From a bacterium CPR1 (lineage in GTDB: Bacteria > Vulcanimicrobiota > Xenobia > Xenobiales > QWHO01): 56,660 nucleotides of DNA. The stretch is taken from NCBI GenBank assembly GCA_021404945.1, contig QWHO01000009.1:1-56660 (forward strand), written 5' to 3'. This document shows, one piece after another, positions 1-56,660 of the stretch (position 1 is the stretch's first letter; each line of letters starts with the position of its first letter). A program made the position numbers and the translations under genes. Under the pieces are notes generated by a model, which saw only the letters and a list, made by a program, of their open reading frames with translations, had not been told where the DNA came from and made no database searches.

Positions 1-129
1 ATGGCCGAGACCCGTCCGGGCGAAGTGCTCGAGCTCTCGCTCTGGCGCCAGGGTCGGGCTATCAAGGTGAAGGTGCCGGTGGTGGCTCGTCCGGTCGACC
101 CCGAAGGACGTCCCCTGCAGGGGATCTAG
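1..129 (+). CDS. C-terminal end of a PDZ-type protein (partial)
   Basis: The frame is open from the window edge and ends at TAG 127-129, giving about 42 residues. The residues PGEVLELSLWRQGR, followed by a short beta-strand-like run KVKVPVVARP, match the last strands of a PDZ domain such as those closing HtrA/DegP-type serine proteases. The catalytic part would lie upstream of the window, so the protease assignment is inference. The true start is not in the window. The next gene follows after 51 nt on the same strand. Confidence 0.5.
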   Translation: MAETRPGEVLELSLWRQGRAIKVKVPVVARPVDPEGRPLQGI

Positions 130-180
130 CCCGCCCGGGGGCGAAAGCCGGGGCAATCCGAGGTTGACGGGGAGGATGGC

Positions 181-1083
181 GTGAGCACAGCAGTTCTGGC
201 CGAAGCGGTGCACTACGAGGGGGGCGAGCTGGTCTTTCTGGCTCCGGTCGGGTTCGTGCCCGGCTATCTCGAGCCGCTGGGCCTGCCGATGCCCGATGGC
301 TCCACCCGCGAGATCAAGCTGCGGGTCAAGACCAGCCGCAGCCTGGGTGACGGGCGTTTCCTGGGAGTGGGCTCGGTGCTGGAAGGGCTCGCTCCCGATG
401 AGCAGGTGGTCGCCCAGGAGACGCCCGAGGGTCTGCGCCAGGCTCCCCGCGTGCCCTACCGCACCGGGGTGGTCTCACCCGAGCTACCCAACTACAAAGC
501 CCTGACCCTGGACTGCAGCTTGAGCGGGTTGCAGCTGCAGACCGACGGGCCCCTGCCGGTGGGCCAGGTGATCCAGCTGAGCCTGGATCTGCGCGAGTCG
601 GGCGAGCCGGTTCCCTGCCTGGCCCGGGTCGCCTGGTGCCGGCACGCCCCCGACGACGGCAAGTACCGCGTCGGGCTCGAGTTCGTGGAGCCGGCGGTGG
701 ATCTGGAGCTGGCCCTCAAGTCGGTCACCGACGATGTGCTCGGCACGGCCTTCGACAAGACTCCGGCCGGGGTGCTCAAGGCCCAGCTCAGCCACCAGGG
801 GCCGGCCCGCTTCGAGACGCTGGAGGAAGAGCTGAGCCCGCTGGCGGGCAAGATCCAGAAGAGCTGGATGGACCAGGAGCGTGCCCTGCACGTGGAGGTC
901 ATGCTCGACTCGGGCCAGCTGGAGACGGTCAAGATTCCCGCTACCCGACTGTTGCGCGATTATCGCGACAAGCAGGGTCACGAAGTGGCCGCTCTGGGGT
1001 GCTCGCAAAGCTCGGGCGGCAAGCGCTGGCGCTTTCTCAACTATGAGCAGCAAGCGGTGCTCGAGGTGGAGTGCACCCTGTGA
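181..1083 (+). CDS. PilZ domain protein
   Basis: The protein has 300 residues and starts at GTG 181 after a GGGGAGG ribosome site. An N-terminal beta-rich region of about 85 residues (YcgR-N-like, weak) precedes a PilZ domain at about residues 88-180. That domain carries the c-di-GMP contact motifs R90-VPYR-94 and D111-CSLSG-116, and ends with YRVGLEFV, a usual final PilZ strand. PilZ domains bind cyclic di-GMP and pass the signal to motility, exopolysaccharide or secretion machinery. The C-terminal 110 residues are not recognised. It is one of two PilZ proteins in the window; the other, at 12075, has two domains. Confidence 0.8.
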   Translation: MSTAVLAEAVHYEGGELVFLAPVGFVPGYLEPLGLPMPDGSTREIKLRVKTSRSLGDGRFLGVGSVLEGLAPDEQVVAQETPEGLRQAPRVPYRTGVVSPELPNYKALTLDCSLSGLQLQTDGPLPVGQVIQLSLDLRESGEPVPCLARVAWCRHAPDDGKYRVGLEFVEPAVDLELALKSVTDDVLGTAFDKTPAGVLKAQLSHQGPARFETLEEELSPLAGKIQKSWMDQERALHVEVMLDSGQLETVKIPATRLLRDYRDKQGHEVAALGCSQSSGGKRWRFLNYEQQAVLEVECTL

Positions 1084-1828
1084 AGGGCCGGGCCGGACGT
1101 GGAGCTCCCCGCGTATTGTGGCGGTGAGAAGAGGGATCTGGGCGGGGGCTTCTGGTCGAGCCGGAACTGATCCTCCTCGCGGACCTGCCTGTCTTCCTTG
1201 ACCACCACCCGCAGCTTCAACAGCCCGATGGGAAAGCCGTAGCGGGGCAGGAACTGGGCATCGGACAAACTCTCGATGACGGTGGTCTGGTAGAGCGACA
1301 TGGCCTGGTAGCGCACAGCCGCAGCTTGACTCGGGCGAGCTGCCTCTCTCCAGGTTTCGATGAGCGGGTCGTAGTCGTCCATCCAGCGTTGCACGGCCTC
1401 GGTGAAGGTGGCCTCGGCCTGGTCGAACTCGCTCTCGATGTGCAGCACGGTGCCGGAAAAGAGCCGCAAGACAGCCTCGCGCAGCTCACCCCGGTCGCTG
1501 CGCACGTGGGCGAGCCAGGTCAAGAAAGCACGCCGCAGGCCCGGCTCGGTCGATTTGCGCCACCAGGCCGGGATGGGGAATCCCGGCGGCAGCGCCACCG
1601 GCGGGCCGGCAGGGGAGGGCGGGGCGCGCTGGCGGTCTCCCACCGCAATGGCAGCGACCGTCCGCAGAAGGTGCCCATCTGGCCGAAGGCGCTCATGGCC
1701 CCCACGTGCTGGCCGGGCAGGTAGAGCTGCGAGAAGAAGGTGCCCATCAGCCAGGCGTGCAGGTGGCGCTGCACCACGCGAGGTCGCTCGAGAAAGACGC
1801 GCGGCCGATGACGACGCCAATACTTCAT
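1084..1828 (-). pseudogene. Frameshifted remnant of a DEAD/DEAH-type helicase (DUF1998-like C-terminal part)
   Basis: Two minus-strand frames complement each other. The first, from 1828 to about 1660, reads RPRVVQRHLHAWLMG and HVGAMSAFGQMG. The second, from about 1600 to 1150, continues with WWRKSTEPGLRRAFLTWL and FLPRYGFPIGLLKLRV. Both halves resemble consecutive parts of the C-terminal region of large superfamily-2 helicases with a DUF1998-type domain, so this looks like one gene broken by a frameshift near 1600-1660. The helicase core is absent, and the 3' part runs out against the end of the PilZ gene. The family assignment rests on recalled motif resemblance; the frameshift itself is visible. 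Confidence 0.5.
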
Positions 1829-2003
1829 GGCCCCCCCTTAACGGTTTGGTCCTAAAAGGAGTTTAGCTCGAAGAACGGGGGAAACAAGTCTGCGGTTTCT
1901 CAGGCAGCCCCGACTTCGTGGTGGACACCATCGGCGACTATCTCGTGCGCACCCTCACCGCCTCGGCCGAGGGGCAAACCGGGAGCCAACTCCGCTCTGC
2001 GGC

Positions 2004-2456
2004 TCAAGAAGGGGACGAGCCCTCTTGGAGCACGAGCAAATCCAGGCCATCAAACTGGCGGAAGGCTTTGTCCAGGGTAACGAGCTGATGACCGGCGGCC
2101 CGTGCGAAGGCGGCCAGGTAGGCATCCATCCAGAGCTTTGCCGAAGCCGTCGGACGCGCGGCGTAACTCAGCCAATGCCGCTCGAGATCTTCGGGTTCTT
2201 CAAAGAAGACCAGACGCTCATCCTCCAGGAGACCGATGACCAGCTCCCAGGCCTTCTGGTTGGACAGCGGCCTGAGTCCATAGGCGGGCAGAATTGAATG
2301 GGAGGTCAGCAGCCGGAGCAAGGTGAGCTGGACGGCTCTGCAAAGCACGACGCTATCGGGCTCGACCTGACTGTCCATCCACGTGCGCGCCCGATTGCTG
2401 TGGGGGTGAGAACCCACGAGCAGGGCGAACAACACGTTGCTATCGGATAAAGGCAT
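2004..2456 (-). CDS. PIN-domain toxin, VapC family
   Basis: The protein has 150 residues, the usual size for VapC ribonucleases. Acidic residues expected for the PIN metal site are seen: D5 in LSDSNVLFALL, D111 in WMDAYLAAFA and D129 in LVTLDKAF. The CRAVQLTLLRLLT stretch is typical of the VapC subgroup with CxxxQ...LRLLT. It overlaps its upstream partner (antitoxin, ending at 2440) by 17 nt, a standard antitoxin-toxin arrangement with coupled translation. VapC toxins cleave tRNA or rRNA when the antitoxin is lost. It sits among broken genes, which suggests an acquired or plastic region. Confidence 0.75.
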   Translation of the reverse strand: MPLSDSNVLFALLVGSHPHSNRARTWMDSQVEPDSVVLCRAVQLTLLRLLTSHSILPAYGLRPLSNQKAWELVIGLLEDERLVFFEEPEDLERHWLSYAARPTASAKLWMDAYLAAFARAAGHQLVTLDKAFRQFDGLDLLVLQEGSSPS

Positions 2457-2697
2457 CAGCCTCTTCGTCGAGCAGAACCTGAGCCAGATGCTCGGGTGTT
2501 TCCTGTCCGGGCGATGGAGGATTGCCCCCGGTGATCAGGGGGAACTCAAGCCTCCGGCGGGCTTTTCTCGGGGAGGTCTGGGCCAGACCGCACCGCAGCA
2601 ACTCGGCCACGAGGTCCTGAAGTTTGCGGTTCTCTTTGGCCGCGCGAATCTTGATTTCTCGGACGAGCTCGTCTGGCAGATTCAAAGTCGTTTTCAT
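2440..2697 (-). CDS. Ribbon-helix-helix antitoxin, VapB-like
   Basis: The protein has 85 residues from ATG 2697. The first 40 residues (MKTTLNLPDELVREIKIRAA then ENRKLQDLVAELL) are a classic ribbon-helix-helix DNA-binding unit: one beta strand that pairs in a dimer, then two helices. The C-terminal half is the likely toxin-binding tail. The longer open frame reaching 2859 is not used, because the family N-terminus begins exactly at MKTTLNLP. It overlaps the VapC-like toxin gene by 17 nt. RHH antitoxins usually repress their own promoter. Confidence 0.75.
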   Translation of the reverse strand: MKTTLNLPDELVREIKIRAAKENRKLQDLVAELLRCGLAQTSPRKARRRLEFPLITGGNPPSPGQETPEHLAQVLLDEEADAFIR

Positions 2698-2754
2698 CCC
2701 ATCCAGGATACCAGAAAACTGGATTTCTGGCAAAACTCGAGGCCGGGCTCGTTT

Positions 2755-3004
2755 AGCCCACCTCGGATACAGACTGGTCAACGTTCTCGGCGAGGGCGGC
2801 AACGAAGCCGTGCCCGAGAGCACTCTGAACGCCGACGAGGCGGTGGCCATCAAGCTCATGCGGCGCGATCTCGGGCAGGATCCTGACTACCAGGCTCGTT
2901 TCTCCCGCGAGATTCAGGTCTGTCGCAGCCTTGACCATCCCGGCATCGTGCGCCTCATCGACGGTGGCCAGCATGAGGGATGCCTCTACCTGGTGATGGA
3001 GTGA
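2755..3004 (+). pseudogene. Truncated N-lobe of a Ser/Thr protein kinase
   Basis: The plus-strand frame reads GYRLVNVLGEGGNEAV (a damaged glycine-rich loop), AVAIKLMRRDLGQDP (the ATP-anchoring lysine), FSREIQVCRSLDHPGIVRL (helix C glutamate and the following strand) and CLYLVME, then a stop at 3002-3004. That stop falls exactly at the hinge between the two kinase lobes, so the catalytic loop (HRD) and DFG motif are missing. No start codon or SD is evident, and the frame simply emerges from upstream sequence. This is a fragment of a Hanks-type kinase gene, probably left by a recombination event that joined it to the toxin gene 10 nt downstream. Confidence 0.65.
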
Positions 3005-3013
3005 AGGCTGGCC

Positions 3014-3355
3014 GTGAAGTCCTCGCGCGGGGAGATCTGGATGGTTGACCCCGATTTCGTCCTGGGAAACGAGCAGTCGGGCTGGAGGCCAGCGCTGGTG
3101 GTCTCAGATGATGGACTCAATCATAGCGAGGCCCGGCTGAGCATGGTCGTACCGGCTACCTCCAGGTTGCGCGGCCTGGCAAGCCATATCCGAGTGAGCG
3201 CCGGTGAAGGGGGCCTGGACAGCCAGAGCGAGCTCCTGTGCGAGCAACTCCGCTCGCTTTCCCATCATCGCTTTCGGCGCTGGCTCGGGCGCGTCGAGCC
3301 GACAACTCTCAGCGCGGTGGAGCTGGTGCTGGCTCGACTGCTGGCTCTGGACTGA
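3014..3355 (+). CDS. MazF/PemK-family endoribonuclease toxin (orphan)
   Basis: The protein has 113 residues and starts at GTG 3014. It has the family pattern: RGEIWMVDPD at the N-terminus, WRPALVVSDD, MVVPATS, and a C-terminal helix LSAVELVLARLLAL. MazF toxins cut mRNA at short sequences. Normally a small antitoxin gene lies just upstream and overlaps; here the upstream neighbour is a truncated kinase fragment, and no antitoxin frame is visible on either side. The toxin could be inactive, controlled by a distant antitoxin, or decaying along with the rest of this region. Confidence 0.75.
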   Translation: MKSSRGEIWMVDPDFVLGNEQSGWRPALVVSDDGLNHSEARLSMVVPATSRLRGLASHIRVSAGEGGLDSQSELLCEQLRSLSHHRFRRWLGRVEPTTLSAVELVLARLLALD

Positions 3356-3481
3356 CTCAGCAAACCCGCCGCCAGCGCGCCCACCCGCTGCGCAGGGCAG
3401 ACCCGCCCGTTGCACGGCCTGCTCGAAGGCGCGGCGCAGCTAGTCAACCTCACCGGTCAGGTGCGCAAGCTCCTCGAAAGC

Positions 3482-5569
3482 TCAGCGAAAGCGCAGCAGT
3501 CGAAGCCCGTTCAGCACCACGATCAGGCTGCCACCCATGTCGGCGAACACGGCCATCCACAGGGTGGCCGTGCCCTGCAAGGCCAGGGCGAAGAAGAGCG
3601 CCTTGAGAGCGATCGAAAAGCCGATGTTCTGGCGCAGCACGCTGACCGTGAGCCGGCTGAGGCGCACGAACTCGGGCAGCTTCTCCAGGTCGTCCTCCAT
3701 CAGGGCCACGTCAGCCGTCTCAAGGGCCGTGGCCGTGCCGGCCGCGCCCAGGGCAAAGCCGATGGAGGAGCGGGCCAGAGCAGGGGCGTCGTTGACCCCG
3801 TCGCCCACCATGCCCACCTCGCCGTGCACCTTGATGAGCTGCTCCAGGGCCTGGAGCTTCTCGGCCGGCAAGAGGTTCCCGCGGGCGTCCTCCACCCCCA
3901 CCGAGGCGGCCACCCGGGCAGCAGTGAGCGGGTTGTCCCCGGTCAGGATGATGGTGTGCAGGCCCAGGCGCTGCAAGGCCTCCACGGCCTTGCGCGCGTT
4001 GGGCCGGACCGTATCCTCCAGCGCGAAAACGGCCAGCACCTCGCTGTCGGTGAAGAGCACCACGGCTGTTTGCCCGGTAGCCTCGATACGAAACAGCACC
4101 TCCTCCAACTCGGGGCTGCAGACCCTCTGGTCCTCCACCAGCCGGTGGTTGCCCACGAAGTACGAGCTGCCCTGGCAGGTGGCTCGGGCCCCGCGCCCCG
4201 GCAGGGCCGCAAACTCGGTGACCTCCAGCAAGGGTCCCTGGTGGGCTCGTACGATGGCGGCCGCGGTGGGATGCTCCGATTGCGCGTCAACGCTGGCCGC
4301 CAGCTCGATGACCCGCTCGCGCGAGAGCTCTTTCTTCCAGACCAACACCTCGGTCACGCCTGGGCGGCCCACCGTCAGGGTGCCGGTCTTGTCCAGGGCC
4401 AGAGCCCGCAACTTGCAACCGTGCTCGAGAAACACTCCACCCTTGACCAGGATGCCCCGCCGGGCCGCGGCTGCCAGGCCGCTTACGACCGTCACCGGGG
4501 TGGAGAGCACCAGGGCGCAGGGGCAGGCGATGACCAGCATCACCAGCGCTTTGTAGATCCAGGGAAGCACCGGCTGGCTGAAGAGGAGAGCCGGCAACAC
4601 CGCCACCAGCACCGCCGCCAGGCACACCAGCGGGGTGTAGACGGCCGCGAAACGGTCCACGAAGCGCTGGGTGGGGGCGCGCTGCGCCTGAGCCTGCTGC
4701 ACCGACTGCACGATGCGGTCGAGGGTGGTGTTGCCCCTGTTGGCGGTGACCTCGAACTCAAAGGTACCGTTCTCGTTCACGGTCCCGGCGAACACCGGGT
4801 CGCCGGGATTCTTCTCCACCGGCAGGCTCTCGCCCGTAATGGGTGCCTGGTTGACCGAGGACGAGCCGGCCACCACCACGCCGTCCAGGGGCACCCGGCC
4901 CCCCGGTCGCACCTGGACCCGCTGGCCCACCCGCACCTCCTCGGCGGCCACCTCGTGCCAGTCCGAGCAGCAGCTGCTCTTGACCAGGGCCTTGTCGGGG
5001 GTGAGCTCCATCAGCGCCCGAATCGAGTTGCGGGCCCGGTGGAGCGAGCCCTCCTCGATACGCTCGGCCAGCCCGAACAGGAAGGTCACCATGGCCGCCT
5101 CGGGCCACTGGCCCAGGCAGGCGGCCCCGATGACCGCGATGGTCATGAGAAAGTTGATGTTCAGGGTGCGGTTGACGAGAGCCACCCAGCCCTTGAAGAG
5201 AGTCTCCCGACCCCCCAGGGCCATGGAGGCCAGAGCCAGGGCCACCACCGGCAGGCTGCGCTCGACACCCGTGATCGAGGCCGTCACCTCCGAGGCCAGG
5301 GCAGCCACCCCGCTCAGGGCCAGAGGCAGGTGGGCGCGCCAGCTGGGGGCGCTCGGAGGAGCTTGGGTGGTGCGGGCCGGCAGCCCGATGGCGGTCAGCG
5401 CGGTCAGGATGGGCGTGTCCCCATCGAGCTCGTGGTGCACAGTCAGCTGGCGCTCGAGCAGGTTGAAGTCGAGCGAGGACACCCCCCGGATGCGGCTGAG
5501 CCGGTTTCGGATCAGCTGCTCCTCGGTGGCGCAGCACAGGTTGTCGATGGTGTAGACGTGTGTCTTCAT
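3482..5569 (-). CDS. Heavy-metal P1B-type ATPase (Zn/Cd/Pb exporter type)
   Basis: The protein has 695 residues. It begins with a short heavy-metal-associated domain containing DNLCCATEEQL. Transmembrane helices follow, then the actuator motif ITGESLPVEK, the metal-binding CPC in IACPCALVLS (near residue 348), the phosphorylation site DKTGTLTVG (near 391), the SEHPTAAAI motif and the hinge GDGVNDAPALA. A CPC motif together with a CCxxE-type N-terminal domain fits Zn/Cd/Pb exporters (CadA/ZntA group) better than copper pumps, though substrate choice is inference. An SSCCSD cysteine pair in the first cytoplasmic loop may also bind metal. Its start overlaps the preceding gene's stop (ATGA), so it is the last gene of a three-gene operon. 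Confidence 0.9.
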   Translation of the reverse strand: MKTHVYTIDNLCCATEEQLIRNRLSRIRGVSSLDFNLLERQLTVHHELDGDTPILTALTAIGLPARTTQAPPSAPSWRAHLPLALSGVAALASEVTASITGVERSLPVVALALASMALGGRETLFKGWVALVNRTLNINFLMTIAVIGAACLGQWPEAAMVTFLFGLAERIEEGSLHRARNSIRALMELTPDKALVKSSCCSDWHEVAAEEVRVGQRVQVRPGGRVPLDGVVVAGSSSVNQAPITGESLPVEKNPGDPVFAGTVNENGTFEFEVTANRGNTTLDRIVQSVQQAQAQRAPTQRFVDRFAAVYTPLVCLAAVLVAVLPALLFSQPVLPWIYKALVMLVIACPCALVLSTPVTVVSGLAAAARRGILVKGGVFLEHGCKLRALALDKTGTLTVGRPGVTEVLVWKKELSRERVIELAASVDAQSEHPTAAAIVRAHQGPLLEVTEFAALPGRGARATCQGSSYFVGNHRLVEDQRVCSPELEEVLFRIEATGQTAVVLFTDSEVLAVFALEDTVRPNARKAVEALQRLGLHTIILTGDNPLTAARVAASVGVEDARGNLLPAEKLQALEQLIKVHGEVGMVGDGVNDAPALARSSIGFALGAAGTATALETADVALMEDDLEKLPEFVRLSRLTVSVLRQNIGFSIALKALFFALALQGTATLWMAVFADMGGSLIVVLNGLRLLRFR

Positions 5570-7026
5570 CCCACAGCTTCTTCGCCAAAGACGGCCTCGG
5601 CCTCGGTTGGCCCGCCCAGATCGCGCAACTGCTCGAGCCGCCGCCCGGCCGCCACCAGCTGTCGGATCCCCGAGAAAAGCCGAACGGGGCGCTGCTCGGC
5701 GAGATAGCGCTGGAGCTCATTCAGGGCGCCCCGGTACTCGGCCAGGGCCGAGCGCAAGATCTCACTCGTTCCAAAGGCTTCCAACCCCACCGTCTCGAGG
5801 GGGGGGAGGCGCGTCAGACCATACTCGGCCCGGCTCAGCACGCGGTAAGCGCGTTGCAGGCTGGGGGCAAACTCCTCGGGCCCCGAGAGCTCGTTCTGGA
5901 GCTGCTCGCAGGCTAGCAGCAAGCCCTTGAGCTGCAACGAAAGCTGACGACTCGTGATGGTGCCGGCCTGGATGACCAGCGCCGAGCCGCAGGTGCACAC
6001 CCTCGCCGTGACAGGATTGCTGGCTCCACAGCTTACGCAGGGAATGGAGCCCAACCGGTCGCGTGCTTCCCGAAAGAGGCAGTTGGCCGCGGCCAGCTCG
6101 CGCCCTCCTTTTGCCAACTGCTGCAGGGCGGCCCCCAGCGCCGCCCGCTCGCCGGCCGATACCCGGCAGGCGGCGAGGGCCTCGGTCACAGTGTCGAGGC
6201 CCTGGCGGGCCTGCTCCACTCCGCTCCAGAGCGAGTCGGCCGACTCCAGGGCCACCACCTCGCGCTCGAAGGCATAATAGGCCCGGGCGTGCAGATCCTC
6301 GAGCCAGTCCAGGGGCATGGTCGCGGCGTCCGCGGTGACCAGCCCATCGGCCACGGCCACCAGGGCGTGAACCGCCCAGTTCACCGCCGTGGCCCCGGTG
6401 GGTCCGGCCTGGAACGCCGACTTCAGGCTCTCCAGAAAGACCTCTTGCAGCAGGTCGGCGCCTCCCCGGAAGTAGCCTGTGGCCTTTTCCACATCGGGCT
6501 TCTCCAGCTCTTGCAGGCCGTGAAAGACATCCCGGCAGGCTTGCTGACCGCGGCGCACGCGCAGGGGATCGGGGTCGGTCTCCAGCTCGCGCAGCCCCTC
6601 GGTGAAAAGATCCCAGGTCTGGTCGAGCCTCTCCCCATCGGGCCGGGCCAGCAGGCTGTGCAGCCAGGCTTGCAGGGGGTAGGCGCAGGCCGGGTCGGAC
6701 ATGCCCGTGGCCAGCAGCCGCCCGGAGGCGAGCGCAGCCGGGAAGGTGGCCCCCCGGGCTCCTCCGCAGGTGACCCGCAGGTACTCGCCCAGGGCCTCGC
6801 CCCGGCGTACCAGGATCGAGCTCAGCCAGGCAGCCCAACCCGGAGCCGGATCTTCGTCCTGAGGCGAGAAGTGGGGCGCCAGGGCGTTCACCAGGGCCAG
6901 CCCCGCCAGGCCCGGATGCTCGTCGCCCAGGCCTCCGCTGCCCACCACCGAGCCGGCCAGACCCCGGATCAGGCCGTTCATGACCTGCTCCGGCTCGGCC
7001 AGCAGGTGGGGATGGGGCGGGGGCAT
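5566..7026 (-). CDS. Helical protein with a central zinc ribbon (paralogue of 33722-35407)
   Basis: The protein has 486 residues, is mostly alpha-helical, and has no recognised enzyme motif. Around residue 335 it contains IPCVSCGASN followed by RVCTCGSALV, a zinc-ribbon-like pair of cysteine knuckles. The second knuckle is CxC, so one spacer residue is missing compared with the paralogue. The same knuckle-plus-GTxTSxxL layout occurs in the 561-residue protein at 33722-35407. It starts immediately after the stop of the FHA protein (no gap) and overlaps the ATPase start by ATGA, so it is translated with both. No membrane segment is obvious. The function is unknown; a scaffold or regulatory partner of the FHA protein is a guess. 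Confidence 0.7.
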   Translation of the reverse strand: MPPPHPHLLAEPEQVMNGLIRGLAGSVVGSGGLGDEHPGLAGLALVNALAPHFSPQDEDPAPGWAAWLSSILVRRGEALGEYLRVTCGGARGATFPAALASGRLLATGMSDPACAYPLQAWLHSLLARPDGERLDQTWDLFTEGLRELETDPDPLRVRRGQQACRDVFHGLQELEKPDVEKATGYFRGGADLLQEVFLESLKSAFQAGPTGATAVNWAVHALVAVADGLVTADAATMPLDWLEDLHARAYYAFEREVVALESADSLWSGVEQARQGLDTVTEALAACRVSAGERAALGAALQQLAKGGRELAAANCLFREARDRLGSIPCVSCGASNPVTARVCTCGSALVIQAGTITSRQLSLQLKGLLLACEQLQNELSGPEEFAPSLQRAYRVLSRAEYGLTRLPPLETVGLEAFGTSEILRSALAEYRGALNELQRYLAEQRPVRLFSGIRQLVAAGRRLEQLRDLGGPTEAEAVFGEEAVG

Positions 7027-9510
7027 CTACTTGCGGGTCAGCCCGCGGCTCCCCGGCTGGCTCTTCTCGCTCGGCCCCGCCGGCATGCCCTTCAACACGA
7101 AGCGCAGCACGGTCAGGCTCGAGAGGCGGATGCGGTCGTCGGGAGTGATCATCCGCTCGGAGCCGGGCAAGACCGACATGCCGTTGACGAAGGTGGGATT
7201 GGTATCGGAGCGGTGTTGCAGGTAGAAGCGCCCATCGCGATAGACCAGGCAGGCGTGCAGGCGCGAGACCTCCAGGTCATTGAGGTGGATATCGCAGTTC
7301 TTGCCCCGCCCGATCAGCACGCGCTGCTTGTTGAAGTGGAACTGCCTGCCCTGGTCTGCGTCCACGCCGCTCTCCACCTCCACCAGGTAGCTCGACAGGG
7401 TCTCCACCACGCGGCGCTCGAGAAAACGTACCTGGGTGTCACCGGTCTCGATCAGGTCGCCTGTCACCAGCACCACCTGGTCGCCCGTCTTCATGGGCAC
7501 GCGGTTGATGAAGACGACGTCCGGTGGGCCCTGATTGAGCAGGCTGAAACGGCCGGTGCGAAAGCGCAGCTGGGCCTGGGCGTTGATCACGCTCGGACCG
7601 CCCACCTCGATGTCGTTGAGGCGCTCGCCCGGACAACCGATGTTGATGACCCGGTCCTCGGTCATCTCGGCTCCCACCAGCGAGATCTGGCAGCCTCGGC
7701 GGGTTCCCTTGAGGTAGTCAAAGACATAATCGGCCCGGAAGCGCCAGGGCCAGGTCAGGGCGCCCAGGTCGGGCAGGTCCTCGCCGATGGGCGACTCCAT
7801 GAGGCTGCCAAGCTGAAGGCGCTGGGTCGTCCCCGAGGGATCGCGCTGGGGCGGTGCGGCAGCCTCGGGAGCGGTTCGCCTGGGACTTGTTCCGATGGTC
7901 CCCAGCTCGGCCAGGTCGACCTGGGCGGACTCTCCCTGCCCTGGTTGCAAGGTCTCGCGCATGGCTGTGCTCAGAGGCGGAATGGAGCGGGGAGGCCTGG
8001 GGGACTCTGCGGGGGAGGCAGCAGCGGCCCCGGCCGCCGTCTCGGTCAGGGAAACCGGCCGGCGTGGACTGCCGGGACGGGGGGGACCCAGAAATGTCGG
8101 CTCGACGGGACGCTTGGGCACGTCGGGCAGATCAGGCTCGGGGGAGGGGGGCGACACGGGAGCGGTGCGGGGCGGGGCCGGCCGGGCTTCCGGAGCCGGG
8201 GGCAGAGGGGCGACTGGAGCCGGGGGCAGAGGGGGACGGATGCTGGCCGCGCTGGACCAGGGGTCGTCGGACGCGGGCGAAAAGGCGGGCACTCCCCCCG
8301 GATAGGCCGGACCGTCTCCCACCAGGCTGCGCGGCGTGCGCACGTCATCGCCCGCGGAAGCCTCCCAGCCGGGCTCGTCCTCTTCGGGTGCGTCGAGATC
8401 GGCCGGGGAGCTGCTCTGGGGACCCGCCAGTTGGACCGAAGGTCGGAAGGGGGAGCGGGCCGAGGCCGGGGACGGCGAGCGTCGGGAGCCCTGGCCATCG
8501 GCCCGGCGCAGGATGAGCACCGTCTTGCCCATCTGCAGCACATCCCCCTCTTGCAGCAGGACAGGGGCGTCGCGGCCCACCCGTAGCTCGCGAGGCGCGC
8601 CATTCACGGTGCGTCGCACCCTGATCTCCACTGAGGTTCCGTCCGCCTGGAGAATGCCGTAGGCCTGCTCGCGCCCCTGCCAGACCAGCATGGCTTGCTC
8701 GGAGGGTAGCTCGTCGTCTTGCAGCAACACGCCGACATCCATGCGGGGGTCGGCCGAGCCGAGCGTACGGCCAATCACCAGCACACTCTCAAGCAAGGGG
8801 AATCTGCGCCCCTTGTCGGGCCCTTCTGCGACGATGATGCGAAAAGCGGCCGGGCGCTCTGCGTCGGCCCCTGTTGCATCCTCGGTCTCCGGCTCGAGCA
8901 CCGTAAAGTCGGTTGGGGCGGGGGCCGGCGGAGCCAGAGTCCGGAACGGGTTGGCACTGGCGCTGGCGTTGGTGTTGAAGCTCGACCACGGATCAGGCCC
9001 ATCGGAGGTTTTGGTGGGGGGCTTGAGGAGTCCGGAGCCCGTGCTCGGCCGGCTGGGAGCAGGCTTCTCCTCACCCAGGTTCGACAGTGCCTCCAGAATC
9101 GGGCCCACCACCGACTCGTTTTTTTTCTTCTCGGGGCCGGTCACGGCATCGCCGAGTCGCCCGCTGCGCGCGGAGCTGGCGGCCTCGGCGCTCTGCATCT
9201 CGAGTACCAGCAAGCCCAGTTGCAGCCGAGTTCCGATGGTGATGGGGTGGTGGTCGACGGGGGAGCCGTTGACCAGGCTGGCATTGGTCTTGGAGCGATG
9301 ATTCAGGATGTAGTGCTTGCGGCTGTCGTCCCAGCTTAAAATAGCGTGCACCCGAGAGACCGTGGGCTCATTGAAAAAAATCCAGCCTGGGGCCCGCTCG
9401 CCTTTCGTTTGAGCGCGTCCCAGCGTGACTTCAGGGTGGTCAAGACGGATCGTGCGTCCGCGCTCCTGCCCCTCGACCACCTTCAGTTGTAACCCGGAGG
9501 TCCAAGACAT
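7027..9510 (-). CDS. Multi-FHA domain protein with a proline-rich linker
   Basis: The protein has 827 residues. Four FHA-like domains can be read. FHA1 (about 6-110) has TLGRAQ, PTVSRVHAIL and NASLVNG. FHA2 (about 222-345) is degenerate. FHA3 (about 605-705) has NDIEVGGPSVINAQAQL. FHA4 (about 712-815) has LIGRGKNCDIHL, SRLHACLVY and TNPTFVNG. A Pro/Ala-rich, probably disordered linker of about 200 residues separates domains 2 and 3. FHA domains bind phosphothreonine, so this protein probably reads kinase output; domains 1 and 4 keep the GR...SR.H...N.G residues and are the likely binders. It is the first gene of the operon that continues with the zinc-ribbon protein and the metal ATPase. Confidence 0.85.
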   Translation of the reverse strand: MSWTSGLQLKVVEGQERGRTIRLDHPEVTLGRAQTKGERAPGWIFFNEPTVSRVHAILSWDDSRKHYILNHRSKTNASLVNGSPVDHHPITIGTRLQLGLLVLEMQSAEAASSARSGRLGDAVTGPEKKKNESVVGPILEALSNLGEEKPAPSRPSTGSGLLKPPTKTSDGPDPWSSFNTNASASANPFRTLAPPAPAPTDFTVLEPETEDATGADAERPAAFRIIVAEGPDKGRRFPLLESVLVIGRTLGSADPRMDVGVLLQDDELPSEQAMLVWQGREQAYGILQADGTSVEIRVRRTVNGAPRELRVGRDAPVLLQEGDVLQMGKTVLILRRADGQGSRRSPSPASARSPFRPSVQLAGPQSSSPADLDAPEEDEPGWEASAGDDVRTPRSLVGDGPAYPGGVPAFSPASDDPWSSAASIRPPLPPAPVAPLPPAPEARPAPPRTAPVSPPSPEPDLPDVPKRPVEPTFLGPPRPGSPRRPVSLTETAAGAAAASPAESPRPPRSIPPLSTAMRETLQPGQGESAQVDLAELGTIGTSPRRTAPEAAAPPQRDPSGTTQRLQLGSLMESPIGEDLPDLGALTWPWRFRADYVFDYLKGTRRGCQISLVGAEMTEDRVINIGCPGERLNDIEVGGPSVINAQAQLRFRTGRFSLLNQGPPDVVFINRVPMKTGDQVVLVTGDLIETGDTQVRFLERRVVETLSSYLVEVESGVDADQGRQFHFNKQRVLIGRGKNCDIHLNDLEVSRLHACLVYRDGRFYLQHRSDTNPTFVNGMSVLPGSERMITPDDRIRLSSLTVLRFVLKGMPAGPSEKSQPGSRGLTRK

Positions 9511-9646
9511 TCCGGAACTCTTTGCCCCTTTTCGCCCCAGCCTTCGGCCAGCTGCCCGACCGTCTACTCCCGCACGTTCAGGTTTCTACGTCCGACGGGT
9601 GGTCCCCTCCGGTGCCATTACAGTCCGGCGGTGCGACGGAGTCCCC

Positions 9647-11311
9647 TCAGGTCGAAGCCGGTGTTTCTTCTGGCTGGGGGGGCGAGCAGGCTGCCAGGGC
9701 CTGCTCGAGGGCCGTCAACAAAGGGCGTAGCGAGTCCGGGTCACGGGCCGAAATGGCCGGGGCGGTCCAGGTGGCCAGGATGTCGGCCCGCGCGGCGGGC
9801 GAGACCCGGTCTACCTTGTTGAAGCACATCAGCACGGGAAGATTGTCCAGAGCCAGGTCGGCCAGGATCTGCTCCACCGCCATGACCTGATCGGTGAAGT
9901 GGGGATTGGACATGTCCACCAGGTGGAGCAGCAGGTCGGCTTCCCCCAGCTCCTCCAGCGTGGCTCGGAAAGCCCGGGCCAACTCGTCGGGCAGCTCGCG
10001 AATGAAGCCCACCGTATCGGTCAGGATGGCTTCCCGTCCCGGGGCCAGCCAGAGCCGCCGCGAGGTGGGATCCAGGGTGGCAAAAAGTCGATTCTCGGCC
10101 AGCACCTTGCTGCCGGTCAGCGTGTTGAGCAAGGTCGACTTCCCGGCGTTGGTGTAGCCGATGATGGAGACCACCGGAATCCCGGCTCGACGTCTCTGGG
10201 TGCGGCGCAGGGCGCGCTCGCGCGAGAGCCCTTCGAGCTCGCGCTCGAGTCGAGCGATGCGATCGCGCACCTGGCGCCTGAGCGCTTCGATCTTGGTCTC
10301 GCCCGGACCGCGGGCCCCGATACCGCCCGTCAGCCGACTCAAGAAGTCGTCACGTAAGACCAGGCGGGGCAGGCTGTACTTCAACATGGCCAGCTCCACC
10401 TGCAGCTTGCCCCCCCGACTCCGGGCCCGATCGGCGAAGATCTCCAGGATCAGCTGGGTCCGGTCCCACACCTCCAGATCGCCGAACTCGGAGATGGCGC
10501 GCACCTGCGAGCCCGATAGCTCGCCTTCGAACACGATCATGTCGGCCCGCTTTTGCATGCAGTGGATGTAGAGCTCTTTCATCTTGCCGCTGCCCACCAC
10601 AAACTTGGGATCCAGTCGCGGCCTGCGCTGGGCCACCACGTCCACCACCTCGAGTCCGGCTGATTCGGCCAGGTCGCGCAACTCTTCGAGGTTCTCCTCC
10701 AGAGCATCCAGCCGGTCGGTGGTCACTCCCACCAGCACGGCCCGCTTCTTGTTGCTGCCGACCTTGCGCGAGCGATGGACCAGGCTGGCGAGCTCCTCTT
10801 CCAGGTCATTGATGAACTGGGTGAAGTCGAGCTCGAGCTCGTGCACCGTGGTGGGAGACTCCACCACCCAGGGCTCCGCGTCTTCTGCTCCGGGTCGCAG
10901 GTAGGCCCAGTGAAGACGACCGGGCAGCCCGTTTTCCCGGGCCTCGATGGCGGCGATCAGATCAAAGCGCAGCAAGGCCAGGTCGGTGAGGTCATCGTGG
11001 CTCAGACTCTCGCCTCGCAGGTGGGTGTGCAGGAAGCGCAGGCCCCGGAAACGAGACTTGCCCACCCGGTAGCGGCCCATCTCGGTCAAGGTGATCTGGC
11101 GGGCGTCGCCCACGATCAGGTCCTCGATGCGTCCACGCCGGTCGACGAGCAGGCCGACCTGGCGTCCGAGCTCTCGAGACAACTCGCACAGACTGCGCGC
11201 CAGCTCGACCGAGATCACCTCGTCGGGCGGAATGCGCCTCTGGGCAAGTTTCTGGAGCCGTTGAATCTGGCTTGGTTTCAGGCCGAGAGTATGGCCTTTA
11301 GGCTTCTTGAT
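9647..11311 (-). CDS. hflX: GTPase HflX with N-terminal extension; probable non-standard start
   Basis: HflX is a ribosome-associated GTPase that splits stalled or heat-damaged 70S ribosomes. The order is: an extended N-terminal domain, the glycine-rich HflX segment ([16 protein letters not shown]), then the G domain with GYTNAGKST (G1), DTVGFIREL (G3) and NKVD (G4). The first ordinary start codon is GTG 11218. However, the frame upstream of it reads [20 protein letters not shown] and then IPPDE, which matches the usual N-terminus of extended HflX proteins. The only well-placed ribosome site (GAGGAG at about 11321-11326) lies 9 nt before an ATC codon at 11311, and no in-frame ATG, GTG or TTG occurs upstream. 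I therefore place the start at ATC 11311, with CTG 11281 or GTG 11218 as alternatives. Confidence 0.85.
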
Positions 11312-11481
11312 ACCGAATCGCTCCTCGTGTGTGAGGCGCCGCGCTTCGCAATCTTCGCAGTAGCGCGGTGCCGTTCAACAAAATGCCTTCAGCTCCGCGC
11401 TCTCTTGACCTGAAGCGGGGCCTTCAGACAGTCTGTCGGCGCCAGCTCCTGCAAAACCCCTCAGCACTTGCCTTGAAATGG

Positions 11482-11500
11482 GAACGCGCGGGACTGTCGA
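11482..11500 (+). repeat. Copy 1 of the 19-nt motif GAACGCGCGGGACTGTCGA
   Basis: An exact 19-nt match to positions 37472-37490, both on the plus strand. At 37441-37487 the motif forms the right arm of an inverted repeat; at this copy I see no matching left arm. A chance match of this length is unlikely in 57 kb even at high GC, so this is probably a small dispersed element. Confidence 0.6.
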
Positions 11501-11632
11501 TGGCTGGAACGTTTCGTGACCGGGCGGAGTTTCCTTTGCCCGCGCCTCAGTCTGGGGCGAGGCCGTGCGGGCCAGATAACCGCGGTAAAGAGGTGGTCGG
11601 GCCCCCAACCCCGTTGTGTCTGGCTCCTGGCG

Positions 11633-11661
11633 AAAAAAGAGAAAGGCGCCTGTTGGCGCCT
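11633..11661 (-). terminator. Intrinsic terminator of the small membrane-protein gene
   Basis: On the minus strand a 7-bp perfect stem AGGCGCC/GGCGCCT with a four-base loop is followed by TTTCTCTTTTTT. This is a textbook rho-independent terminator about 45 nt after the stop codon at 11707. It supports the reality of the 67-residue gene. Confidence 0.85.
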
Positions 11662-11706
11662 CGGGGCCGGGGAGCCGGCCCAACTCTTCCAGCGGCCTGG
11701 CTCGAG

Positions 11707-11910
11707 CTACTGGCGCACAAAGCCCCACATGAAGAGCAGTGACAAGACGAGGTAGGCCAGTTGCTGGGGCGACCCGAACTGGACAGATTGCGTGGCAAGA
11801 ACTGATGTGGAAAGCCCGGCAACCCAGTACATCCAGCTGTTTGGAATCGCGTAAACCTGCATCGTAGGCTCCTCGCTGGTCGCTGACCGTGCCGTGACCG
11901 GGGTTTCCAT
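11707..11910 (-). CDS. Small two-helix membrane protein
   Basis: The protein has 67 residues. It starts at ATG 11910 behind an excellent ribosome site (AAGGAGGAGG, 6 nt before the ATG), and an intrinsic terminator follows the stop. About 16 polar residues are followed by two hydrophobic stretches: MYWVAGLSTSVLAT and LAYLVLSLLFMWGFV, ending in RQ. The second ATG (residue 17, MQVYAIPNSW) is possible but has no ribosome site. I do not recognise the family. It appears to be transcribed alone. Confidence 0.75.
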   Translation of the reverse strand: METPVTARSATSEEPTMQVYAIPNSWMYWVAGLSTSVLATQSVQFGSPQQLAYLVLSLLFMWGFVRQ

Positions 11911-12074
11911 CGCGTTCCTCCTCCTTGTTTACGGGGTATTGAAGGTAGTATTGCGGTGAACCCGACCAGGCTGCTGTTGTCGTCATTGTAACAGAAACCG
12001 TGCCCGGACGGAAGTGATCTGGCTCACACGGCACGGGCCTGGCAGGTCCGATTTGCCAGAAACTTGAAGATTTA

Positions 12075-12836
12075 GTGGTGTTCAAGCATCTGGTCCAAGG
12101 CTTGAAAGGTCTGGTGCTCGGTCGCCAAGGCGCTCTGCCCGGGCTCGAGGACCGTCGCCAGTTGGTGAGGATGCGCTGCGACTACCCGGTGATCGTCAAG
12201 CTGGGCGAGGCCATGTTCGCAGCCAGGGTCACCGACATCAGCTCGCAGGGACTGCGGCTGGTGGTTCCCGAGGTAGAGCGACCTCCAAGGAAAGACTCGC
12301 TGGTGCTGGTCTCCTATCGGCCGGGCGGAGTGCCCACCGGAAGACAGCGACTTCGTTGCCGGGTGATCTGGACGCGCCGCCAGCGCAACCGCGCCCTCGT
12401 CGAGTTCGGCCTGGCCTATGACGACAACCAGGAGAACCTCAAGTTCTCCTGGGCTCAGGTCTTGCTGCAAGAGCTCGGATTCGACGACCGCCGGCTCTAC
12501 CGCCGGCGGGCCCTGCGCGTCGACCTGCAGCTCCCGGTGGTGCTGCGGCCGCTGGAAGGCGGGGCCGACCGGCCGGGCGAGCTGCTCAACCTGGGCGTGG
12601 GCGGCCTTTTGTGCCGCACCGCCGAGGAGCTTTCCCCCGGTACCCTGGTGCGGGTCTCGCTTGGCCCCTATCGCAAGCTGCCTGCTCTGGCGATCAACGG
12701 TCGGGTGGTCTCCAACCGGCCCGATCCCGATGGGGTCGGTGACCGCCACGGCATTCGCTTCCTGGGCTATGAGACGCCCGAGATCAAACTGCTTGGCAGC
12801 TATGTGATCGAGACTTTGAGAGAGCGGTATGCCTGA
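12075..12836 (+). CDS. Tandem PilZ domain protein
   Basis: The protein has 253 residues starting at GTG 12075; the ribosome site is weak. The first PilZ domain (about 27-120) has RQLVRMR and VTDISSQGLRL, the full c-di-GMP-binding pattern RxxxR plus D/NxSxxG. The second (about 138-245) has RRLYRRRALR and LLNLGVGGLLC, in which the D/N-x-S motif is altered to NLGVGG, so ligand binding may be weakened. Two PilZ folds in one chain occur in receptors where one domain binds and the other is structural. No output domain is attached. It stands alone between oppositely oriented genes. Confidence 0.8.
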   Translation: MVFKHLVQGLKGLVLGRQGALPGLEDRRQLVRMRCDYPVIVKLGEAMFAARVTDISSQGLRLVVPEVERPPRKDSLVLVSYRPGGVPTGRQRLRCRVIWTRRQRNRALVEFGLAYDDNQENLKFSWAQVLLQELGFDDRRLYRRRALRVDLQLPVVLRPLEGGADRPGELLNLGVGGLLCRTAEELSPGTLVRVSLGPYRKLPALAINGRVVSNRPDPDGVGDRHGIRFLGYETPEIKLLGSYVIETLRERYA

Positions 12837-12959
12837 CCGTCGGCTGGGCCGAGGCCCGCGGGCCACACGCCGCGACTGGGGCGCTCCAGGTAGAGCGACC
12901 AAACCTCAGAACGACCCGAGCTCCCAGGAAGCTCCCGCGTTGACGGGCGACGCGTGGGC

Positions 12960-13412
12960 CTATGGACTCTCCGATGGCAGATTCTCCAAATCTGCGAGGT
13001 CCTTGAAGCGACCCGAGGCCTTCTTGTTGGTGCGAAGGTCGCTGAGACTGATCAAAGTGACGGGGACGTCACCAGCCAGGGTCATTTCTCGGCGAGAATA
13101 GCACTCTTCAAAGCGAACTCCATCGATGTGCGTGGTGACTTCGAGTCGATTGGGAGGCACCCCGAGTCTCACAATCCCACGCGGGCGGAGAAAGAGCTCC
13201 TCTGTCACTCCGTCGGAAAAGCCAAACTCCCGAAGAACCCGTACGAGTCGCGAGGCGACCTCGGGAGAAATCGGAACCCAGATGTCCATGTCACCAGTAG
13301 CCCGAGGATAACCGTAGAAGCCGACTGCATACCCGCCGATCAGCAGATACTGGACCTTATGCTCGTTGAGCAACCTCAAGAAGTCTGAGAAGTCCGGCGG
13401 CAATGGCCTCAT
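12960..13412 (-). CDS. Nucleotidyltransferase-fold protein (MNT/AbiEii-like)
   Basis: The protein has 150 residues from ATG 13412. It contains the polymerase-beta-type nucleotidyltransferase signature: GG26-27 in LLIGGYAVGFYGYPRATGDM, then the metal-binding pair D41-x-D43 (GDMDIW). Such minimal nucleotidyltransferases often work as one half of a toxin-antitoxin-like pair, modifying a partner or tRNA. The upstream gene (13357-13560), a small acidic helical protein, overlaps it by 56 nt. The longer frame starting at 13505 lies inside that partner and was not chosen. Confidence 0.7.
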   Translation of the reverse strand: MRPLPPDFSDFLRLLNEHKVQYLLIGGYAVGFYGYPRATGDMDIWVPISPEVASRLVRVLREFGFSDGVTEELFLRPRGIVRLGVPPNRLEVTTHIDGVRFEECYSRREMTLAGDVPVTLISLSDLRTNKKASGRFKDLADLENLPSESP

Positions 13413-13560
13413 CGCCGTAGTTTCTTCGGCGCAACTCCTCCATGAGCTCCCAGCGTTGCAGAGGGGACAAAGACCAGTAATACTCCCGGTCCTGACGGTC
13501 TGCATCTTCGAAGGAGTCCACCCAGGTCAGCCGAGCCTCGATGTCGCGATGAGTGTCCAC
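13357..13560 (-). CDS. Small helical partner of the nucleotidyltransferase
   Basis: The protein has 67 residues. The pattern ADRQDREYYWSLSP followed by QRWELMEELRRRNYG is one I associate with short proteins encoded directly before AbiEii/MNT-type nucleotidyltransferases. The 56-nt overlap with that gene implies coupled translation. Its role is unproven: antitoxin or partner subunit is the likely guess. No DNA-binding motif is visible. Confidence 0.6.
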   Translation of the reverse strand: MDTHRDIEARLTWVDSFEDADRQDREYYWSLSPLQRWELMEELRRRNYGDEAIAAGLLRLLEVAQRA

Positions 13561-13680
13561 GTCTCTTTATTCCATTCGCGGCTGTTCCCAGCCTGCGTGC
13601 CCAGCTCTTTCGCTGGGGAGAGGATAGGGCTCGACCAGCAGGCGCGCAGGCCGTGAGGCAAAGACAGATGGCTGAAGAGG

Positions 13681-13710
13681 AACCCCCTTGACACGGTTTG
13701 CCGGCTGCGC
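13681..13710 (-). repeat. Partial copy of the 41-nt hairpin repeat
   Basis: Read on the minus strand, these 30 nt match the left arm and loop of the repeat at 31566 and 56262 with two differences. The right arm is not conserved here, so it cannot fold like the others. A TGGGCGTC flank 5' of the repeat is shared with the copy at 56262. Confidence 0.65.
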
Positions 13711-13747
13711 GACGCCCAGCACTCGGGACAGAGGAGCCAGGCCTCCT

Positions 13748-13777
13748 CGAGGGCCGGACCTGCTAAGGTCCGGCCCT
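13748..13777 (-). terminator. Strong hairpin after sodA
   Basis: A perfect 12-bp inverted repeat, GAGGGCCGGACC and GGTCCGGCCCTC, with a six-base loop, begins 6 nt beyond the sodA stop codon. There is no T-run on either strand, so it is a factor-dependent terminator or an mRNA 3'-end stabiliser rather than a classical intrinsic terminator. Confidence 0.7.
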
Positions 13778-13783
13778 CACTGA

Positions 13784-14407
13784 CTACTTCGCGGCTGCGT
13801 ACTTCTCGCTGACCGCTTTCCAGTTGACCACGTTCCAGAAGGCGGCCACATAGTCGGGGCGACGGTTCTGGTAGTTGAGGTAGTAGGCGTGCTCCCACAC
13901 GTCCAGCCCCAGAATGGGAGTGGCGCCATCGGTGAGAGGGCTGTCCTGATTGGGAGTGGAGGTGACCTCGAGCTTGCCTCCCTTGACCACCAGCCAGGCC
14001 CAGCCGCTGCCAAAGCGGGTGATGCCGGCCTGGCCGAACTTCTCCTTGAAGGAGGCGAAGTCTCCGAAGGTAGCTTTGATGGCCTCGGCCAGCTCGCCGG
14101 TGGGCTCACCTCCGGCGTTGGGGCCGATCACCTCCCAGAACAGGGTGTGGTTATGGTGTCCGCCACCGTTGTTGCGCACGGCCATGCGAACAGCCTCGGG
14201 CACGTTGTTGAGGTTCTTGAGGATCTCCTCGATGGTCTTGTTCTGCCAGTCGGGGTGGCCTTCCAGAGCCTTGTTCAGGTTGGTGACGTAAGCCTGATGG
14301 TGCTTGTCGTGGTGAATCTCCATGGTCTTTGCATCGATATGCGGCTCCAGCGCGTTGAAGGCGTAAGCCAGCGCGGGCACGGTAAAAGGTGCGGTCTGCG
14401 TGGTCAT
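13784..14407 (-). CDS. sodA: Superoxide dismutase, Mn type
   Basis: The protein has 207 residues, the normal length, and starts at ATG 14407 after GGAGGAATCACA. It converts superoxide to oxygen and peroxide. Metal ligands are H32 ([13 protein letters not shown]), H87 (HNHTLFW), D169 and H173 (DVWEHAYY). The outer-sphere glutamine sits in TPNQDSP (Q154), the position used by Mn enzymes, and the Fe-type glutamine near the second histidine is missing, so Mn is the likely metal. There is no signal peptide, so it is cytoplasmic. It is transcribed alone and ends with a strong hairpin. Confidence 0.95.
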
Positions 14408-14536
14408 TGTGATTCCTCCGGTTTCGGGTTTGGGACCTGACTATGTATGCCTTCCTGGCAACGAACTCCTGTCCGCAGGCAATCCTCTAACGCAGTTCGA
14501 ATGCGCAGACACGCGACCAGCGAACGAGGAGGCTGA

Positions 14537-16642
14537 ATGGCAGAACTTTACCCACTCCCTCTCCCGCTCCACTTGCGGCGGATCTTTCACGAGCTGAAAG
14601 CCCACCAGCAGATTTACGATCTGCCCGCCAGCAAGTTCTGGAGACCGGTCGAGGGGCTGGACCTGTCGGCTCAGTTTCACGGAATGCGTGCCTCGACCGT
14701 CACCGGGCCGGCCGCGGGGCCGCAGGATCAGCTCATTCAGAACATCATCCTGTCCTGGCTGGGGGGCTCGCGCATCGTCGAGCTCAAGACGGTCCAGATC
14801 CTCGACGAGCTGAAGATCAGCCGCCCCTGCATTTACGCCGGCAACGTCGGCTTTAACGTGGAATGGTCTCAAGAGCTGCGCCTGGCCGACAGCCTGGCCG
14901 AGTATGTGGCCAGCTCGATGATCATCGACATGCTCCGTCACCTCGACGTGCTCGGCCTGGGAGAGCGCAACCTGGAGGCCACCGACACCATTTTCGACCT
15001 GTCGGTCGGTTATGACCTCAAAGGCATTTCCTCGCAGCCGGTGCGCTCGTTCATTCAGTCCACCCAGGACGCCAGCGCCAAGATTGCCGAGCTTCGCCAG
15101 CTGATCCCCGACGAGCTCAAGCATCTGCGCGACATCCCGTTCAAGGCCGACCTGGTCAAGAGCATCACCCTGTCCACCTTCCACGGTTGCCCCAAGGACG
15201 AGATCGAGCGCATCGTCCATTTCCTGCTGACCGAGGTGGGGGTCAGCACCGTCATCAAGCTCAACCCCACCCAGCTCGAGGAAAAGTATCTCAACAGCCT
15301 GCTCCGCGAAGTGATGGGCTACGACCACCTGACCATCAACCCCAAAGCCATCGAGACTTCACTCAGCCTGCAAGAGGCGGTGGCCATCGTGGACCGTCTC
15401 GAGCCCGAGGCTACAAAGCGCGGGCTGGGGCTTGGCGTGAAGTTCTCCAACACCCTGGAGGTGATCAACAACCAGGGCTACTTCTCCGACGAGGTGATGT
15501 ACATGAGCGGCCCGCCGCTGCACGTCATCGCCGTGACCCTGGTGGAGGAGTGGCGCAAACTGGTGGGCGATCGTTTCCCCATCACCTTCGCGGCCGGCAT
15601 CGAAAAGGAGAACTTCCCCGACGCGGTCTCGCTCGGTCTGGCCCCCATCACCTCCTGCACCGACCTGCTCAAGACGCGCGGTTACGCCCGTCAGTTCACC
15701 TACCTCCAGAACCTGGAGGGCCAGATGAAGAAGCTGGGGGTGCGAGACCTGGGCGACTTCATCCTCAAGACCCGCAAGCAGGGCCTGGAGGTGCTCGAGG
15801 AATGCGTCAGCGATCCCGACCTGAGGGCGGCACTGAAGTCTGACCTGGAGGCGAGCTCGAGCGACACGGCGGCAGTGCTGGCCGGCAAGCTGCCGGAAGG
15901 CCAGGCGAATGCCCTGCGCCACAAGCTGGTGCGGGCCGCGGCTCTGCGCAACACGCCCCTCTACGCCGCCGAGGCGCGGGCCAATCCGCGCTACCACGTC
16001 TCCAAGAACAACACCGCCCCCAAGAAGGTAGGCTCGGCCCTCTACCTGTTCGACTGCCTGGCCTGCGACAAGTGCGTGCCGGTCTGCCCCAACGACGCCA
16101 ACTTCACCTATCCGGTGGAGCCTTTCGAGGTGGAAGGGCGCAACTTCAAGGTGCTGCACGGTCAGGTGCTGCCCGAGGAAGCCTTCCTGCTGCGGGTCAA
16201 GAAAGACAAGCAATGGGCCGTCTACGCCGACTTCTGCAATGAGTGCGGCAACTGCGACACCTACTGCCCCGAGGATGGCGGACCGTTCATGCAAAAGCCC
16301 AAGTTCTTCGGAACGCTTCAGACCTACCAGCGCCACAACGAGCGCGACGGCTACTTCGTGGAGCGCCACAACGGCACCGACAGGATGTGGGGCCGGGTGG
16401 GTGGCCAGGAATACTACCTGGAGGTGGATCGCGCTGCCAACCGGGCTCTGTTCCGCGACCAGGTGGTCGAGCTGGTGCTGGATCGCGCCAGGCCGACCGC
16501 CCCGGTGGAGAGCAAAATTCTCAAGGAGGGTAGCCAGGGCCACGTCCTGCAGATGAAGACCTACTTCTGGATGGAGCGTTGCCTGGAGGGGGTGCTGAGC
16601 GACACGATGGTCAACTACGTCAACGTGCGCTTCACGTCCTGA
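14537..16642 (+). CDS. YgfK-like iron-sulfur oxidoreductase lacking the FAD/NADPH module
   Basis: The protein has 701 residues, starting at ATG 14537 after GAGGAGGCTGA. Residues 1-440 resemble the N-terminal part of YgfK (putative selenate reductase subunit), a dihydroorotate/dihydropyrimidine dehydrogenase-like barrel region: FHGMRASTVTGPAAGPQDQL, STFHGCPKDEIE and VKFSNTLEVINNQGYFS. Two ferredoxin-type clusters follow: C507, C510, C513, C517 and C567, C570, C573, C577. Full YgfK, about 1,030 residues, also carries a GltD-like FAD/NAD(P)H domain with GxGxxG motifs; I find none here. Electrons would therefore come from a separate protein. No molybdenum-enzyme partner genes are nearby. Confidence 0.75.
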   Translation: MAELYPLPLPLHLRRIFHELKAHQQIYDLPASKFWRPVEGLDLSAQFHGMRASTVTGPAAGPQDQLIQNIILSWLGGSRIVELKTVQILDELKISRPCIYAGNVGFNVEWSQELRLADSLAEYVASSMIIDMLRHLDVLGLGERNLEATDTIFDLSVGYDLKGISSQPVRSFIQSTQDASAKIAELRQLIPDELKHLRDIPFKADLVKSITLSTFHGCPKDEIERIVHFLLTEVGVSTVIKLNPTQLEEKYLNSLLREVMGYDHLTINPKAIETSLSLQEAVAIVDRLEPEATKRGLGLGVKFSNTLEVINNQGYFSDEVMYMSGPPLHVIAVTLVEEWRKLVGDRFPITFAAGIEKENFPDAVSLGLAPITSCTDLLKTRGYARQFTYLQNLEGQMKKLGVRDLGDFILKTRKQGLEVLEECVSDPDLRAALKSDLEASSSDTAAVLAGKLPEGQANALRHKLVRAAALRNTPLYAAEARANPRYHVSKNNTAPKKVGSALYLFDCLACDKCVPVCPNDANFTYPVEPFEVEGRNFKVLHGQVLPEEAFLLRVKKDKQWAVYADFCNECGNCDTYCPEDGGPFMQKPKFFGTLQTYQRHNERDGYFVERHNGTDRMWGRVGGQEYYLEVDRAANRALFRDQVVELVLDRARPTAPVESKILKEGSQGHVLQMKTYFWMERCLEGVLSDTMVNYVNVRFTS

Positions 16643-17280
16643 GACGCATCTCCGCCTGGCTATTGATTGCGCTGCTGATGGGGGGCTGCGGCTCCACCCC
16701 ATCGGGCCCGGCCTCGCCCACCCCGTCGGGCCCGGCCTCGCCCGCCCCGTCCCCTTCGGCCTCGACGACCTCTTCTACGACCGACGAGGCTTTAATCAGC
16801 CTGATGTATTTGCTGGAGGGCGCCCGAGATGACGCCCCTTCGCAGCTTCAGGACCTGGTCAAGCGGGCCTATGGCCAGGAGGGAAAGCTCATTCGGGATA
16901 ACGACCCGGGCTACACCACCATCGAGTTGAACGACGGCTGGACGCTGGCCTTGATTCAACGGCCTTCCAACTACCTCGAGCCGATGAGCAAGCAAGACCG
17001 CCTGGCGGTGCTCAACAGCATCCGTGATCCGGAGCAGCGCATGCTGTTCGAATCACACCAGGCCTGGCTATCGGTGGACGTGCTGCAACGCCCTCCGGGC
17101 GCCGACGAGGAAGCGGCTTACGCCCGTCTCGGCCTGCTGATGGCCGAGCTGGCCGGACCCGACGTGCTGGCCATCATGCATCCGGACAGCAATCGATTCT
17201 TCGCCTTTGACACCAAGATGGTGCAGGCGCTGCGACGCCCGGGCTACCTGGTCGAGCTGGGCTTTCGGCCCCGCCCTTAG
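16579..17280 (+). CDS. Lipoprotein of unknown function
   Basis: The frame reads a basic start (LRRIS), a hydrophobic helix and the lipobox LMGGC, so this is a secreted lipoprotein. A Pro/Ser/Thr-rich spacer with two near-identical PSGPASP units follows, then a folded region of about 170 residues with no family I recognise. The frame begins at TTG 16579, inside the previous gene; a CTG at 16639, overlapping the previous stop codon, is an alternative closer to the signal peptide. Neither has a clear ribosome site, so the exact start is uncertain. The overlap points to co-transcription with the YgfK-like gene. Confidence 0.65.
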   Translation: MPGGGAERHDGQLRQRALHVLRRISAWLLIALLMGGCGSTPSGPASPTPSGPASPAPSPSASTTSSTTDEALISLMYLLEGARDDAPSQLQDLVKRAYGQEGKLIRDNDPGYTTIELNDGWTLALIQRPSNYLEPMSKQDRLAVLNSIRDPEQRMLFESHQAWLSVDVLQRPPGADEEAAYARLGLLMAELAGPDVLAIMHPDSNRFFAFDTKMVQALRRPGYLVELGFRPRP

Positions 17281-17350
17281 AGGACGGCGCGATTGGCCCT
17301 GAGGCAGGGGCCCGCGGTTCCGCCGGCCCTCAGAGCTGGGCTTCGACCGC

Positions 17351-18115
17351 TCAGACCGGCTTGCGGATGCGCACCCCGGCCCTGACGCCGTGCATCAGTC
17401 GGCGCGCCTCGCGCACGGCCCGGTCGAGCTTCTCGCGCTGGGCCCTGGGGCCGCCCGCGCCACCGAGGTGCGGGAGGGCCACCAGCCACGGCTTGAAGTC
17501 GTCGGGTGCCCCGGCAAAACCGCTCTGGAACGGGAGCTTCTCCCCTTCCACGGTCTCGATCAGCGTGTTCAGGGCGACCTTATGGCTCTCGGGCAGGTGG
17601 GTGAGCTGGGGGCCGCTCGACTCTTCCAGGCCGGCCAGGAACTTCCACACCGCCGCACCGTGGATCAGCACCAGCTTGGGGCGTACTGCCGCCACCAGCT
17701 TCATTGTGCGCGCCCAGCAGGGGGTCAGCAGGCGCGGCGGGATCTCATTGGCTCGCCTGGTGGGGATGGGCACCACGTGAGCGGCCATGGCCACCTCGCC
17801 GAAGGTCTCGTAGTCGGCGGTGTTGATGGAAGCGTAGGGCAGATAGGCCGCAAAGCTGGCTTTGTCGGTGTTCTTCTGCTTGAAGTAGCGGGTGGCAAAG
17901 TCGAGGTAGTCTTCTGCGCCCGATGGATACTCGGCCACGTCATAGCCGGCCGGGTTGAGACCCAGGAACAGGAAAGCCGGCTCGATCGAGCCCAGGAACG
18001 GACCCAGACCGGAGGGGCTGGGATGGCTGGCCAGATACTCGCGGCAAAGGCGGTCCTGGCGGGTCTCGTTGAGAATCTTGCGGACAGCTTCCAGCAATTC
18101 GGGAGCGTAGGCCAT
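17351..18115 (-). CDS. Uracil-DNA-glycosylase-superfamily-like protein
   Basis: The protein has 254 residues, starting at ATG 18115 with GGAGGGG 3 nt before it. The pattern FLFLGLNPAGYD (early motif with NP-G), PKLVLIHGAAVWKFL (central strand) and LVALPHLGGAGG (late His motif) resembles the UDG fold, though the usual catalytic Asp/Asn and the HPS loop are not exact. It could be a DNA-repair glycosylase or a repurposed UDG-like protein. It follows the giant coiled-coil gene by only 13 nt and so is probably co-transcribed with it. Confidence 0.5.
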   Translation of the reverse strand: MAYAPELLEAVRKILNETRQDRLCREYLASHPSPSGLGPFLGSIEPAFLFLGLNPAGYDVAEYPSGAEDYLDFATRYFKQKNTDKASFAAYLPYASINTADYETFGEVAMAAHVVPIPTRRANEIPPRLLTPCWARTMKLVAAVRPKLVLIHGAAVWKFLAGLEESSGPQLTHLPESHKVALNTLIETVEGEKLPFQSGFAGAPDDFKPWLVALPHLGGAGGPRAQREKLDRAVREARRLMHGVRAGVRIRKPV

Positions 18116-18128
18116 CTGCCCCTCCGGC

Positions 18129-21100
18129 TTACTTGTTGCGCTTCATGGTCTCACGCAGCTTGGCTGCCAGAACCCGAATCTGCCGGTCGCGGTTCTCCAG
18201 CTCCTGGCGCGGTACCATGTCGTTGCTTCGGCTGGCTTGCACTTGCTCCTTCAGCTCTTCCTCGCGCTCGCGGGCGGCGGCCAGCTCGCTCTTCAGAGCG
18301 GCCAGCTCCTTGCGGGCTCCGGCGATGTCGCTCTCTCGCGCCGATACCTCGACAAAACGTTCCGTCAATTCGAGGACCCGTTTCTCGAGCTCTTCCACTT
18401 CCTGGCTGCGGCGCCTGAGAGTCTGCTCCATCTCGCGACGGGACCTTTCCGAGTCGTCGAGCTGCTGATCCTTGCTCTGAAGCTCCTGCTTGGCCTGAGT
18501 CAGGGCCTGGGCGGCCGTGCGCAGCTTGGTTTGCATGGCGCCCACACTCGACTCCAGACGGGTGGCATCCTCCTGGCGCTGCTCCAGCTCGTTCAAGCGC
18601 TTCTGGGCCGTGTGCAACTTCTCCAGCCGGTCACGCGACTCGCGCTCGCTCTCCTCGAGCTGGTTGCGCAGACGGCTGACCTGGCGTTGCAGCTCGTCCA
18701 CTCGCTCACCCAGAGCCGATTCCACCTGTTGCTGTTGGTTGCGGGCTCCGGCCGACTGCGAGCGCAGGGTTAAGATCTCGGCCTGCAGCTCGCCCAGCTC
18801 GCTGGAACGCTCGCGCAGCTGCTTTTCGAGGTTGGCCAGACGGAGATCGCGGTCGCTCAGCTGACGTTCGAGCATGGAAACCCTGGCCTGCTCTTCGCGT
18901 GCGCTCGATGAGTGGTGGCGCAGCTCTTCCAGCTCGGCCTCCAGGAGCAGCCGGGCTTCACTGGCCTGGCTGAGCCGGTTGGCCAGGTCGTAGACCTCTC
19001 GCTGGCGCGCGCTCAGGCGCTCTTCCAGCCCGAGCTGCTCTTGCTGGCGCTGGGTCAACGCCCCGTCCAGCTCACGCACCCGCAGGTTGCTCGAGGCCAG
19101 GTTCCGGTTGAGCTGCTCGAGCGCTTTCTCGAGCTTCAGCACCCGGCCCAGGGCGATTGTCTCCCGGTCCTCCGCCTGACCAAGTCTCTTCAGGTCGAGC
19201 TCCAGGCGCTCGAGCTGACGCTCGCGGTCGGCCAGCCGGTCGGCCAGCTCGTGGACGCGCCGCTCCAGCTCGACCTGCTCGCGCTCGTGCTCGGAGCGGG
19301 CCTCGAGCAGGTCGCGCTGCTCGCTCTTCATCAGCTTGATCGTCTCGCAAGCCTGCTCGAGCTCTGCCTGCAGACCGACCCGCTCCTGCAGCTCTTCGCT
19401 CAGCTCGGCCGCCTGGGCGTTGCGCCGGCTCAGCTCGGTGCTCAGCTCGGCGGCCCGACGGGTCTGCTGGGCGACTTCGGCTTCCAGCTCTTGCACCCGG
19501 GCCAGTGAGCGGTCTCGTTCCTGCTCGAGCCGCGCCAGCTGCTCGCTCCCCGTGGTTTCGAGCTTCTGACGCTGCATTCGGTGCTCGGCGCTGAGCCGTC
19601 GGGTTTCGCTCAGCTCGCTCTGCAGCTTGTCGCTCTCAGCCCGGGTCTCTTTCAGCTCGCGTAAAGCCTGCACCAGGCGAGCCTTCAGCTGATTGCTCTG
19701 TTTCTTGAGCGTTTCCACCTCGCTGCCGCGAAGCTCCAGCGTCTTGATGCGCAGGTCGCGCTCGGCCAGATGCCTCTCTTGCTCCTGGGTCAGCTTGTAG
19801 AACTCGCCCAGCTGGTCCGAAGTGGCCTTCACCTGGGTCTCCAGGTTGGCCAGGCGCGTCTGGAGCTCGTCGCGCTCGCTCTGGCCCTGGCGAAGCTGGG
19901 CGGCCAGCCCGGCTCGCTCGCTCTCCAACTCGGTCAAGCGGGACTGAAGCTGCTCTCGCTCCCGGGCCAGGTCGTGCAGGCGCCCTTCGAGCTGGCGGCG
20001 CTGCCGGTCAAAGTCGCCCAGCGCATCCTGCTGGCGCGTCTCGTGCTCGCGGTTGATGCCCTGGGCTCGGCGCAGCTGGGTCTCGGTATCGGCCAGGGCG
20101 TGCTCCAGCGCCAGCACCTGCTCTTCGGCCAGCTGCCGTTGCTCGCGCTCCTGGCGCAGGTCGGTTTGCAGCTCGAGCAGCTGCTGGGCCCGATCCTTCA
20201 GCTCGCCCGAGCGATGTTGCAGCTCGCTGGTGAGCTCGCTGCGTAGCTGCTCGGACTCGGCCCTGGTGCTCTCCAGAGAGCTCTCGGTCTGGCGCAGACG
20301 CTCCTGGCTCTGCTCGAGCTCATGGCCGCGCCGCGAGAGCTCCTGGCGCAGCTCCTCGAGCTCCACCTCCAGCTTCTGCAGTGTCGCCTGGCGAGCTTCG
20401 TCCTGCCTGGTGGCGGCCTTGAGCCGGGAATCCTGGTCGCGCACCTGGGCGTTGGCCTGCTTGAGCTTCTCCAGGGCCTGCAGCGCCTTTTGCTCGAGGC
20501 TCTTGATGCGCGCCCCGCGGGCGCTCACCTCCTCCTTGAGCTGCTTGCGCTCGAGCTCGCCGGCCTGGCGCTCCTTCTCAGAGTGGTCCAGCGAGGCCGT
20601 CAATTGCTTGATCTGCGAGCGCAGTCCGCTCTCCAGCTCGGCTTGCTCGGCCGAGCCGTGCCGGGCGGCAGCCAGGTCGGTTTCCAGCTCGGCCATGACT
20701 TGCTCCAGGGCAAGCACCTGCTCCTCGGCCAGCTGGCGGTGCTCGCGCTCGGCCGCCAGCTCGGCGGTCAGCTCGCGCAGCAGGGCTGAGCGGGTCTCCA
20801 GCTCCTGGCCGCTCTCGGTGAGTTTGTCGCGCAGCTCCTCGGCAGCTGTCCGGTTGAGGGCCTCCTGACGGGCCAGGTTGGCTTGCGACTCGGCCAGCTG
20901 CTCGCGCGTCCTGCTCAGCTCGGCGGTCTTCTGGGAGAGCTCGGAGCGCAGCTCGGTCAATTCGAGCTCCAGCCGCTCGGCCACCCTGGCCCGGCTTTCC
21001 AGCTCGTTGACTCGGGTGGAGCTGTGCTTGAGCTTGTCGAGAACCTGCAAGGTCTTTTGCTCCAGGCTCTTGATGCGGCTCTCGCGCGAGGCCAGTAGCG

Positions 21101-24100
21101 TTTCCAGCTCAACCCGCTCGCGCTTCTCGCCGCGACGAGCTTCCTCGACCCGCTGCAGCTCGTTGGCCAGCTCTTCCAACTGCTCGGCCAGCTCGGATTC
21201 GCGCTGCGAAGACTGGCTGCTCTCGCTGGCAAATCGCCTGCGCTCGCCGGCCAGCTCTCCCTCCAGCTCGGCCAGGGCGCTTTCCAGGGCGGTAACCTGA
21301 TCCTCGGCCACCTGGCGCTGCTCGCGCTCGCCGGCCAGCTCCGAGCTCTGCAGTTGCAGCGAGCTCTCCAGCTCCTCGCGCTGGCGTTGCTCATTCAGGT
21401 TCAGGGCCCGGCTGGCCTCCAGCTCCTTGTGCAGGCGGCCAAGCTGCTGTTGGCGGTCCTCCAGCACTCCGCGCAGGGCCTTGAGGGCCTCCTCGAGCCG
21501 CTCGGCCGCCTCGTTGCGAGTCTTCAGCTCGCTTTCCAGCTCGCTGGCCCGAGCCGCGGTCTGTTTGAGCTTTTCGACCACCTGCATGGTCTTCTGCTCG
21601 AGGCTCTTGATGCGCAGATCGCGCGAGGCAACCTGCTCGCCCAACTCGCTGCGGGTTTGCTCCAATTCCTCGGCCAGCGCTCCCAGCCGGGCGTTCAACT
21701 CGGCTTCGCGCTGGGAAGCGCTCTCCTGGAGCTCTATCTCGCGCGCGGCCAGGCGCTTGCGCTCGCCCGAGAGCTCGCCTTCCAGCTCGGACAGGGCGAC
21801 CTCCAGGGCGGTCACGGTTTCCTCGGCCACCTGGCGCTGCTCGCGCTCGGAAGCAAGCTCTCCCTCTACCCGGCTTAACTGCTCGGAGCGGCTCTCAAGC
21901 TCGTTCTCCAGCTCGCGGGTGCGCTCGCTCAACTCGCCGTGGGCCCTGGCCGAGGCCCGCAGGTCCTCGGCCAGCGCTCCCAACCGCTCTTCGCGCTGTC
22001 GCAGATCTTCTTCCAGAGCCTTGAGGCGCTCTTCGGCCTGATCCAGCCCGCGGGCTTTGGTGACCAGGCCGACCTTGACGCGCTTGAGCTCGCTGTCCTT
22101 CTGCACTACCAGGCTGGCCAGCTCTTTGCTCTTGGCCTGCACGGCCCCCAGCGCCTCGGCCAGCTGGGCGCCCCTTTGCTCCAGGGCGGCGACCCGCGCA
22201 TCCCGGTCGGCAAGCTTGCCTTCCTGGTCCTGGGTCAGCTTGTAGAACTCGGCCAGTTGCTGCTGCACGCCTTCGACGCGCTGGCTCAGCTCGCTCTCGC
22301 GCTCGAGCGCCCGGGCCAGAGTCTGCTCCGAGGCGCTGAGCGCCTCGCTGCGCTCGGTCAGCTTGCGCCGCTCGTCGGACAGCATGTCCTCCAGCTCGGC
22401 CAGCGAGCCCTCCAGGGCCTCGACCTGCTCCTCGGCCATCTGGCGATGCTCGCGCTGGGTCTCCAGCTCGTGCTCCAGGCGCTCGACCGTCTGGCTGAGC
22501 TCGTCGCGCCGCTCCGACAGGCTGCGTTGCTGGCTCTGCGACTCTCCCAGAGAGCGCTCCAGGGCGTCCAGCATCTCCTGGCGCTCGTTGATCTGGGCAT
22601 TCAGCTCGCGGATCTGGGTCTCCGCCTCATCCAATGCTCGGGCCTTGTGCACCAGCGCGATCTTGATCTTCTTCAGGTCGGCGTCCAGGGTCTCGATCTG
22701 GCGCTCGCGCTGGTTGATCCCGCTATCCAGGTCCTTGACCCGGGCGTTGCTGGAAACCAGTTTTTCGGCCAGCTCGCGGGTCTTGCTCTCGAGGGCATGG
22801 ATCCGGTTGTCCCGCACCCCGAGCAGCTTTTCTTGCTCGCTATTTTGCCGTTTGAGCTGAGCCAGCTCCCCCTCCAGGCCCTGGAACCGTCCCTGCAGCT
22901 CGGAGAGCTGCTCGCTGACGGCTCGATGTCCTCGGCGCTCCTGGCCCAGATCGCTCTCCAGGTCGTTGAGGGAGACTTCCAGGGCCTGTACCGTCTCGTC
23001 GGCCAGCTCGCGGCGCTCGCGCTCGGCTTCCAGCTTGCTGTGGAGCTCGCTGATGCGCCCTTCCAGCTCGGTCTCGAGCTCCCGGTGCAGGGTGCGCGCC
23101 TCCTCCAGGGCTCCGTTGAGGTGATCAAGCTGCTCCTGGCGCTCGTTGAGCAGCTGGTCCATCTCGGAAAGCTGGCTCTCGGCCTCCTCAAGACCGCGGG
23201 CACGCTGCACCAGGGCCACTTTGATCTTCTTGAGGTCGACCTCCAGGGCGCTGGTATGGCGGGCCCGCTCAGCCAGGGCCCCTTCCACCTCCTTGAGGCG
23301 GGTCTCGCTGGCCACCAGCCGTTCTTCGGTCTGCTGGGCCCGGCCCGCCAGCGCCTTGATCTGGCTGTCGCGCACCTCCAGCTTCTTTTCTTGCTCTTGC
23401 TGGTGGCGATAGAAATCGGCCAGCTGCTGCTGGGTGCTGGTCAGCTGAGCCTCCAGCTCGGCCACCCGGGCAGCGGCCCGGTGATGCTCCTGGCGCTCCT
23501 TGCTCAGGTCCTGCTCAAAGTCGCCCAGAGCCACTTCCAGCTCGGAGACCTGCTCTTCCGAGAGTGAGCGGCGCTCGCGCTCGGTCTCGATCTGCTCGGT
23601 CAGCTGCGCGAGCTGAGCGCGCTCGATGCTCAGCTCGTGCTCCAGACCTGCCAGGCGGCTCTCCAGCTCGGCTCGGGCGGCCTCTGTCTCCTCCAGCTCG
23701 GCCTGGGTCAGCTCGCGTCGCGTGGTCTCCTCTTCGAGCTGGTAGGCCCGTTGCTCGAGCTCGGTCGACTGGGCATCGAGCTTGCCCCGCTGCTCGTCGA
23801 GCTCGGCCTGGAAGAGATCCATCAAGCCCTTCTGCTCGCCCAGTTGCTCTTCCAGCTGGTGGGCCCGCTCGCGGAGCCCCTCTTGCTCGCTCTGCGACTC
23901 GGCCAGCTGGCTTTCCAGCACCTCCAGGTGCTCCTGGCGCTCATTGAGCAGGTTGTCCAGCTCGGTGAGCTGCTCTTCGGTCTCGTGCAACGACTTGTTG
24001 CGAGCGTCCAGGGCCTGGGCCAGCTGGGTCAGCTGACGCGAGCGCGTCTCGCCTTCGGCCTCGGACTTCTTGAGGGCGTTGCTGGTCTGCACCAGCTTCT

Positions 24101-25985
24101 GGGCCAGGGCCCGCAGCTTGAGGTCGCGCTCCTGGATCTTCTTTTCTTGCTCGCCCGTCAGCTTGTAGAATTGGGCCACCTGCTCGGCCGTGGAGCCTTC
24201 CAGCGCGGCGAGCTGGTGCTCGAGCGACTCGACCCGGGCGCGGCTCTGCTCGAGCTGGCCGCGCGCCTCGGAAAGCTCCGAGCGCTGATCGTAGAGCGTC
24301 GTCTCCAGCTCGCCCACCGTCTCTTCCAGGGCGGTCACCTGGCTGTCGGAGACACCCCGGCGCTCCTGCTCCTGCTCGAGCTCGGCGGCCAGGCGCTCGC
24401 GCTCGGCTCGACGCTCGGCCAGCTCGCTCTCCAGCCCCTGGATGCGCTCCTTGTCCTGCTCGGACTCGGCATTGAGGTCGTGCAGGGCCGACTCCAGCTC
24501 GAGGATGCCCTCCTCCAGGCTCTGGACCTGCATCTGGGTGACGGTCTCGCGCTCGCGAGCCTGCTCGAGCTCCTCACGAGCCCGCCCGAGCTCCTGGTCG
24601 AGCTGCTGGGCCCTGGCCATGGAGCGCTCCAGCTCGGCCTGGACCTGCTCGAGCCGCTGGTGGGTGGCATCCGCGTCGGTTTGGGCCGAGGAAAGCTGCT
24701 CGTCCAGCGCCACCACTTGCTGGCGAGCCACCTCCAACTCGTCGGACAGGTCCTCTGCCTGCTGGCGCGAGCGGTTGAGCGAGCCTTCCAGCTCGTCGTG
24801 GCTCTGGTGCAGTCGGGTGATCTCGTTCTCGAGCTCTTCCAGTCGAGACAGCTCGCTTTCGAGCCGAACCACCTTCTCGTTTTGAGCCTTAAGCTCGGAT
24901 TCGACCTGGAAAATGCGCTGGGCCCGGCCCTTGACTTCTTGCTCGAGCCCGGTCACCTTCTGGCGGCTCTTGAGCAGCTCGGCCACGACCTTCTGCAGCT
25001 TCTGCTCGAGCAGTTTGATGCGGCCTTCGCGGGTGGCCAGTTTCTTCTCTTGCTCGGCGTTGAGCTTGTAGAAATGCCCCAGCTGGTCGGTGGTCGCCTG
25101 GAGCTCCTGCTCGCGAGCGCTCAGCCGCGACTCCAGCCGCGTCACCTCGGAGCTGGCCTGGGCCAGCTGAGCACGCTCGCTCTCGAGGTCGTGGCGCGTC
25201 GCCTCCAACGTTTCCTGCATCTCGTGCAGGGCCGATTCCAGCTCGGAGGCCTCTTCGCGGGCGTTCTCGCGCTGGCGGGTGGTGCTGGTCAACTCCTGCT
25301 GAAGGCCCGCGGCCCGAGCCTGCTCAGCCTCGTGCAGGGCCGAAAGCTCGGCCACCCGCTCGGCCAGGGCCACCGACTCGGCTCCGGCCTCGTCCAGGGC
25401 ATGCTGCAGCTGGCCGATCTCGTCTTCGCGCTCGGCCAGCAGGGCCTCCAGCTCACCGATCTGCCGCCTGGAGCCAGCCAGGTCGGAGCGTGCCTCCTCG
25501 AGCTGCTGCTCCAGGTCGGCGATCAACATGCGCGACTCGTAGAGCTCGAGCTGCAGGGTGTCGTTGACCTCGTTGAGCACCCGGATGCGGCTGTCGCGGA
25601 TCAGGAGGCGTCCGCTCAGCTCGAGGTTGACGTTGGCGCTGGCCTCCAGCCGGGCCTTGAGGTCACAGGCCTGCTCACTGGTGCGCAACAGGTTCTCGTT
25701 GACCAGCGCCAGATTCTCGTCGCGCTGATCGATGGCGCCCAGCAGCTCGACCACGCGCTGGTCCAGGCGGTGGATGTCTTGATGGCGCGAGGCCAGGTTC
25801 TGCTCCAGGGCGTCCAGCTCGACGGCTCGCTGGGTGGCCTCCTCCTGGGCTTCGGCCAGGACCAGCTCCAGATCGCTGATCTGGCCCCCCAGGTTGGCCA
25901 GAGCGCGATCCGAGATGCTCATCACCAGGCTGGCCTCGTTGAGGCAAGTCCCCAACCCGTCCAGACGCTGGCTGGCGGAGGTCAT
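18129..25985 (-). CDS. Giant repetitive coiled-coil protein (2,618 aa)
   Basis: Almost the whole chain is heptad-like, rich in Glu, Gln, Leu, Arg and Ala, with no membrane helix, signal peptide or head domain. A signature RDxRIxxLExK recurs at least ten times (for example near nt 19740, 20505, 21070, 21608, 22195, 22800, 23355, 24115, 25015 and 25590), spaced about 180-300 residues. In several copies it follows FYKLTxEQEKKL. A second phrase, EREQRQVAEEQVxALE, comes about half a unit later. The protein is therefore an array of long repeats, probably a filament or long spacer. I choose ATG 25985 because it overlaps the upstream stop as TGATG. The C-terminus ends in one more signature (RDRQIRVLAAKLRE). 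Confidence 0.85.
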   Translation of the reverse strand: MTSASQRLDGLGTCLNEASLVMSISDRALANLGGQISDLELVLAEAQEEATQRAVELDALEQNLASRHQDIHRLDQRVVELLGAIDQRDENLALVNENLLRTSEQACDLKARLEASANVNLELSGRLLIRDSRIRVLNEVNDTLQLELYESRMLIADLEQQLEEARSDLAGSRRQIGELEALLAEREDEIGQLQHALDEAGAESVALAERVAELSALHEAEQARAAGLQQELTSTTRQRENAREEASELESALHEMQETLEATRHDLESERAQLAQASSEVTRLESRLSAREQELQATTDQLGHFYKLNAEQEKKLATREGRIKLLEQKLQKVVAELLKSRQKVTGLEQEVKGRAQRIFQVESELKAQNEKVVRLESELSRLEELENEITRLHQSHDELEGSLNRSRQQAEDLSDELEVARQQVVALDEQLSSAQTDADATHQRLEQVQAELERSMARAQQLDQELGRAREELEQARERETVTQMQVQSLEEGILELESALHDLNAESEQDKERIQGLESELAERRAERERLAAELEQEQERRGVSDSQVTALEETVGELETTLYDQRSELSEARGQLEQSRARVESLEHQLAALEGSTAEQVAQFYKLTGEQEKKIQERDLKLRALAQKLVQTSNALKKSEAEGETRSRQLTQLAQALDARNKSLHETEEQLTELDNLLNERQEHLEVLESQLAESQSEQEGLRERAHQLEEQLGEQKGLMDLFQAELDEQRGKLDAQSTELEQRAYQLEEETTRRELTQAELEETEAARAELESRLAGLEHELSIERAQLAQLTEQIETERERRSLSEEQVSELEVALGDFEQDLSKERQEHHRAAARVAELEAQLTSTQQQLADFYRHQQEQEKKLEVRDSQIKALAGRAQQTEERLVASETRLKEVEGALAERARHTSALEVDLKKIKVALVQRARGLEEAESQLSEMDQLLNERQEQLDHLNGALEEARTLHRELETELEGRISELHSKLEAERERRELADETVQALEVSLNDLESDLGQERRGHRAVSEQLSELQGRFQGLEGELAQLKRQNSEQEKLLGVRDNRIHALESKTRELAEKLVSSNARVKDLDSGINQRERQIETLDADLKKIKIALVHKARALDEAETQIRELNAQINERQEMLDALERSLGESQSQQRSLSERRDELSQTVERLEHELETQREHRQMAEEQVEALEGSLAELEDMLSDERRKLTERSEALSASEQTLARALERESELSQRVEGVQQQLAEFYKLTQDQEGKLADRDARVAALEQRGAQLAEALGAVQAKSKELASLVVQKDSELKRVKVGLVTKARGLDQAEERLKALEEDLRQREERLGALAEDLRASARAHGELSERTRELENELESRSEQLSRVEGELASEREQRQVAEETVTALEVALSELEGELSGERKRLAAREIELQESASQREAELNARLGALAEELEQTRSELGEQVASRDLRIKSLEQKTMQVVEKLKQTAARASELESELKTRNEAAERLEEALKALRGVLEDRQQQLGRLHKELEASRALNLNEQRQREELESSLQLQSSELAGEREQRQVAEDQVTALESALAELEGELAGERRRFASESSQSSQRESELAEQLEELANELQRVEEARRGEKRERVELETLLASRESRIKSLEQKTLQVLDKLKHSSTRVNELESRARVAERLELELTELRSELSQKTAELSRTREQLAESQANLARQEALNRTAAEELRDKLTESGQELETRSALLRELTAELAAEREHRQLAEEQVLALEQVMAELETDLAAARHGSAEQAELESGLRSQIKQLTASLDHSEKERQAGELERKQLKEEVSARGARIKSLEQKALQALEKLKQANAQVRDQDSRLKAATRQDEARQATLQKLEVELEELRQELSRRGHELEQSQERLRQTESSLESTRAESEQLRSELTSELQHRSGELKDRAQQLLELQTDLRQEREQRQLAEEQVLALEHALADTETQLRRAQGINREHETRQQDALGDFDRQRRQLEGRLHDLAREREQLQSRLTELESERAGLAAQLRQGQSERDELQTRLANLETQVKATSDQLGEFYKLTQEQERHLAERDLRIKTLELRGSEVETLKKQSNQLKARLVQALRELKETRAESDKLQSELSETRRLSAEHRMQRQKLETTGSEQLARLEQERDRSLARVQELEAEVAQQTRRAAELSTELSRRNAQAAELSEELQERVGLQAELEQACETIKLMKSEQRDLLEARSEHEREQVELERRVHELADRLADRERQLERLELDLKRLGQAEDRETIALGRVLKLEKALEQLNRNLASSNLRVRELDGALTQRQQEQLGLEERLSARQREVYDLANRLSQASEARLLLEAELEELRHHSSSAREEQARVSMLERQLSDRDLRLANLEKQLRERSSELGELQAEILTLRSQSAGARNQQQQVESALGERVDELQRQVSRLRNQLEESERESRDRLEKLHTAQKRLNELEQRQEDATRLESSVGAMQTKLRTAAQALTQAKQELQSKDQQLDDSERSRREMEQTLRRRSQEVEELEKRVLELTERFVEVSARESDIAGARKELAALKSELAAAREREEELKEQVQASRSNDMVPRQELENRDRQIRVLAAKLRETMKRNK

Positions 25986-26932
25986 CACGGTGGTGGCCTC
26001 CACCAGGCGCGCTCACGGGCCAGCACTTCCAGGGCCTGGATACGGCTGCCCGTCTGAGCCTCCAACTGGGCCAGCCGTCGCCGAGCGTCGACCTGGCCTT
26101 CGCTCAGCTCACCCTGGAGGTTGATCAGGGCAACCTCGAGCTCCAGGCGGCTCGTTTCCAGCGCTTCAGCCTGCCGCTCCTTGGCCTCCAGGCGTTGCTC
26201 GAGCAGGGCCAGTTTCTCTTCCTGAGATTCCCGGTCGAGCTGGCTCTCGCGCAGCAGCGCCTGGACCCGGGCCACCTCTTCCTCCAGCTGGTGGATGCTG
26301 GTCTCGCGCTGGCTCAGGCTCTCCTGCAGCTCGCCCAGTCGGGCCTCGCGGCTGGTCAGCTGACTCTCGAGCTCTTCCAGGCGGCTCTGCAGCTCGCCCG
26401 TGGCCTGGCCTTCCTTCTCGGCCATCTGCTCCTGGAGCAGGCTCAGCGCGTTGTAGGCTTCGTCGAGCTGATCACAGAGGCCGTCAATCTGCGACTGGAA
26501 CTCCTCGAGTTGCTCGGTGCTCCTCTGGAAGGCAGCTTCCACTCTGGCCAGGCGGGCCTGGGATTGCTCGAGCTCACCCCGGGTCTGCTCGAGCTCGGCG
26601 CTGCCCTCCTTGCGCCGGCCTTGCAGTTTCTCAACCCGTTCGGAGTATTTCTGGGCGGTCTCCTCGGTGCGCTTGAGCTCCTGACGGGCGGCTACCAGGG
26701 CCTTCTTGAGCTTCTGGGCGGTGGCTTCGTGACCCTGGGCCTGCTCTTGCGACTCGGCCAGCTGTTTTTCCAGCTTCCGGTAGCGGCGCTCGGAGTCGCG
26801 TAGAGCTTGCTGAAGCTCTTCGGCCGTCAGGGCAGCACGAGAGGAGGCCGCTGCGGAGCCCCGCGACGACCGGCGCGGGCGAGTCTCGATCAGGTCGTCG
26901 CCCGGTGGATTTCCTCTCAAGTTCTTGGCCAA
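25985..26932 (-). CDS. Coiled-coil protein, N-terminal partner of the giant protein
   Basis: The protein has 315 residues, starting at TTG 26932. A basic, disordered N-terminus (about 35 residues, with RPRRSSRGS) is followed by continuous coiled coil with the same composition and phrases (SQRETSIHQLEEE, LTSREARLGELQ) as the giant downstream protein. Its stop (25985-25987) overlaps the next ATG. Either two coupled genes make two related rods, or this is one 2,940-residue protein split by a -1 type frameshift at the TGGTGG near 26003. An intrinsic terminator lies only 18 nt before the start, so expression probably needs its own promoter. Confidence 0.7.
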   Translation of the reverse strand: MAKNLRGNPPGDDLIETRPRRSSRGSAAASSRAALTAEELQQALRDSERRYRKLEKQLAESQEQAQGHEATAQKLKKALVAARQELKRTEETAQKYSERVEKLQGRRKEGSAELEQTRGELEQSQARLARVEAAFQRSTEQLEEFQSQIDGLCDQLDEAYNALSLLQEQMAEKEGQATGELQSRLEELESQLTSREARLGELQESLSQRETSIHQLEEEVARVQALLRESQLDRESQEEKLALLEQRLEAKERQAEALETSRLELEVALINLQGELSEGQVDARRRLAQLEAQTGSRIQALEVLARERAWWRPPP

Positions 26933-26949
26933 AGACGGGCCTCGTACTG

Positions 26950-26970
26950 GAAAAAACCGGCCTGGCCGGT
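26950..26970 (-). terminator. Intrinsic terminator after the TrmJ-like gene
   Basis: On the minus strand the palindrome ACCGGCCAGGCCGGT is followed by TTTTTT, a compact rho-independent terminator. It lies between the methyltransferase stop (27046) and the coiled-coil start (26932), and separates the two transcription units. Confidence 0.75.
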
Positions 26971-27045
26971 CTCTTTATGCTCCTTGGTGGCCTGCCAACA
27001 AGCTCCCCGACCCGGGGGAGGACGATTCTGGCGAGAGGGCTTGGG

Positions 27046-27837
27046 TCAGGCCTCGCTCAGTTGACCGGAATTCGCTTCCTGTTCGGTCTCCACCTGCCGA
27101 ATTTGAGAGAAATTCACAGCCCGGCTCTTCAGGTGGTGCACGATCCCCAGCAAGAAATTGACTTCCCAGTCTTCCAGCGCGGCTCGATTGAGAATGTCAG
27201 ACAGTTTGCCCATCTCTTCCTCCAGCGGATCCCCGTGGGCCGGGTAGCCGGTGGCGGAAAGTCCCGCCCGCATCTCGGCCAGCATGCCGGCCCGGGCGGA
27301 AGGGCTGGCGGGCCGGGCTGCCTTGAAGGAGGCGGTGGGCCGGCCCCGCCCCAACAGCTCGTAGAGCATCACCGTCACGGCGTGGGCCAGGTTGAGTGAG
27401 CCGTGCTCGGGATGGGTGGGAATCTGCACGCGCCGGTGGCAGAGATCAAGATCTGCCCGAGACAGGCCGCTCTCCTCGTTGCCGAAGACCAGCCCCACCC
27501 GGGCCGGGAGATAGCGCGGCAGGATGCGCTCGGCGGCTGCCCGCGAGCTGGACAGGCGGTGGCGCCGCTTGCCGCTGCGGCGGGTCAGGCCCAGCGACAG
27601 GTTGACGTCGGTCAGGGCCTCGCCCAGCGTGGCCACGGTCCGGCAGCGGTCCAGCACCTTTTTGCCGTGCACCGCCCAGTTGTAAGTCTCCTCGCCGGGG
27701 GGGCGGCGGGGGCTCACCAGCACCAGCTCGCGCACCCCGAAGCACGACATGCTGCGGGCCACGGCCCCGACGTTGGCGTCTCCCTGCGGGGTGACCAGCA
27801 CCACGACCAGGTCGGAGGGCTTGAGCTTGAAGTCCAA
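27046..27837 (-). CDS. trmJ: tRNA/rRNA methyltransferase, TrmJ type (SPOUT family)
   Basis: The protein has 263 residues from TTG 27837. TrmJ methylates the 2'-hydroxyl of tRNA position 32. SPOUT knot motifs are clear: VVLVTPQGDANVGAVARSM (motif 1, N for RNA binding), VGLVFGNEESGLSRADLDLC (motif 2) and SLNLAHAVTVMLYELLG (motif 3). The helical C-terminal tail fits TrmJ rather than TrmL. The TTG lies one nucleotide after the previous gene's TAG (TAG-c-TTG), a coupling repeated at aat with TGA-c-TTG. A longer frame from 27933 would overlap the zinc-ribbon gene and was rejected. Confidence 0.8.
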   Translation of the reverse strand: MDFKLKPSDLVVVLVTPQGDANVGAVARSMSCFGVRELVLVSPRRPPGEETYNWAVHGKKVLDRCRTVATLGEALTDVNLSLGLTRRSGKRRHRLSSSRAAAERILPRYLPARVGLVFGNEESGLSRADLDLCHRRVQIPTHPEHGSLNLAHAVTVMLYELLGRGRPTASFKAARPASPSARAGMLAEMRAGLSATGYPAHGDPLEEEMGKLSDILNRAALEDWEVNFLLGIVHHLKSRAVNFSQIRQVETEQEANSGQLSEA

Positions 27838-27838
27838 G

Positions 27839-28237
27839 CTACTCGGGCGCCGGAGCGCAGCGAGGGCAGTCCTGGTCGAGCAGGCCCAATGGGGCGTTGC
27901 AGCGGGGACAGGTGCGTCGCTTGGGCACGGCATCCCCCAGGTGCTCCTTGATTTCCGCCTTCTTCTCGCCCAGCTCGCTCTGCAGCTGCTCGATTTCCTT
28001 TTCCAGGGCTTCGATCGCGGCGCAGCGCTCGCGCAGGCTGTCCAAGTCGATTTTGTCGCTCTGGACCATGGCGTAAACCCGGTGACCCAGATCGCTGATC
28101 AACTCGCTATGGCGTTTTTGTTGCTCGCGCAGTTGACCGGCCGTCTTGGTGACGTCCATCGTCTCCTTGGCGCGATTCTTGAGGAACCCCCACCCTTTCA
28201 TCAGGGTGTCCTTGGCTTTTCCTGAGAGCTCGTCCAC
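27839..28237 (-). CDS. Coiled-coil protein with C-terminal zinc ribbon
   Basis: The protein has 132 residues, starting at GTG 28237 after GGAGGCGAGGC. Residues 1-35 form an amphipathic segment (GWGFLKNRAKETMD). Residues 40-105 are coiled coil, and residues 109-127 hold CPRCNAPLGLLDQDCPRC, a four-cysteine zinc ribbon. The layout recalls small adaptor proteins of unknown function. It is coupled to the TrmJ-like gene (1 nt between stop and TTG). No enzymatic role can be read. Confidence 0.7.
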   Translation of the reverse strand: MDELSGKAKDTLMKGWGFLKNRAKETMDVTKTAGQLREQQKRHSELISDLGHRVYAMVQSDKIDLDSLRERCAAIEALEKEIEQLQSELGEKKAEIKEHLGDAVPKRRTCPRCNAPLGLLDQDCPRCAPAPE

Positions 28238-28541
28238 GCCTCGCCTCCAGTGCCCGATTCATAACATCAGTTCCACAACCACCTGCTCGGATCCCGGTAG
28301 ACTCGCGAGCATGACCAGAACGACCCTGCGGGCTCCTCTGATCGCCCCGTGACGACTTGCGAGCGTCCCCCGCGACCAGGTCGAGGCCCAGCACGGCCTG
28401 GGCGGCGTCCAGAAGCACGACACCCGTGTCCATCCCCGAGTCGCGCGAGCGCTACGTCAAGCAGGCTGACGGCCGCTCCGAGCGAAAGACATCCGGACGG
28501 ATCGGCGGTTCACCACCGGCCCGACATCAAGCAGGAGAAGG
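28238..28541. other. Divergent intergenic region
   Basis: About 300 bases between the minus-strand zinc-ribbon gene and the plus-strand t6A genes. It presumably contains both promoters, but I see no clear -35/-10 pair. Several open frames cross it on both strands; none has a ribosome site plus a protein-like composition I would trust. Confidence 0.5.
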
Positions 28542-28655
28542 TTGGCGAATACCGAGACTCGCAAGACCGACACCACCACGGGCGCTGCCCTGGCTGTGGG
28601 AGCCGGTCTGGCCATCGGTCTGGCCGTAGCATTTTTTGGCAGCAAAGACGATTGA
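28542..28655 (+). CDS. Possible 37-residue single-pass membrane protein
   Basis: It starts at TTG 28542 with AGGAG 4 nt upstream. A polar head (ANTETRKTDTTT) precedes one glycine-rich hydrophobic helix (GAALAVGAGLAIGLAVAFFG) and a charged end SKDD. Hydrophobic segments with this AxxxGxxxG pattern are typical of small membrane proteins. Its end overlaps the proposed TTG start of tsaE by 20 nt. It may be real, but the TTG start and the short length leave doubt. Confidence 0.4.
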   Translation: MANTETRKTDTTTGAALAVGAGLAIGLAVAFFGSKDD

Positions 28656-29085
28656 TTGCCTGACCGCTGACGACACCGAGGCCCTGGGCGAGCGCCTGGG
28701 CCGCCTCATTGACCGGCCCATGACGCTGGCTTGCTATGGCGATCTGGGGGCGGGCAAGACCACTTTCGCCCGCGGCATCGGCCGTGGGCTCGAGGTGAGT
28801 CAGAGCGTTACCAGTCCCACCTTCGTGCTCCAGCACATTTACCAGGGCCGCCTGCCGGTCTACCACTTCGATGCCTACCGCCTGGACTCGGCGCGCGATC
28901 TCCTGGAGCTGGGCTTGGAGGAGTGTGACGACGGGGTGGTGCTGCTGGAGTGGTCCGAGCGAGTGCTGGAAGCCCTGCCCCCGGAGCGTCTTGAGCTGCG
29001 CTTTTCTCTGCTGGAGGAAGGGCGAAGGGTTTCTCTGAGTGCGATTGGCCCCGAGCTCGAGCGATTGCTGGAGGCGCTGTGCTGA
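28636..29085 (+). CDS. tsaE: tRNA t6A biosynthesis ATPase TsaE
   Basis: The protein has 149 residues. It contains the P-loop GDLGAGKTTF (residues 35-44), the TSPTFVLQHIY switch segment, VYHFDAYRLDS and VVLLEWSERV, all hallmarks of TsaE (YjeE). TsaE hydrolyses ATP to recycle the TsaB-TsaD complex that places threonylcarbamoyl on tRNA A37. The start is TTG 28636 and no ATG lies in frame before the P-loop. It overlaps tsaB by 7 nt. The cluster has TsaE, TsaB and TsaD; the TsaC partner is not in the window. Confidence 0.9.
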   Translation: MAAKTIDCLTADDTEALGERLGRLIDRPMTLACYGDLGAGKTTFARGIGRGLEVSQSVTSPTFVLQHIYQGRLPVYHFDAYRLDSARDLLELGLEECDDGVVLLEWSERVLEALPPERLELRFSLLEEGRRVSLSAIGPELERLLEALC

Positions 29086-29732
29086 TCGCGGCCCTGGACT
29101 GCACCGGCGAGAGCTGGTCGGTAGCCCTGGCGCGCGGCTCCGAGGTGCTGGCCGAGCTTGTCTGCCGGCATCCGCGCACCCAGCTGCGCAGCTTGACGCC
29201 CGCCCTGGGCCAGGTGGCCCGTTGGGCCGGGGTCGAGTTGAGTCAGTGTGACCGGCTGGCCGTCACCGTAGGGCCAGGCTCGTTCACCGGGGTGCGCCTG
29301 GGCGTTCTGATCGCTCGCACGCTCTCTCAGGCGCTGGCCAGGCCGGTGGTGGGGGTGGACGCTCTGCAGGCCCTGGCCGCCGGTTGCGCGACCGAGGAGG
29401 TGGTGGTGGCTGCCAGCGACGTGCGCAAAGGCGAAGTGGTGGCGGCCGCCTTTCGAGCCGGCCGGCGGCTGACCCCCAACACCTTGCTCCCGGCTCGGGA
29501 TTGGTCCGATTGGCTGGCCCGGCAGGGGGAATGCCTGGTGACGGGAAACGCCCTCGAGCGCTACGGCCAGCTCCCCCCCACGGGGCGGGCCGCGGCCCGC
29601 TCCTTCTGGTGGGTTCGGGCCGGCCAGGTGGCCCTGCTGGCACGCGCTGGGACGGAAATGAGCTGGAGCGAGCTCGAGCCGGCCTATGTGCGGGCCGCCG
29701 AGGTGCAGATTCATTCGGGAGGAAGCCCATGA
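29079..29732 (+). CDS. tsaB: tRNA t6A biosynthesis protein TsaB
   Basis: The protein has 217 residues, starting at GTG 29079. It is an ASKHA-fold scaffold that dimerises with TsaD. The N-terminal strand LIAALDCTGESWSVAL, the central VTVGPGSFTGVRLGV segment and DVRKGEVVAAAF are characteristic. It lacks the metal-binding His pair found in TsaD, as TsaB always does. It overlaps tsaE by 7 nt and the next gene by 4 nt (ATGA), so translation is coupled through the operon. Confidence 0.9.
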   Translation: MLIAALDCTGESWSVALARGSEVLAELVCRHPRTQLRSLTPALGQVARWAGVELSQCDRLAVTVGPGSFTGVRLGVLIARTLSQALARPVVGVDALQALAAGCATEEVVVAASDVRKGEVVAAAFRAGRRLTPNTLLPARDWSDWLARQGECLVTGNALERYGQLPPTGRAAARSFWWVRAGQVALLARAGTEMSWSELEPAYVRAAEVQIHSGGSP

Positions 29733-30019
29733 TCCACGTCACCGCCAACATCGAGGTCCAGCCGGGCAAGGAAGAGGACCTGGTGGCCGCCATGGCCGCC
29801 GTGGTCGGCCCCACCCGGGCCGAGGAGGGTTGCCTGGAATATCATCTGCACCGCTCCCCCGAGGTCTCCACTCGCTTCCTCATGATCGAGCGCTGGGCCA
29901 GTCCCGAAGCTCTGGCGGCCCATCTGCAGACGCCCCATATCAAGGCTCTCTTCGCCCAGGCCCCCCAGATCGTGGCCGCCCCCGTGGCCATCAGCTCCTG
30001 GATCCGCGTTGAGATCTGA
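29729..30019 (+). CDS. Antibiotic-biosynthesis-monooxygenase-type (ABM) protein
   Basis: The protein has 96 residues, starting at ATG 29729 with GGAGGAAG upstream and overlapping the tsaB stop by ATGA. The pattern HVTANIEVQPGKEEDLVAAM, EEGCLEYHLHRSPEV and FLMIERWASPEALAAHLQTP is the dimeric ferredoxin-like ABM/YgiN fold. Family members include quinol monooxygenases, but the reaction here is not known. Its position inside a tRNA-modification operon is not explained by function and may be incidental. Confidence 0.85.
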   Translation: MIHVTANIEVQPGKEEDLVAAMAAVVGPTRAEEGCLEYHLHRSPEVSTRFLMIERWASPEALAAHLQTPHIKALFAQAPQIVAAPVAISSWIRVEI

Positions 30020-30026
30020 GCCTGCC

Positions 30027-30518
30027 GTGATCGTGGTCGAGCCCATGCGCGAGGGCGACGTGGCCAGCGTGCGCCGCATCGAGGGCAGCTCGTTCGCCAC
30101 CACCTGGCCCGACGAGGCCTTTCTCAACGAGCTCAAGACCAATCGCTCGGCGCACTACCTGGTGGCCCGCCAGGGGGAGGAGGTGCTGGGCTACGCCGGG
30201 GTCTGGTTGGTGCTCGACGAGGCCCACATCACCTCTATCGCCGTGGACCCCGAGCGGCGCGGGGGCGGGTTGGGCAAGCGCCTGCTCTACCACCTGCTGC
30301 GCAGCTGCCAGGCCCTGGGAGCGCGTTGGGCCACCCTGGAGGTACGGGTGGACAACGAGGTGGCCCTCAAGATGTATCGCCGCTTCGGTTTCGCCCGCAT
30401 CGGGCTGCGCAAGGGCTACTACGAGAGCGGCCACGACGCCGTGATCATGTGGGCCGGCAATCTGCAGTCGCGCAGTTTCGACGCCCGGCTGGACCGGATC
30501 GCCAGCACCCTTTCGTGA
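30027..30518 (+). CDS. rimI: Ribosomal-protein alanine N-acetyltransferase RimI
   Basis: The protein has 163 residues from GTG 30027; TTG 30009 (169 residues) is an alternative that would overlap the previous gene. GNAT fold: VEPMREGDVASVRRIEGSSF (motif C), ITSIAVDPERRGGGLGKRLL (acetyl-CoA loop RRGGGLG, motif A) and LEVRVDNEVALKMYRRFGF (motif B). RimI acetylates ribosomal protein S18 and is often encoded with tsaB and tsaD, as here. It overlaps tsaD by GTGA. Confidence 0.9.
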   Translation: MIVVEPMREGDVASVRRIEGSSFATTWPDEAFLNELKTNRSAHYLVARQGEEVLGYAGVWLVLDEAHITSIAVDPERRGGGLGKRLLYHLLRSCQALGARWATLEVRVDNEVALKMYRRFGFARIGLRKGYYESGHDAVIMWAGNLQSRSFDARLDRIASTLS

Positions 30519-31558
30519 CCCACCACAGGCTTGCTCCTTACTCGCCACGGCTGATCCTGGGAGTGGAGAGCTCCTGCGACGAGACCTCTCTGGCTGTGCT
30601 GGAGGACGGGGTCAAGATTCGAGCCAGCCTGGTCTCCTCGCAGGCCGAGCTGCACAAGAAGTACGGAGGGGTGGTGCCCGAGCTGGCCTGCCGCAAGCAC
30701 CTTCAAGTGCTCAACCCGCTCTATGAGGAGTGCCTGAGCCAGGCAGGCGTCTCTCCTGGCGAGCTGGAGGCCGTGGCAGTGACCTGCGGACCCGGCCTGA
30801 TCGGCGCCGTGCTGCTGGGGGTCGCCTTCGCCAAGACGCTGGCGCTGGTGCTGGACCGCCCGCTGATCGGGGTCAACCACCTGGAAGGGCACCTGGCCTC
30901 GGTCTTTCTCCAGGAACCCGAGCTCGAGCCCCCGCTGGTGTGCCTGCTGGTGTCGGGGGGACACACCCTGCTGGTGCACCTGCCCACCTGGGAAGGCCTG
31001 GAAGTGCTGGGCTCGACCCGCGACGACGCCGCCGGCGAGGCTTTCGACAAGGTGGCCAGGTTGCTCGGGTTGGGCTATCCCGGAGGGCCGCTGGTGGACC
31101 GCTTGAGCCGCTCGGGGCGGCGCGACGCGCTCGATTTGCCTCGCCCGATGCGCGACCGGGGCTATGAGTTCTCGTTTTCCGGTCTCAAAACGGCCGTGCT
31201 GGTGGAGCGCAAGTCCCACCCCGAGGTATCGGTGGAGGATGTCTGCGCCAGCTTTCAGGCTGCCGTGGTGGAGGTGCTGGCCACCAAGCTGCTGCGAGCC
31301 GCCCGCGAGAAGGGCGTGAGCACCATCGCAGTAGCAGGGGGTGTGGCCTGTAACAGCGAGTTGCGCTTGGAGCTGGCCCGCCAGGCCAGCGAGCTCGGTC
31401 TTCGCCTGGTGGTGCCCTCGCCTTCGCTCTGCACCGACAACGCGGCCATGATCGCCCGGGCGGGCTGGGAGGCGGCCAGGCTTGGCTGGCGCTCGACCCT
31501 GGAGCTGGAAGCTCGGGCCAACCTGCCGCTCTCCTTTCGCCGTTCCCCCTGGGCCTAG
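30515..31558 (+). CDS. tsaD: tRNA t6A synthase catalytic subunit TsaD
   Basis: The protein has 347 residues from GTG 30515, which overlaps the rimI stop. TsaD transfers threonylcarbamoyl from TC-AMP to A37 of ANN-decoding tRNAs. The family signature GVESSCDETSLAVL opens the protein, the metal site is H122 and H126 in NHLEGHLAS, and FSFSGLKTAVL, VAGGVACNSELR and SLCTDNAAMIA follow. The length is typical. It is the last gene of the tsaE-tsaB-ABM-rimI-tsaD operon and is followed 8 nt later by the 41-nt hairpin repeat. Confidence 0.95.
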   Translation: MTHHRLAPYSPRLILGVESSCDETSLAVLEDGVKIRASLVSSQAELHKKYGGVVPELACRKHLQVLNPLYEECLSQAGVSPGELEAVAVTCGPGLIGAVLLGVAFAKTLALVLDRPLIGVNHLEGHLASVFLQEPELEPPLVCLLVSGGHTLLVHLPTWEGLEVLGSTRDDAAGEAFDKVARLLGLGYPGGPLVDRLSRSGRRDALDLPRPMRDRGYEFSFSGLKTAVLVERKSHPEVSVEDVCASFQAAVVEVLATKLLRAAREKGVSTIAVAGGVACNSELRLELARQASELGLRLVVPSPSLCTDNAAMIARAGWEAARLGWRSTLELEARANLPLSFRRSPWA

Positions 31559-31565
31559 TCTGTGA

Positions 31566-31606
31566 GCGCAGCCGGAAAACTGTGTCAAGGGGGTTTCCGG
31601 CCGCGC
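31566..31606 (+). repeat. 41-nt dispersed hairpin repeat, copy A
   Basis: Arms GCGCAGCCGGAAA (31566-31578) and TTTCCGGCCGCGC (31594-31606) form a 13-bp stem with one mismatch around a 15-nt loop rich in G. The copy at 56262 matches 40 of 41 nt, and a decayed copy is at 13681 on the other strand. It lies just after tsaD and could double as its terminator, though there is no T-run. Confidence 0.8.
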
Positions 31607-31653
31607 TTCTGATATGGGAACGAGTTCGCACTGCCGGCCGGATCCCACGCAAA

Positions 31654-31709
31654 ATGCGGATCCCCCATGGCGAGGTGGGATATCCCACCGCCTGACCGGG
31701 GATCCGCAT
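31654..31709. repeat. Nested inverted repeats with perfect central palindrome
   Basis: An outer 12-bp perfect inverted repeat (ATGCGGATCCCC at 31654 and GGGGATCCGCAT at 31698) encloses a 16-nt perfect palindrome GGTGGGATATCCCACC (31674-31689). The whole 56-nt unit could form a cross-like structure. No gene covers it. It may be an end of a lost mobile element, a protein-binding site or a transcription barrier. Confidence 0.7.
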
Positions 31710-31814
31710 GAAACCCGGGATCGGCCAGGCTGCTCTCGCTCTAGAGCGACTGCAAGTTTGCCGAGACCTGTAACGACTGCCGGCCTGAGCCACAGAGCGT
31801 TTGTCGCTCAGCGC

Positions 31815-32243
31815 GTCCGCAATTTCCGCATTTTCACCGAGATACCCACCTCAGCCGCCATCGACCTGAGCCGGGTGGGGGCGGTCAGCCTGGCGGTCAA
31901 GGAGCTGGGCCAGGCCGTGCTGGCCACTTCCTCCGACCTGAGCGGTGCGGCCGGGGCGACCCAAACCTTCGGGCAATACAAGGACGTCTTTGACTTGACC
32001 CGGCAGATCGAGCTGCGCAGCGGTCCAGATGAGCGGTTGCGGCAGGCCTGTCAGCAGGTTCAGCGCACCCTGGAGCAGGCCGTGCTGGCCGAGCAGCACC
32101 ACCCCACTCATCCCGGGGCCCACGGGCTGCAGATCGAGCTCGACCCCGAAGCGGCTGCCCGGGAAGGCTCTGCCTGCGGGGAGACGGCTTTCGCCACCGA
32201 GATGGGCTGGGCTGAGGCGACTCGCAAGTTGACCCGAGCCTGA
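31815..32243 (+). pseudogene. C-terminal remnant of a C11 (clostripain-like) peptidase
   Basis: From about 31815 the frame becomes protein-like: SAAIDLSRVGAVSLAVKELG, then TFGQYKDVFDLTRQIEL and a helical tail to the stop at 32241-32243. This resembles the part of clostripain-family peptidases after the catalytic domain (AIDLSK...LxxAVKxLA, then a Y-x-D-L stretch). The His-Cys catalytic part is absent, and upstream lies repetitive non-coding DNA. No start or ribosome site is visible, so I call it a decayed fragment. The family match is from memory and moderate. Confidence 0.5.
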
Positions 32244-32300
32244 TCGGGCTGTACACAAGTCGGCAACAGCCAGTTCACGCGCGGCAATCTCGCCGGCGAC

Positions 32301-32306
32301 TATACT
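32301..32306 (+). promoter_or_regulatory. -10 element giving a leaderless adk mRNA
   Basis: TATACT is followed by exactly six bases and then GTG 32313. Transcription normally starts about 7 nt after the -10 hexamer, which would be the first base of the start codon. No ribosome site precedes the start. A clear -35 hexamer is not seen. The same TATACT-N6-start spacing occurs at 49208. Confidence 0.5.
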
Positions 32307-32312
32307 CTTGCC

Positions 32313-33113
32313 GTGATGAATACGATCCTGAACGTGCGCCCGATGAGCGCCGGCTCGAGCCCCTGGGGAGCGGTCTGCCCCCGCAAGGAAGAGGGCGAGC
32401 CCTTGCTGCCGGAGGACCAGTTCCTGGCTGCCGCGCGCAGCAGCTCACGCTCGGGCGCCCCGGTGCAGCTTTTCCCCCAGCAAGGCCTGGCGGAGGCGGC
32501 CACGGTAGGGGCCATGGCCCCGGGGCCCACGACCGTTCCGGTCCAGATCCTTATCATGGGCCCTCCGGGCAGCGGCAAGGGCACTCAGGGAGCCATGCTG
32601 GCCGAGCGCTACGGCGTTCCTCATATCTCCACCGGTGAGCTGCTGCGAGCCGAGGTGGCCAGCGGCAGCGAGCGCGGTCAGCACATCGACTCGATCATCA
32701 AAGACGGCAATATGGTCGGCTCCGACCTGATGTACGAGATGCTGCTCGAGCGCATGAGCCAGGACGACTGCAAGAGGGGCTTCATCCTGGACGGCTTCCC
32801 CCGCCAGTTCGAGCAGGTTCCCATGTTCCGCGCTCTGCGTCGCGAGTTGGGCTTCGATGAGTTCATCGTGGTGGGCCTGGAGGTCCCCGATTCCGAGACC
32901 CACGCTCGCCTGGCCAAGCGCGGCCGGGCTGACGATACCCCCGACGTGATCAGCCACCGGCTCGAGGTCTACCACAGCGAGACCCGGCCGGTCATCGAAT
33001 ACTTTCGCTCCGAGGGCGAGTACTTCGGGGTGGACGGCGTCGGAACGGTGGAAGAGGTCAATCAGCGCCTGCAGCAGGTGATCGATACCCCTCAAGACCT
33101 CCGACCTCGCTAG
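32313..33113 (+). CDS. adk: Adenylate kinase with a long N-terminal extension
   Basis: The protein has 266 residues. The P-loop MGPPGSGKGTQ begins at residue 82, so about 76 residues precede the enzyme; a normal Adk starts a few residues before this loop. The extension is Ser/Pro/Ala/Gly-rich and probably disordered. The kinase body is a short-lid type (no zinc cysteines): ISTGELLRAEV, GFILDGFPRQFEQ (AMP site) and KRGRADDTPDVISHRLEVY. The start is GTG 32313 or ATG 32316, both directly behind a TATACT -10 element, so the mRNA is probably leaderless. It makes ADP from AMP and ATP. Confidence 0.85.
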   Translation: MMNTILNVRPMSAGSSPWGAVCPRKEEGEPLLPEDQFLAAARSSSRSGAPVQLFPQQGLAEAATVGAMAPGPTTVPVQILIMGPPGSGKGTQGAMLAERYGVPHISTGELLRAEVASGSERGQHIDSIIKDGNMVGSDLMYEMLLERMSQDDCKRGFILDGFPRQFEQVPMFRALRRELGFDEFIVVGLEVPDSETHARLAKRGRADDTPDVISHRLEVYHSETRPVIEYFRSEGEYFGVDGVGTVEEVNQRLQQVIDTPQDLRPR

Positions 33114-33141
33114 GAGCACAATCTGACGAACGCGGCTCGAC

Positions 33142-33720
33142 TCACGGCCAGAAGCGCCGCTTGAGGCGCAGAGCCCTTTCCAGCCGGTCGAGATACTCCG
33201 ACTCGGGGATCCAGACGGCCCCGAATCTCCTGGTGTGCTCAGTGACCATCTGGCAGTCGAGCAGCCGATAGCGCCGCTCGTTGAGGTGGTCCACCAGGTG
33301 CAGAAGGCAGGCCTTGGAGGCATCGTCCACGAGGGCGAACATGGACTCCCCGAAGAAGGCCCCGCCGATCGCCACGCCGTAGAGCCCGCCGACCAGCCGA
33401 GCTTCCTGCCAGGCCTCCACCGAGTGGGCGAAGCCCTTTTCGTGCAGGAAAGTGTAGATCTCAGCCAGATCGGGCGAGATCCACGTCTCGGCACGCTCGG
33501 AGCAGCCCTGCACCACCCCGGCGAAATCGCTATCGATGCGTATGGTGAAGGGGTTCTGGCGAAGGCGCCGGGCGAGCCGGCGGGGCACGTGCACGGCCTC
33601 CAGTGGCAGGATCCCGCGCGGATTGGTATGGTAGAATCGCAAGCGCCCGTCCTCGCGGGCGGCCATGGGGAACAGACCCTGCTGGTAGCCCTCCAGGATG
33701 CGCCGGGCCCAGCCGGACAA
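33142..33720 (-). CDS. aat: Leucyl/phenylalanyl-tRNA-protein transferase
   Basis: The protein has 192 residues from TTG 33720. Aat adds Leu or Phe to N-terminal Arg/Lys for N-end-rule degradation. Diagnostic segments are GYQQGLFPMA, FYHTNPRGILPL, HSVEAWQEARLVGGLYGVAI, GGAFFGESMFALVDDASKAC, LLDCQMVTEHTRRFGA and IPESEYLDRLERAL. The TTG lies one nucleotide after the TGA of the upstream zinc-ribbon gene. The longer frame from 33843 lies inside that gene and is not used. Confidence 0.9.
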   Translation of the reverse strand: MSGWARRILEGYQQGLFPMAAREDGRLRFYHTNPRGILPLEAVHVPRRLARRLRQNPFTIRIDSDFAGVVQGCSERAETWISPDLAEIYTFLHEKGFAHSVEAWQEARLVGGLYGVAIGGAFFGESMFALVDDASKACLLHLVDHLNERRYRLLDCQMVTEHTRRFGAVWIPESEYLDRLERALRLKRRFWP

Positions 33721-33721
33721 G

Positions 33722-35407
33722 TCAGGCGACCTGCTCGTCCTCTTGCTCCTCCTCTGTCGGGCCGTCGCCCCGGCGAGTACTTTCCACCCTGGTAGCCAGC
33801 TCGTCGATGGTCCGCTGGGCGCGTTGCACGCGCACGGCCCCATCGCGCACGATCCGCACCCCCGAGGTCAGGTGCTCCTTGTCCTGCTCGTCGAGGTAGC
33901 AGCTGAGCTGGCTCAAGCCGGCCATCAGCTCCTCGGCTCCCGCCACCACTTCTTCTCGCTGGCGGGCCAGCTCTTCTTCCAACTCGTCCACCGCCTCCGA
34001 CTGCTCCTGGCTCAACCCCTCCCGGCTGAAAGCAGGAGCCTGGGGTAGGCCGAGCAGGTGCTGTTGCACCAGGTCGGCCATCCAGGTGAGCACCTCCCCA
34101 AACTCCTCCAACTCGAGCGACTGCTCACCCACCTCGTTGACGGACTGGAGCACTCGCAGCAGGTTCTCCGTCATGACCAGCTCGCCGCCTCGGGCCTCGC
34201 CCCACTCTTCTTGGAGAGACATCGTGGAGGTGCCCATCTGTGTCTGGACCATGCGCGCGCCGCACTTGGAGCAGGCCCGATCCCCGGGCGCGTTGGGGGC
34301 CCCGCACATGACGCACAGCACTTTCCCCTCCAGCTCGCCGATCTGCTCGAAAGCCTCCTTGCAGGCGGCCAGTGCCTCCGAGGCCTGGATCAGGGCCTGG
34401 CGGGCCGGCTCGTACTGATCGGCCTGGCCGGCGGCATAGCCCTCGGCCAGCTCGATCGCCGGCCAGTGCATCTCATATGCCTGGCGGGTCTTCAGGGTCT
34501 GCTCCTGGATGGCGCTCGACCGGGTGGGCATGCTGAGCATGCGCTCGACCTCTCCAGACTCCTGCTCCATGCCATTGCGGAAGACTTCCAGGGCGTTGAG
34601 GAGGACCTGGTCGGGTACCTGGCCGGCCTGGTGGGCTGCCATGATGTTCAGCACCAGGTTGGCATGCGGCATCCTCGTCGGACCGGCCGTGAAGATGCGG
34701 GTGTTCAGCTCCTGCATGGCGGCGCGCACCGTTTCGGAGGCGTCCGTCACCTCGGTCAGGGCCGCTTCCAGCGCCTCGCCCCCCTCTCCGATGGCGCCAA
34801 GCAGCTCGCCCAGCATCTTCTTGAGGCGCTCGTAGGCACCCACCATGGCTTCCTCGGCGTCGCTCAACTCGCCCCTGGCGCGCATCTCTTGCTGGGCTTC
34901 CTGGCACATCTTGATGGCGCCTCGGACCGCATCCTCGAATTCGGCGCGGCTGACCGATCCGGCCAGAAAGCCTTCTTTCATCTTGACCATCAGGTTGACC
35001 AGCGGCACGCGGCTGGGGCCAGCGGCCAGCTCAGCTTGCTGGTAGGCGTCCATGGCGGTGGCCTGGCTCCAGGAGGCGCGGATTGCCCGGCGCACGGCTA
35101 CCAGGCCATCCTCCTCATCGCCGCTCCGGGCAAACTTTAAGACTGCATGCAGAGCCGACTCGACCTCCTGGAAAGCCTCCTCGATGCGGGCAATGGGCTC
35201 GGCGAACCGCTCCACGTGCTCAGCTCCCTGGCCGGCGATCTGCTTGCGGGTGGCCTCGCGAGCCTGCCCAAAGCGGGAAGTGAGCTGCTCGACATACTGC
35301 TGCAGCTCGGGTCGGGGAACGCTGCCGCCCTGAGCCCCCCGAACGAGTCGAAGCAGCTCGTCGAAGACCGGAGAGGGCGTCTCCCGCTGGACCGGGCTCT
35401 CGCTCAT
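33722..35407 (-). CDS. Helical protein with central zinc ribbon (paralogue of 5566-7026)
   Basis: The protein has 561 residues from ATG 35407; the open frame further upstream is antisense to the radical SAM gene. It is mostly helical, with heptad-like stretches. Near residue 360 it holds VLCVMCGAPN then RACSKCGARM, a complete zinc ribbon, followed by a GTSTMSL phrase matching the paralogue's GTITSRQLSL. N-terminal regions in this protein repeat a PRMPHxNLxxxxxxA-like unit (SRVPLVNLMVKMKEGFLAG and TRMPHANLVLNIMAAHQAG). Function unknown. It ends one nucleotide before the aat TTG start. Confidence 0.75.
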   Translation of the reverse strand: MSESPVQRETPSPVFDELLRLVRGAQGGSVPRPELQQYVEQLTSRFGQAREATRKQIAGQGAEHVERFAEPIARIEEAFQEVESALHAVLKFARSGDEEDGLVAVRRAIRASWSQATAMDAYQQAELAAGPSRVPLVNLMVKMKEGFLAGSVSRAEFEDAVRGAIKMCQEAQQEMRARGELSDAEEAMVGAYERLKKMLGELLGAIGEGGEALEAALTEVTDASETVRAAMQELNTRIFTAGPTRMPHANLVLNIMAAHQAGQVPDQVLLNALEVFRNGMEQESGEVERMLSMPTRSSAIQEQTLKTRQAYEMHWPAIELAEGYAAGQADQYEPARQALIQASEALAACKEAFEQIGELEGKVLCVMCGAPNAPGDRACSKCGARMVQTQMGTSTMSLQEEWGEARGGELVMTENLLRVLQSVNEVGEQSLELEEFGEVLTWMADLVQQHLLGLPQAPAFSREGLSQEQSEAVDELEEELARQREEVVAGAEELMAGLSQLSCYLDEQDKEHLTSGVRIVRDGAVRVQRAQRTIDELATRVESTRRGDGPTEEEQEDEQVA

Positions 35408-35470
35408 GGGAGGCGGTATTGGCCACCCGGGGTGAGTTCCCTGTTCGGGCACATTTCGGGTGCGGAGCCG

Positions 35471-35590
35471 ATGTGCGCGGAGTTGCCAGCGCTCGTGCCT
35501 GCATGCTCGGGCGGGGCGACCGGAATGGGCATCTGCGGCGTGCCCAGGGCGCGAGAGCAGGAGGCCGGTCCCGCCCGAGCCCCGAACTAA
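35471..35590 (+). CDS. Small cysteine-containing ORF, candidate RiPP precursor
   Basis: The ORF encodes 39 residues from ATG 35471, with GGAG 3 nt upstream (a tight spacing). It contains three cysteines and a Gly-rich central part (PACSGGATGMGICG) and ends with TAA 6 nt before the radical SAM gene. Ribosomally made peptides modified by this enzyme class are often encoded directly beside it. The frame stays open upstream of the ATG, so the start is not certain. Low confidence: it could be a chance ORF in GC-rich DNA. Confidence 0.3.
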   Translation: MCAELPALVPACSGGATGMGICGVPRAREQEAGPARAPN

Positions 35591-35596
35591 CGGCCA

Positions 35597-37501
35597 ATGC
35601 CGCGCGTCGCTCTGTTCAACATGCCGTTCGCGCCCGCCACCAGGCCCTCCATCCAGACGGGCCTGCTCAAGAGCGTGCTGCAAAAGAGCGGCCTTGAGGC
35701 CACCTGCCTTTACCCCAACATCGAGCTTTACGCCCGCATGCGAAGGCGCGGTTTCCACGTGCAGTACACCGCCCAGGTGCCCAGTATGGTCTACGAATGG
35801 CTCTTTTCCGAGCGAGCCTTCAAGCCGGGCGTAGCTGGAGACTGGCAGGCCAGCATGCGGCTCGAGGGCTATTGTAAGACCGTCTCCTTCCCCTTCCAGT
35901 CGCTGCTGGCCGTCAAGCGCGAGCTCATCCCCGAGTTGCTCGTCGACCTGATGGCTCGCGATTACTCGCTTTTCGACCTGTTCGCCTTCACCATGACCTA
36001 CCCCCAGATCAATGCCTCGCTGGCCCTGGCCCGGCGCCTGAAGGAGCGCCATCCCGACAAGCCCATCGTGTTCGGCGGGGCGACCTCGCAGATTCACGAC
36101 GAGAGCGTCTGCGAGCTGCTGCGCGTGTTTGAGTTCCTGGACGCCGGGGTGGTGGGGGAGGGCGAGCCGGTTCTCGTGCCCCTGGTGGAGCGGCTGCTCG
36201 ACCGGGCCGAGCCGGCCGACCTGCCCGGGGTGCACTACCGCTATCGGGGCGAGGTGCGTCGCGCCGCGCTCGGCCCCACCAGGCACGACCTGGAAGACGA
36301 GCTTTATCCTGACTATGACGAGTACTTCGAAATCCTCAAAGGGCTCGATTCAGGCACCCGCGGCCTCATGGAGCGGGTGCTTCCCATCGAGATGGGGCGC
36401 GGCTGCGCCTGGGGCGACAAAAAGACCTGCAAGTTCTGCGCCTTCTCTTTTCACGGCACGTTCCGCCGGCGCTCCAGGGAGCGCGTGCTGGCCGAGGTGG
36501 AGGCTCAGGTCGAGCGTTACTTCACCCCCCGACCCGACCGCGCCACCCCACCGGCTGGCACCACGCCCGCCTTCTATGTGGTGGACGACCTGGTCACTGT
36601 GCCCACGATTCAGGAGATTTTTCCCGAGTTGCGCCGCATCCATCCGCGTCTGCGCATTCCTTTCATGGAGGTGCGCACGGCCCTGACCGACCGGCATCTG
36701 GATATCCTGGCCCGGGCCGGAGTGCAGCTCGTCCAGCCTGGCATCGAAAGCATGGAGGATGCTCTGCTCGAGAAGATGAGCAAGGGCACCACCACTTTCC
36801 ACAACCTGATGCTCATGAAAGGCTGCGCTGAACGGGGGGTGCGGGTCAGCCACAATATCATTCTGGGCTTTCCCGACGCCACCGCCGAGGATCTGGCCCG
36901 GCAGTTGGGCCACCTCGAGCTGATCCCCCACCTGGACCCGCCCTTTGCCATCGAGCTCTCGTTCGTGCGCTTCTCGCCTTACTACCACCAGAAGGAACGC
37001 TACGGCTTGCGCAACTGGCGCCCCGACGAGTTCTACCGGGATATCTACCCCGATGAGCTCGACATCGAGAAGATCGCCTACGAGTACCAGCTTGACCGCG
37101 AGACCCCGCCCGAGTTGCAGGCCCTCTATCGGCGTACGGTGGAGCTGATCCGGGCCTGGCAGCAGGCCTGGATGCGAGCCGAGCGCCCCTATCTGTGGTT
37201 GGAGGACCAGGGCGACAGCGTGCTCTTGCGCGACGGTCGCCGCCCGCCCGAGGTCACCTACCGCTGCCAGGGCACCAAGGCGAGCGTGGTCCGCGAGACG
37301 ATGAGAAGGCCCCTGAGCCTGGCCCGCCTGGAAGAGCTGACCGGGGCCGAGGAGGGCGAGCTGCAAGCGGCGCTGGCCGAGCTGGTGGCCGACCGTCTGG
37401 TGCTGGAGCTGCGCGAGCGTTACCTCTGCCTGGCTTTGCAACAGTCCCGCGTGCTGACCGGCTCAGAATCAGAACGCGCGGGACTGTCGACAATCTGTTG
37501 A
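35597..37501 (+). CDS. B12-binding radical SAM protein, RiPP-maturation type
   Basis: The protein has 634 residues. The N-terminal cobalamin-binding-like part begins VALFNMPFAPATRPSIQTGL and includes YEWLFSERAF and IVFGGATSQI. The radical SAM cluster is C270-x7-C278-x2-C281 (MGRGCAWGDKKTCKFCAFSF), the unusual spacing I associate with the ribosomal-peptide-maturation radical SAM protein 1 family, whose members methylate or otherwise modify RiPP precursors. The C-terminal 110 residues (TKASVVRETMRRPLSLARL) look like a winged-helix, possibly a peptide-recognition element. No ribosome site precedes ATG 35597; an upstream small ORF may be translationally coupled. The last 20 codons read through a dispersed repeat at 37441-37490. 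Confidence 0.8.
   Translation: MPRVALFNMPFAPATRPSIQTGLLKSVLQKSGLEATCLYPNIELYARMRRRGFHVQYTAQVPSMVYEWLFSERAFKPGVAGDWQASMRLEGYCKTVSFPFQSLLAVKRELIPELLVDLMARDYSLFDLFAFTMTYPQINASLALARRLKERHPDKPIVFGGATSQIHDESVCELLRVFEFLDAGVVGEGEPVLVPLVERLLDRAEPADLPGVHYRYRGEVRRAALGPTRHDLEDELYPDYDEYFEILKGLDSGTRGLMERVLPIEMGRGCAWGDKKTCKFCAFSFHGTFRRRSRERVLAEVEAQVERYFTPRPDRATPPAGTTPAFYVVDDLVTVPTIQEIFPELRRIHPRLRIPFMEVRTALTDRHLDILARAGVQLVQPGIESMEDALLEKMSKGTTTFHNLMLMKGCAERGVRVSHNIILGFPDATAEDLARQLGHLELIPHLDPPFAIELSFVRFSPYYHQKERYGLRNWRPDEFYRDIYPDELDIEKIAYEYQLDRETPPELQALYRRTVELIRAWQQAWMRAERPYLWLEDQGDSVLLRDGRRPPEVTYRCQGTKASVVRETMRRPLSLARLEELTGAEEGELQAALAELVADRLVLELRERYLCLALQQSRVLTGSESERAGLSTIC
37441..37490 (+). repeat. Inverted repeat with copy 2 of the 19-nt motif
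   Basis: ACAGTCCCGCG (37441-37451) and CGCGGGACTGT (37477-37487) form an 11-bp perfect stem with a 25-nt loop. The right side contains GAACGCGCGGGACTGTCGA (37472-37490), identical to 11482-11500. It sits inside the last codons of the radical SAM gene, so the repeat appears to have supplied the protein's present C-terminus. Confidence 0.65.
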
Positions 37502-37529
37502 ACGGCGCTTCGTTCAGCGCCGAGCCCAC

Positions 37530-38285
37530 TTGAAGCCGCTCGGGCGGCATAACCCCCTCCTCAAGGAGGTGGCCCGACTCGGTCATGCCCGCGAGCGCCG
37601 GGCCACCGGCCGCTTTCTGGTCGAGGGCCTGCGCTGCCTGAGCGCGGCCGAGCGGGCCGACTTCCCAGTGGAGACGGTGCTGGTCAGCCCCCGCCATGAG
37701 GAGCTGGGGTCCCGCTGGCAGGCACGAGGGAGCGCGGTGTATCTGGTCGAGGAGGAGCTGCTCGAGCGCGCCGCCGCGACCAGCACCTGCCAGGGCGTGC
37801 TGGCCGTGGCCAGAATGCCGACCGCTCCGGTAGCCTGGCACGACCTGGTGCTCTTGCTCGATCATATCGCCGATCCCGGCAACCTGGGCACCCTGGTGCG
37901 GGCCGCTGCGGCGGTCGCTCCCTGCACGGTCGTGGTCGGGGAGCAGGGCGCCGACCCCTTCGGCCCCAAAGCCGTGCGCGCCTCGGCAGGAGCCCTCTTC
38001 AGCGTGCCTCTGGCGCGGATGCTCGAGCCCCTGCCCGAGCATGCCGTCTTCAGCGCCGTGGTGCGTGGAGGGCAATCGCTCTTCGAGACCCGCTTCCCGG
38101 CCCGGAGCTTGCTGGTGCTCGGCAATGAGGCCCACGGGCTGCAAGAGCTGCGAGGCCAGTCGGTGACCCTGCCCATGGCAGCCGGACTGGAGTCGCTCAA
38201 CGTGGCCATGGCGGGCACCGTCATGCTGTACGAGATCCGACGCCAGATGGGATTTTGCCGCCAGGTGAACAGCTCGTCATTCTGA
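37530..38285 (+). CDS. TrmH/SpoU-family RNA 2'-O-methyltransferase
   Basis: The protein has 251 residues from TTG 37530. An N-terminal L30e-like substrate domain (RRATGRFLVEGLRCLSAA, STCQGVLAVA) precedes the SPOUT knot: LLLDHIADPGNLGTLVRAAA (motif 1), LLVLGNEAHGL (motif 2) and LESLNVAMAGTVMLYEIRRQ (motif 3). This is the layout of the RlmB/TsnR-like rRNA methyltransferases. Which RNA it acts on is not readable from sequence. It stands just before the oxidase locus but is probably unrelated to it. Confidence 0.85.
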   Translation: MKPLGRHNPLLKEVARLGHARERRATGRFLVEGLRCLSAAERADFPVETVLVSPRHEELGSRWQARGSAVYLVEEELLERAAATSTCQGVLAVARMPTAPVAWHDLVLLLDHIADPGNLGTLVRAAAAVAPCTVVVGEQGADPFGPKAVRASAGALFSVPLARMLEPLPEHAVFSAVVRGGQSLFETRFPARSLLVLGNEAHGLQELRGQSVTLPMAAGLESLNVAMAGTVMLYEIRRQMGFCRQVNSSSF

Positions 38286-38378
38286 AGGGGGATCCAGGGA
38301 CTCCCGCGAAGCCCGAATGGCCTGAGATGGATTGCAGAAGCCGTTTGGCGTCAGGGCTTTCCCTGATTGACCGGGTTC

Positions 38379-38392
38379 GTGAAATCTTTCAC
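38379..38392. promoter_or_regulatory. Palindromic element upstream of ctaA-ctaB
   Basis: GTGAAATCTTTCAC has 6-bp inverted arms around a two-base centre, preceded by a TTGACC (38367-38372) that could be a -35. A near copy (GTGAAAATCTTTCAG) lies at 46566-46580, at the far end of the same oxidase locus. This is the form of an operator shared by two promoters, but the regulator is unknown. Confidence 0.4.
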
Positions 38393-38423
38393 AGTATTGA
38401 GCAGGCGCGCCAGCGCTTCTTTT

Positions 38424-40217
38424 ATGACAGACCAGCCCCATCAGTCGAATACAGTTTTGCCCGCACTCTCCGCCTTCACTCGCGGACTTGCGCTGGCTAC
38501 TGCTCTGCTGATCTTCATCGGCGCCACGGTGACCACCACTGGCTCGGGGCTGGCGGTGCCGGACTGGCCGCTCTCTTTCGGCGGATTTTTCCCGGCCATG
38601 GTCGGAGGCGTGCTCTATGAGCACGGGCACCGGCTGGTTGCCAGCCTGGTGGGCTTCCTGACGCTGGTGCTGGCCTGTTGGACCAGCTTCGCCCGTACCC
38701 CCACCCTGGTACGCCGGCTGGCCTGGCTGGCCTTGCTGCTGGTCATCATCCAGGGTCTTCTGGGAGGCCTGACAGTGCTGCTGAAGCTCCCCACGGCCGT
38801 CTCGGTGGCCCACGGTTGCCTGGCCCAGTTCTTCCTGTGTACCGTGGTGGCCCTGGTCCTGGTCACCTCGCCCGGCTGGAATCGGCCCGGCCCCATCGAG
38901 CGGGCCGGGCGCTTGCGGACAGCGGCCTTTCTGGCCCTGGCCTCGGTGGTGGGCCAGTTGGTGCTGGGGGCGGTGATGCGTCATATGGGCGCCGGTCTCA
39001 AGTTTGTCGATTTCCCACTCACCGGCGGACGCATCATCCCTCTCATGACCACCCCCGCCGACGCCATCCATTTCGCTCACCGAGTCGGCGCGCTCGTGGT
39101 GTCGCTGGCCTGTGGCTACCTGGTCTACGAGATCCTGCGTTACCAGCAGGACGGTCGGCTGCGCCGGTTGGCCGTGGCCCTGGCGGGCCTGCTGAGCCTG
39201 CAAGTCGCGCTGGGCGTGGCCACCCTGTGGAGCTTTCGAGGCTTCCTGCCCACCTGTCTGCATGTCATGAACGGTGCCCTGGTGCTGGCCGCTGTTTTCT
39301 CCCTGCTGGTCTGGGCCCTGCGCCTGGCGAGCTTCGACGCCTCGCCCCACGTGGCCGACGAGCCCCGCGGCTCGACCCGCGACTGGATGGAGCTGACCAA
39401 GCCCCGGCTGGTCACCATGGCCGCCTTTACCGCCGGCGGCTCCTACTGGATGGCCACCAACGAGCCAAGCTGGGCCGTGTTGACTCACCTGCTGCTGGGC
39501 ACCTACGTGATGGGCGCCGGAGCGGCCACGCTGAACCACGTTCTTGAAGTGGACGTGGACGCTCGCATGCGCCGCACCCAGAACCGCCCGCTGCCCGCCG
39601 GACGGGTGGATCCGGTGGCCGCTGAGATTTTTGGAGGCATTCTGGCGGCCGGGGGTTGCCTTTACCTGGGCGTGGCCGTTCAACCACTCTCGGGCTTGCT
39701 GGCAGCTCTGGCGGTCATCACCTACGTGCTGGTTTACACACCCCTCAAGCGCGTCTCTTCGCTCTGCACCCTGGTGGGGGCGGTGCCCGGCGCCTTGCCG
39801 GTGCTGGTGGGCTGGGCGGCGGCCGAGGGCACAGTCACGCTGGGAGGCTGGCTGCTTTTCTTGATCCTGTTCCTCTGGCAGTTGCCCCATTTCATGGGCA
39901 TCGCCTGGCTGTGCCGTGAAGATTATGCCAGGGCGGGGCTGCCGATGATCACGGTTGTCGATCCGAAGGGAGCGCTCGCCAGCGCCCAGATCCTGGTCTA
40001 CACTCTGTTGCTGGTACCCGTCAGCATGGCACCCACGCTGGCCGGCATGGCCGGGTTGACCTACTTCTTGCTCGCTTTCCTGTTGGGAATGGGATTCTTG
40101 TTTTACGGCCTGCGCATGGCCCGCGAGCGCACGACCCGCAGAGCTCGCCAGCTGGTGCTGGCATCGGTCGCCTACCTCCCTCTGCTCTACATCATCTTGC
40201 TCTGGAATCGAACCTGA
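38424..40217 (+). CDS. Fused heme A synthase CtaA - protoheme IX farnesyltransferase CtaB
   Basis: The protein has 597 residues from ATG 38424. The first half (about 1-310) is CtaA/COX15-like: TTTGSGLAVPDWPLSFGG, EHGHRLVAS, VAHGCLAQ, IHFAHRVGAL and TCLHVMNGALV carry the paired His ligands, in eight membrane helices. The second half (about 325-597) is CtaB: DWMELTKPRLVTMAAF, then LNHVLEVDVDARMRRTQNRP (the N/DxxxD prenyl-diphosphate motif) and LPHFMGIAWLCREDY. Together they turn heme B into heme O and then heme A for the a-type oxidase downstream. The fusion ensures equal dosage. ATG 38424 has no clear ribosome site; a longer TTG start at 38367 is possible. Confidence 0.9.
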   Translation: MTDQPHQSNTVLPALSAFTRGLALATALLIFIGATVTTTGSGLAVPDWPLSFGGFFPAMVGGVLYEHGHRLVASLVGFLTLVLACWTSFARTPTLVRRLAWLALLLVIIQGLLGGLTVLLKLPTAVSVAHGCLAQFFLCTVVALVLVTSPGWNRPGPIERAGRLRTAAFLALASVVGQLVLGAVMRHMGAGLKFVDFPLTGGRIIPLMTTPADAIHFAHRVGALVVSLACGYLVYEILRYQQDGRLRRLAVALAGLLSLQVALGVATLWSFRGFLPTCLHVMNGALVLAAVFSLLVWALRLASFDASPHVADEPRGSTRDWMELTKPRLVTMAAFTAGGSYWMATNEPSWAVLTHLLLGTYVMGAGAATLNHVLEVDVDARMRRTQNRPLPAGRVDPVAAEIFGGILAAGGCLYLGVAVQPLSGLLAALAVITYVLVYTPLKRVSSLCTLVGAVPGALPVLVGWAAAEGTVTLGGWLLFLILFLWQLPHFMGIAWLCREDYARAGLPMITVVDPKGALASAQILVYTLLLVPVSMAPTLAGMAGLTYFLLAFLLGMGFLFYGLRMARERTTRRARQLVLASVAYLPLLYIILLWNRT

Positions 40218-40281
40218 GCAGGACTGATTCCAGGCGAGCACAAAAACCCGGATCGCGAAAATCCGACTCCTGAGGAAACCT

Positions 40282-41376
40282 ATGAAGAGAACCTTAACGC
40301 AGCGCATCGTGACAGCCGCCTGGATGGTGACGCTGGGATTGATGCTGTCGGGCTGCGGCCTGCGCGGCCCCCAGAGTATCGTCGATGCGGACGGTCCGGT
40401 GGCCGAGTATCAATACTACACCTTCATGGTTTCCTTCTACGTCAGCTTGCTCATCTTCGTGCTCGTTGGCAGCCTGATCGTTTACTGCGTGGTGCGCTAC
40501 CGGCATGTGGGCGAAGTCACTCCCGACACCCCGCTGCCCGACCAGGGGCACGGGAGCACCAAGCTCGAGGTGTGCCTGATCATCCTCTCGGTCTGCCTGG
40601 TTGTCGTCATTCTGGTGCCGGCTCTGAAAGGGCAGTTCTACCAGGGAACGCTCCAGGACCCGACCTCGGAGGTGCTGGAGATCAATGTGACGGGTTACCA
40701 GTGGTGGTGGAAGTTCGAGTATCCCGCCCTGGGAGTGGTGACCGCCAACGAGCTGGCCATCCCGACCGGTCAGGCGGTGAAGTTCAACCTGAAGACCAAC
40801 GACGTCATCCACTCGTTCTGGGTGCCCAGACTGGGGGGTAAGGTCGACCTGATGCCCAATCAGAGCAACTGGCTCTGGCTTCGGTCCACCAGGGATGGCA
40901 CCTATTACGGCCAGTGCGCCGAGTTCTGCGGCGAGTCGCACGCCTTCATGAAGTTCCGCGTTCACTCCCTGCCCGGCGATGAATTCAAGAGCTGGGTCGA
41001 GCACCAGAAGTCGGGTGCCCGCGAGGTGACCGACCCCCTGGCCCTGCGAGGCAAGGAGCTGTTCAAGGCCAAGCAGTGCGTCGGCTGCCACCAGATTCGC
41101 CCGGCGGCGGGCGGAAATCTCGGCCCCGATCTGACCCACCTGGCCAGCCGCACCACCATCGCCGCCGGCCAGCTCGAGAACACTCCTGAGAATCTGGCCG
41201 CCTGGCTCGACCACCCGGGGGAGATCAAGCCCGGCAATATGATGCAGGCTGCCTTCCTGCACTCATCGCCTCAGCCGTCCTGGCGTCGTCCCTGGCCCGG
41301 CTGGGACAACCTCAACATCGCGCTCAACCAGGGTGACATCGACGCTCTGGTGGCCTACCTGCGGAGCCTGGAGTAA
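40282..41376 (+). CDS. ctaC: Cytochrome c oxidase subunit II fused to cytochrome c (caa3 type)
   Basis: The protein has 364 residues, starting at ATG 40282 with GAGGAAACCT upstream. A lipoprotein signal ends in LSGCG, followed by two membrane helices and the periplasmic CuA domain (GYQWWWKFEYP; ligands in CAEFCGESHAFM). A C-terminal class I cytochrome c domain has the heme site C266-VGCH and a distal Met in PGNMMQ. This is the CtaC of caa3 oxidases, where electrons come from the fused cytochrome. It is separated by 3 nt from ctaD, whose ribosome site (GGAG) overlaps this gene's end. Confidence 0.95.
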   Translation: MKRTLTQRIVTAAWMVTLGLMLSGCGLRGPQSIVDADGPVAEYQYYTFMVSFYVSLLIFVLVGSLIVYCVVRYRHVGEVTPDTPLPDQGHGSTKLEVCLIILSVCLVVVILVPALKGQFYQGTLQDPTSEVLEINVTGYQWWWKFEYPALGVVTANELAIPTGQAVKFNLKTNDVIHSFWVPRLGGKVDLMPNQSNWLWLRSTRDGTYYGQCAEFCGESHAFMKFRVHSLPGDEFKSWVEHQKSGAREVTDPLALRGKELFKAKQCVGCHQIRPAAGGNLGPDLTHLASRTTIAAGQLENTPENLAAWLDHPGEIKPGNMMQAAFLHSSPQPSWRRPWPGWDNLNIALNQGDIDALVAYLRSLE

Positions 41377-41379
41377 CTC

Positions 41380-43296
41380 ATGTCGAGCACCCCAAAGATG
41401 ATCATCGAGCCGGTCCCCGAGAAGGGAATGTATGAAAGATTTCTGCGCCGCCCCACCGAGCAGAGCGGTCTCCTGAGCTGGATCACCACCATCGATCATA
41501 AGCGGATCGGTGTGCTTTATGCGGTCACGGCCCTGTTCTGGTTCATCTTCGGAGGCATCGAAGCCCTGGCCATCCGAACCCAGCTGGCCTACCCGGATCA
41601 AAGGCTCTACTCAGCCGAGCTCTACAATCAGCTCTTCACCATGCATGGCACCACGATGATCTTTCTGTTCGTGATGCCGATGTCGGTCGCGTTCTTTAAC
41701 TACATCGTGCCTCTTCAGATCGGGGCCCGCGACGTCGCCTTTCCCCGCCTGAACGCTTTCAGTTACTGGGTTTTCCTGTTCGGCTCCATCTTGATCAACC
41801 TGGGCTGGTTCATCGGCCAGACGCCCAATGGCGGTTGGTTCGGCTACGCTCCCAACACCCTGAATGCTTACAATCCTGGCCTGGGAATCGACTTCTGGGT
41901 GGTGGGCCTGTCGGTGCTGGGCATCAGCTCGGTGGCCGGCGCCCTGAACTTCGCCGCCACCATCATCAACATGCGGGCCCCGGGAATGTCGATGTGGCGC
42001 CTGCCCGTCTTCTCCTGGATGACCCTGGTGACCAGCTTCCTCCTCTTCATGGCCTTCCCGGCCATCACCATCGCGCTGGTCGAGTTGCTCTTCGACCGCT
42101 ATGCTGGCACGAACTTCTTCGCGGTGGCCAAGGGCGGTCTCCCCATCGTCTGGCAGCATCTGTTCTGGATTTTCGGTCATCCCGAGGTCTACATCCTGAT
42201 CCTGCCGCCGATGGGGATCATCAGCGAGATCTTGCCGGTGTTCTCCCGCCGGCCTCTGTTCGGATATCCGCTTGTGGTGGCCTCGGGAATGGCCATCGGC
42301 TTCATGGGTTTCACGGTCTGGGCTCACCATATGTTCACCACCGGCATGGGCAATATCGCCAATGCCGCTTTTGCGGTCACCACCATGGCCATCGCCGTGC
42401 CCACCGGCGTGAAGATTTTCAACTGGGTGCTGACGCTGTGGGGTGGGCAGATCCGCCTCAAAGTCCCGATGCTGTTTGCGATCGGTTTCATCACGATGTT
42501 CATGATCGGCGGGTTCTCGGGCCTGATGCACGCCAACCCGGCCCACGACTCGCAACAGCAAGATACCTACTTCATCGTGGCCCACTTTCACTACGTGCTG
42601 ATCGGCGGGGCCATTATGGGGCTGCTCGGCGGAATCTATTACTGGTTCCCCAAGATCACCGGGAAGATGATGAGCGAGCTGCTCGGCAAGCTCTCCTTCT
42701 GGGGCCTGTTCGTGGGCTTCAACCTCACCTTCTTTCCGATGCACTGGCTGGGTCTCAATGGCATGCCCCGGCGCATCTACAGCTACGCTGACGGGATGGG
42801 ATGGAACGAGCTCAATCTGGTGTGCACCATCGGGGCCTTCCTGATGGCAGCTTCTATCGGGCTGGTCTACTTCGACATGGTCAAGTCGCTGATCTACGGC
42901 GATCAGGCCTCTGACGACCCCTGGGATGCCCGCACGCTCGAGTGGAGCCTCCCTTCGCCGCCTCCGGTCTACAACTTCAAGGACATCCCCCACGTAAAAG
43001 ACCTGGATGACTGGTGGGTCACCAAGCATCCCGAGCTGCTGCACCAGGAGGAGCCGCTGTTAGGCGACGAGGCTCATGGTGAGCACCACGGCCACGACGA
43101 GCACGGCATTCACATGCCGGGCGGCTCTTATTTCCCCATGTTTGCGGCCGCAGGGTTCGCATTCGCCGCAACCGCGATGATTTTCCAGCCGATGCCCTGG
43201 GCGATCGTCGGGTTGGTCGGTGCGGTGGTCTCCATTTTCTGCTGGTCACTCGAGCCGATCGGCGGCTACCACATCCACTTTGAGGACGAACACTGA
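41380..43296 (+). CDS. ctaD: Cytochrome c oxidase subunit I
   Basis: The protein has 638 residues. The heme a ligands and CuB histidines are in TMHGTTMIFLF, FGHPEVYILILPP (including the D/K-channel glutamate and the tyrosine-histidine pair), VWAHHMFTTG and AHFHYVLIGG. This is an A-family heme-copper oxidase catalytic subunit that reduces oxygen and pumps protons. After the twelve core helices the C-terminus has a His-rich loop (GEHHGHDEHGIH) and two further helices, which I read as an extra tail. It overlaps ctaE by 1 nt (TGATGA). Confidence 0.95.
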   Translation: MSSTPKMIIEPVPEKGMYERFLRRPTEQSGLLSWITTIDHKRIGVLYAVTALFWFIFGGIEALAIRTQLAYPDQRLYSAELYNQLFTMHGTTMIFLFVMPMSVAFFNYIVPLQIGARDVAFPRLNAFSYWVFLFGSILINLGWFIGQTPNGGWFGYAPNTLNAYNPGLGIDFWVVGLSVLGISSVAGALNFAATIINMRAPGMSMWRLPVFSWMTLVTSFLLFMAFPAITIALVELLFDRYAGTNFFAVAKGGLPIVWQHLFWIFGHPEVYILILPPMGIISEILPVFSRRPLFGYPLVVASGMAIGFMGFTVWAHHMFTTGMGNIANAAFAVTTMAIAVPTGVKIFNWVLTLWGGQIRLKVPMLFAIGFITMFMIGGFSGLMHANPAHDSQQQDTYFIVAHFHYVLIGGAIMGLLGGIYYWFPKITGKMMSELLGKLSFWGLFVGFNLTFFPMHWLGLNGMPRRIYSYADGMGWNELNLVCTIGAFLMAASIGLVYFDMVKSLIYGDQASDDPWDARTLEWSLPSPPPVYNFKDIPHVKDLDDWWVTKHPELLHQEEPLLGDEAHGEHHGHDEHGIHMPGGSYFPMFAAAGFAFAATAMIFQPMPWAIVGLVGAVVSIFCWSLEPIGGYHIHFEDEH

Positions 43297-43934
43297 TGAG
43301 CCAGGTGGTCTTGGACAATCCCCACGAAATGGGCTGCACCGGCCTTCCTCACCGGAAGGTGTTGATGTGGGCCTTCCTGGCCTCCGACTGTATGTTTTTC
43401 GGATGCCTGATCTCGACCTACTTTATCTATCGCGGTCGCAGTCCGGCGGGAACGCCCCAGCCGGAGGACATCTTTGACATCCCACTGACTTCGACCAGCT
43501 CCTTCGTGCTGCTGGCCTCGAGCTACCTGATGGTGCTGGCTCTGGCGGCCATCCAGCGGGGCGACCTCAAGAAGTTCCAGCTATGGACGGCAGGAACAGC
43601 CTTCTTCGGGAGTATCTTCCTGGGCTTCCAGATTTACGAGTTCTCGCACTTCTACAAGCACGGCGGGTTGGGCCTGACGACCAATCTGTTCGGCTCGACC
43701 TTCTACGTCCTGACCGGCACCCACGGTTGCCACGTGGCCATCGGAGTGCTCTGGCTGATGAGTCTGTGCATCCTCAGCTTCAAAGGCGGCATGTCCAAGA
43801 AACGTCAGCTCGACGTCGAGATCGCCGGCCTCTACTGGCACTTCGTGGACATCGTCTGGATTGTGATCTTCGGCGGCGTCTATCTGCTCGAGTACATTAT
43901 CACCCCTGGTGGCAACCCCACCGTGATCCACTGA
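43296..43934 (+). CDS. ctaE: Cytochrome c oxidase subunit III
   Basis: The protein has 212 residues, starting at ATG 43296. Five hydrophobic helices with the typical HRKVLMWAFLASDCMFFG, GSTFYVLTGTHGCHVAIG and YWHFVDIVWIVIFGGVYLLEY segments identify subunit III, which stabilises the catalytic subunit and its proton uptake. It is the short form used by caa3/ba3-like bacterial oxidases. It sits between ctaD and ctaF in the operon. Confidence 0.95.
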   Translation: MSQVVLDNPHEMGCTGLPHRKVLMWAFLASDCMFFGCLISTYFIYRGRSPAGTPQPEDIFDIPLTSTSSFVLLASSYLMVLALAAIQRGDLKKFQLWTAGTAFFGSIFLGFQIYEFSHFYKHGGLGLTTNLFGSTFYVLTGTHGCHVAIGVLWLMSLCILSFKGGMSKKRQLDVEIAGLYWHFVDIVWIVIFGGVYLLEYIITPGGNPTVIH

Positions 43935-43949
43935 GGAAGGCAGACTGAC

Positions 43950-44687
43950 ATGGCTGGAAAGAAAGAAAGAGCTCACGCCTCCCTCAAGCTGTATGCCAAG
44001 ATTATCATCTCGCTCACCCTGATCACGGTGGCCGAGATCGTCGTGCCCTATCTGATCGCCCACAACCAGAACAGCTCGCTGGGCGTGGCCATGCTGCTCA
44101 TCCTGGCGGTGGCCAAGTATGTGCTGGTGGTGGCCTTTTTCATGCACCTCTACTACGACCAGCCGCTTTTCACATTCATGTTCGTCACGGGCATGGTGCT
44201 GGCCGGCGGCACTCTGGCGGCCCTGGTGGCGGTCGCGCCCCCTCACACCCCGGCGGGCCAGAAACAGGACCAGGCCGCCACGGGCGGCCCGGCGCAGTCT
44301 CAAGACTATACCGGGCCGAAGCTGAGCGCTGAGGGCGAGAAGGGCCTCGAGCTCTTTGAGACCAAATGCGCGGTCTGCCACGAGCTGGCCACGGTGAAGT
44401 CGGCGACAGGCGTCGTTGGCCCCACGCTGAACGGCATCTGGGAGACGGGCGCCAGGCGCGTGCCCGGCCAGAATGCCGAGCAGTACATCGACCTGTCCAT
44501 CAAAGACCCGGCCGCCTACATCGTGGAAGGCTATCCCAACTCCATGACCAACTACGGTTTCCCTGACGCCGATCGCAAGGCGCTGGTCACCTTCCTGATG
44601 GCCCAGAAGGACGCCGGAAAGGCGGCTCCTTCGCCGAGTGGCAATCCTGAGGCCGGTGGCTCCCCCGCCGCCAGCCCCGGGCGCTGA
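43950..44687 (+). CDS. ctaF: Subunit IV (CtaF) fused to a cytochrome c domain
   Basis: The protein has 245 residues, starting at ATG 43950. Residues 1-95 are the three-helix CtaF/COX4 small subunit (LTLITVAEIVVPYLIA, AKYVLVVAFFMHLYYDQP). A linker follows, then a cytochrome c domain with C140-AVCH and a distal Met in YPNSMTNYG, and a Pro/Ser/Gly-rich tail. Normal CtaF proteins are about 100 residues and have no heme; this fusion gives the complex a second covalently tethered cytochrome c beside that of CtaC. The next gene starts inside this gene's tail. Confidence 0.9.
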   Translation: MAGKKERAHASLKLYAKIIISLTLITVAEIVVPYLIAHNQNSSLGVAMLLILAVAKYVLVVAFFMHLYYDQPLFTFMFVTGMVLAGGTLAALVAVAPPHTPAGQKQDQAATGGPAQSQDYTGPKLSAEGEKGLELFETKCAVCHELATVKSATGVVGPTLNGIWETGARRVPGQNAEQYIDLSIKDPAAYIVEGYPNSMTNYGFPDADRKALVTFLMAQKDAGKAAPSPSGNPEAGGSPAASPGR

Positions 44688-45072
44688 CCGGCGCCGGGCC
44701 GCCTGGCTCTTGCTTGGGCTGGCGGCAGCGCTGGCGCTGCCGATGGTGGTTTTTCGCCTGCTCTCGGCTCTCCGTTTCGAGTCTGGCCCGGTCGACCCGC
44801 CGGGGCTGACCGTGTTCCGCGCCCAGCAGTGCGACCATTGCCACGCCCTGGACGGAATTTCTCAGGCCACTCTCGGGTTGAGCCTGGACGGCATCGGCCA
44901 GCGTGCCTCCACCCGACTGCCCGGCGTGGCCGGGCCCGACTACCTGCGTCGCAAGATTCTGCGTCCCGACACCTGGCGGGCGCCCGACTCGCTCAAAGCC
45001 ATGCCGGCCTATGAGGGCAAGCTCTCCGGGGCCGAGCTGGATGAGCTGGTGAGCTGGCTGATGACCCGATGA
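44638..45072 (+). CDS. Membrane-anchored cytochrome c
   Basis: The protein has 144 residues from GTG 44638, overlapping ctaF by 50 nt. One membrane helix (WLLLGLAAALALPMVVFRLL) near the N-terminus precedes a small class I cytochrome c domain with C65-DHCH and a late MPAYEGKLSG (distal Met). The heme domain would face the periplasm. It probably shuttles electrons to or within the caa3 complex. It overlaps ctaG by ATGA. Confidence 0.85.
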   Translation: MAILRPVAPPPPAPGADRRRAAWLLLGLAAALALPMVVFRLLSALRFESGPVDPPGLTVFRAQQCDHCHALDGISQATLGLSLDGIGQRASTRLPGVAGPDYLRRKILRPDTWRAPDSLKAMPAYEGKLSGAELDELVSWLMTR

Positions 45073-45866
45073 GCCTGAGCGAGCTTCTGAGCGATTGGAC
45101 CCCCAGCCCCGAGGTGGGTCAGGGCCTGGCCCTCCTGGCTCTGCTCTACTTCCTGGCAGTTGGACCGCTGCGCAACCAGGTGGCGCCCGCAGAGCCTTTC
45201 CCCTCCCGCCAGGCGGGCTGGTTCCTGGCCAGCCTGGCGGTGCTTTACCTGGCTGTCGGCAGTCCGCTGGACGCCATCGCTGAGCGCTACCTGTTCAGTC
45301 TGCACATGGTGCAGCACAACCTTTTGATGTGGACCTTCCCGCCCCTCTTCCTGCGGGGCCTCCCCTCCTGGCTGCTGCGCCCCTTCCTCGAGTTCGCTCC
45401 TGTCCGCTGGGCCGTGCGCACCTTCACCCGTCCGGTGGTGGCGCTGGCCCTGTTCACGCTGGTCTTCACCGTTTGGCACATCCCAGCCCTTTACGAGCTG
45501 ACTCTGCGCGACCGCTCGGTGCACTTTCTCGAGCACGCCCTGATTCTGGGCACCTCGCTGCTCTTCTGGTGGCCCATCCTGAGCCCGCTGCCTGAGATCC
45601 CCCGCATTCACTACGGCCAGCAGATGCTCTATGCGGTGGCCTCGATGATCGCCCAGACCCCCGTTTTCTTCTACCTCACCTTCGTCGGCTCGGTGCATTA
45701 CCCGACCTACGCCAGGGCCATTCGCATCGTCAGATTGACCCCCCTGGAAGACCAGCAACTGGGCGGGATCCTCATGAAGGTGGTGGGAGGGCTGGTGGCC
45801 TTCGCCATTTTCGCCCAGGCCTTCTGGGCCTGGTATCGCAAGGAGGCTGGCTCTCGCTGGAAGTGA
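45069..45866 (+). CDS. ctaG: Caa3-type oxidase assembly factor CtaG
   Basis: The protein has 265 residues with about seven membrane helices. The family pattern HMVQHNLLMWTFPPLFL and the later LLFWWPILSPLPE and MIAQTPVFFYLTF identify the caa3_CtaG family, needed in Bacillus for CuA/caa3 assembly. The histidines in HMVQHN may bind copper. It is coupled to the cytochrome gene before it and is followed after 49 nt by sco. Confidence 0.9.
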   Translation: MSLSELLSDWTPSPEVGQGLALLALLYFLAVGPLRNQVAPAEPFPSRQAGWFLASLAVLYLAVGSPLDAIAERYLFSLHMVQHNLLMWTFPPLFLRGLPSWLLRPFLEFAPVRWAVRTFTRPVVALALFTLVFTVWHIPALYELTLRDRSVHFLEHALILGTSLLFWWPILSPLPEIPRIHYGQQMLYAVASMIAQTPVFFYLTFVGSVHYPTYARAIRIVRLTPLEDQQLGGILMKVVGGLVAFAIFAQAFWAWYRKEAGSRWK

Positions 45867-45915
45867 GCCGAGTTGCCAGAGAAAAACCTGTGCAGGAGCA
45901 GGAATCCCACCCATC

Positions 45916-46497
45916 GTGCATCAATTTGCCTCGATGCTGAAGCGTTTTCTTCTTCTGACGTTCCTTCTGACCGTGGCTTATGCCCAGAGCCCCCTCGGGG
46001 TGGGCCAGACGGTGCCCGATTTCACCCTGACCAACCAGGATGGCAAACCCACCAGCCTCAAGAGCTTTCGAGGGAAGGCCGTGCTGCTCACCTTCCTTTA
46101 TACCACCTGCCCTTACCCCGACAAATGTCCGACGCTCGCCAACAAGCTCAGCCAGCTGGGCGTGCTGGCCGAGGGCCTGGGCAAGGCCAGGGGTCGCTTC
46201 GCGATTCTGGCCGTCTCCATCGACCCCAAGAAGGATACCCCTCAGGTGCTCAAGTCCTATGCCGCGCGCATGAAGGGCGACCCATCCACCTACACCTTCC
46301 TGACCGGGAAGCCCACCGATATCAATAAGGTGGCCAGCTGCTTCGGAGTCCTCTACTGGGACGACAGCAAGGGCGTGATCGATCACAACCTGCGCACCGC
46401 CCTGATCGATCCCAATGGCAAGGTGTATTCCGTCTTGCCCGGGGCTGACTGGAAGGTGGACGAGGTGGGCGCCAAAGTCAAGGAGATGCTCAAGTAG
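45916..46497 (+). CDS. Sco/SenC-family copper chaperone
   Basis: The protein has 193 residues from GTG 45916; ATG 45934 is the better start for the signal peptide, MLKRFLLLTFLLTVAYA, cleaved before QS. The thioredoxin-like fold carries the metal cysteines as TTCPYPDKCP, a Cx5C spacing rather than the classic Cx3C, plus a later His in DHNLRTAL. Sco proteins deliver copper to or reduce the CuA site of subunit II. Its location at the end of the oxidase operon fits that job. Confidence 0.9.
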   Translation: MHQFASMLKRFLLLTFLLTVAYAQSPLGVGQTVPDFTLTNQDGKPTSLKSFRGKAVLLTFLYTTCPYPDKCPTLANKLSQLGVLAEGLGKARGRFAILAVSIDPKKDTPQVLKSYAARMKGDPSTYTFLTGKPTDINKVASCFGVLYWDDSKGVIDHNLRTALIDPNGKVYSVLPGADWKVDEVGAKVKEMLK

Positions 46498-46565
46498 CCT
46501 GGCGCCCCTGAATTTCTTTACAAACCCTGGAACTTTCACAAGCTTTGGCGGTCAGAATGGCCACA

Positions 46566-46580
46566 GTGAAAATCTTTCAG
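46566..46580. promoter_or_regulatory. Palindromic element before the mini-ORFs
   Basis: GTGAAAATCTTTCAG matches the element upstream of ctaA-ctaB (38379) almost completely, and stands just before the SD of the first mini-ORF. A TTTCAC a little further upstream (about 46533) gives a second half-site. It may be an operator or part of an RNA hairpin. Confidence 0.35.
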
Positions 46581-46589
46581 GAGGTTTGC

Positions 46590-46670
46590 ATGCTTTACTA
46601 CCGCAAAGCCCGCGTTCTGGCCCGCCGCCTCAGGAGAGCGCTGCTCGAGATGCTGGGGTGCGATCGGTGA
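46590..46670 (+). CDS. 26-residue basic mini-protein
   Basis: The ORF starts at ATG 46590 with a perfect ribosome site AGGAGG at 46579-46584. It encodes a basic amphipathic helix (MLYYRKARVLARRLRRALL) ending in a short tail with one cysteine. Its stop overlaps the next start (GTGA), so it is translationally coupled to the 54-residue ORF. The SD strength and coupling argue it is translated; it may act as a leader or as a membrane-associated peptide. Confidence 0.6.
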   Translation: MLYYRKARVLARRLRRALLEMLGCDR

Positions 46671-46831
46671 GCCCGTTCGATACCTACCACTTGCTGGACA
46701 GAGCGGGGTCGCAGGTGGGCTACTTCCTGCGCCTCATCCTGTCCTACCCCGGGGCCCGTCTCCTGGTCGTCTTGAGTCTGGCCCTCCTTTTCAGGAGCCT
46801 GTCTGTGCGCGCCGGAGTGCCCAGGTCCTGA
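46667..46831 (+). CDS. 54-residue single-pass membrane protein
   Basis: It starts at GTG 46667, coupled to the mini-ORF before it. A polar head (SPFDTYHLLDRAGS) precedes a long hydrophobic helix (LLVVLSLALLFRSL) with basic flanks. No family is recognised. Being directly behind the oxidase operon, it may be an accessory subunit or assembly peptide, but that is conjecture. Confidence 0.5.
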   Translation: MSPFDTYHLLDRAGSQVGYFLRLILSYPGARLLVVLSLALLFRSLSVRAGVPRS

Positions 46832-47254
46832 TCATGGGCCCCAGCTCATCCGATAGAGCATCCAGTAGATGACCACGCCGGTCACCGAGACATACATCCA
46901 CACCGGCCAGACCCATCGGGTCAGCCGGCGGTGCTGCTCGAGCTTGCCCTGCAGGGCCCGGCGCAGGGCCAGGATGGCGCCAAAAGGGAGCAAGGCCGCC
47001 AGCACCGAGTGACTGGCCAGCACGGCCAGGTAGAAGGCGCGTACCGTGCCCGTGCCCGGGAAGCGTTTGCTGCCCGCCTGGGCGTGGTAGACCAGGTAGC
47101 ACACCAGGAAGAGCACCGAGCAGCTGAATGCGGCCAGCATCAGCTTGCGGTGCAACTCTCGCTTGCCCGAGCGGATGGCCACAAAGCCCGCCAGCAAGAG
47201 CAGCGCGGCCAGAGCGTTGAGAGAGGCGTTGACGGTGGGCAGCGAGCTGATCAC
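46832..47254 (-). CDS. DUF420 membrane protein (CtaM-like)
   Basis: The protein has 140 residues from GTG 47254. Four hydrophobic helices, with conserved His in ELHRKLMLAAF, CYLVYHAQAG, VLASHSVLAAL and LEQHRRLTRWVWPVW, match DUF420. The Staphylococcus member CtaM is needed to mature aa3-type oxidases, so a role in the caa3 complex encoded on the other strand is likely. It overlaps the DUF2071 gene by GTGA. Confidence 0.85.
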   Translation of the reverse strand: MISSLPTVNASLNALAALLLLAGFVAIRSGKRELHRKLMLAAFSCSVLFLVCYLVYHAQAGSKRFPGTGTVRAFYLAVLASHSVLAALLPFGAILALRRALQGKLEQHRRLTRWVWPVWMYVSVTGVVIYWMLYRMSWGP

Positions 47255-47958
47255 TGGTGCAGTCTCCCGCAGGGATAGACCGAGATGGCCGAGCCTTCCG
47301 CCATCACGACCGAATCGGGCTCACGAGCGTTGAGGAAGCTCCACTTGCTGCCGTAGAGCAGTCCCCAGTCGAGATCGAGGTGGTGGCCGACCACCGGGTA
47401 AACCCGCCAGATCGGGTGATCCACCCGATAGACCAGGGTCTGGCCTTCGCTGGTCTTGCCAAAGCCCCAGCTGTGCTCTTTGAAGTGGTGCTCGAGCGAG
47501 TCCGGGCCTGGCGTGAACAGGGTGTTGGCCCCGGTGGCCTGGATGGAGTGCTTTCTGCCCTGATAGCGCAGCTGATGCGAGAATTGGACCCGATCCCCCT
47601 GGCGGGTTGCCCGGCTGCGCATGGGAGCGGTGAAGTAGGGCGCGTTGTACGCCCAGCGAGCGACGAAGGCCACCGCCGGGCGCGGCACCAGCTCCTTGAC
47701 GAACACCACGCCGCGCTGCTCGCCCCGGCGCACGTAGAAACGCAGGTTGATCTCCGGGAAGCGGGTGTGCAAGGGGATGGCCAGCCCCAGCAAACGGATG
47801 GAGTCGAAGTCGAAGGCCACCAGGCTGATCCAGCCCTGGCTCGGGTCGGTCGTATCCAGCTCGAGCCCGGCGGGAAGGTGGGGGGCCAGCACCTCGGCCG
47901 GCACCGGGAATTGAAACAGGGCCAGATTGATCCAGCGCGCGGTCAGGAAGGTACGCAT
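47251..47958 (-). CDS. DUF2071 (YqjF-like) protein
   Basis: The protein has 235 residues, starting at ATG 47958. The pattern ARWINLALFQFPVPAEVLAP, LVAFDFDSIRLLG, FPEINLRFYVRR, HHFKEHSWGFG and YRVDHPIWRVYPV is that of the DUF2071 family, whose biochemical role is unknown. It overlaps rtcA by 16 nt and the DUF420 gene by 4 nt. Confidence 0.85.
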   Translation of the reverse strand: MRTFLTARWINLALFQFPVPAEVLAPHLPAGLELDTTDPSQGWISLVAFDFDSIRLLGLAIPLHTRFPEINLRFYVRRGEQRGVVFVKELVPRPAVAFVARWAYNAPYFTAPMRSRATRQGDRVQFSHQLRYQGRKHSIQATGANTLFTPGPDSLEHHFKEHSWGFGKTSEGQTLVYRVDHPIWRVYPVVGHHLDLDWGLLYGSKWSFLNAREPDSVVMAEGSAISVYPCGRLHQ

Positions 47959-48959
47959 GCCACCTCGTGGGCGGAGATCTCAAAGCGAACCGGCAAGAAC
48001 TGCTCCACGACGTAGGCGTTACCCCTGGCGTGGGGAGTCACCTGCTGGCAGGCGATGCGCCCGCCAAAGAGCCCCAGGAAGGGGATCAGGTTATCGGCCA
48101 GGTGCTCTTCCACCGGCTGGGGCCGGCTCAGGCGCTGCTTGAGCAGGCTGGCGGTCTTGCGGCCCACCTCCTCGGCGCTCAGGCCCTTGCGTCCGAGCTG
48201 GTCGGCTCCCACCCGCAGGGGCCAGGGGCCGCCGGGAGCCTCGCCCCACAGGGTGAGCACCGAGCCGGTCGAGCCCGTGCGATCGTATGCGGAGTCGATT
48301 TCCAGACCTGGCAACAGCTCGCGGGCTGCCTCCGCCTGCCGCTCGGCCACCCGGCGCCCGGCCAGGTCGTGGCTGGCCACCGAGCTGCCGTGCCAGCTCA
48401 GCTCGTGAGGATGCTCGAGCACCAGCGGGGGGAGCCGGGCGGGCTGGCCCCGGGCTGTCAGGCGCATTCGCCCGCCCCCTTTGGGGTGGAAACCGCGCCG
48501 CTCCAGGGTCAGCTCCACCTCACCCAGGAGCTGGTAGTAGGGCAAGAGCACGCGTGCAAGATAGTCCACCGGCGGCGCCCAGGCCACGTCGGTGCCCCCG
48601 ATCAGCTCCAGCTCGACCGGCTCGAGCGAGGTCAACGACGGCAGCAGGACGGCCTGGGCGAGCAGTGTCACCGACCCGGCCGTGCCCACGTCGATCCGGT
48701 GCGACCCCGTAGCCTTGCGGGTGGGGATGAAAGTCAGCTCGGTCGACCCCTGGTGGGCTCCCTTCACATTGGCCCGGGTGAGCTGCTCGGCCAGCCGAAC
48801 TCCAGCCAGGTGCTGAGCCTTCAGTCCGGGCGGGCTTCGCCGGGCCCGGATGTGCTTGATTCGGAACGGCTTGCCCGTGTGAGCGCTGAGGGCCAGGCAA
48901 GTGCGCAGGATCTGGCCCCCGCCCTCCTCAAGATGGCCTTCGATCTCGATCACGTTCAA
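47943..48959 (-). CDS. rtcA: RNA 3'-terminal phosphate cyclase RtcA
   Basis: The protein has about 338 residues from TTG 48959; GTG 48953 and a longer frame from 48980 are alternatives. RtcA uses ATP to convert RNA 3'-phosphate to a 2',3'-cyclic phosphate. Family signatures: EIEGHLEEGGGQILRTCLAL, the long HLAGVRLAEQL helix, TAGSVTLLAQAVLLPSL, RRGFHPKGGGRM and the catalytic-His region VEEHLADNLIPFLGLFGG. It normally pairs with the ligase RtcB, which is not in this window. Confidence 0.9.
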   Translation of the reverse strand: MNVIEIEGHLEEGGGQILRTCLALSAHTGKPFRIKHIRARRSPPGLKAQHLAGVRLAEQLTRANVKGAHQGSTELTFIPTRKATGSHRIDVGTAGSVTLLAQAVLLPSLTSLEPVELELIGGTDVAWAPPVDYLARVLLPYYQLLGEVELTLERRGFHPKGGGRMRLTARGQPARLPPLVLEHPHELSWHGSSVASHDLAGRRVAERQAEAARELLPGLEIDSAYDRTGSTGSVLTLWGEAPGGPWPLRVGADQLGRKGLSAEEVGRKTASLLKQRLSRPQPVEEHLADNLIPFLGLFGGRIACQQVTPHARGNAYVVEQFLPVRFEISAHEVACVPS

Positions 48960-49183
48960 AACTTGGCAACCTCGGGGCAATCTCCTGGCAACGGCTCGCA
49001 GACATGCCGCTCACTCCGGGCTGGCATCATGAAGCCGTGGACAGAATGCCTTTTCACCTTCGACTGCGACAAGAAGGCGCGGCTGGACCCAGAAGGCTCT
49101 GGCCTGCAGGCCCGGGTCAGTCGCGCCCAGATCAGTCCCGGCACATGCGCGGGCAACTCCGCGCACACCCTCAAGCGCCAGGC
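48960..49183. other. Intergenic region between rtcA and the Crp-type gene
   Basis: 224 bases holding the divergent promoters of rtcA and the Crp-type regulator. A plus-strand open frame (about 49029-49187) exists but has no ribosome site and no family likeness, so I do not call it. The right end contains the -35 of the regulator promoter. Confidence 0.6.
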
Positions 49184-49213
49184 TTGACTGCCATGGATAT
49201 ATTTGCCTATACT
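49184..49213 (+). promoter_or_regulatory. Sigma70-type promoter giving a leaderless mRNA
   Basis: TTGACT (49184-49189), an 18-nt spacer and TATACT (49208-49213) make a near-consensus promoter. Start ATG 49220 lies 7 nt after the -10, where transcription should begin, and no ribosome site is present. The gene is therefore probably transcribed without a leader. Confidence 0.7.
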
Positions 49214-49219
49214 TGAGTC

Positions 49220-50101
49220 ATGCTCTCCGCCAGCCAGGCAGCCTCCCGGCTCGGCATCAGTCGAAGCACGCTGCTGCGCTGGTTTCGCGAGGGTCGCATC
49301 AGCCACGTGGGGCGCGACTTCCGGGGTTGGCGCACCTTCGCCGAGGAAGACCTGGTGCGCATCCAGCGCGAGCTGGGCGAGGTGGTCGTCCAGGCGGAGC
49401 CGCCCGAGGAGCGGCGCAGCCGGGCCCGCATGCGCGCTTACCTGAGGCGCGTGCCGGCTTTTCGCCACATGAGCGAGGCCGTGATCGACGAGCTGGCTCG
49501 TTGCGCCCGCTTCCTGGGCCTGCTCGGCGGACAGCGCCTGTTCGGGCCGGGCGACCGGACCCAGGGCCTGCTCATCCTGGTCAAAGGCAGAGTGCGCATC
49601 TCGCGGGTCGCCCACGACGGTCGCGAGCAAGTGCTGGCTGTAGCCACGCCCTACCAGACCCTGGGCGAGACCGTGCTCTTTAACCCGGACGAGCGACACG
49701 GCTCCTACGCCACCTGCCTGGAGAGCTCGACCGTGATGGTGCTGCCGCTGACCCGGGTGCGCCAGCTCACGCGCCAGCACTCCGAGCTGGCCCTCAGCTT
49801 TCTGGCGGCTTTCAGCCAGCGTATCCAGGGCCTGGAGGACCGGGTGGAGGAGCTGGCCTTTCTCAACCTCGACCAGCGCCTGGCCCGCACCCTGCTCGAG
49901 TGGGCCCGCGAACGCGGCCAGGAGAGCCCCCGGGGCATCGTGCTCGAGCTGGGCATGTCCACCGCCGAGCTGGCCTCGCTGCTCGGCGGTGCCCGCGAGA
50001 GCGTGAGCCGCGCCCTCATCCGCCTGGCCAAGGATGGAATGCTCGAGCGGCACGGCCAGACCCTGACCCTGCTCGACCCCGAGGCGCTGGGCAAGGTCTG
50101 A
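49220..50101 (+). CDS. Crp/Fnr-family regulator with an extra N-terminal MerR-like HTH
   Basis: The protein has 293 residues. Residues 1-50 are an excisionase/MerR-type helix-turn-helix (SASQAASRLGISRSTLLRWF, then EGRISHVGRDFRGWRTF). A linker follows, then a cyclic-nucleotide-binding-type beta-roll (GQRLFGPGDRTQGLLILVKG, GETVLFN), a dimerisation helix (about 195-215) and a C-terminal Crp winged helix (TAELASLLGGARESVSRALI). Crp/Fnr proteins normally have only the C-terminal DNA-binding domain. The beta-roll lacks Fnr cysteines, so it senses a small ligand or is constitutive. The gene appears to be leaderless. Confidence 0.85.
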   Translation: MLSASQAASRLGISRSTLLRWFREGRISHVGRDFRGWRTFAEEDLVRIQRELGEVVVQAEPPEERRSRARMRAYLRRVPAFRHMSEAVIDELARCARFLGLLGGQRLFGPGDRTQGLLILVKGRVRISRVAHDGREQVLAVATPYQTLGETVLFNPDERHGSYATCLESSTVMVLPLTRVRQLTRQHSELALSFLAAFSQRIQGLEDRVEELAFLNLDQRLARTLLEWARERGQESPRGIVLELGMSTAELASLLGGARESVSRALIRLAKDGMLERHGQTLTLLDPEALGKV

Positions 50102-50147
50102 GCCAAAAATCCGGTATCGAGTCACTGCTCCCCCTCGGAAGGTTTGC

Positions 50148-50153
50148 TAGACT
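50148..50153 (+). promoter_or_regulatory. Extended -10 upstream of the ferredoxin gene
   Basis: TAGACT is preceded by TGC, giving the extended -10 form TGnTAnnnT; the -35 region is weak. Transcription would start near 50160 and give a leader of about 44 nt that contains the ribosome site. Confidence 0.4.
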
Positions 50154-50203
50154 GCGCACAGAATCGCGGGCAAGCTCAGCCCAATGACACGAGGAGTAAG
50201 TCA

Positions 50204-50443
50204 ATGACCCACATTATCGCCGAGCCCTGCAAGGGAGTGAAGGATGCCGCTTGTGTGGAGGTCTGTCCGGTGGACTGCATCCACACCAACGAGAGCGCGG
50301 AAATGTACTACATTCATCCCGACGAGTGTATCGACTGCGGGGCCTGCGTGGCGGTCTGTCCGGTGGAAGCCATCTATCCTGAGGAAGACCTGCCCGAGAA
50401 CTGGAAGAGCTACATCCAGGTCAACGCCGACTTCTTCAAGTAG
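50204..50443 (+). CDS. fdxA: Two-cluster (7Fe/8Fe-type) ferredoxin
   Basis: The protein has 79 residues from ATG 50204 with GAGGAGTAAG upstream. Cluster motifs are CVEVCPVDCI (first, with C9 and C17 region: CKGVKDAACVEVCP) and CIDCGACVAVCPVEAI (second). The first motif has the CxxxxxxxCxxxCP form seen in ferredoxins with a 3Fe-4S and a 4Fe-4S cluster. It is a small soluble electron carrier and may serve oxidoreductases such as the YgfK-like enzyme in this window, though no direct link is shown. Confidence 0.9.
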   Translation: MTHIIAEPCKGVKDAACVEVCPVDCIHTNESAEMYYIHPDECIDCGACVAVCPVEAIYPEEDLPENWKSYIQVNADFFK

Positions 50444-50482
50444 CCAGGGTTTCAGGCTGTCGGCGGAAAACGTCCCTGCCCT

Positions 50483-51127
50483 ATGCGGCTGGAATACTAC
50501 GCTCACGCCTGCTTTGCGTTTACCGACCGGCGGGGAAAGCGCATCCTGATCGATCCCTACGGTCCTGAGGTCGGCTACAAGCCGCCTGAGCGGTCGGCCG
50601 AGGTGACCGTGATCAGCCACGATCACTTCGACCACAACCACCTGTCGGCCGTTGTGGGACCCACCCAGGTGGTGCGTTTTCCGCGCCAGGTCGAAGGATT
50701 CAACTTCCGGTCGCTGTTGCTCGACCACGATCGTGAGGGCGGAGCCCTCTACGGCAAGGTGCGCGCCTTCTGCTGGGAGATGGACGGCCTGCGATTGTGC
50801 CACCTGAGTGACCTGGGGCGATTGCTCACGGCTGAGGAGAAGCAGGAGATCGGCCCGCTGGACGTGCTGATGCTGCCCTGCGGAGGGGGAGGCTACACCC
50901 TGTGCTCGGGCTGGGCCCGCCAGCTGGTGGGCGAGCTCGAGCCGCGCTGGGCGCTGCCCATGCACTATCGCACGCCTTTCCTCAACCGGGAGATGTTCCC
51001 CGAGCTCGAGCCCGTCAAAGCCTTTCTGAACGGTTCCCTGCCGGTTCACTCCAGCTCCGAGTCGGCCATCGAGCTCAACCCCACGCCCGGTCCGACCGAG
51101 ATTCTGCACCTGGCTCACAGGTTCTGA
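50483..51127 (+). CDS. Metallo-beta-lactamase-fold hydrolase (UlaG/YtkL-like)
   Basis: The protein has 214 residues, starting at ATG 50483. The metal-site motif [14 protein letters not shown] (HxHxDH) and later histidines ([15 protein letters not shown]) match the L-ascorbate-6-phosphate-lactonase-like/YtkL branch of the superfamily. The substrate is unknown. It is followed after 11 nt by the carboxylase gene and likely shares its transcript. Confidence 0.85.
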
Positions 51128-51138
51128 CGGAGGTTTTC

Positions 51139-52713
51139 ATGCCCAAGATCGCTCCCCGCGTGCCCACGATGAAAGAGAAGGTCGACCGCCTGGCCCGGGG
51201 TCGGGCCGAGGCACTGGCCGGGGGCGGTCCCAAGAAGGTGGCTGCCCAGCACGCCAAGGGCAAGCGCACCGCCCGCGAGCGGATGGAGGCCCTGCTCGAC
51301 CCGGGCACCTTCCGCGAGCTGGATATGTTCGTCACCCACAACTGCCACGATTTTGACATGGCCGACAAGAAGTTCCCCGGGGATGGCGTGGTCACGGGCT
51401 ACGGGCGCATCGAGGGCCGGTTGGTCTACTGCTTTGCCCAGGATTTCACCGTGTTCGGGGGCAGCCTGGGCGAGATGCACGCCAACAAGATCTGCAAGGT
51501 GATGGATCTGGCCGTGCAGAACGGGGCCCCGGTTATCGGCCTGAACGACTCGGGTGGAGCCCGTATTCAAGAAGGCGTGGTCTCGCTGGGTGGTTACGCC
51601 GAGATCTTCTACCGAAACACCCTGGCCTCGGGGGTAGTGCCTCAGATCTCGGCAGTGCTCGGCCCCTGCGCCGGGGGCGCGGTTTACTCGCCGGCCATCA
51701 CCGACTTCATCGTCATGGTCGAGGAGACGGCCCATATGTTCATCACCGGGCCGGACGTGATCAAGACCGTGACCAACGAGGAGGTGACCTTCGAGCAGCT
51801 CGGAGGAGCCCACACCCACGCCGCCACCTCGGGAGTGGCCCACTTCACGGTGGCCAGCGAGGCCGACTGCATGGCTCTCATCCGCGACCTGATGAGCTAC
51901 CTGCCGGCCCACAACCGGGCCGAGCCCCCCCGCCTCAGGCCCAGCGACGATCCGCGCCGCAGCTGCGAGGATCTCGAGAGCATCGTGCCCGTCAATCCCA
52001 ACAAGCCTTATGACGTGCGTGAGGTGATCTACCAGATCGCCGATCACGGCCAGTTCCTGGAAGTCCACCGCGAATTCGCCCAGAACATCGTCGTGGGTTT
52101 TGCCCGACTCGACGGCCGCTCGGTGGGAGTTGTGGCCAACAACCCGCAGGTGCTGGCCGGAGTGCTGGACATCAACGCGTCCCTCAAGGGCGCCCGTTTC
52201 GTGCGTTTCTGCGATGCTTTCAACATCCCGCTCGTCACGCTGGTGGACGTGCCCGGCTTTCTTCCGGGCACCCAGCAAGAGTACGGGGGGATCATCAAGC
52301 ACGGGGCCAAGCTGCTTTACGCTTTTTGCGAAGCCACCGTGCCCAAGTTGACGGTGATCCTGCGCAAGGCTTACGGCGGGGCCTACGACGTGATGTGCTC
52401 CAAGCACATCCGGGCGGATGTCAACCTGGCCTGGCCCACGGCCGAGATCGCCGTGATGGGGCCGGCGGGAGCCATCAACATCATCTTCCGCCAGGAGCTG
52501 GAGAAGGCTGAAGACGTCGAATCGCGCCGCCAGGAGCTGACCGAGGAGTATGCCGAGCGCTTCGCCTCGCCGTATGTGGCCGCCTCGCGAGGTTATGTGG
52601 ACGATGTCATCATGCCGAAGAACACCCGCTGGCGCCTGATCGAGGCACTGGACACGCTGTCGGGCAAGCGCGCCACCCGTCCCGACCGAAAGCACGGGAA
52701 CATTCCGCTCTAA
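51139..52713 (+). CDS. pccB: Propionyl-CoA (acyl-CoA) carboxylase beta chain
   Basis: The protein has 524 residues from ATG 51139 with GGAGGTTTTC upstream; a longer open frame upstream is not used. It is a carboxyltransferase with two crotonase-fold halves: TFGGSLGE-type [38 protein letters not shown] (N-half) and [44 protein letters not shown] (C-half). The aspartate in GGAYDVM (D417) is the position that favours propionyl-CoA in PccB-type enzymes. It carboxylates propionyl-CoA using biotin on a separate alpha chain, which is not in the window. It faces the enoyl-CoA hydratase gene tail-to-tail. Confidence 0.9.
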
Positions 52714-52738
52714 ACTTCGTCGGGCGATGCGACGAAGT
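52714..52738. terminator. Hairpin between convergent pccB and hydratase genes
   Basis: ACTTCGTCG and CGACGAAGT make a perfect 9-bp stem with a 7-nt loop directly after the pccB TAA. There is no T-run, but the position between two convergent genes suggests it ends both transcripts. Confidence 0.65.
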
Positions 52739-52766
52739 CCAACCTGTTGAGAATTCATCGCACAGT

Positions 52767-53552
52767 CTATGCGAGGGAGTTTAAGCTCTGCCAGCTCGGC
52801 TTGCGTTTCTCCAAGAATGCTGCCAGCCCCTCGCGGCCTTCCTCGGCGGCCCGGGCGGCGGCAGTTTGCTCGGCGGTGTACTCGGCCTGTTGCTCGGGGG
52901 GCAGGCCGGCCACCTGGCGCACCAGCTCCTTGGTGCGGGCCTGAGCCCCCGGGGCGCTGGCCAGCAGGCTTTGAACCACTTTGTCCAGCTCGCCGTCCAG
53001 GTCTTCGGACACCGCGTGCAACATCCCGATGCGCAGGGCCTCCTCGGCACCGAAGCGCTCTCCAGTGAGGAACCGGGCCCGAGCCTGGGAGATGCCCAGC
53101 TTGCGGATCACAAACGGGCTGATGACGGCCGGGATGATGCCCAGTCGCACCTCGGTAAAGCCGAAGCGGGCGTCGGGCGAGGCCACCGCCAGGTCCGCCG
53201 CGCATACCAGCCCGCTGCCACCTCCCAGAGCGGCGCCCTGGACGCGAGCCACCACCGGCTTGGGACAGCGGTCGATGGACTCGAACAGAGCAGCCATGGC
53301 TCTTCCGGTGGTGCGGTTCTCGTCCCAGGTGGCGTGGGCCTGGGCCTTCATCCATTCCACGTCCGCCCCGGCCGAGAAATGCTTGCCCTTGCCGGCCAGG
53401 ACGATGACCCGCACCTGCGGGTCTTCAGAGAGCTGCCCGAAGAGTCGAGAGAGCTCGTCGATCAGTACCAGGTTGAAAGCGTTGTGGTTCTCGGGGCGAT
53501 TCATCTCCAGCCGGGCCACGGGCCCGAGCCGGCTTAACTCGATTGTCTGCAT
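52767..53552 (-). CDS. Enoyl-CoA hydratase/isomerase family protein
   Basis: The protein has 261 residues from ATG 53552; the open frame upstream is antisense to the phosphofructokinase. Crotonase fold: ARLEMNRPENHNAFN, GKHFSAGADVEWMK (oxyanion loop) and RVQGAALGGGSGLVCAADLA, then FGFTEVRLGIIPAVISPFV with the catalytic Glu. The family likeness is to methylglutaconyl-CoA hydratase/AUH-type enzymes of leucine breakdown, but the exact substrate is not certain. The neighbouring carboxylase beta chain fits acyl-CoA degradation. Confidence 0.85.
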   Translation of the reverse strand: MQTIELSRLGPVARLEMNRPENHNAFNLVLIDELSRLFGQLSEDPQVRVIVLAGKGKHFSAGADVEWMKAQAHATWDENRTTGRAMAALFESIDRCPKPVVARVQGAALGGGSGLVCAADLAVASPDARFGFTEVRLGIIPAVISPFVIRKLGISQARARFLTGERFGAEEALRIGMLHAVSEDLDGELDKVVQSLLASAPGAQARTKELVRQVAGLPPEQQAEYTAEQTAAARAAEEGREGLAAFLEKRKPSWQSLNSLA

Positions 53553-53666
53553 GGGGCGGCGCCTTTGACGCGCAAGTTCCCGGCCCTGCCGAAATCGAGA
53601 GCAAGCAGGGCTGCCCGCGGCGAGAACAGAATGCTCTTCGTTCCTAGAACCCAGGAAGGCAGCTTC

Positions 53667-54971
53667 ATGCGGACTCGACGCAACTACGGGATCCTGGTCG
53701 GGGGTGGCCCTGCTCCCGGCATCAACTCGGTGATCAGCTCGGTCACCATCGAAGTGATCAAACGGGGTCACTCGGTCATCGGCTTTTATGACGGCTTTCG
53801 CCATCTCATGAACGGCGATACCAAGATCGAGTTCCTCACCTTGCCCAAGATCAGCCGCATCCACCGCCTGGGAGGCAGCATCCTGCACACCAGCCGGGCC
53901 AATCCCACTCGCGATGAGGACAAGCTTCGCACCACCGTCGAAACCTTGCGCAACCTGGAGATCACCCATCTGGTGACCATCGGCGGAGACGACACGCTGT
54001 TCTCGGCCACTCGCATCTCGGAATATTCGCGCAAGTACCTCGGGCATGAGCTCCACTTTGCCCACGTCCCCAAGACGATCGACAACGACCTGCCCCTGCC
54101 CGCAGGCATTCCCACCTTCGGCTTCGAGTCCGCCCGCTCGGAAGGGGCTGCCATCGTGGGAACGCTGTATACCGACGCTCGCAGCACCGGCCGCTGGTTC
54201 ATCGTGGTGGCCATGGGCCGCAAGACCGGCCACCTGGCGCTGGGCATCGGAAAGTCTGCTTCGGCCACCATCACGCTGATCCCCGAGGAGTTCGAGCTGG
54301 GCAACCGCATCTCGGTGAGCGTCATCGTGGATACCATCGCCGGATCCATCATCAAGCGCCTGGCCCTGGGCCGGCCTCACGGGGTGGCCATCGTGGCCGA
54401 GGGATTCATGGAGTTCGTGCCCCCCGAGGAGATCAAGAAGATCATTCCCTTCAACCAGGACCTCGAGCGCGACGAGCACGGCCATCTGCGACTGGCAGAG
54501 CTCAACTTCTCAGACATTGTGAAATACGCGGTGCGCCGCCGGCTGGAAGAGTTCGGCATCAAGCTGACCATCGTGGACCAGGAGCTGGGCTACGAGCTTC
54601 GCTCGGTGGAGCCTTGCGCCTACGACATCGACTACACGCGCAACCTTGGTTACGGGGCCGTGGACTTCCTCGAGAGCGGCGGCAGCAACGCCATGATCAC
54701 CATCCAGGGCGACCGCATCGTGCCGATGACCTTCGAGGAGTTGCTCGACCCCGAGACCAATCGGGTTCGGGTCCGCAAGGTGGATGTGAGCTCTCTCAGC
54801 TTCAAGATCGCCCGCGAGTACATGATCCGCCTCAACCGGGCCGACTTTGAGGATCCGGACAAGCTGGCCCTGCTGGCGAGCACGGCCAAGGTCTCGCCCG
54901 AGCGCTTCCGCTCGGAGTTCGAGCACGTGCTCAGCGAGCTTGACCGGGTGACTCCGGCTGGCGTGAGCTGA
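53667..54971 (+). CDS. Phosphofructokinase, pyrophosphate-dependent type
   Basis: The protein has 434 residues from ATG 53667 with AGGAAGG 7 nt before it. It phosphorylates fructose 6-phosphate. The phosphate-donor site reads GGDDT (D108, D109) and PKTIDND (K136); in ATP-dependent enzymes these positions are GGDGS and PGTIDND. An Asp plus Lys pair here is the signature of PPi-dependent enzymes. Other motifs: GILVGGGPAPGINSVI, MGRKTGHLALG and YGAVDFLESG-like region. The enzyme would be reversible and save ATP. The end overlaps the convergent glycosyltransferase gene by 41 nt. Confidence 0.85.
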   Translation: MRTRRNYGILVGGGPAPGINSVISSVTIEVIKRGHSVIGFYDGFRHLMNGDTKIEFLTLPKISRIHRLGGSILHTSRANPTRDEDKLRTTVETLRNLEITHLVTIGGDDTLFSATRISEYSRKYLGHELHFAHVPKTIDNDLPLPAGIPTFGFESARSEGAAIVGTLYTDARSTGRWFIVVAMGRKTGHLALGIGKSASATITLIPEEFELGNRISVSVIVDTIAGSIIKRLALGRPHGVAIVAEGFMEFVPPEEIKKIIPFNQDLERDEHGHLRLAELNFSDIVKYAVRRRLEEFGIKLTIVDQELGYELRSVEPCAYDIDYTRNLGYGAVDFLESGGSNAMITIQGDRIVPMTFEELLDPETNRVRVRKVDVSSLSFKIAREYMIRLNRADFEDPDKLALLASTAKVSPERFRSEFEHVLSELDRVTPAGVS

Positions 54972-56196
54972 GCTGGAGCAACTCATAGAGTCGCTCGGAA
55001 GCCTGCTCGAAGGTTTCCCGGGCGGCCTGCTCGAGGGCCTGAGCCGAGAGCGCCTGGCGCCGGACAGGGTCCTGGAGCAAGACTTGAATGCTCGGCCAGA
55101 GCTGCTCGGGCCTGGCCACCAGCACTCCGCCGCCCCGAGCCAGGGTGGCTCGCGTTCCGTGGCTCTCCAGGGCTACCACGGGGAGACCGGCGGCCATGGC
55201 CTCCATGGTGGTCAGCCCGTAGCTCTCGTGGCGAGAAGCGACCACCATCAGGTCCGCCAGGCTCAGGGCCGCGTGCTTGTCCAGCCCCCCCAGGTGGCCG
55301 GGAAAGATCACCCGCACCCGATTCAGCCGGCTGGCCAGACGGCGCAGCCTGGCAAAGAATGCTTCCCCGCCCATGTAGGCGGCCGATCCGATGATGGCCA
55401 GCACCAGAGGCTCGGTGATCAGCCCCCGCTCCTCGGCCTGGAGCAGAGCCTCGAGCAGGATGTCCTGACCCTTCTCAGGAGAGATGCGGGACAGGGTGAC
55501 CAACAGGGGATGGGACTCCAGTTCCCACTCCCTGGCCAGCCGGGTCTGAGCCGGCTCGAGCTCGGATGGGGAAGGGGCGGGCTGGGCGCCCCAGGGGATG
55601 ACCGCCACCCGGGGAGAAGGGTAGCAGCGGTTGAGGGTGCCGACCATCCCCTCCGAGGGCGCCACGAGATGGCTGTGGGTGGCCGCGTCTGCCTGTTTGT
55701 CGAGCACCAGTCTCAGCACGTCGGGCCAGATGGGCCAGCGGCGGGCCCGCCGGTGGATGGCGGTGGCCCACTCGGGGCGCACACGGCCTCGCAGGTACAT
55801 GCGGCAGAAGAACTCGACCACGTCCACGTGCAGGATGCAGAGGGAGGGAATGCCAGCCAGGGCCAGCCTGGCAAAGTCCGGCCCTTCGGAGACATCGTGG
55901 CTCAGAACGACCTTCGGACCGGGGCGAGCCAGGATGGCCTCGGTGCAGGCTCTTTCGAACTGCCGGCAGAAGCGCGCGTAGGCCAGTTCTTTGAGGGTGG
56001 CGGGGTGCCTTCCCGCGAGAAAGTCGAGCTGTCGGTAGCTCACTCCGGGCGGGGCCTGGGGGCCGCTGCCGAGCAGGGCCACCGGCCGACCGGACCAGCT
56101 TCGGCACAAACGCTCGCAGATAGCGGCTCCTCCGCCCAGGGGCACACGTTCACTGTCATACCCGGCGTGGGCCGCCGTCATCACCACCTCGACCAC
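54931..56196 (-). CDS. Glycosyltransferase, GT4-type
   Basis: The protein has 421 residues, starting at GTG 56196. It has the GT-B fold: a variable N-terminal acceptor domain and a C-terminal donor domain with LVTLSRISPEKGQDILLEAL, VRVIFPGHLGG, and the E-x7-E motif in SRHESYGLTTMEAMAAGLPV. It transfers a sugar from a nucleotide-sugar donor in the cytoplasm. Acceptor unknown. No membrane helix. It converges on the phosphofructokinase and is preceded by the 41-nt repeat copy B. Confidence 0.85.
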   Translation of the reverse strand: MVEVVMTAAHAGYDSERVPLGGGAAICERLCRSWSGRPVALLGSGPQAPPGVSYRQLDFLAGRHPATLKELAYARFCRQFERACTEAILARPGPKVVLSHDVSEGPDFARLALAGIPSLCILHVDVVEFFCRMYLRGRVRPEWATAIHRRARRWPIWPDVLRLVLDKQADAATHSHLVAPSEGMVGTLNRCYPSPRVAVIPWGAQPAPSPSELEPAQTRLAREWELESHPLLVTLSRISPEKGQDILLEALLQAEERGLITEPLVLAIIGSAAYMGGEAFFARLRRLASRLNRVRVIFPGHLGGLDKHAALSLADLMVVASRHESYGLTTMEAMAAGLPVVALESHGTRATLARGGGVLVARPEQLWPSIQVLLQDPVRRQALSAQALEQAARETFEQASERLYELLQLSSRQPESPGQAR

Positions 56197-56261
56197 GGGG
56201 CGAGTCTTTGGGCGCCGACTCGGGAACCCTGCCGGACTTCTAGCACAATATGTTGGGCGTC

Positions 56262-56302
56262 GCGCAGCCGGAAAACTGTGTCAAGGGGGTTTCCAGCCGC
56301 GC
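56262..56302 (+). repeat. 41-nt dispersed hairpin repeat, copy B
   Basis: 40 of 41 nt match copy A (31566). The single change (CCGG to CCAG) is in the right arm. It lies upstream of the glycosyltransferase start (56196) in the intergenic region, with the flank TGGGCGTC shared with the partial copy at 13681. Confidence 0.8.
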
Positions 56303-56487
56303 TCTCAGGCGCCAGAGTGCAGGCAATTTGTAGAACGGCGAAGCGCCTGTTGCCGAGGTGCTCAACGCGCGGAGCCTTAGAGGAGTAAGACGGCTGGCTC
56401 AGAAGTAATAAGCTCCATTGTTCCGCCGGGTGGGAACTTGTGGTAGGAGAGTGACGGTTGGCTACCTTCCGGTTTAAAGCTCTGGAT

Positions 56488-56660
56488 ATGAATGATAAGG
56501 TGGTCGAAGGCAGCGTGCATGCCGATGGCCTCCAGATGGCTCAAACTCGTTTGCGGAAAATCTACAAGTCCGTTCTCGAGATCTCCGAGCAAGACACGTC
56601 CATTCTCGAGAAGATTGGCCGCGAGTCGGTTCGCGTGCCGCTTGACTCGCTCTCGATCTA
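56488..56660 (+). CDS. Start of an unknown gene (truncated at window edge)
   Basis: The frame opens at ATG 56488 and stays open to the window end (57 codons). The visible part is charged and helical (MNDKVVEGSVHADGLQMAQT, then RLRKIYKSVLEISEQDTSI). I do not recognise the family. Base composition is lower in GC than in neighbouring genes. The ribosome site is not clear; AGGAGAG lies about 40 nt upstream. Confidence 0.4.
   Translation, partial: MNDKVVEGSVHADGLQMAQTRLRKIYKSVLEISEQDTSILEKIGRESVRVPLDSLSI

Follow-up and report, generated by a model that had tools for sequence, protein, structure and literature searches.

The 634-aa protein encoded at 35597-37501 of the window, the whole 56,660-nucleotide stretch of DNA analysed here, is probably a solitary PoyC/TIGR03975-family cobalamin-dependent radical SAM enzyme that acts in trans on an unlinked peptide or protein, the small open reading frame (ORF) beside it being a chance frame. 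A preliminary description had paired the enzyme with this ORF as a candidate precursor peptide. The features of the region are as follows.

33722-35407, minus strand: divergent neighbour, a 561-aa protein with a zinc ribbon (gene call; Pfam Zn_Ribbon_1, 25.1 bits, cut-off 25)
35442-35519, no strand assigned: copy of a dispersed intergenic repeat with an imperfect palindrome at about 35471-35516 (81% identical copy at G000:C666:4912-4989)
35471-35590, plus strand: 39-codon ORF, proposed as a precursor and rejected as a gene (non-coding codon score, no homologue, start in the dispersed repeat)
35597-37501, plus strand: solitary TIGR03975/PoyC-type cobalamin-dependent radical SAM protein, 634 aa (NCBIfam and Pfam profiles)
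35972-36175, plus strand: part of the predicted N-terminal cobalamin-binding Rossmann-like region, residues 126-193 (Pfam B12-binding and fold search)
36404-36439, plus strand: [4Fe-4S] cluster motif C270-A-W-G-D-K-K-T-C278-K-F-C281 (sequence)
37193-37432, plus strand: predicted C-terminal winged-helix domain, residues 533-612 (AlphaFold2, stand-alone model, Foldseek)
37530-38285, plus strand: SpoU-family RNA 2'-O-methyltransferase, 28 nt downstream of the enzyme gene (Pfam SpoU_methylase, 86.6 bits)
38424-43296, plus strand: cytochrome oxidase block of heme o synthase (CtaB), CoxB, and CtaD (NCBIfam TIGR01473, TIGR02866, and TIGR02891, above cut-offs)
49140-49167, minus strand: second, partial copy of the repeat (89% identity over 28 nt)

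Identity of the Radical SAM Enzyme

The enzyme gene is an uninterrupted frame of 634 codons with a strong coding signal, and its start codon is kept in the nearest homologues. Its product belongs to NCBIfam family TIGR03975, a membership for which a profile search had been proposed beforehand, with a score of 412.3 bits against a cut-off of 281.85 and a match covering profile positions 1-606 of 606. The family is that of RiPP maturation radical SAM C-methyltransferases (NCBIfam). The next-ranked NCBIfam family, methyl-coenzyme M reductase (MCR) glutamine C-methyltransferase, reaches 60.6 bits, far under its cut-off of 360. The cluster cysteines follow the spacing C270-x7-C278-x2-C281, and this unconventional Cx7Cx2C motif has been reported for PoyC, which is responsible for C-beta-methylation of valine in polytheonamide, and for the bottromycin C-methyltransferases (PMC11285071; PMC5682303). 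The initial assignment as a B12-type radical SAM protein with this spacing is borne out by the sequence itself, by Pfam Radical_SAM (53.5 bits), and by the predicted fold.

A PDB sequence search with the single protein returned no match at E ≤ 0.01, and the same search with a family profile ranked TokK first (E 9e-7). The AlphaFold2 model is of moderate confidence (mean pLDDT 67), and its only PDB matches in a fold search at E ≤ 0.001 are TsrM, OxsB, TokK, CysS, and AprD4, all of them cobalamin/radical SAM-type enzymes. The putative cobalamin-binding region is read from a Pfam B12-binding match of 19.0 bits, under the cut-off of 32.1, together with this pLDDT 67 model, which matches only cobalamin/radical SAM-type folds. 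The gene product is thus very probably a cobalamin-dependent radical SAM C-methyltransferase, with methyl transfer suggested by its family. With PoyC, PoyB, and the rest of TIGR03975, it shares the full-length profile match, the Cx7Cx2C motif, and, as predicted, the cobalamin/radical SAM architecture, a likeness that runs through profile and motif rather than a direct alignment with PoyC. It differs in having C-A-W-G-x3-T-C in place of C-W-W-G-x3-H-C and in standing alone, with no precursor, epimerase, transporter, or peptidase linked to it. Members of TIGR03975 usually have a precursor or partner maturase nearby, although this does not strictly define the family.

The C-terminal winged helix is predicted with confidence, as pLDDT values of 83-93 extend across residues 531-610 and the domain modelled by itself has a pTM of 0.70. 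It is possible, judging from the model, that this domain is a leader-peptide-binding (RRE-like) domain. Identification as an RRE was set aside, since Foldseek returns generic winged helices and a weak RRE match (5v1u, E 0.2) and does not separate RREs from other winged helices. If the enzyme works as its family suggests, SAM would be reductively cleaved at the [4Fe-4S] cluster, the resulting 5'-deoxyadenosyl radical would take a hydrogen off an unactivated peptide carbon, and methylcobalamin would give its methyl group to form a C-methylated residue. The substrate would come from elsewhere in the genome, either as an unlinked leader-type peptide or as a larger protein, and the winged helix may serve to hold it.

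Gene Neighbourhood

The enzyme gene and the divergent zinc-ribbon gene have a 189-nt intergenic gap in common. As had been noted from the outset, no transporter or peptidase gene adjoins the enzyme; the identified neighbours are the zinc-ribbon protein, the SpoU-type RNA methyltransferase, and the heme/cytochrome oxidase genes, where CtaB forms the C-terminal half of a longer protein. The window, which covers 35 kb on one side of the enzyme and 19 kb on the other, contains no leader-type or PoyD-like ORF. It also encodes a 2624-aa coiled-coil protein (18129-26003, minus strand) with SMC/Rad50-like stretches below cut-offs and a strong AT skew. A second dispersed element, CGCAGCCGGAAAACTGTG, occurs in three copies against 0.05 expected, at 13692-13709 (minus strand), 31567-31584 (plus strand), and 56263-56280 (plus strand).

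The Upstream Open Reading Frame and the Dispersed Repeat

The 39-residue ORF exists as described: it runs from ATG to TAA, stops 6 nt before the enzyme gene, and encodes three Cys residues (C2, C12, and C22) and a Gly-rich centre. Its sequence, however, makes it very improbable that this ORF is a gene. The open frame reaches back to 35147, through the antisense strand of the neighbouring gene. The codon score is -0.12 per codon, where true coding windows of equal length average 0.43; it is lower than the scores of 99.7% of such windows and ordinary for off-frames. In a tblastn search of 149 genomes of the phylum, no close relative among them, the 39-aa peptide matches only itself, and further matches are weak and of the composition type (E 0.007 and up). 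When the same intergenic gap is shuffled with dinucleotides preserved, an ATG-initiated ORF of at least 39 codons arises in 11% of shuffles, rising to 26% when GTG and TTG starts are allowed.

The first 14 codons of the ORF, its first half, are a copy of the dispersed repeat, and two of the three Cys lie inside it. Each repeat unit spans about 46 nt and is imperfectly palindromic. Beyond the 81% identical copy, about ten further partial copies are present in the genome, nearly all in intergenic gaps and in both orientations, these copy counts being lower bounds. Contigs C666, C473, C587, C553, C558, and C153 carry the repeat, with three copies in tandem at a 63-nt period on C473. The 16-mer core, with at most one mismatch, has eight matches compared with zero for a reversed control. 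All 16 palindrome pairs form in two copies, 13-16 of 16 form in seven of the 12 copies, and 13 of 16 form in the window copy. Across the 12 copies, the position of the ORF start codon reads ATG in five, GTG in three, and GCG in four, such that the start is lost in most, and changes fall at codon positions 1, 2, and 3 in numbers of 10, 13, and 12, without the third-position excess typical of coding sequence.

In its multiple copies, intergenic location, orientation in both directions, occasional tandem arrangement, and short imperfect palindrome, the repeat resembles REP-type elements, though it has its own sequence and no Rfam match. The repeat appears to be specific to the window genome among the 58 genomes searched, as none of the others has more than one match to the core and matches do not exceed those to the reversed control. 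On this sequence evidence, the 39-codon ORF is a chance frame that owes its origin to a REP-like palindrome in the upstream region common to both genes. Its candidacy as a precursor gene was rejected on non-coding codon usage, the lack of an in-frame homologue outside its own genome (a refuting outcome named beforehand for close relatives and seen here across the 149 more distant genomes), and a repeat-derived first half that evolves unlike coding DNA. The earlier suggestion of a minimal new RiPP locus is therefore unsupported.

A Four-Genome Clade of Solitary Enzymes

The window enzyme groups with three proteins (G026:C17, G017:C144, and G015:C45) at 40-41% identity in a clade with an SH-aLRT value of 100 in two trees, these values coming from a quick tree search without bootstraps. 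All four members match TIGR03975. A genome-contig search with the single enzyme protein found no relative, and one with the clade alignment matched the G026 and G017 records, one distant protein from Kiritimatiellae, and nothing else. The G026 record is assigned to Candidatus Eremiobacterota and G017 carries the NCBI label Armatimonadetes; by GTDB taxonomy, the window genome falls in the same phylum. The clade is found in four of the 149 genomes of the phylum, spread over three families, with one copy per genome, and G015 and G017 additionally hold cluster-type paralogues.

No gene besides the enzyme is common to the surroundings of the four members, and no leader or epimerase is linked at any of the four loci, as read from our own gene calls and phmmer probes, which would miss a cluster just past the fetched stretch. 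None of the three relatives has an ORF comparable to the 39-codon ORF. Small ORFs flanking their enzymes were also considered as precursors and rejected, as by eye they resemble neither each other nor the window ORF; the 57-aa ORF that precedes the G026 enzyme gene matches no family.

The clade is further distinguished by its cluster loop, which reads C-[AIT]-W-G-x3-[TP]-C (C-A-W-G-D-K-K-T-C in the window enzyme, with I/T and P/T in the other members), whereas almost every other member examined, four plasmid-borne homologues from other phyla among them, has C-W-W-G-x3-H-C. The exceptions outside the clade are the Kiritimatiellae protein (C-R-W-A...R-C) and one protein with Q for H. The C-W-W-G-x3-H-C pattern is an observation of this analysis rather than a published criterion. 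Since two near-constant residues of the loop are changed in the clade, its reaction or substrate may differ. For the four genomes, methyl transfer and a peptide substrate are suggested by analogy with the family.

Other members of TIGR03975 in the phylum are found in a different context. In genomes of the same order and class, they adjoin PoyD-type epimerases (TIGR04517) and precursors of 80-190 aa with NHLP leaders, and across related Eremiobacterota the precursors of the family are NHLP- or Nif11-leader proteins of this size, often next to PoyD-type epimerases. Several of the NHLP precursors have long Ala/Asn/Val-rich tails. Large proteusin-type clusters are present in G009, G007, G001, G003, and G015 (L035, L036, L038, L040, and L044), in which as many as four TIGR03975 enzymes occur together with several PoyD-type epimerases and with NHLP precursors that have Ala/Asn/Val-rich tails. 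One proteusin, pythonamide, is known from Ca. Eudoremicrobiaceae, a family of Eremiobacterota (PMC9259500). These clusters and the window share the enzyme family, the phylum, and in part the order, whereas their enzymes are about 31-35% identical and adjoin epimerases and NHLP precursors, both of which the window enzyme lacks.

Possible Substrates and Alternative Explanations

As the adjacent ORF is a chance frame in a repeat, the substrate is probably encoded elsewhere in the genome. The earlier idea that the product is handled by distant genes thus survives in a changed form, in that the substrate itself is probably distant. The genome is available as a fragmented MAG (94% complete, 798 contigs), from which an unlinked precursor may be absent; one linked to the enzyme would lie on the window contig. 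Across the whole genome, the best match to a PoyD-type epimerase scores 23 bits against a cut-off of 325, no Nif11 leader is found, C39-peptidase families have two matches of moderate score, and there is no NHLP or Nif11 precursor with GG and a core. One NHLP-leader-type protein is encoded, on contig C450 (58 bits, cut-off 50.9), and it is unlinked and coreless. It aligns over the entire two-part leader of proteusin-type precursors that in relatives sit next to TIGR03975 enzymes, and it ends where those precursors go on into GG and the core. Also encoded on this contig (G000:C450:1-5283, L082) are a PapB-like SPASM radical SAM enzyme, which scores below the equivalog cut-off, a further protein that combines an HExxH motif with a signal-like N-terminus, and a tandem pair of paralogous proteins of about 90 aa with twin-arginine-like RRRQFLA-type N-termini and Pro-rich tails. 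It is possible that C450 is a separate RiPP locus in the same genome.

That the 39-residue ORF is nonetheless the precursor of a minimal RiPP locus, modified by the enzyme, is highly improbable. It lies on the same strand just upstream with Cys residues and a Gly-rich centre, and small upstream precursors do exist in the family: in Streptomyces globosus, an annotated 37-aa pheganomycin-family precursor lies 93 nt upstream of a TIGR03975 enzyme, the arrangement proposed for the window. That precursor, however, belongs to a known family and is accompanied by peptide ligase and dihydroxyphenylglycine genes, which the window enzyme lacks, and the 39-aa ORF has no evident similarity to it. The codon usage, the absence of homologues and of counterparts in the clade, the repeat-derived start, and the frequency of such ORFs in gap shuffles all stand against the ORF. 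Slightly less improbable, though still improbable, is that the enzyme gene is a decaying, functionless remnant of a lost proteusin cluster. Same-order relatives hold such clusters and the partners are missing in the window, but the frame, coding signal, and cluster motif are intact, and the clade is deep and carries its own variant motif in four genomes.

Two further readings give the enzyme a particular substrate in trans. In one, which is unlikely, the enzyme acts on the C450 protein as a coreless or decayed proteusin-like precursor that sits beside its own SPASM radical SAM enzyme. This protein is the sole NHLP leader of the genome and is homologous to precursors beside TIGR03975 enzymes, and in G015 leader-type precursors with Val-rich or Tyr/Gly-rich tails occur away from TIGR03975 enzymes (G015:C363:310-687, L083; G015:C213:783-1208, L084), with no modifying enzymes nearby on their contigs. 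It nevertheless lacks the GG and core, it comes from a 5.3-kb contig of a MAG, and in G026, another genome of the clade, the leader-type proteins are two of Nif11 type, with no NHLP leader among them. In the other reading, somewhat less unlikely, the target of the orphan clade is not a RiPP but a larger protein of the cell, as it is for the methyl-coenzyme M reductase C-methyltransferases. The single copy per genome, the orphan state, the housekeeping surroundings in the window, the occurrence in three families, the changed cluster loop, and the second rank of the MCR-type family are consistent with this, whereas the TIGR03975 match is far stronger than the MCR-type match, the distribution is sparse, and there is no candidate protein substrate. 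The preferred explanation, a solitary family member acting in trans, leaves room for either kind of substrate. A further proposal has somewhat under even chances: the four orphan enzymes would form a group of their own, marked by the altered cluster loop, and would C-methylate in trans a substrate dedicated to them and not the product of an adjacent RiPP cluster. This substrate would be either an unlinked leader-type peptide or a protein of the cell.

Implications for the TIGR03975 Family

With the precursor peptide recognised as a misreading of repeat DNA, a false lead falls away and a sharper one takes its place, a small and deep PoyC-like clade in Eremiobacterota with no linked substrate and two changed cluster-loop residues. 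If the substrate is a cellular protein, the reach of radical C-methylation would go beyond methyl-coenzyme M reductase and RiPPs. An unlinked peptide as substrate would instead mean that part of the TIGR03975 family escapes cluster-based mining.
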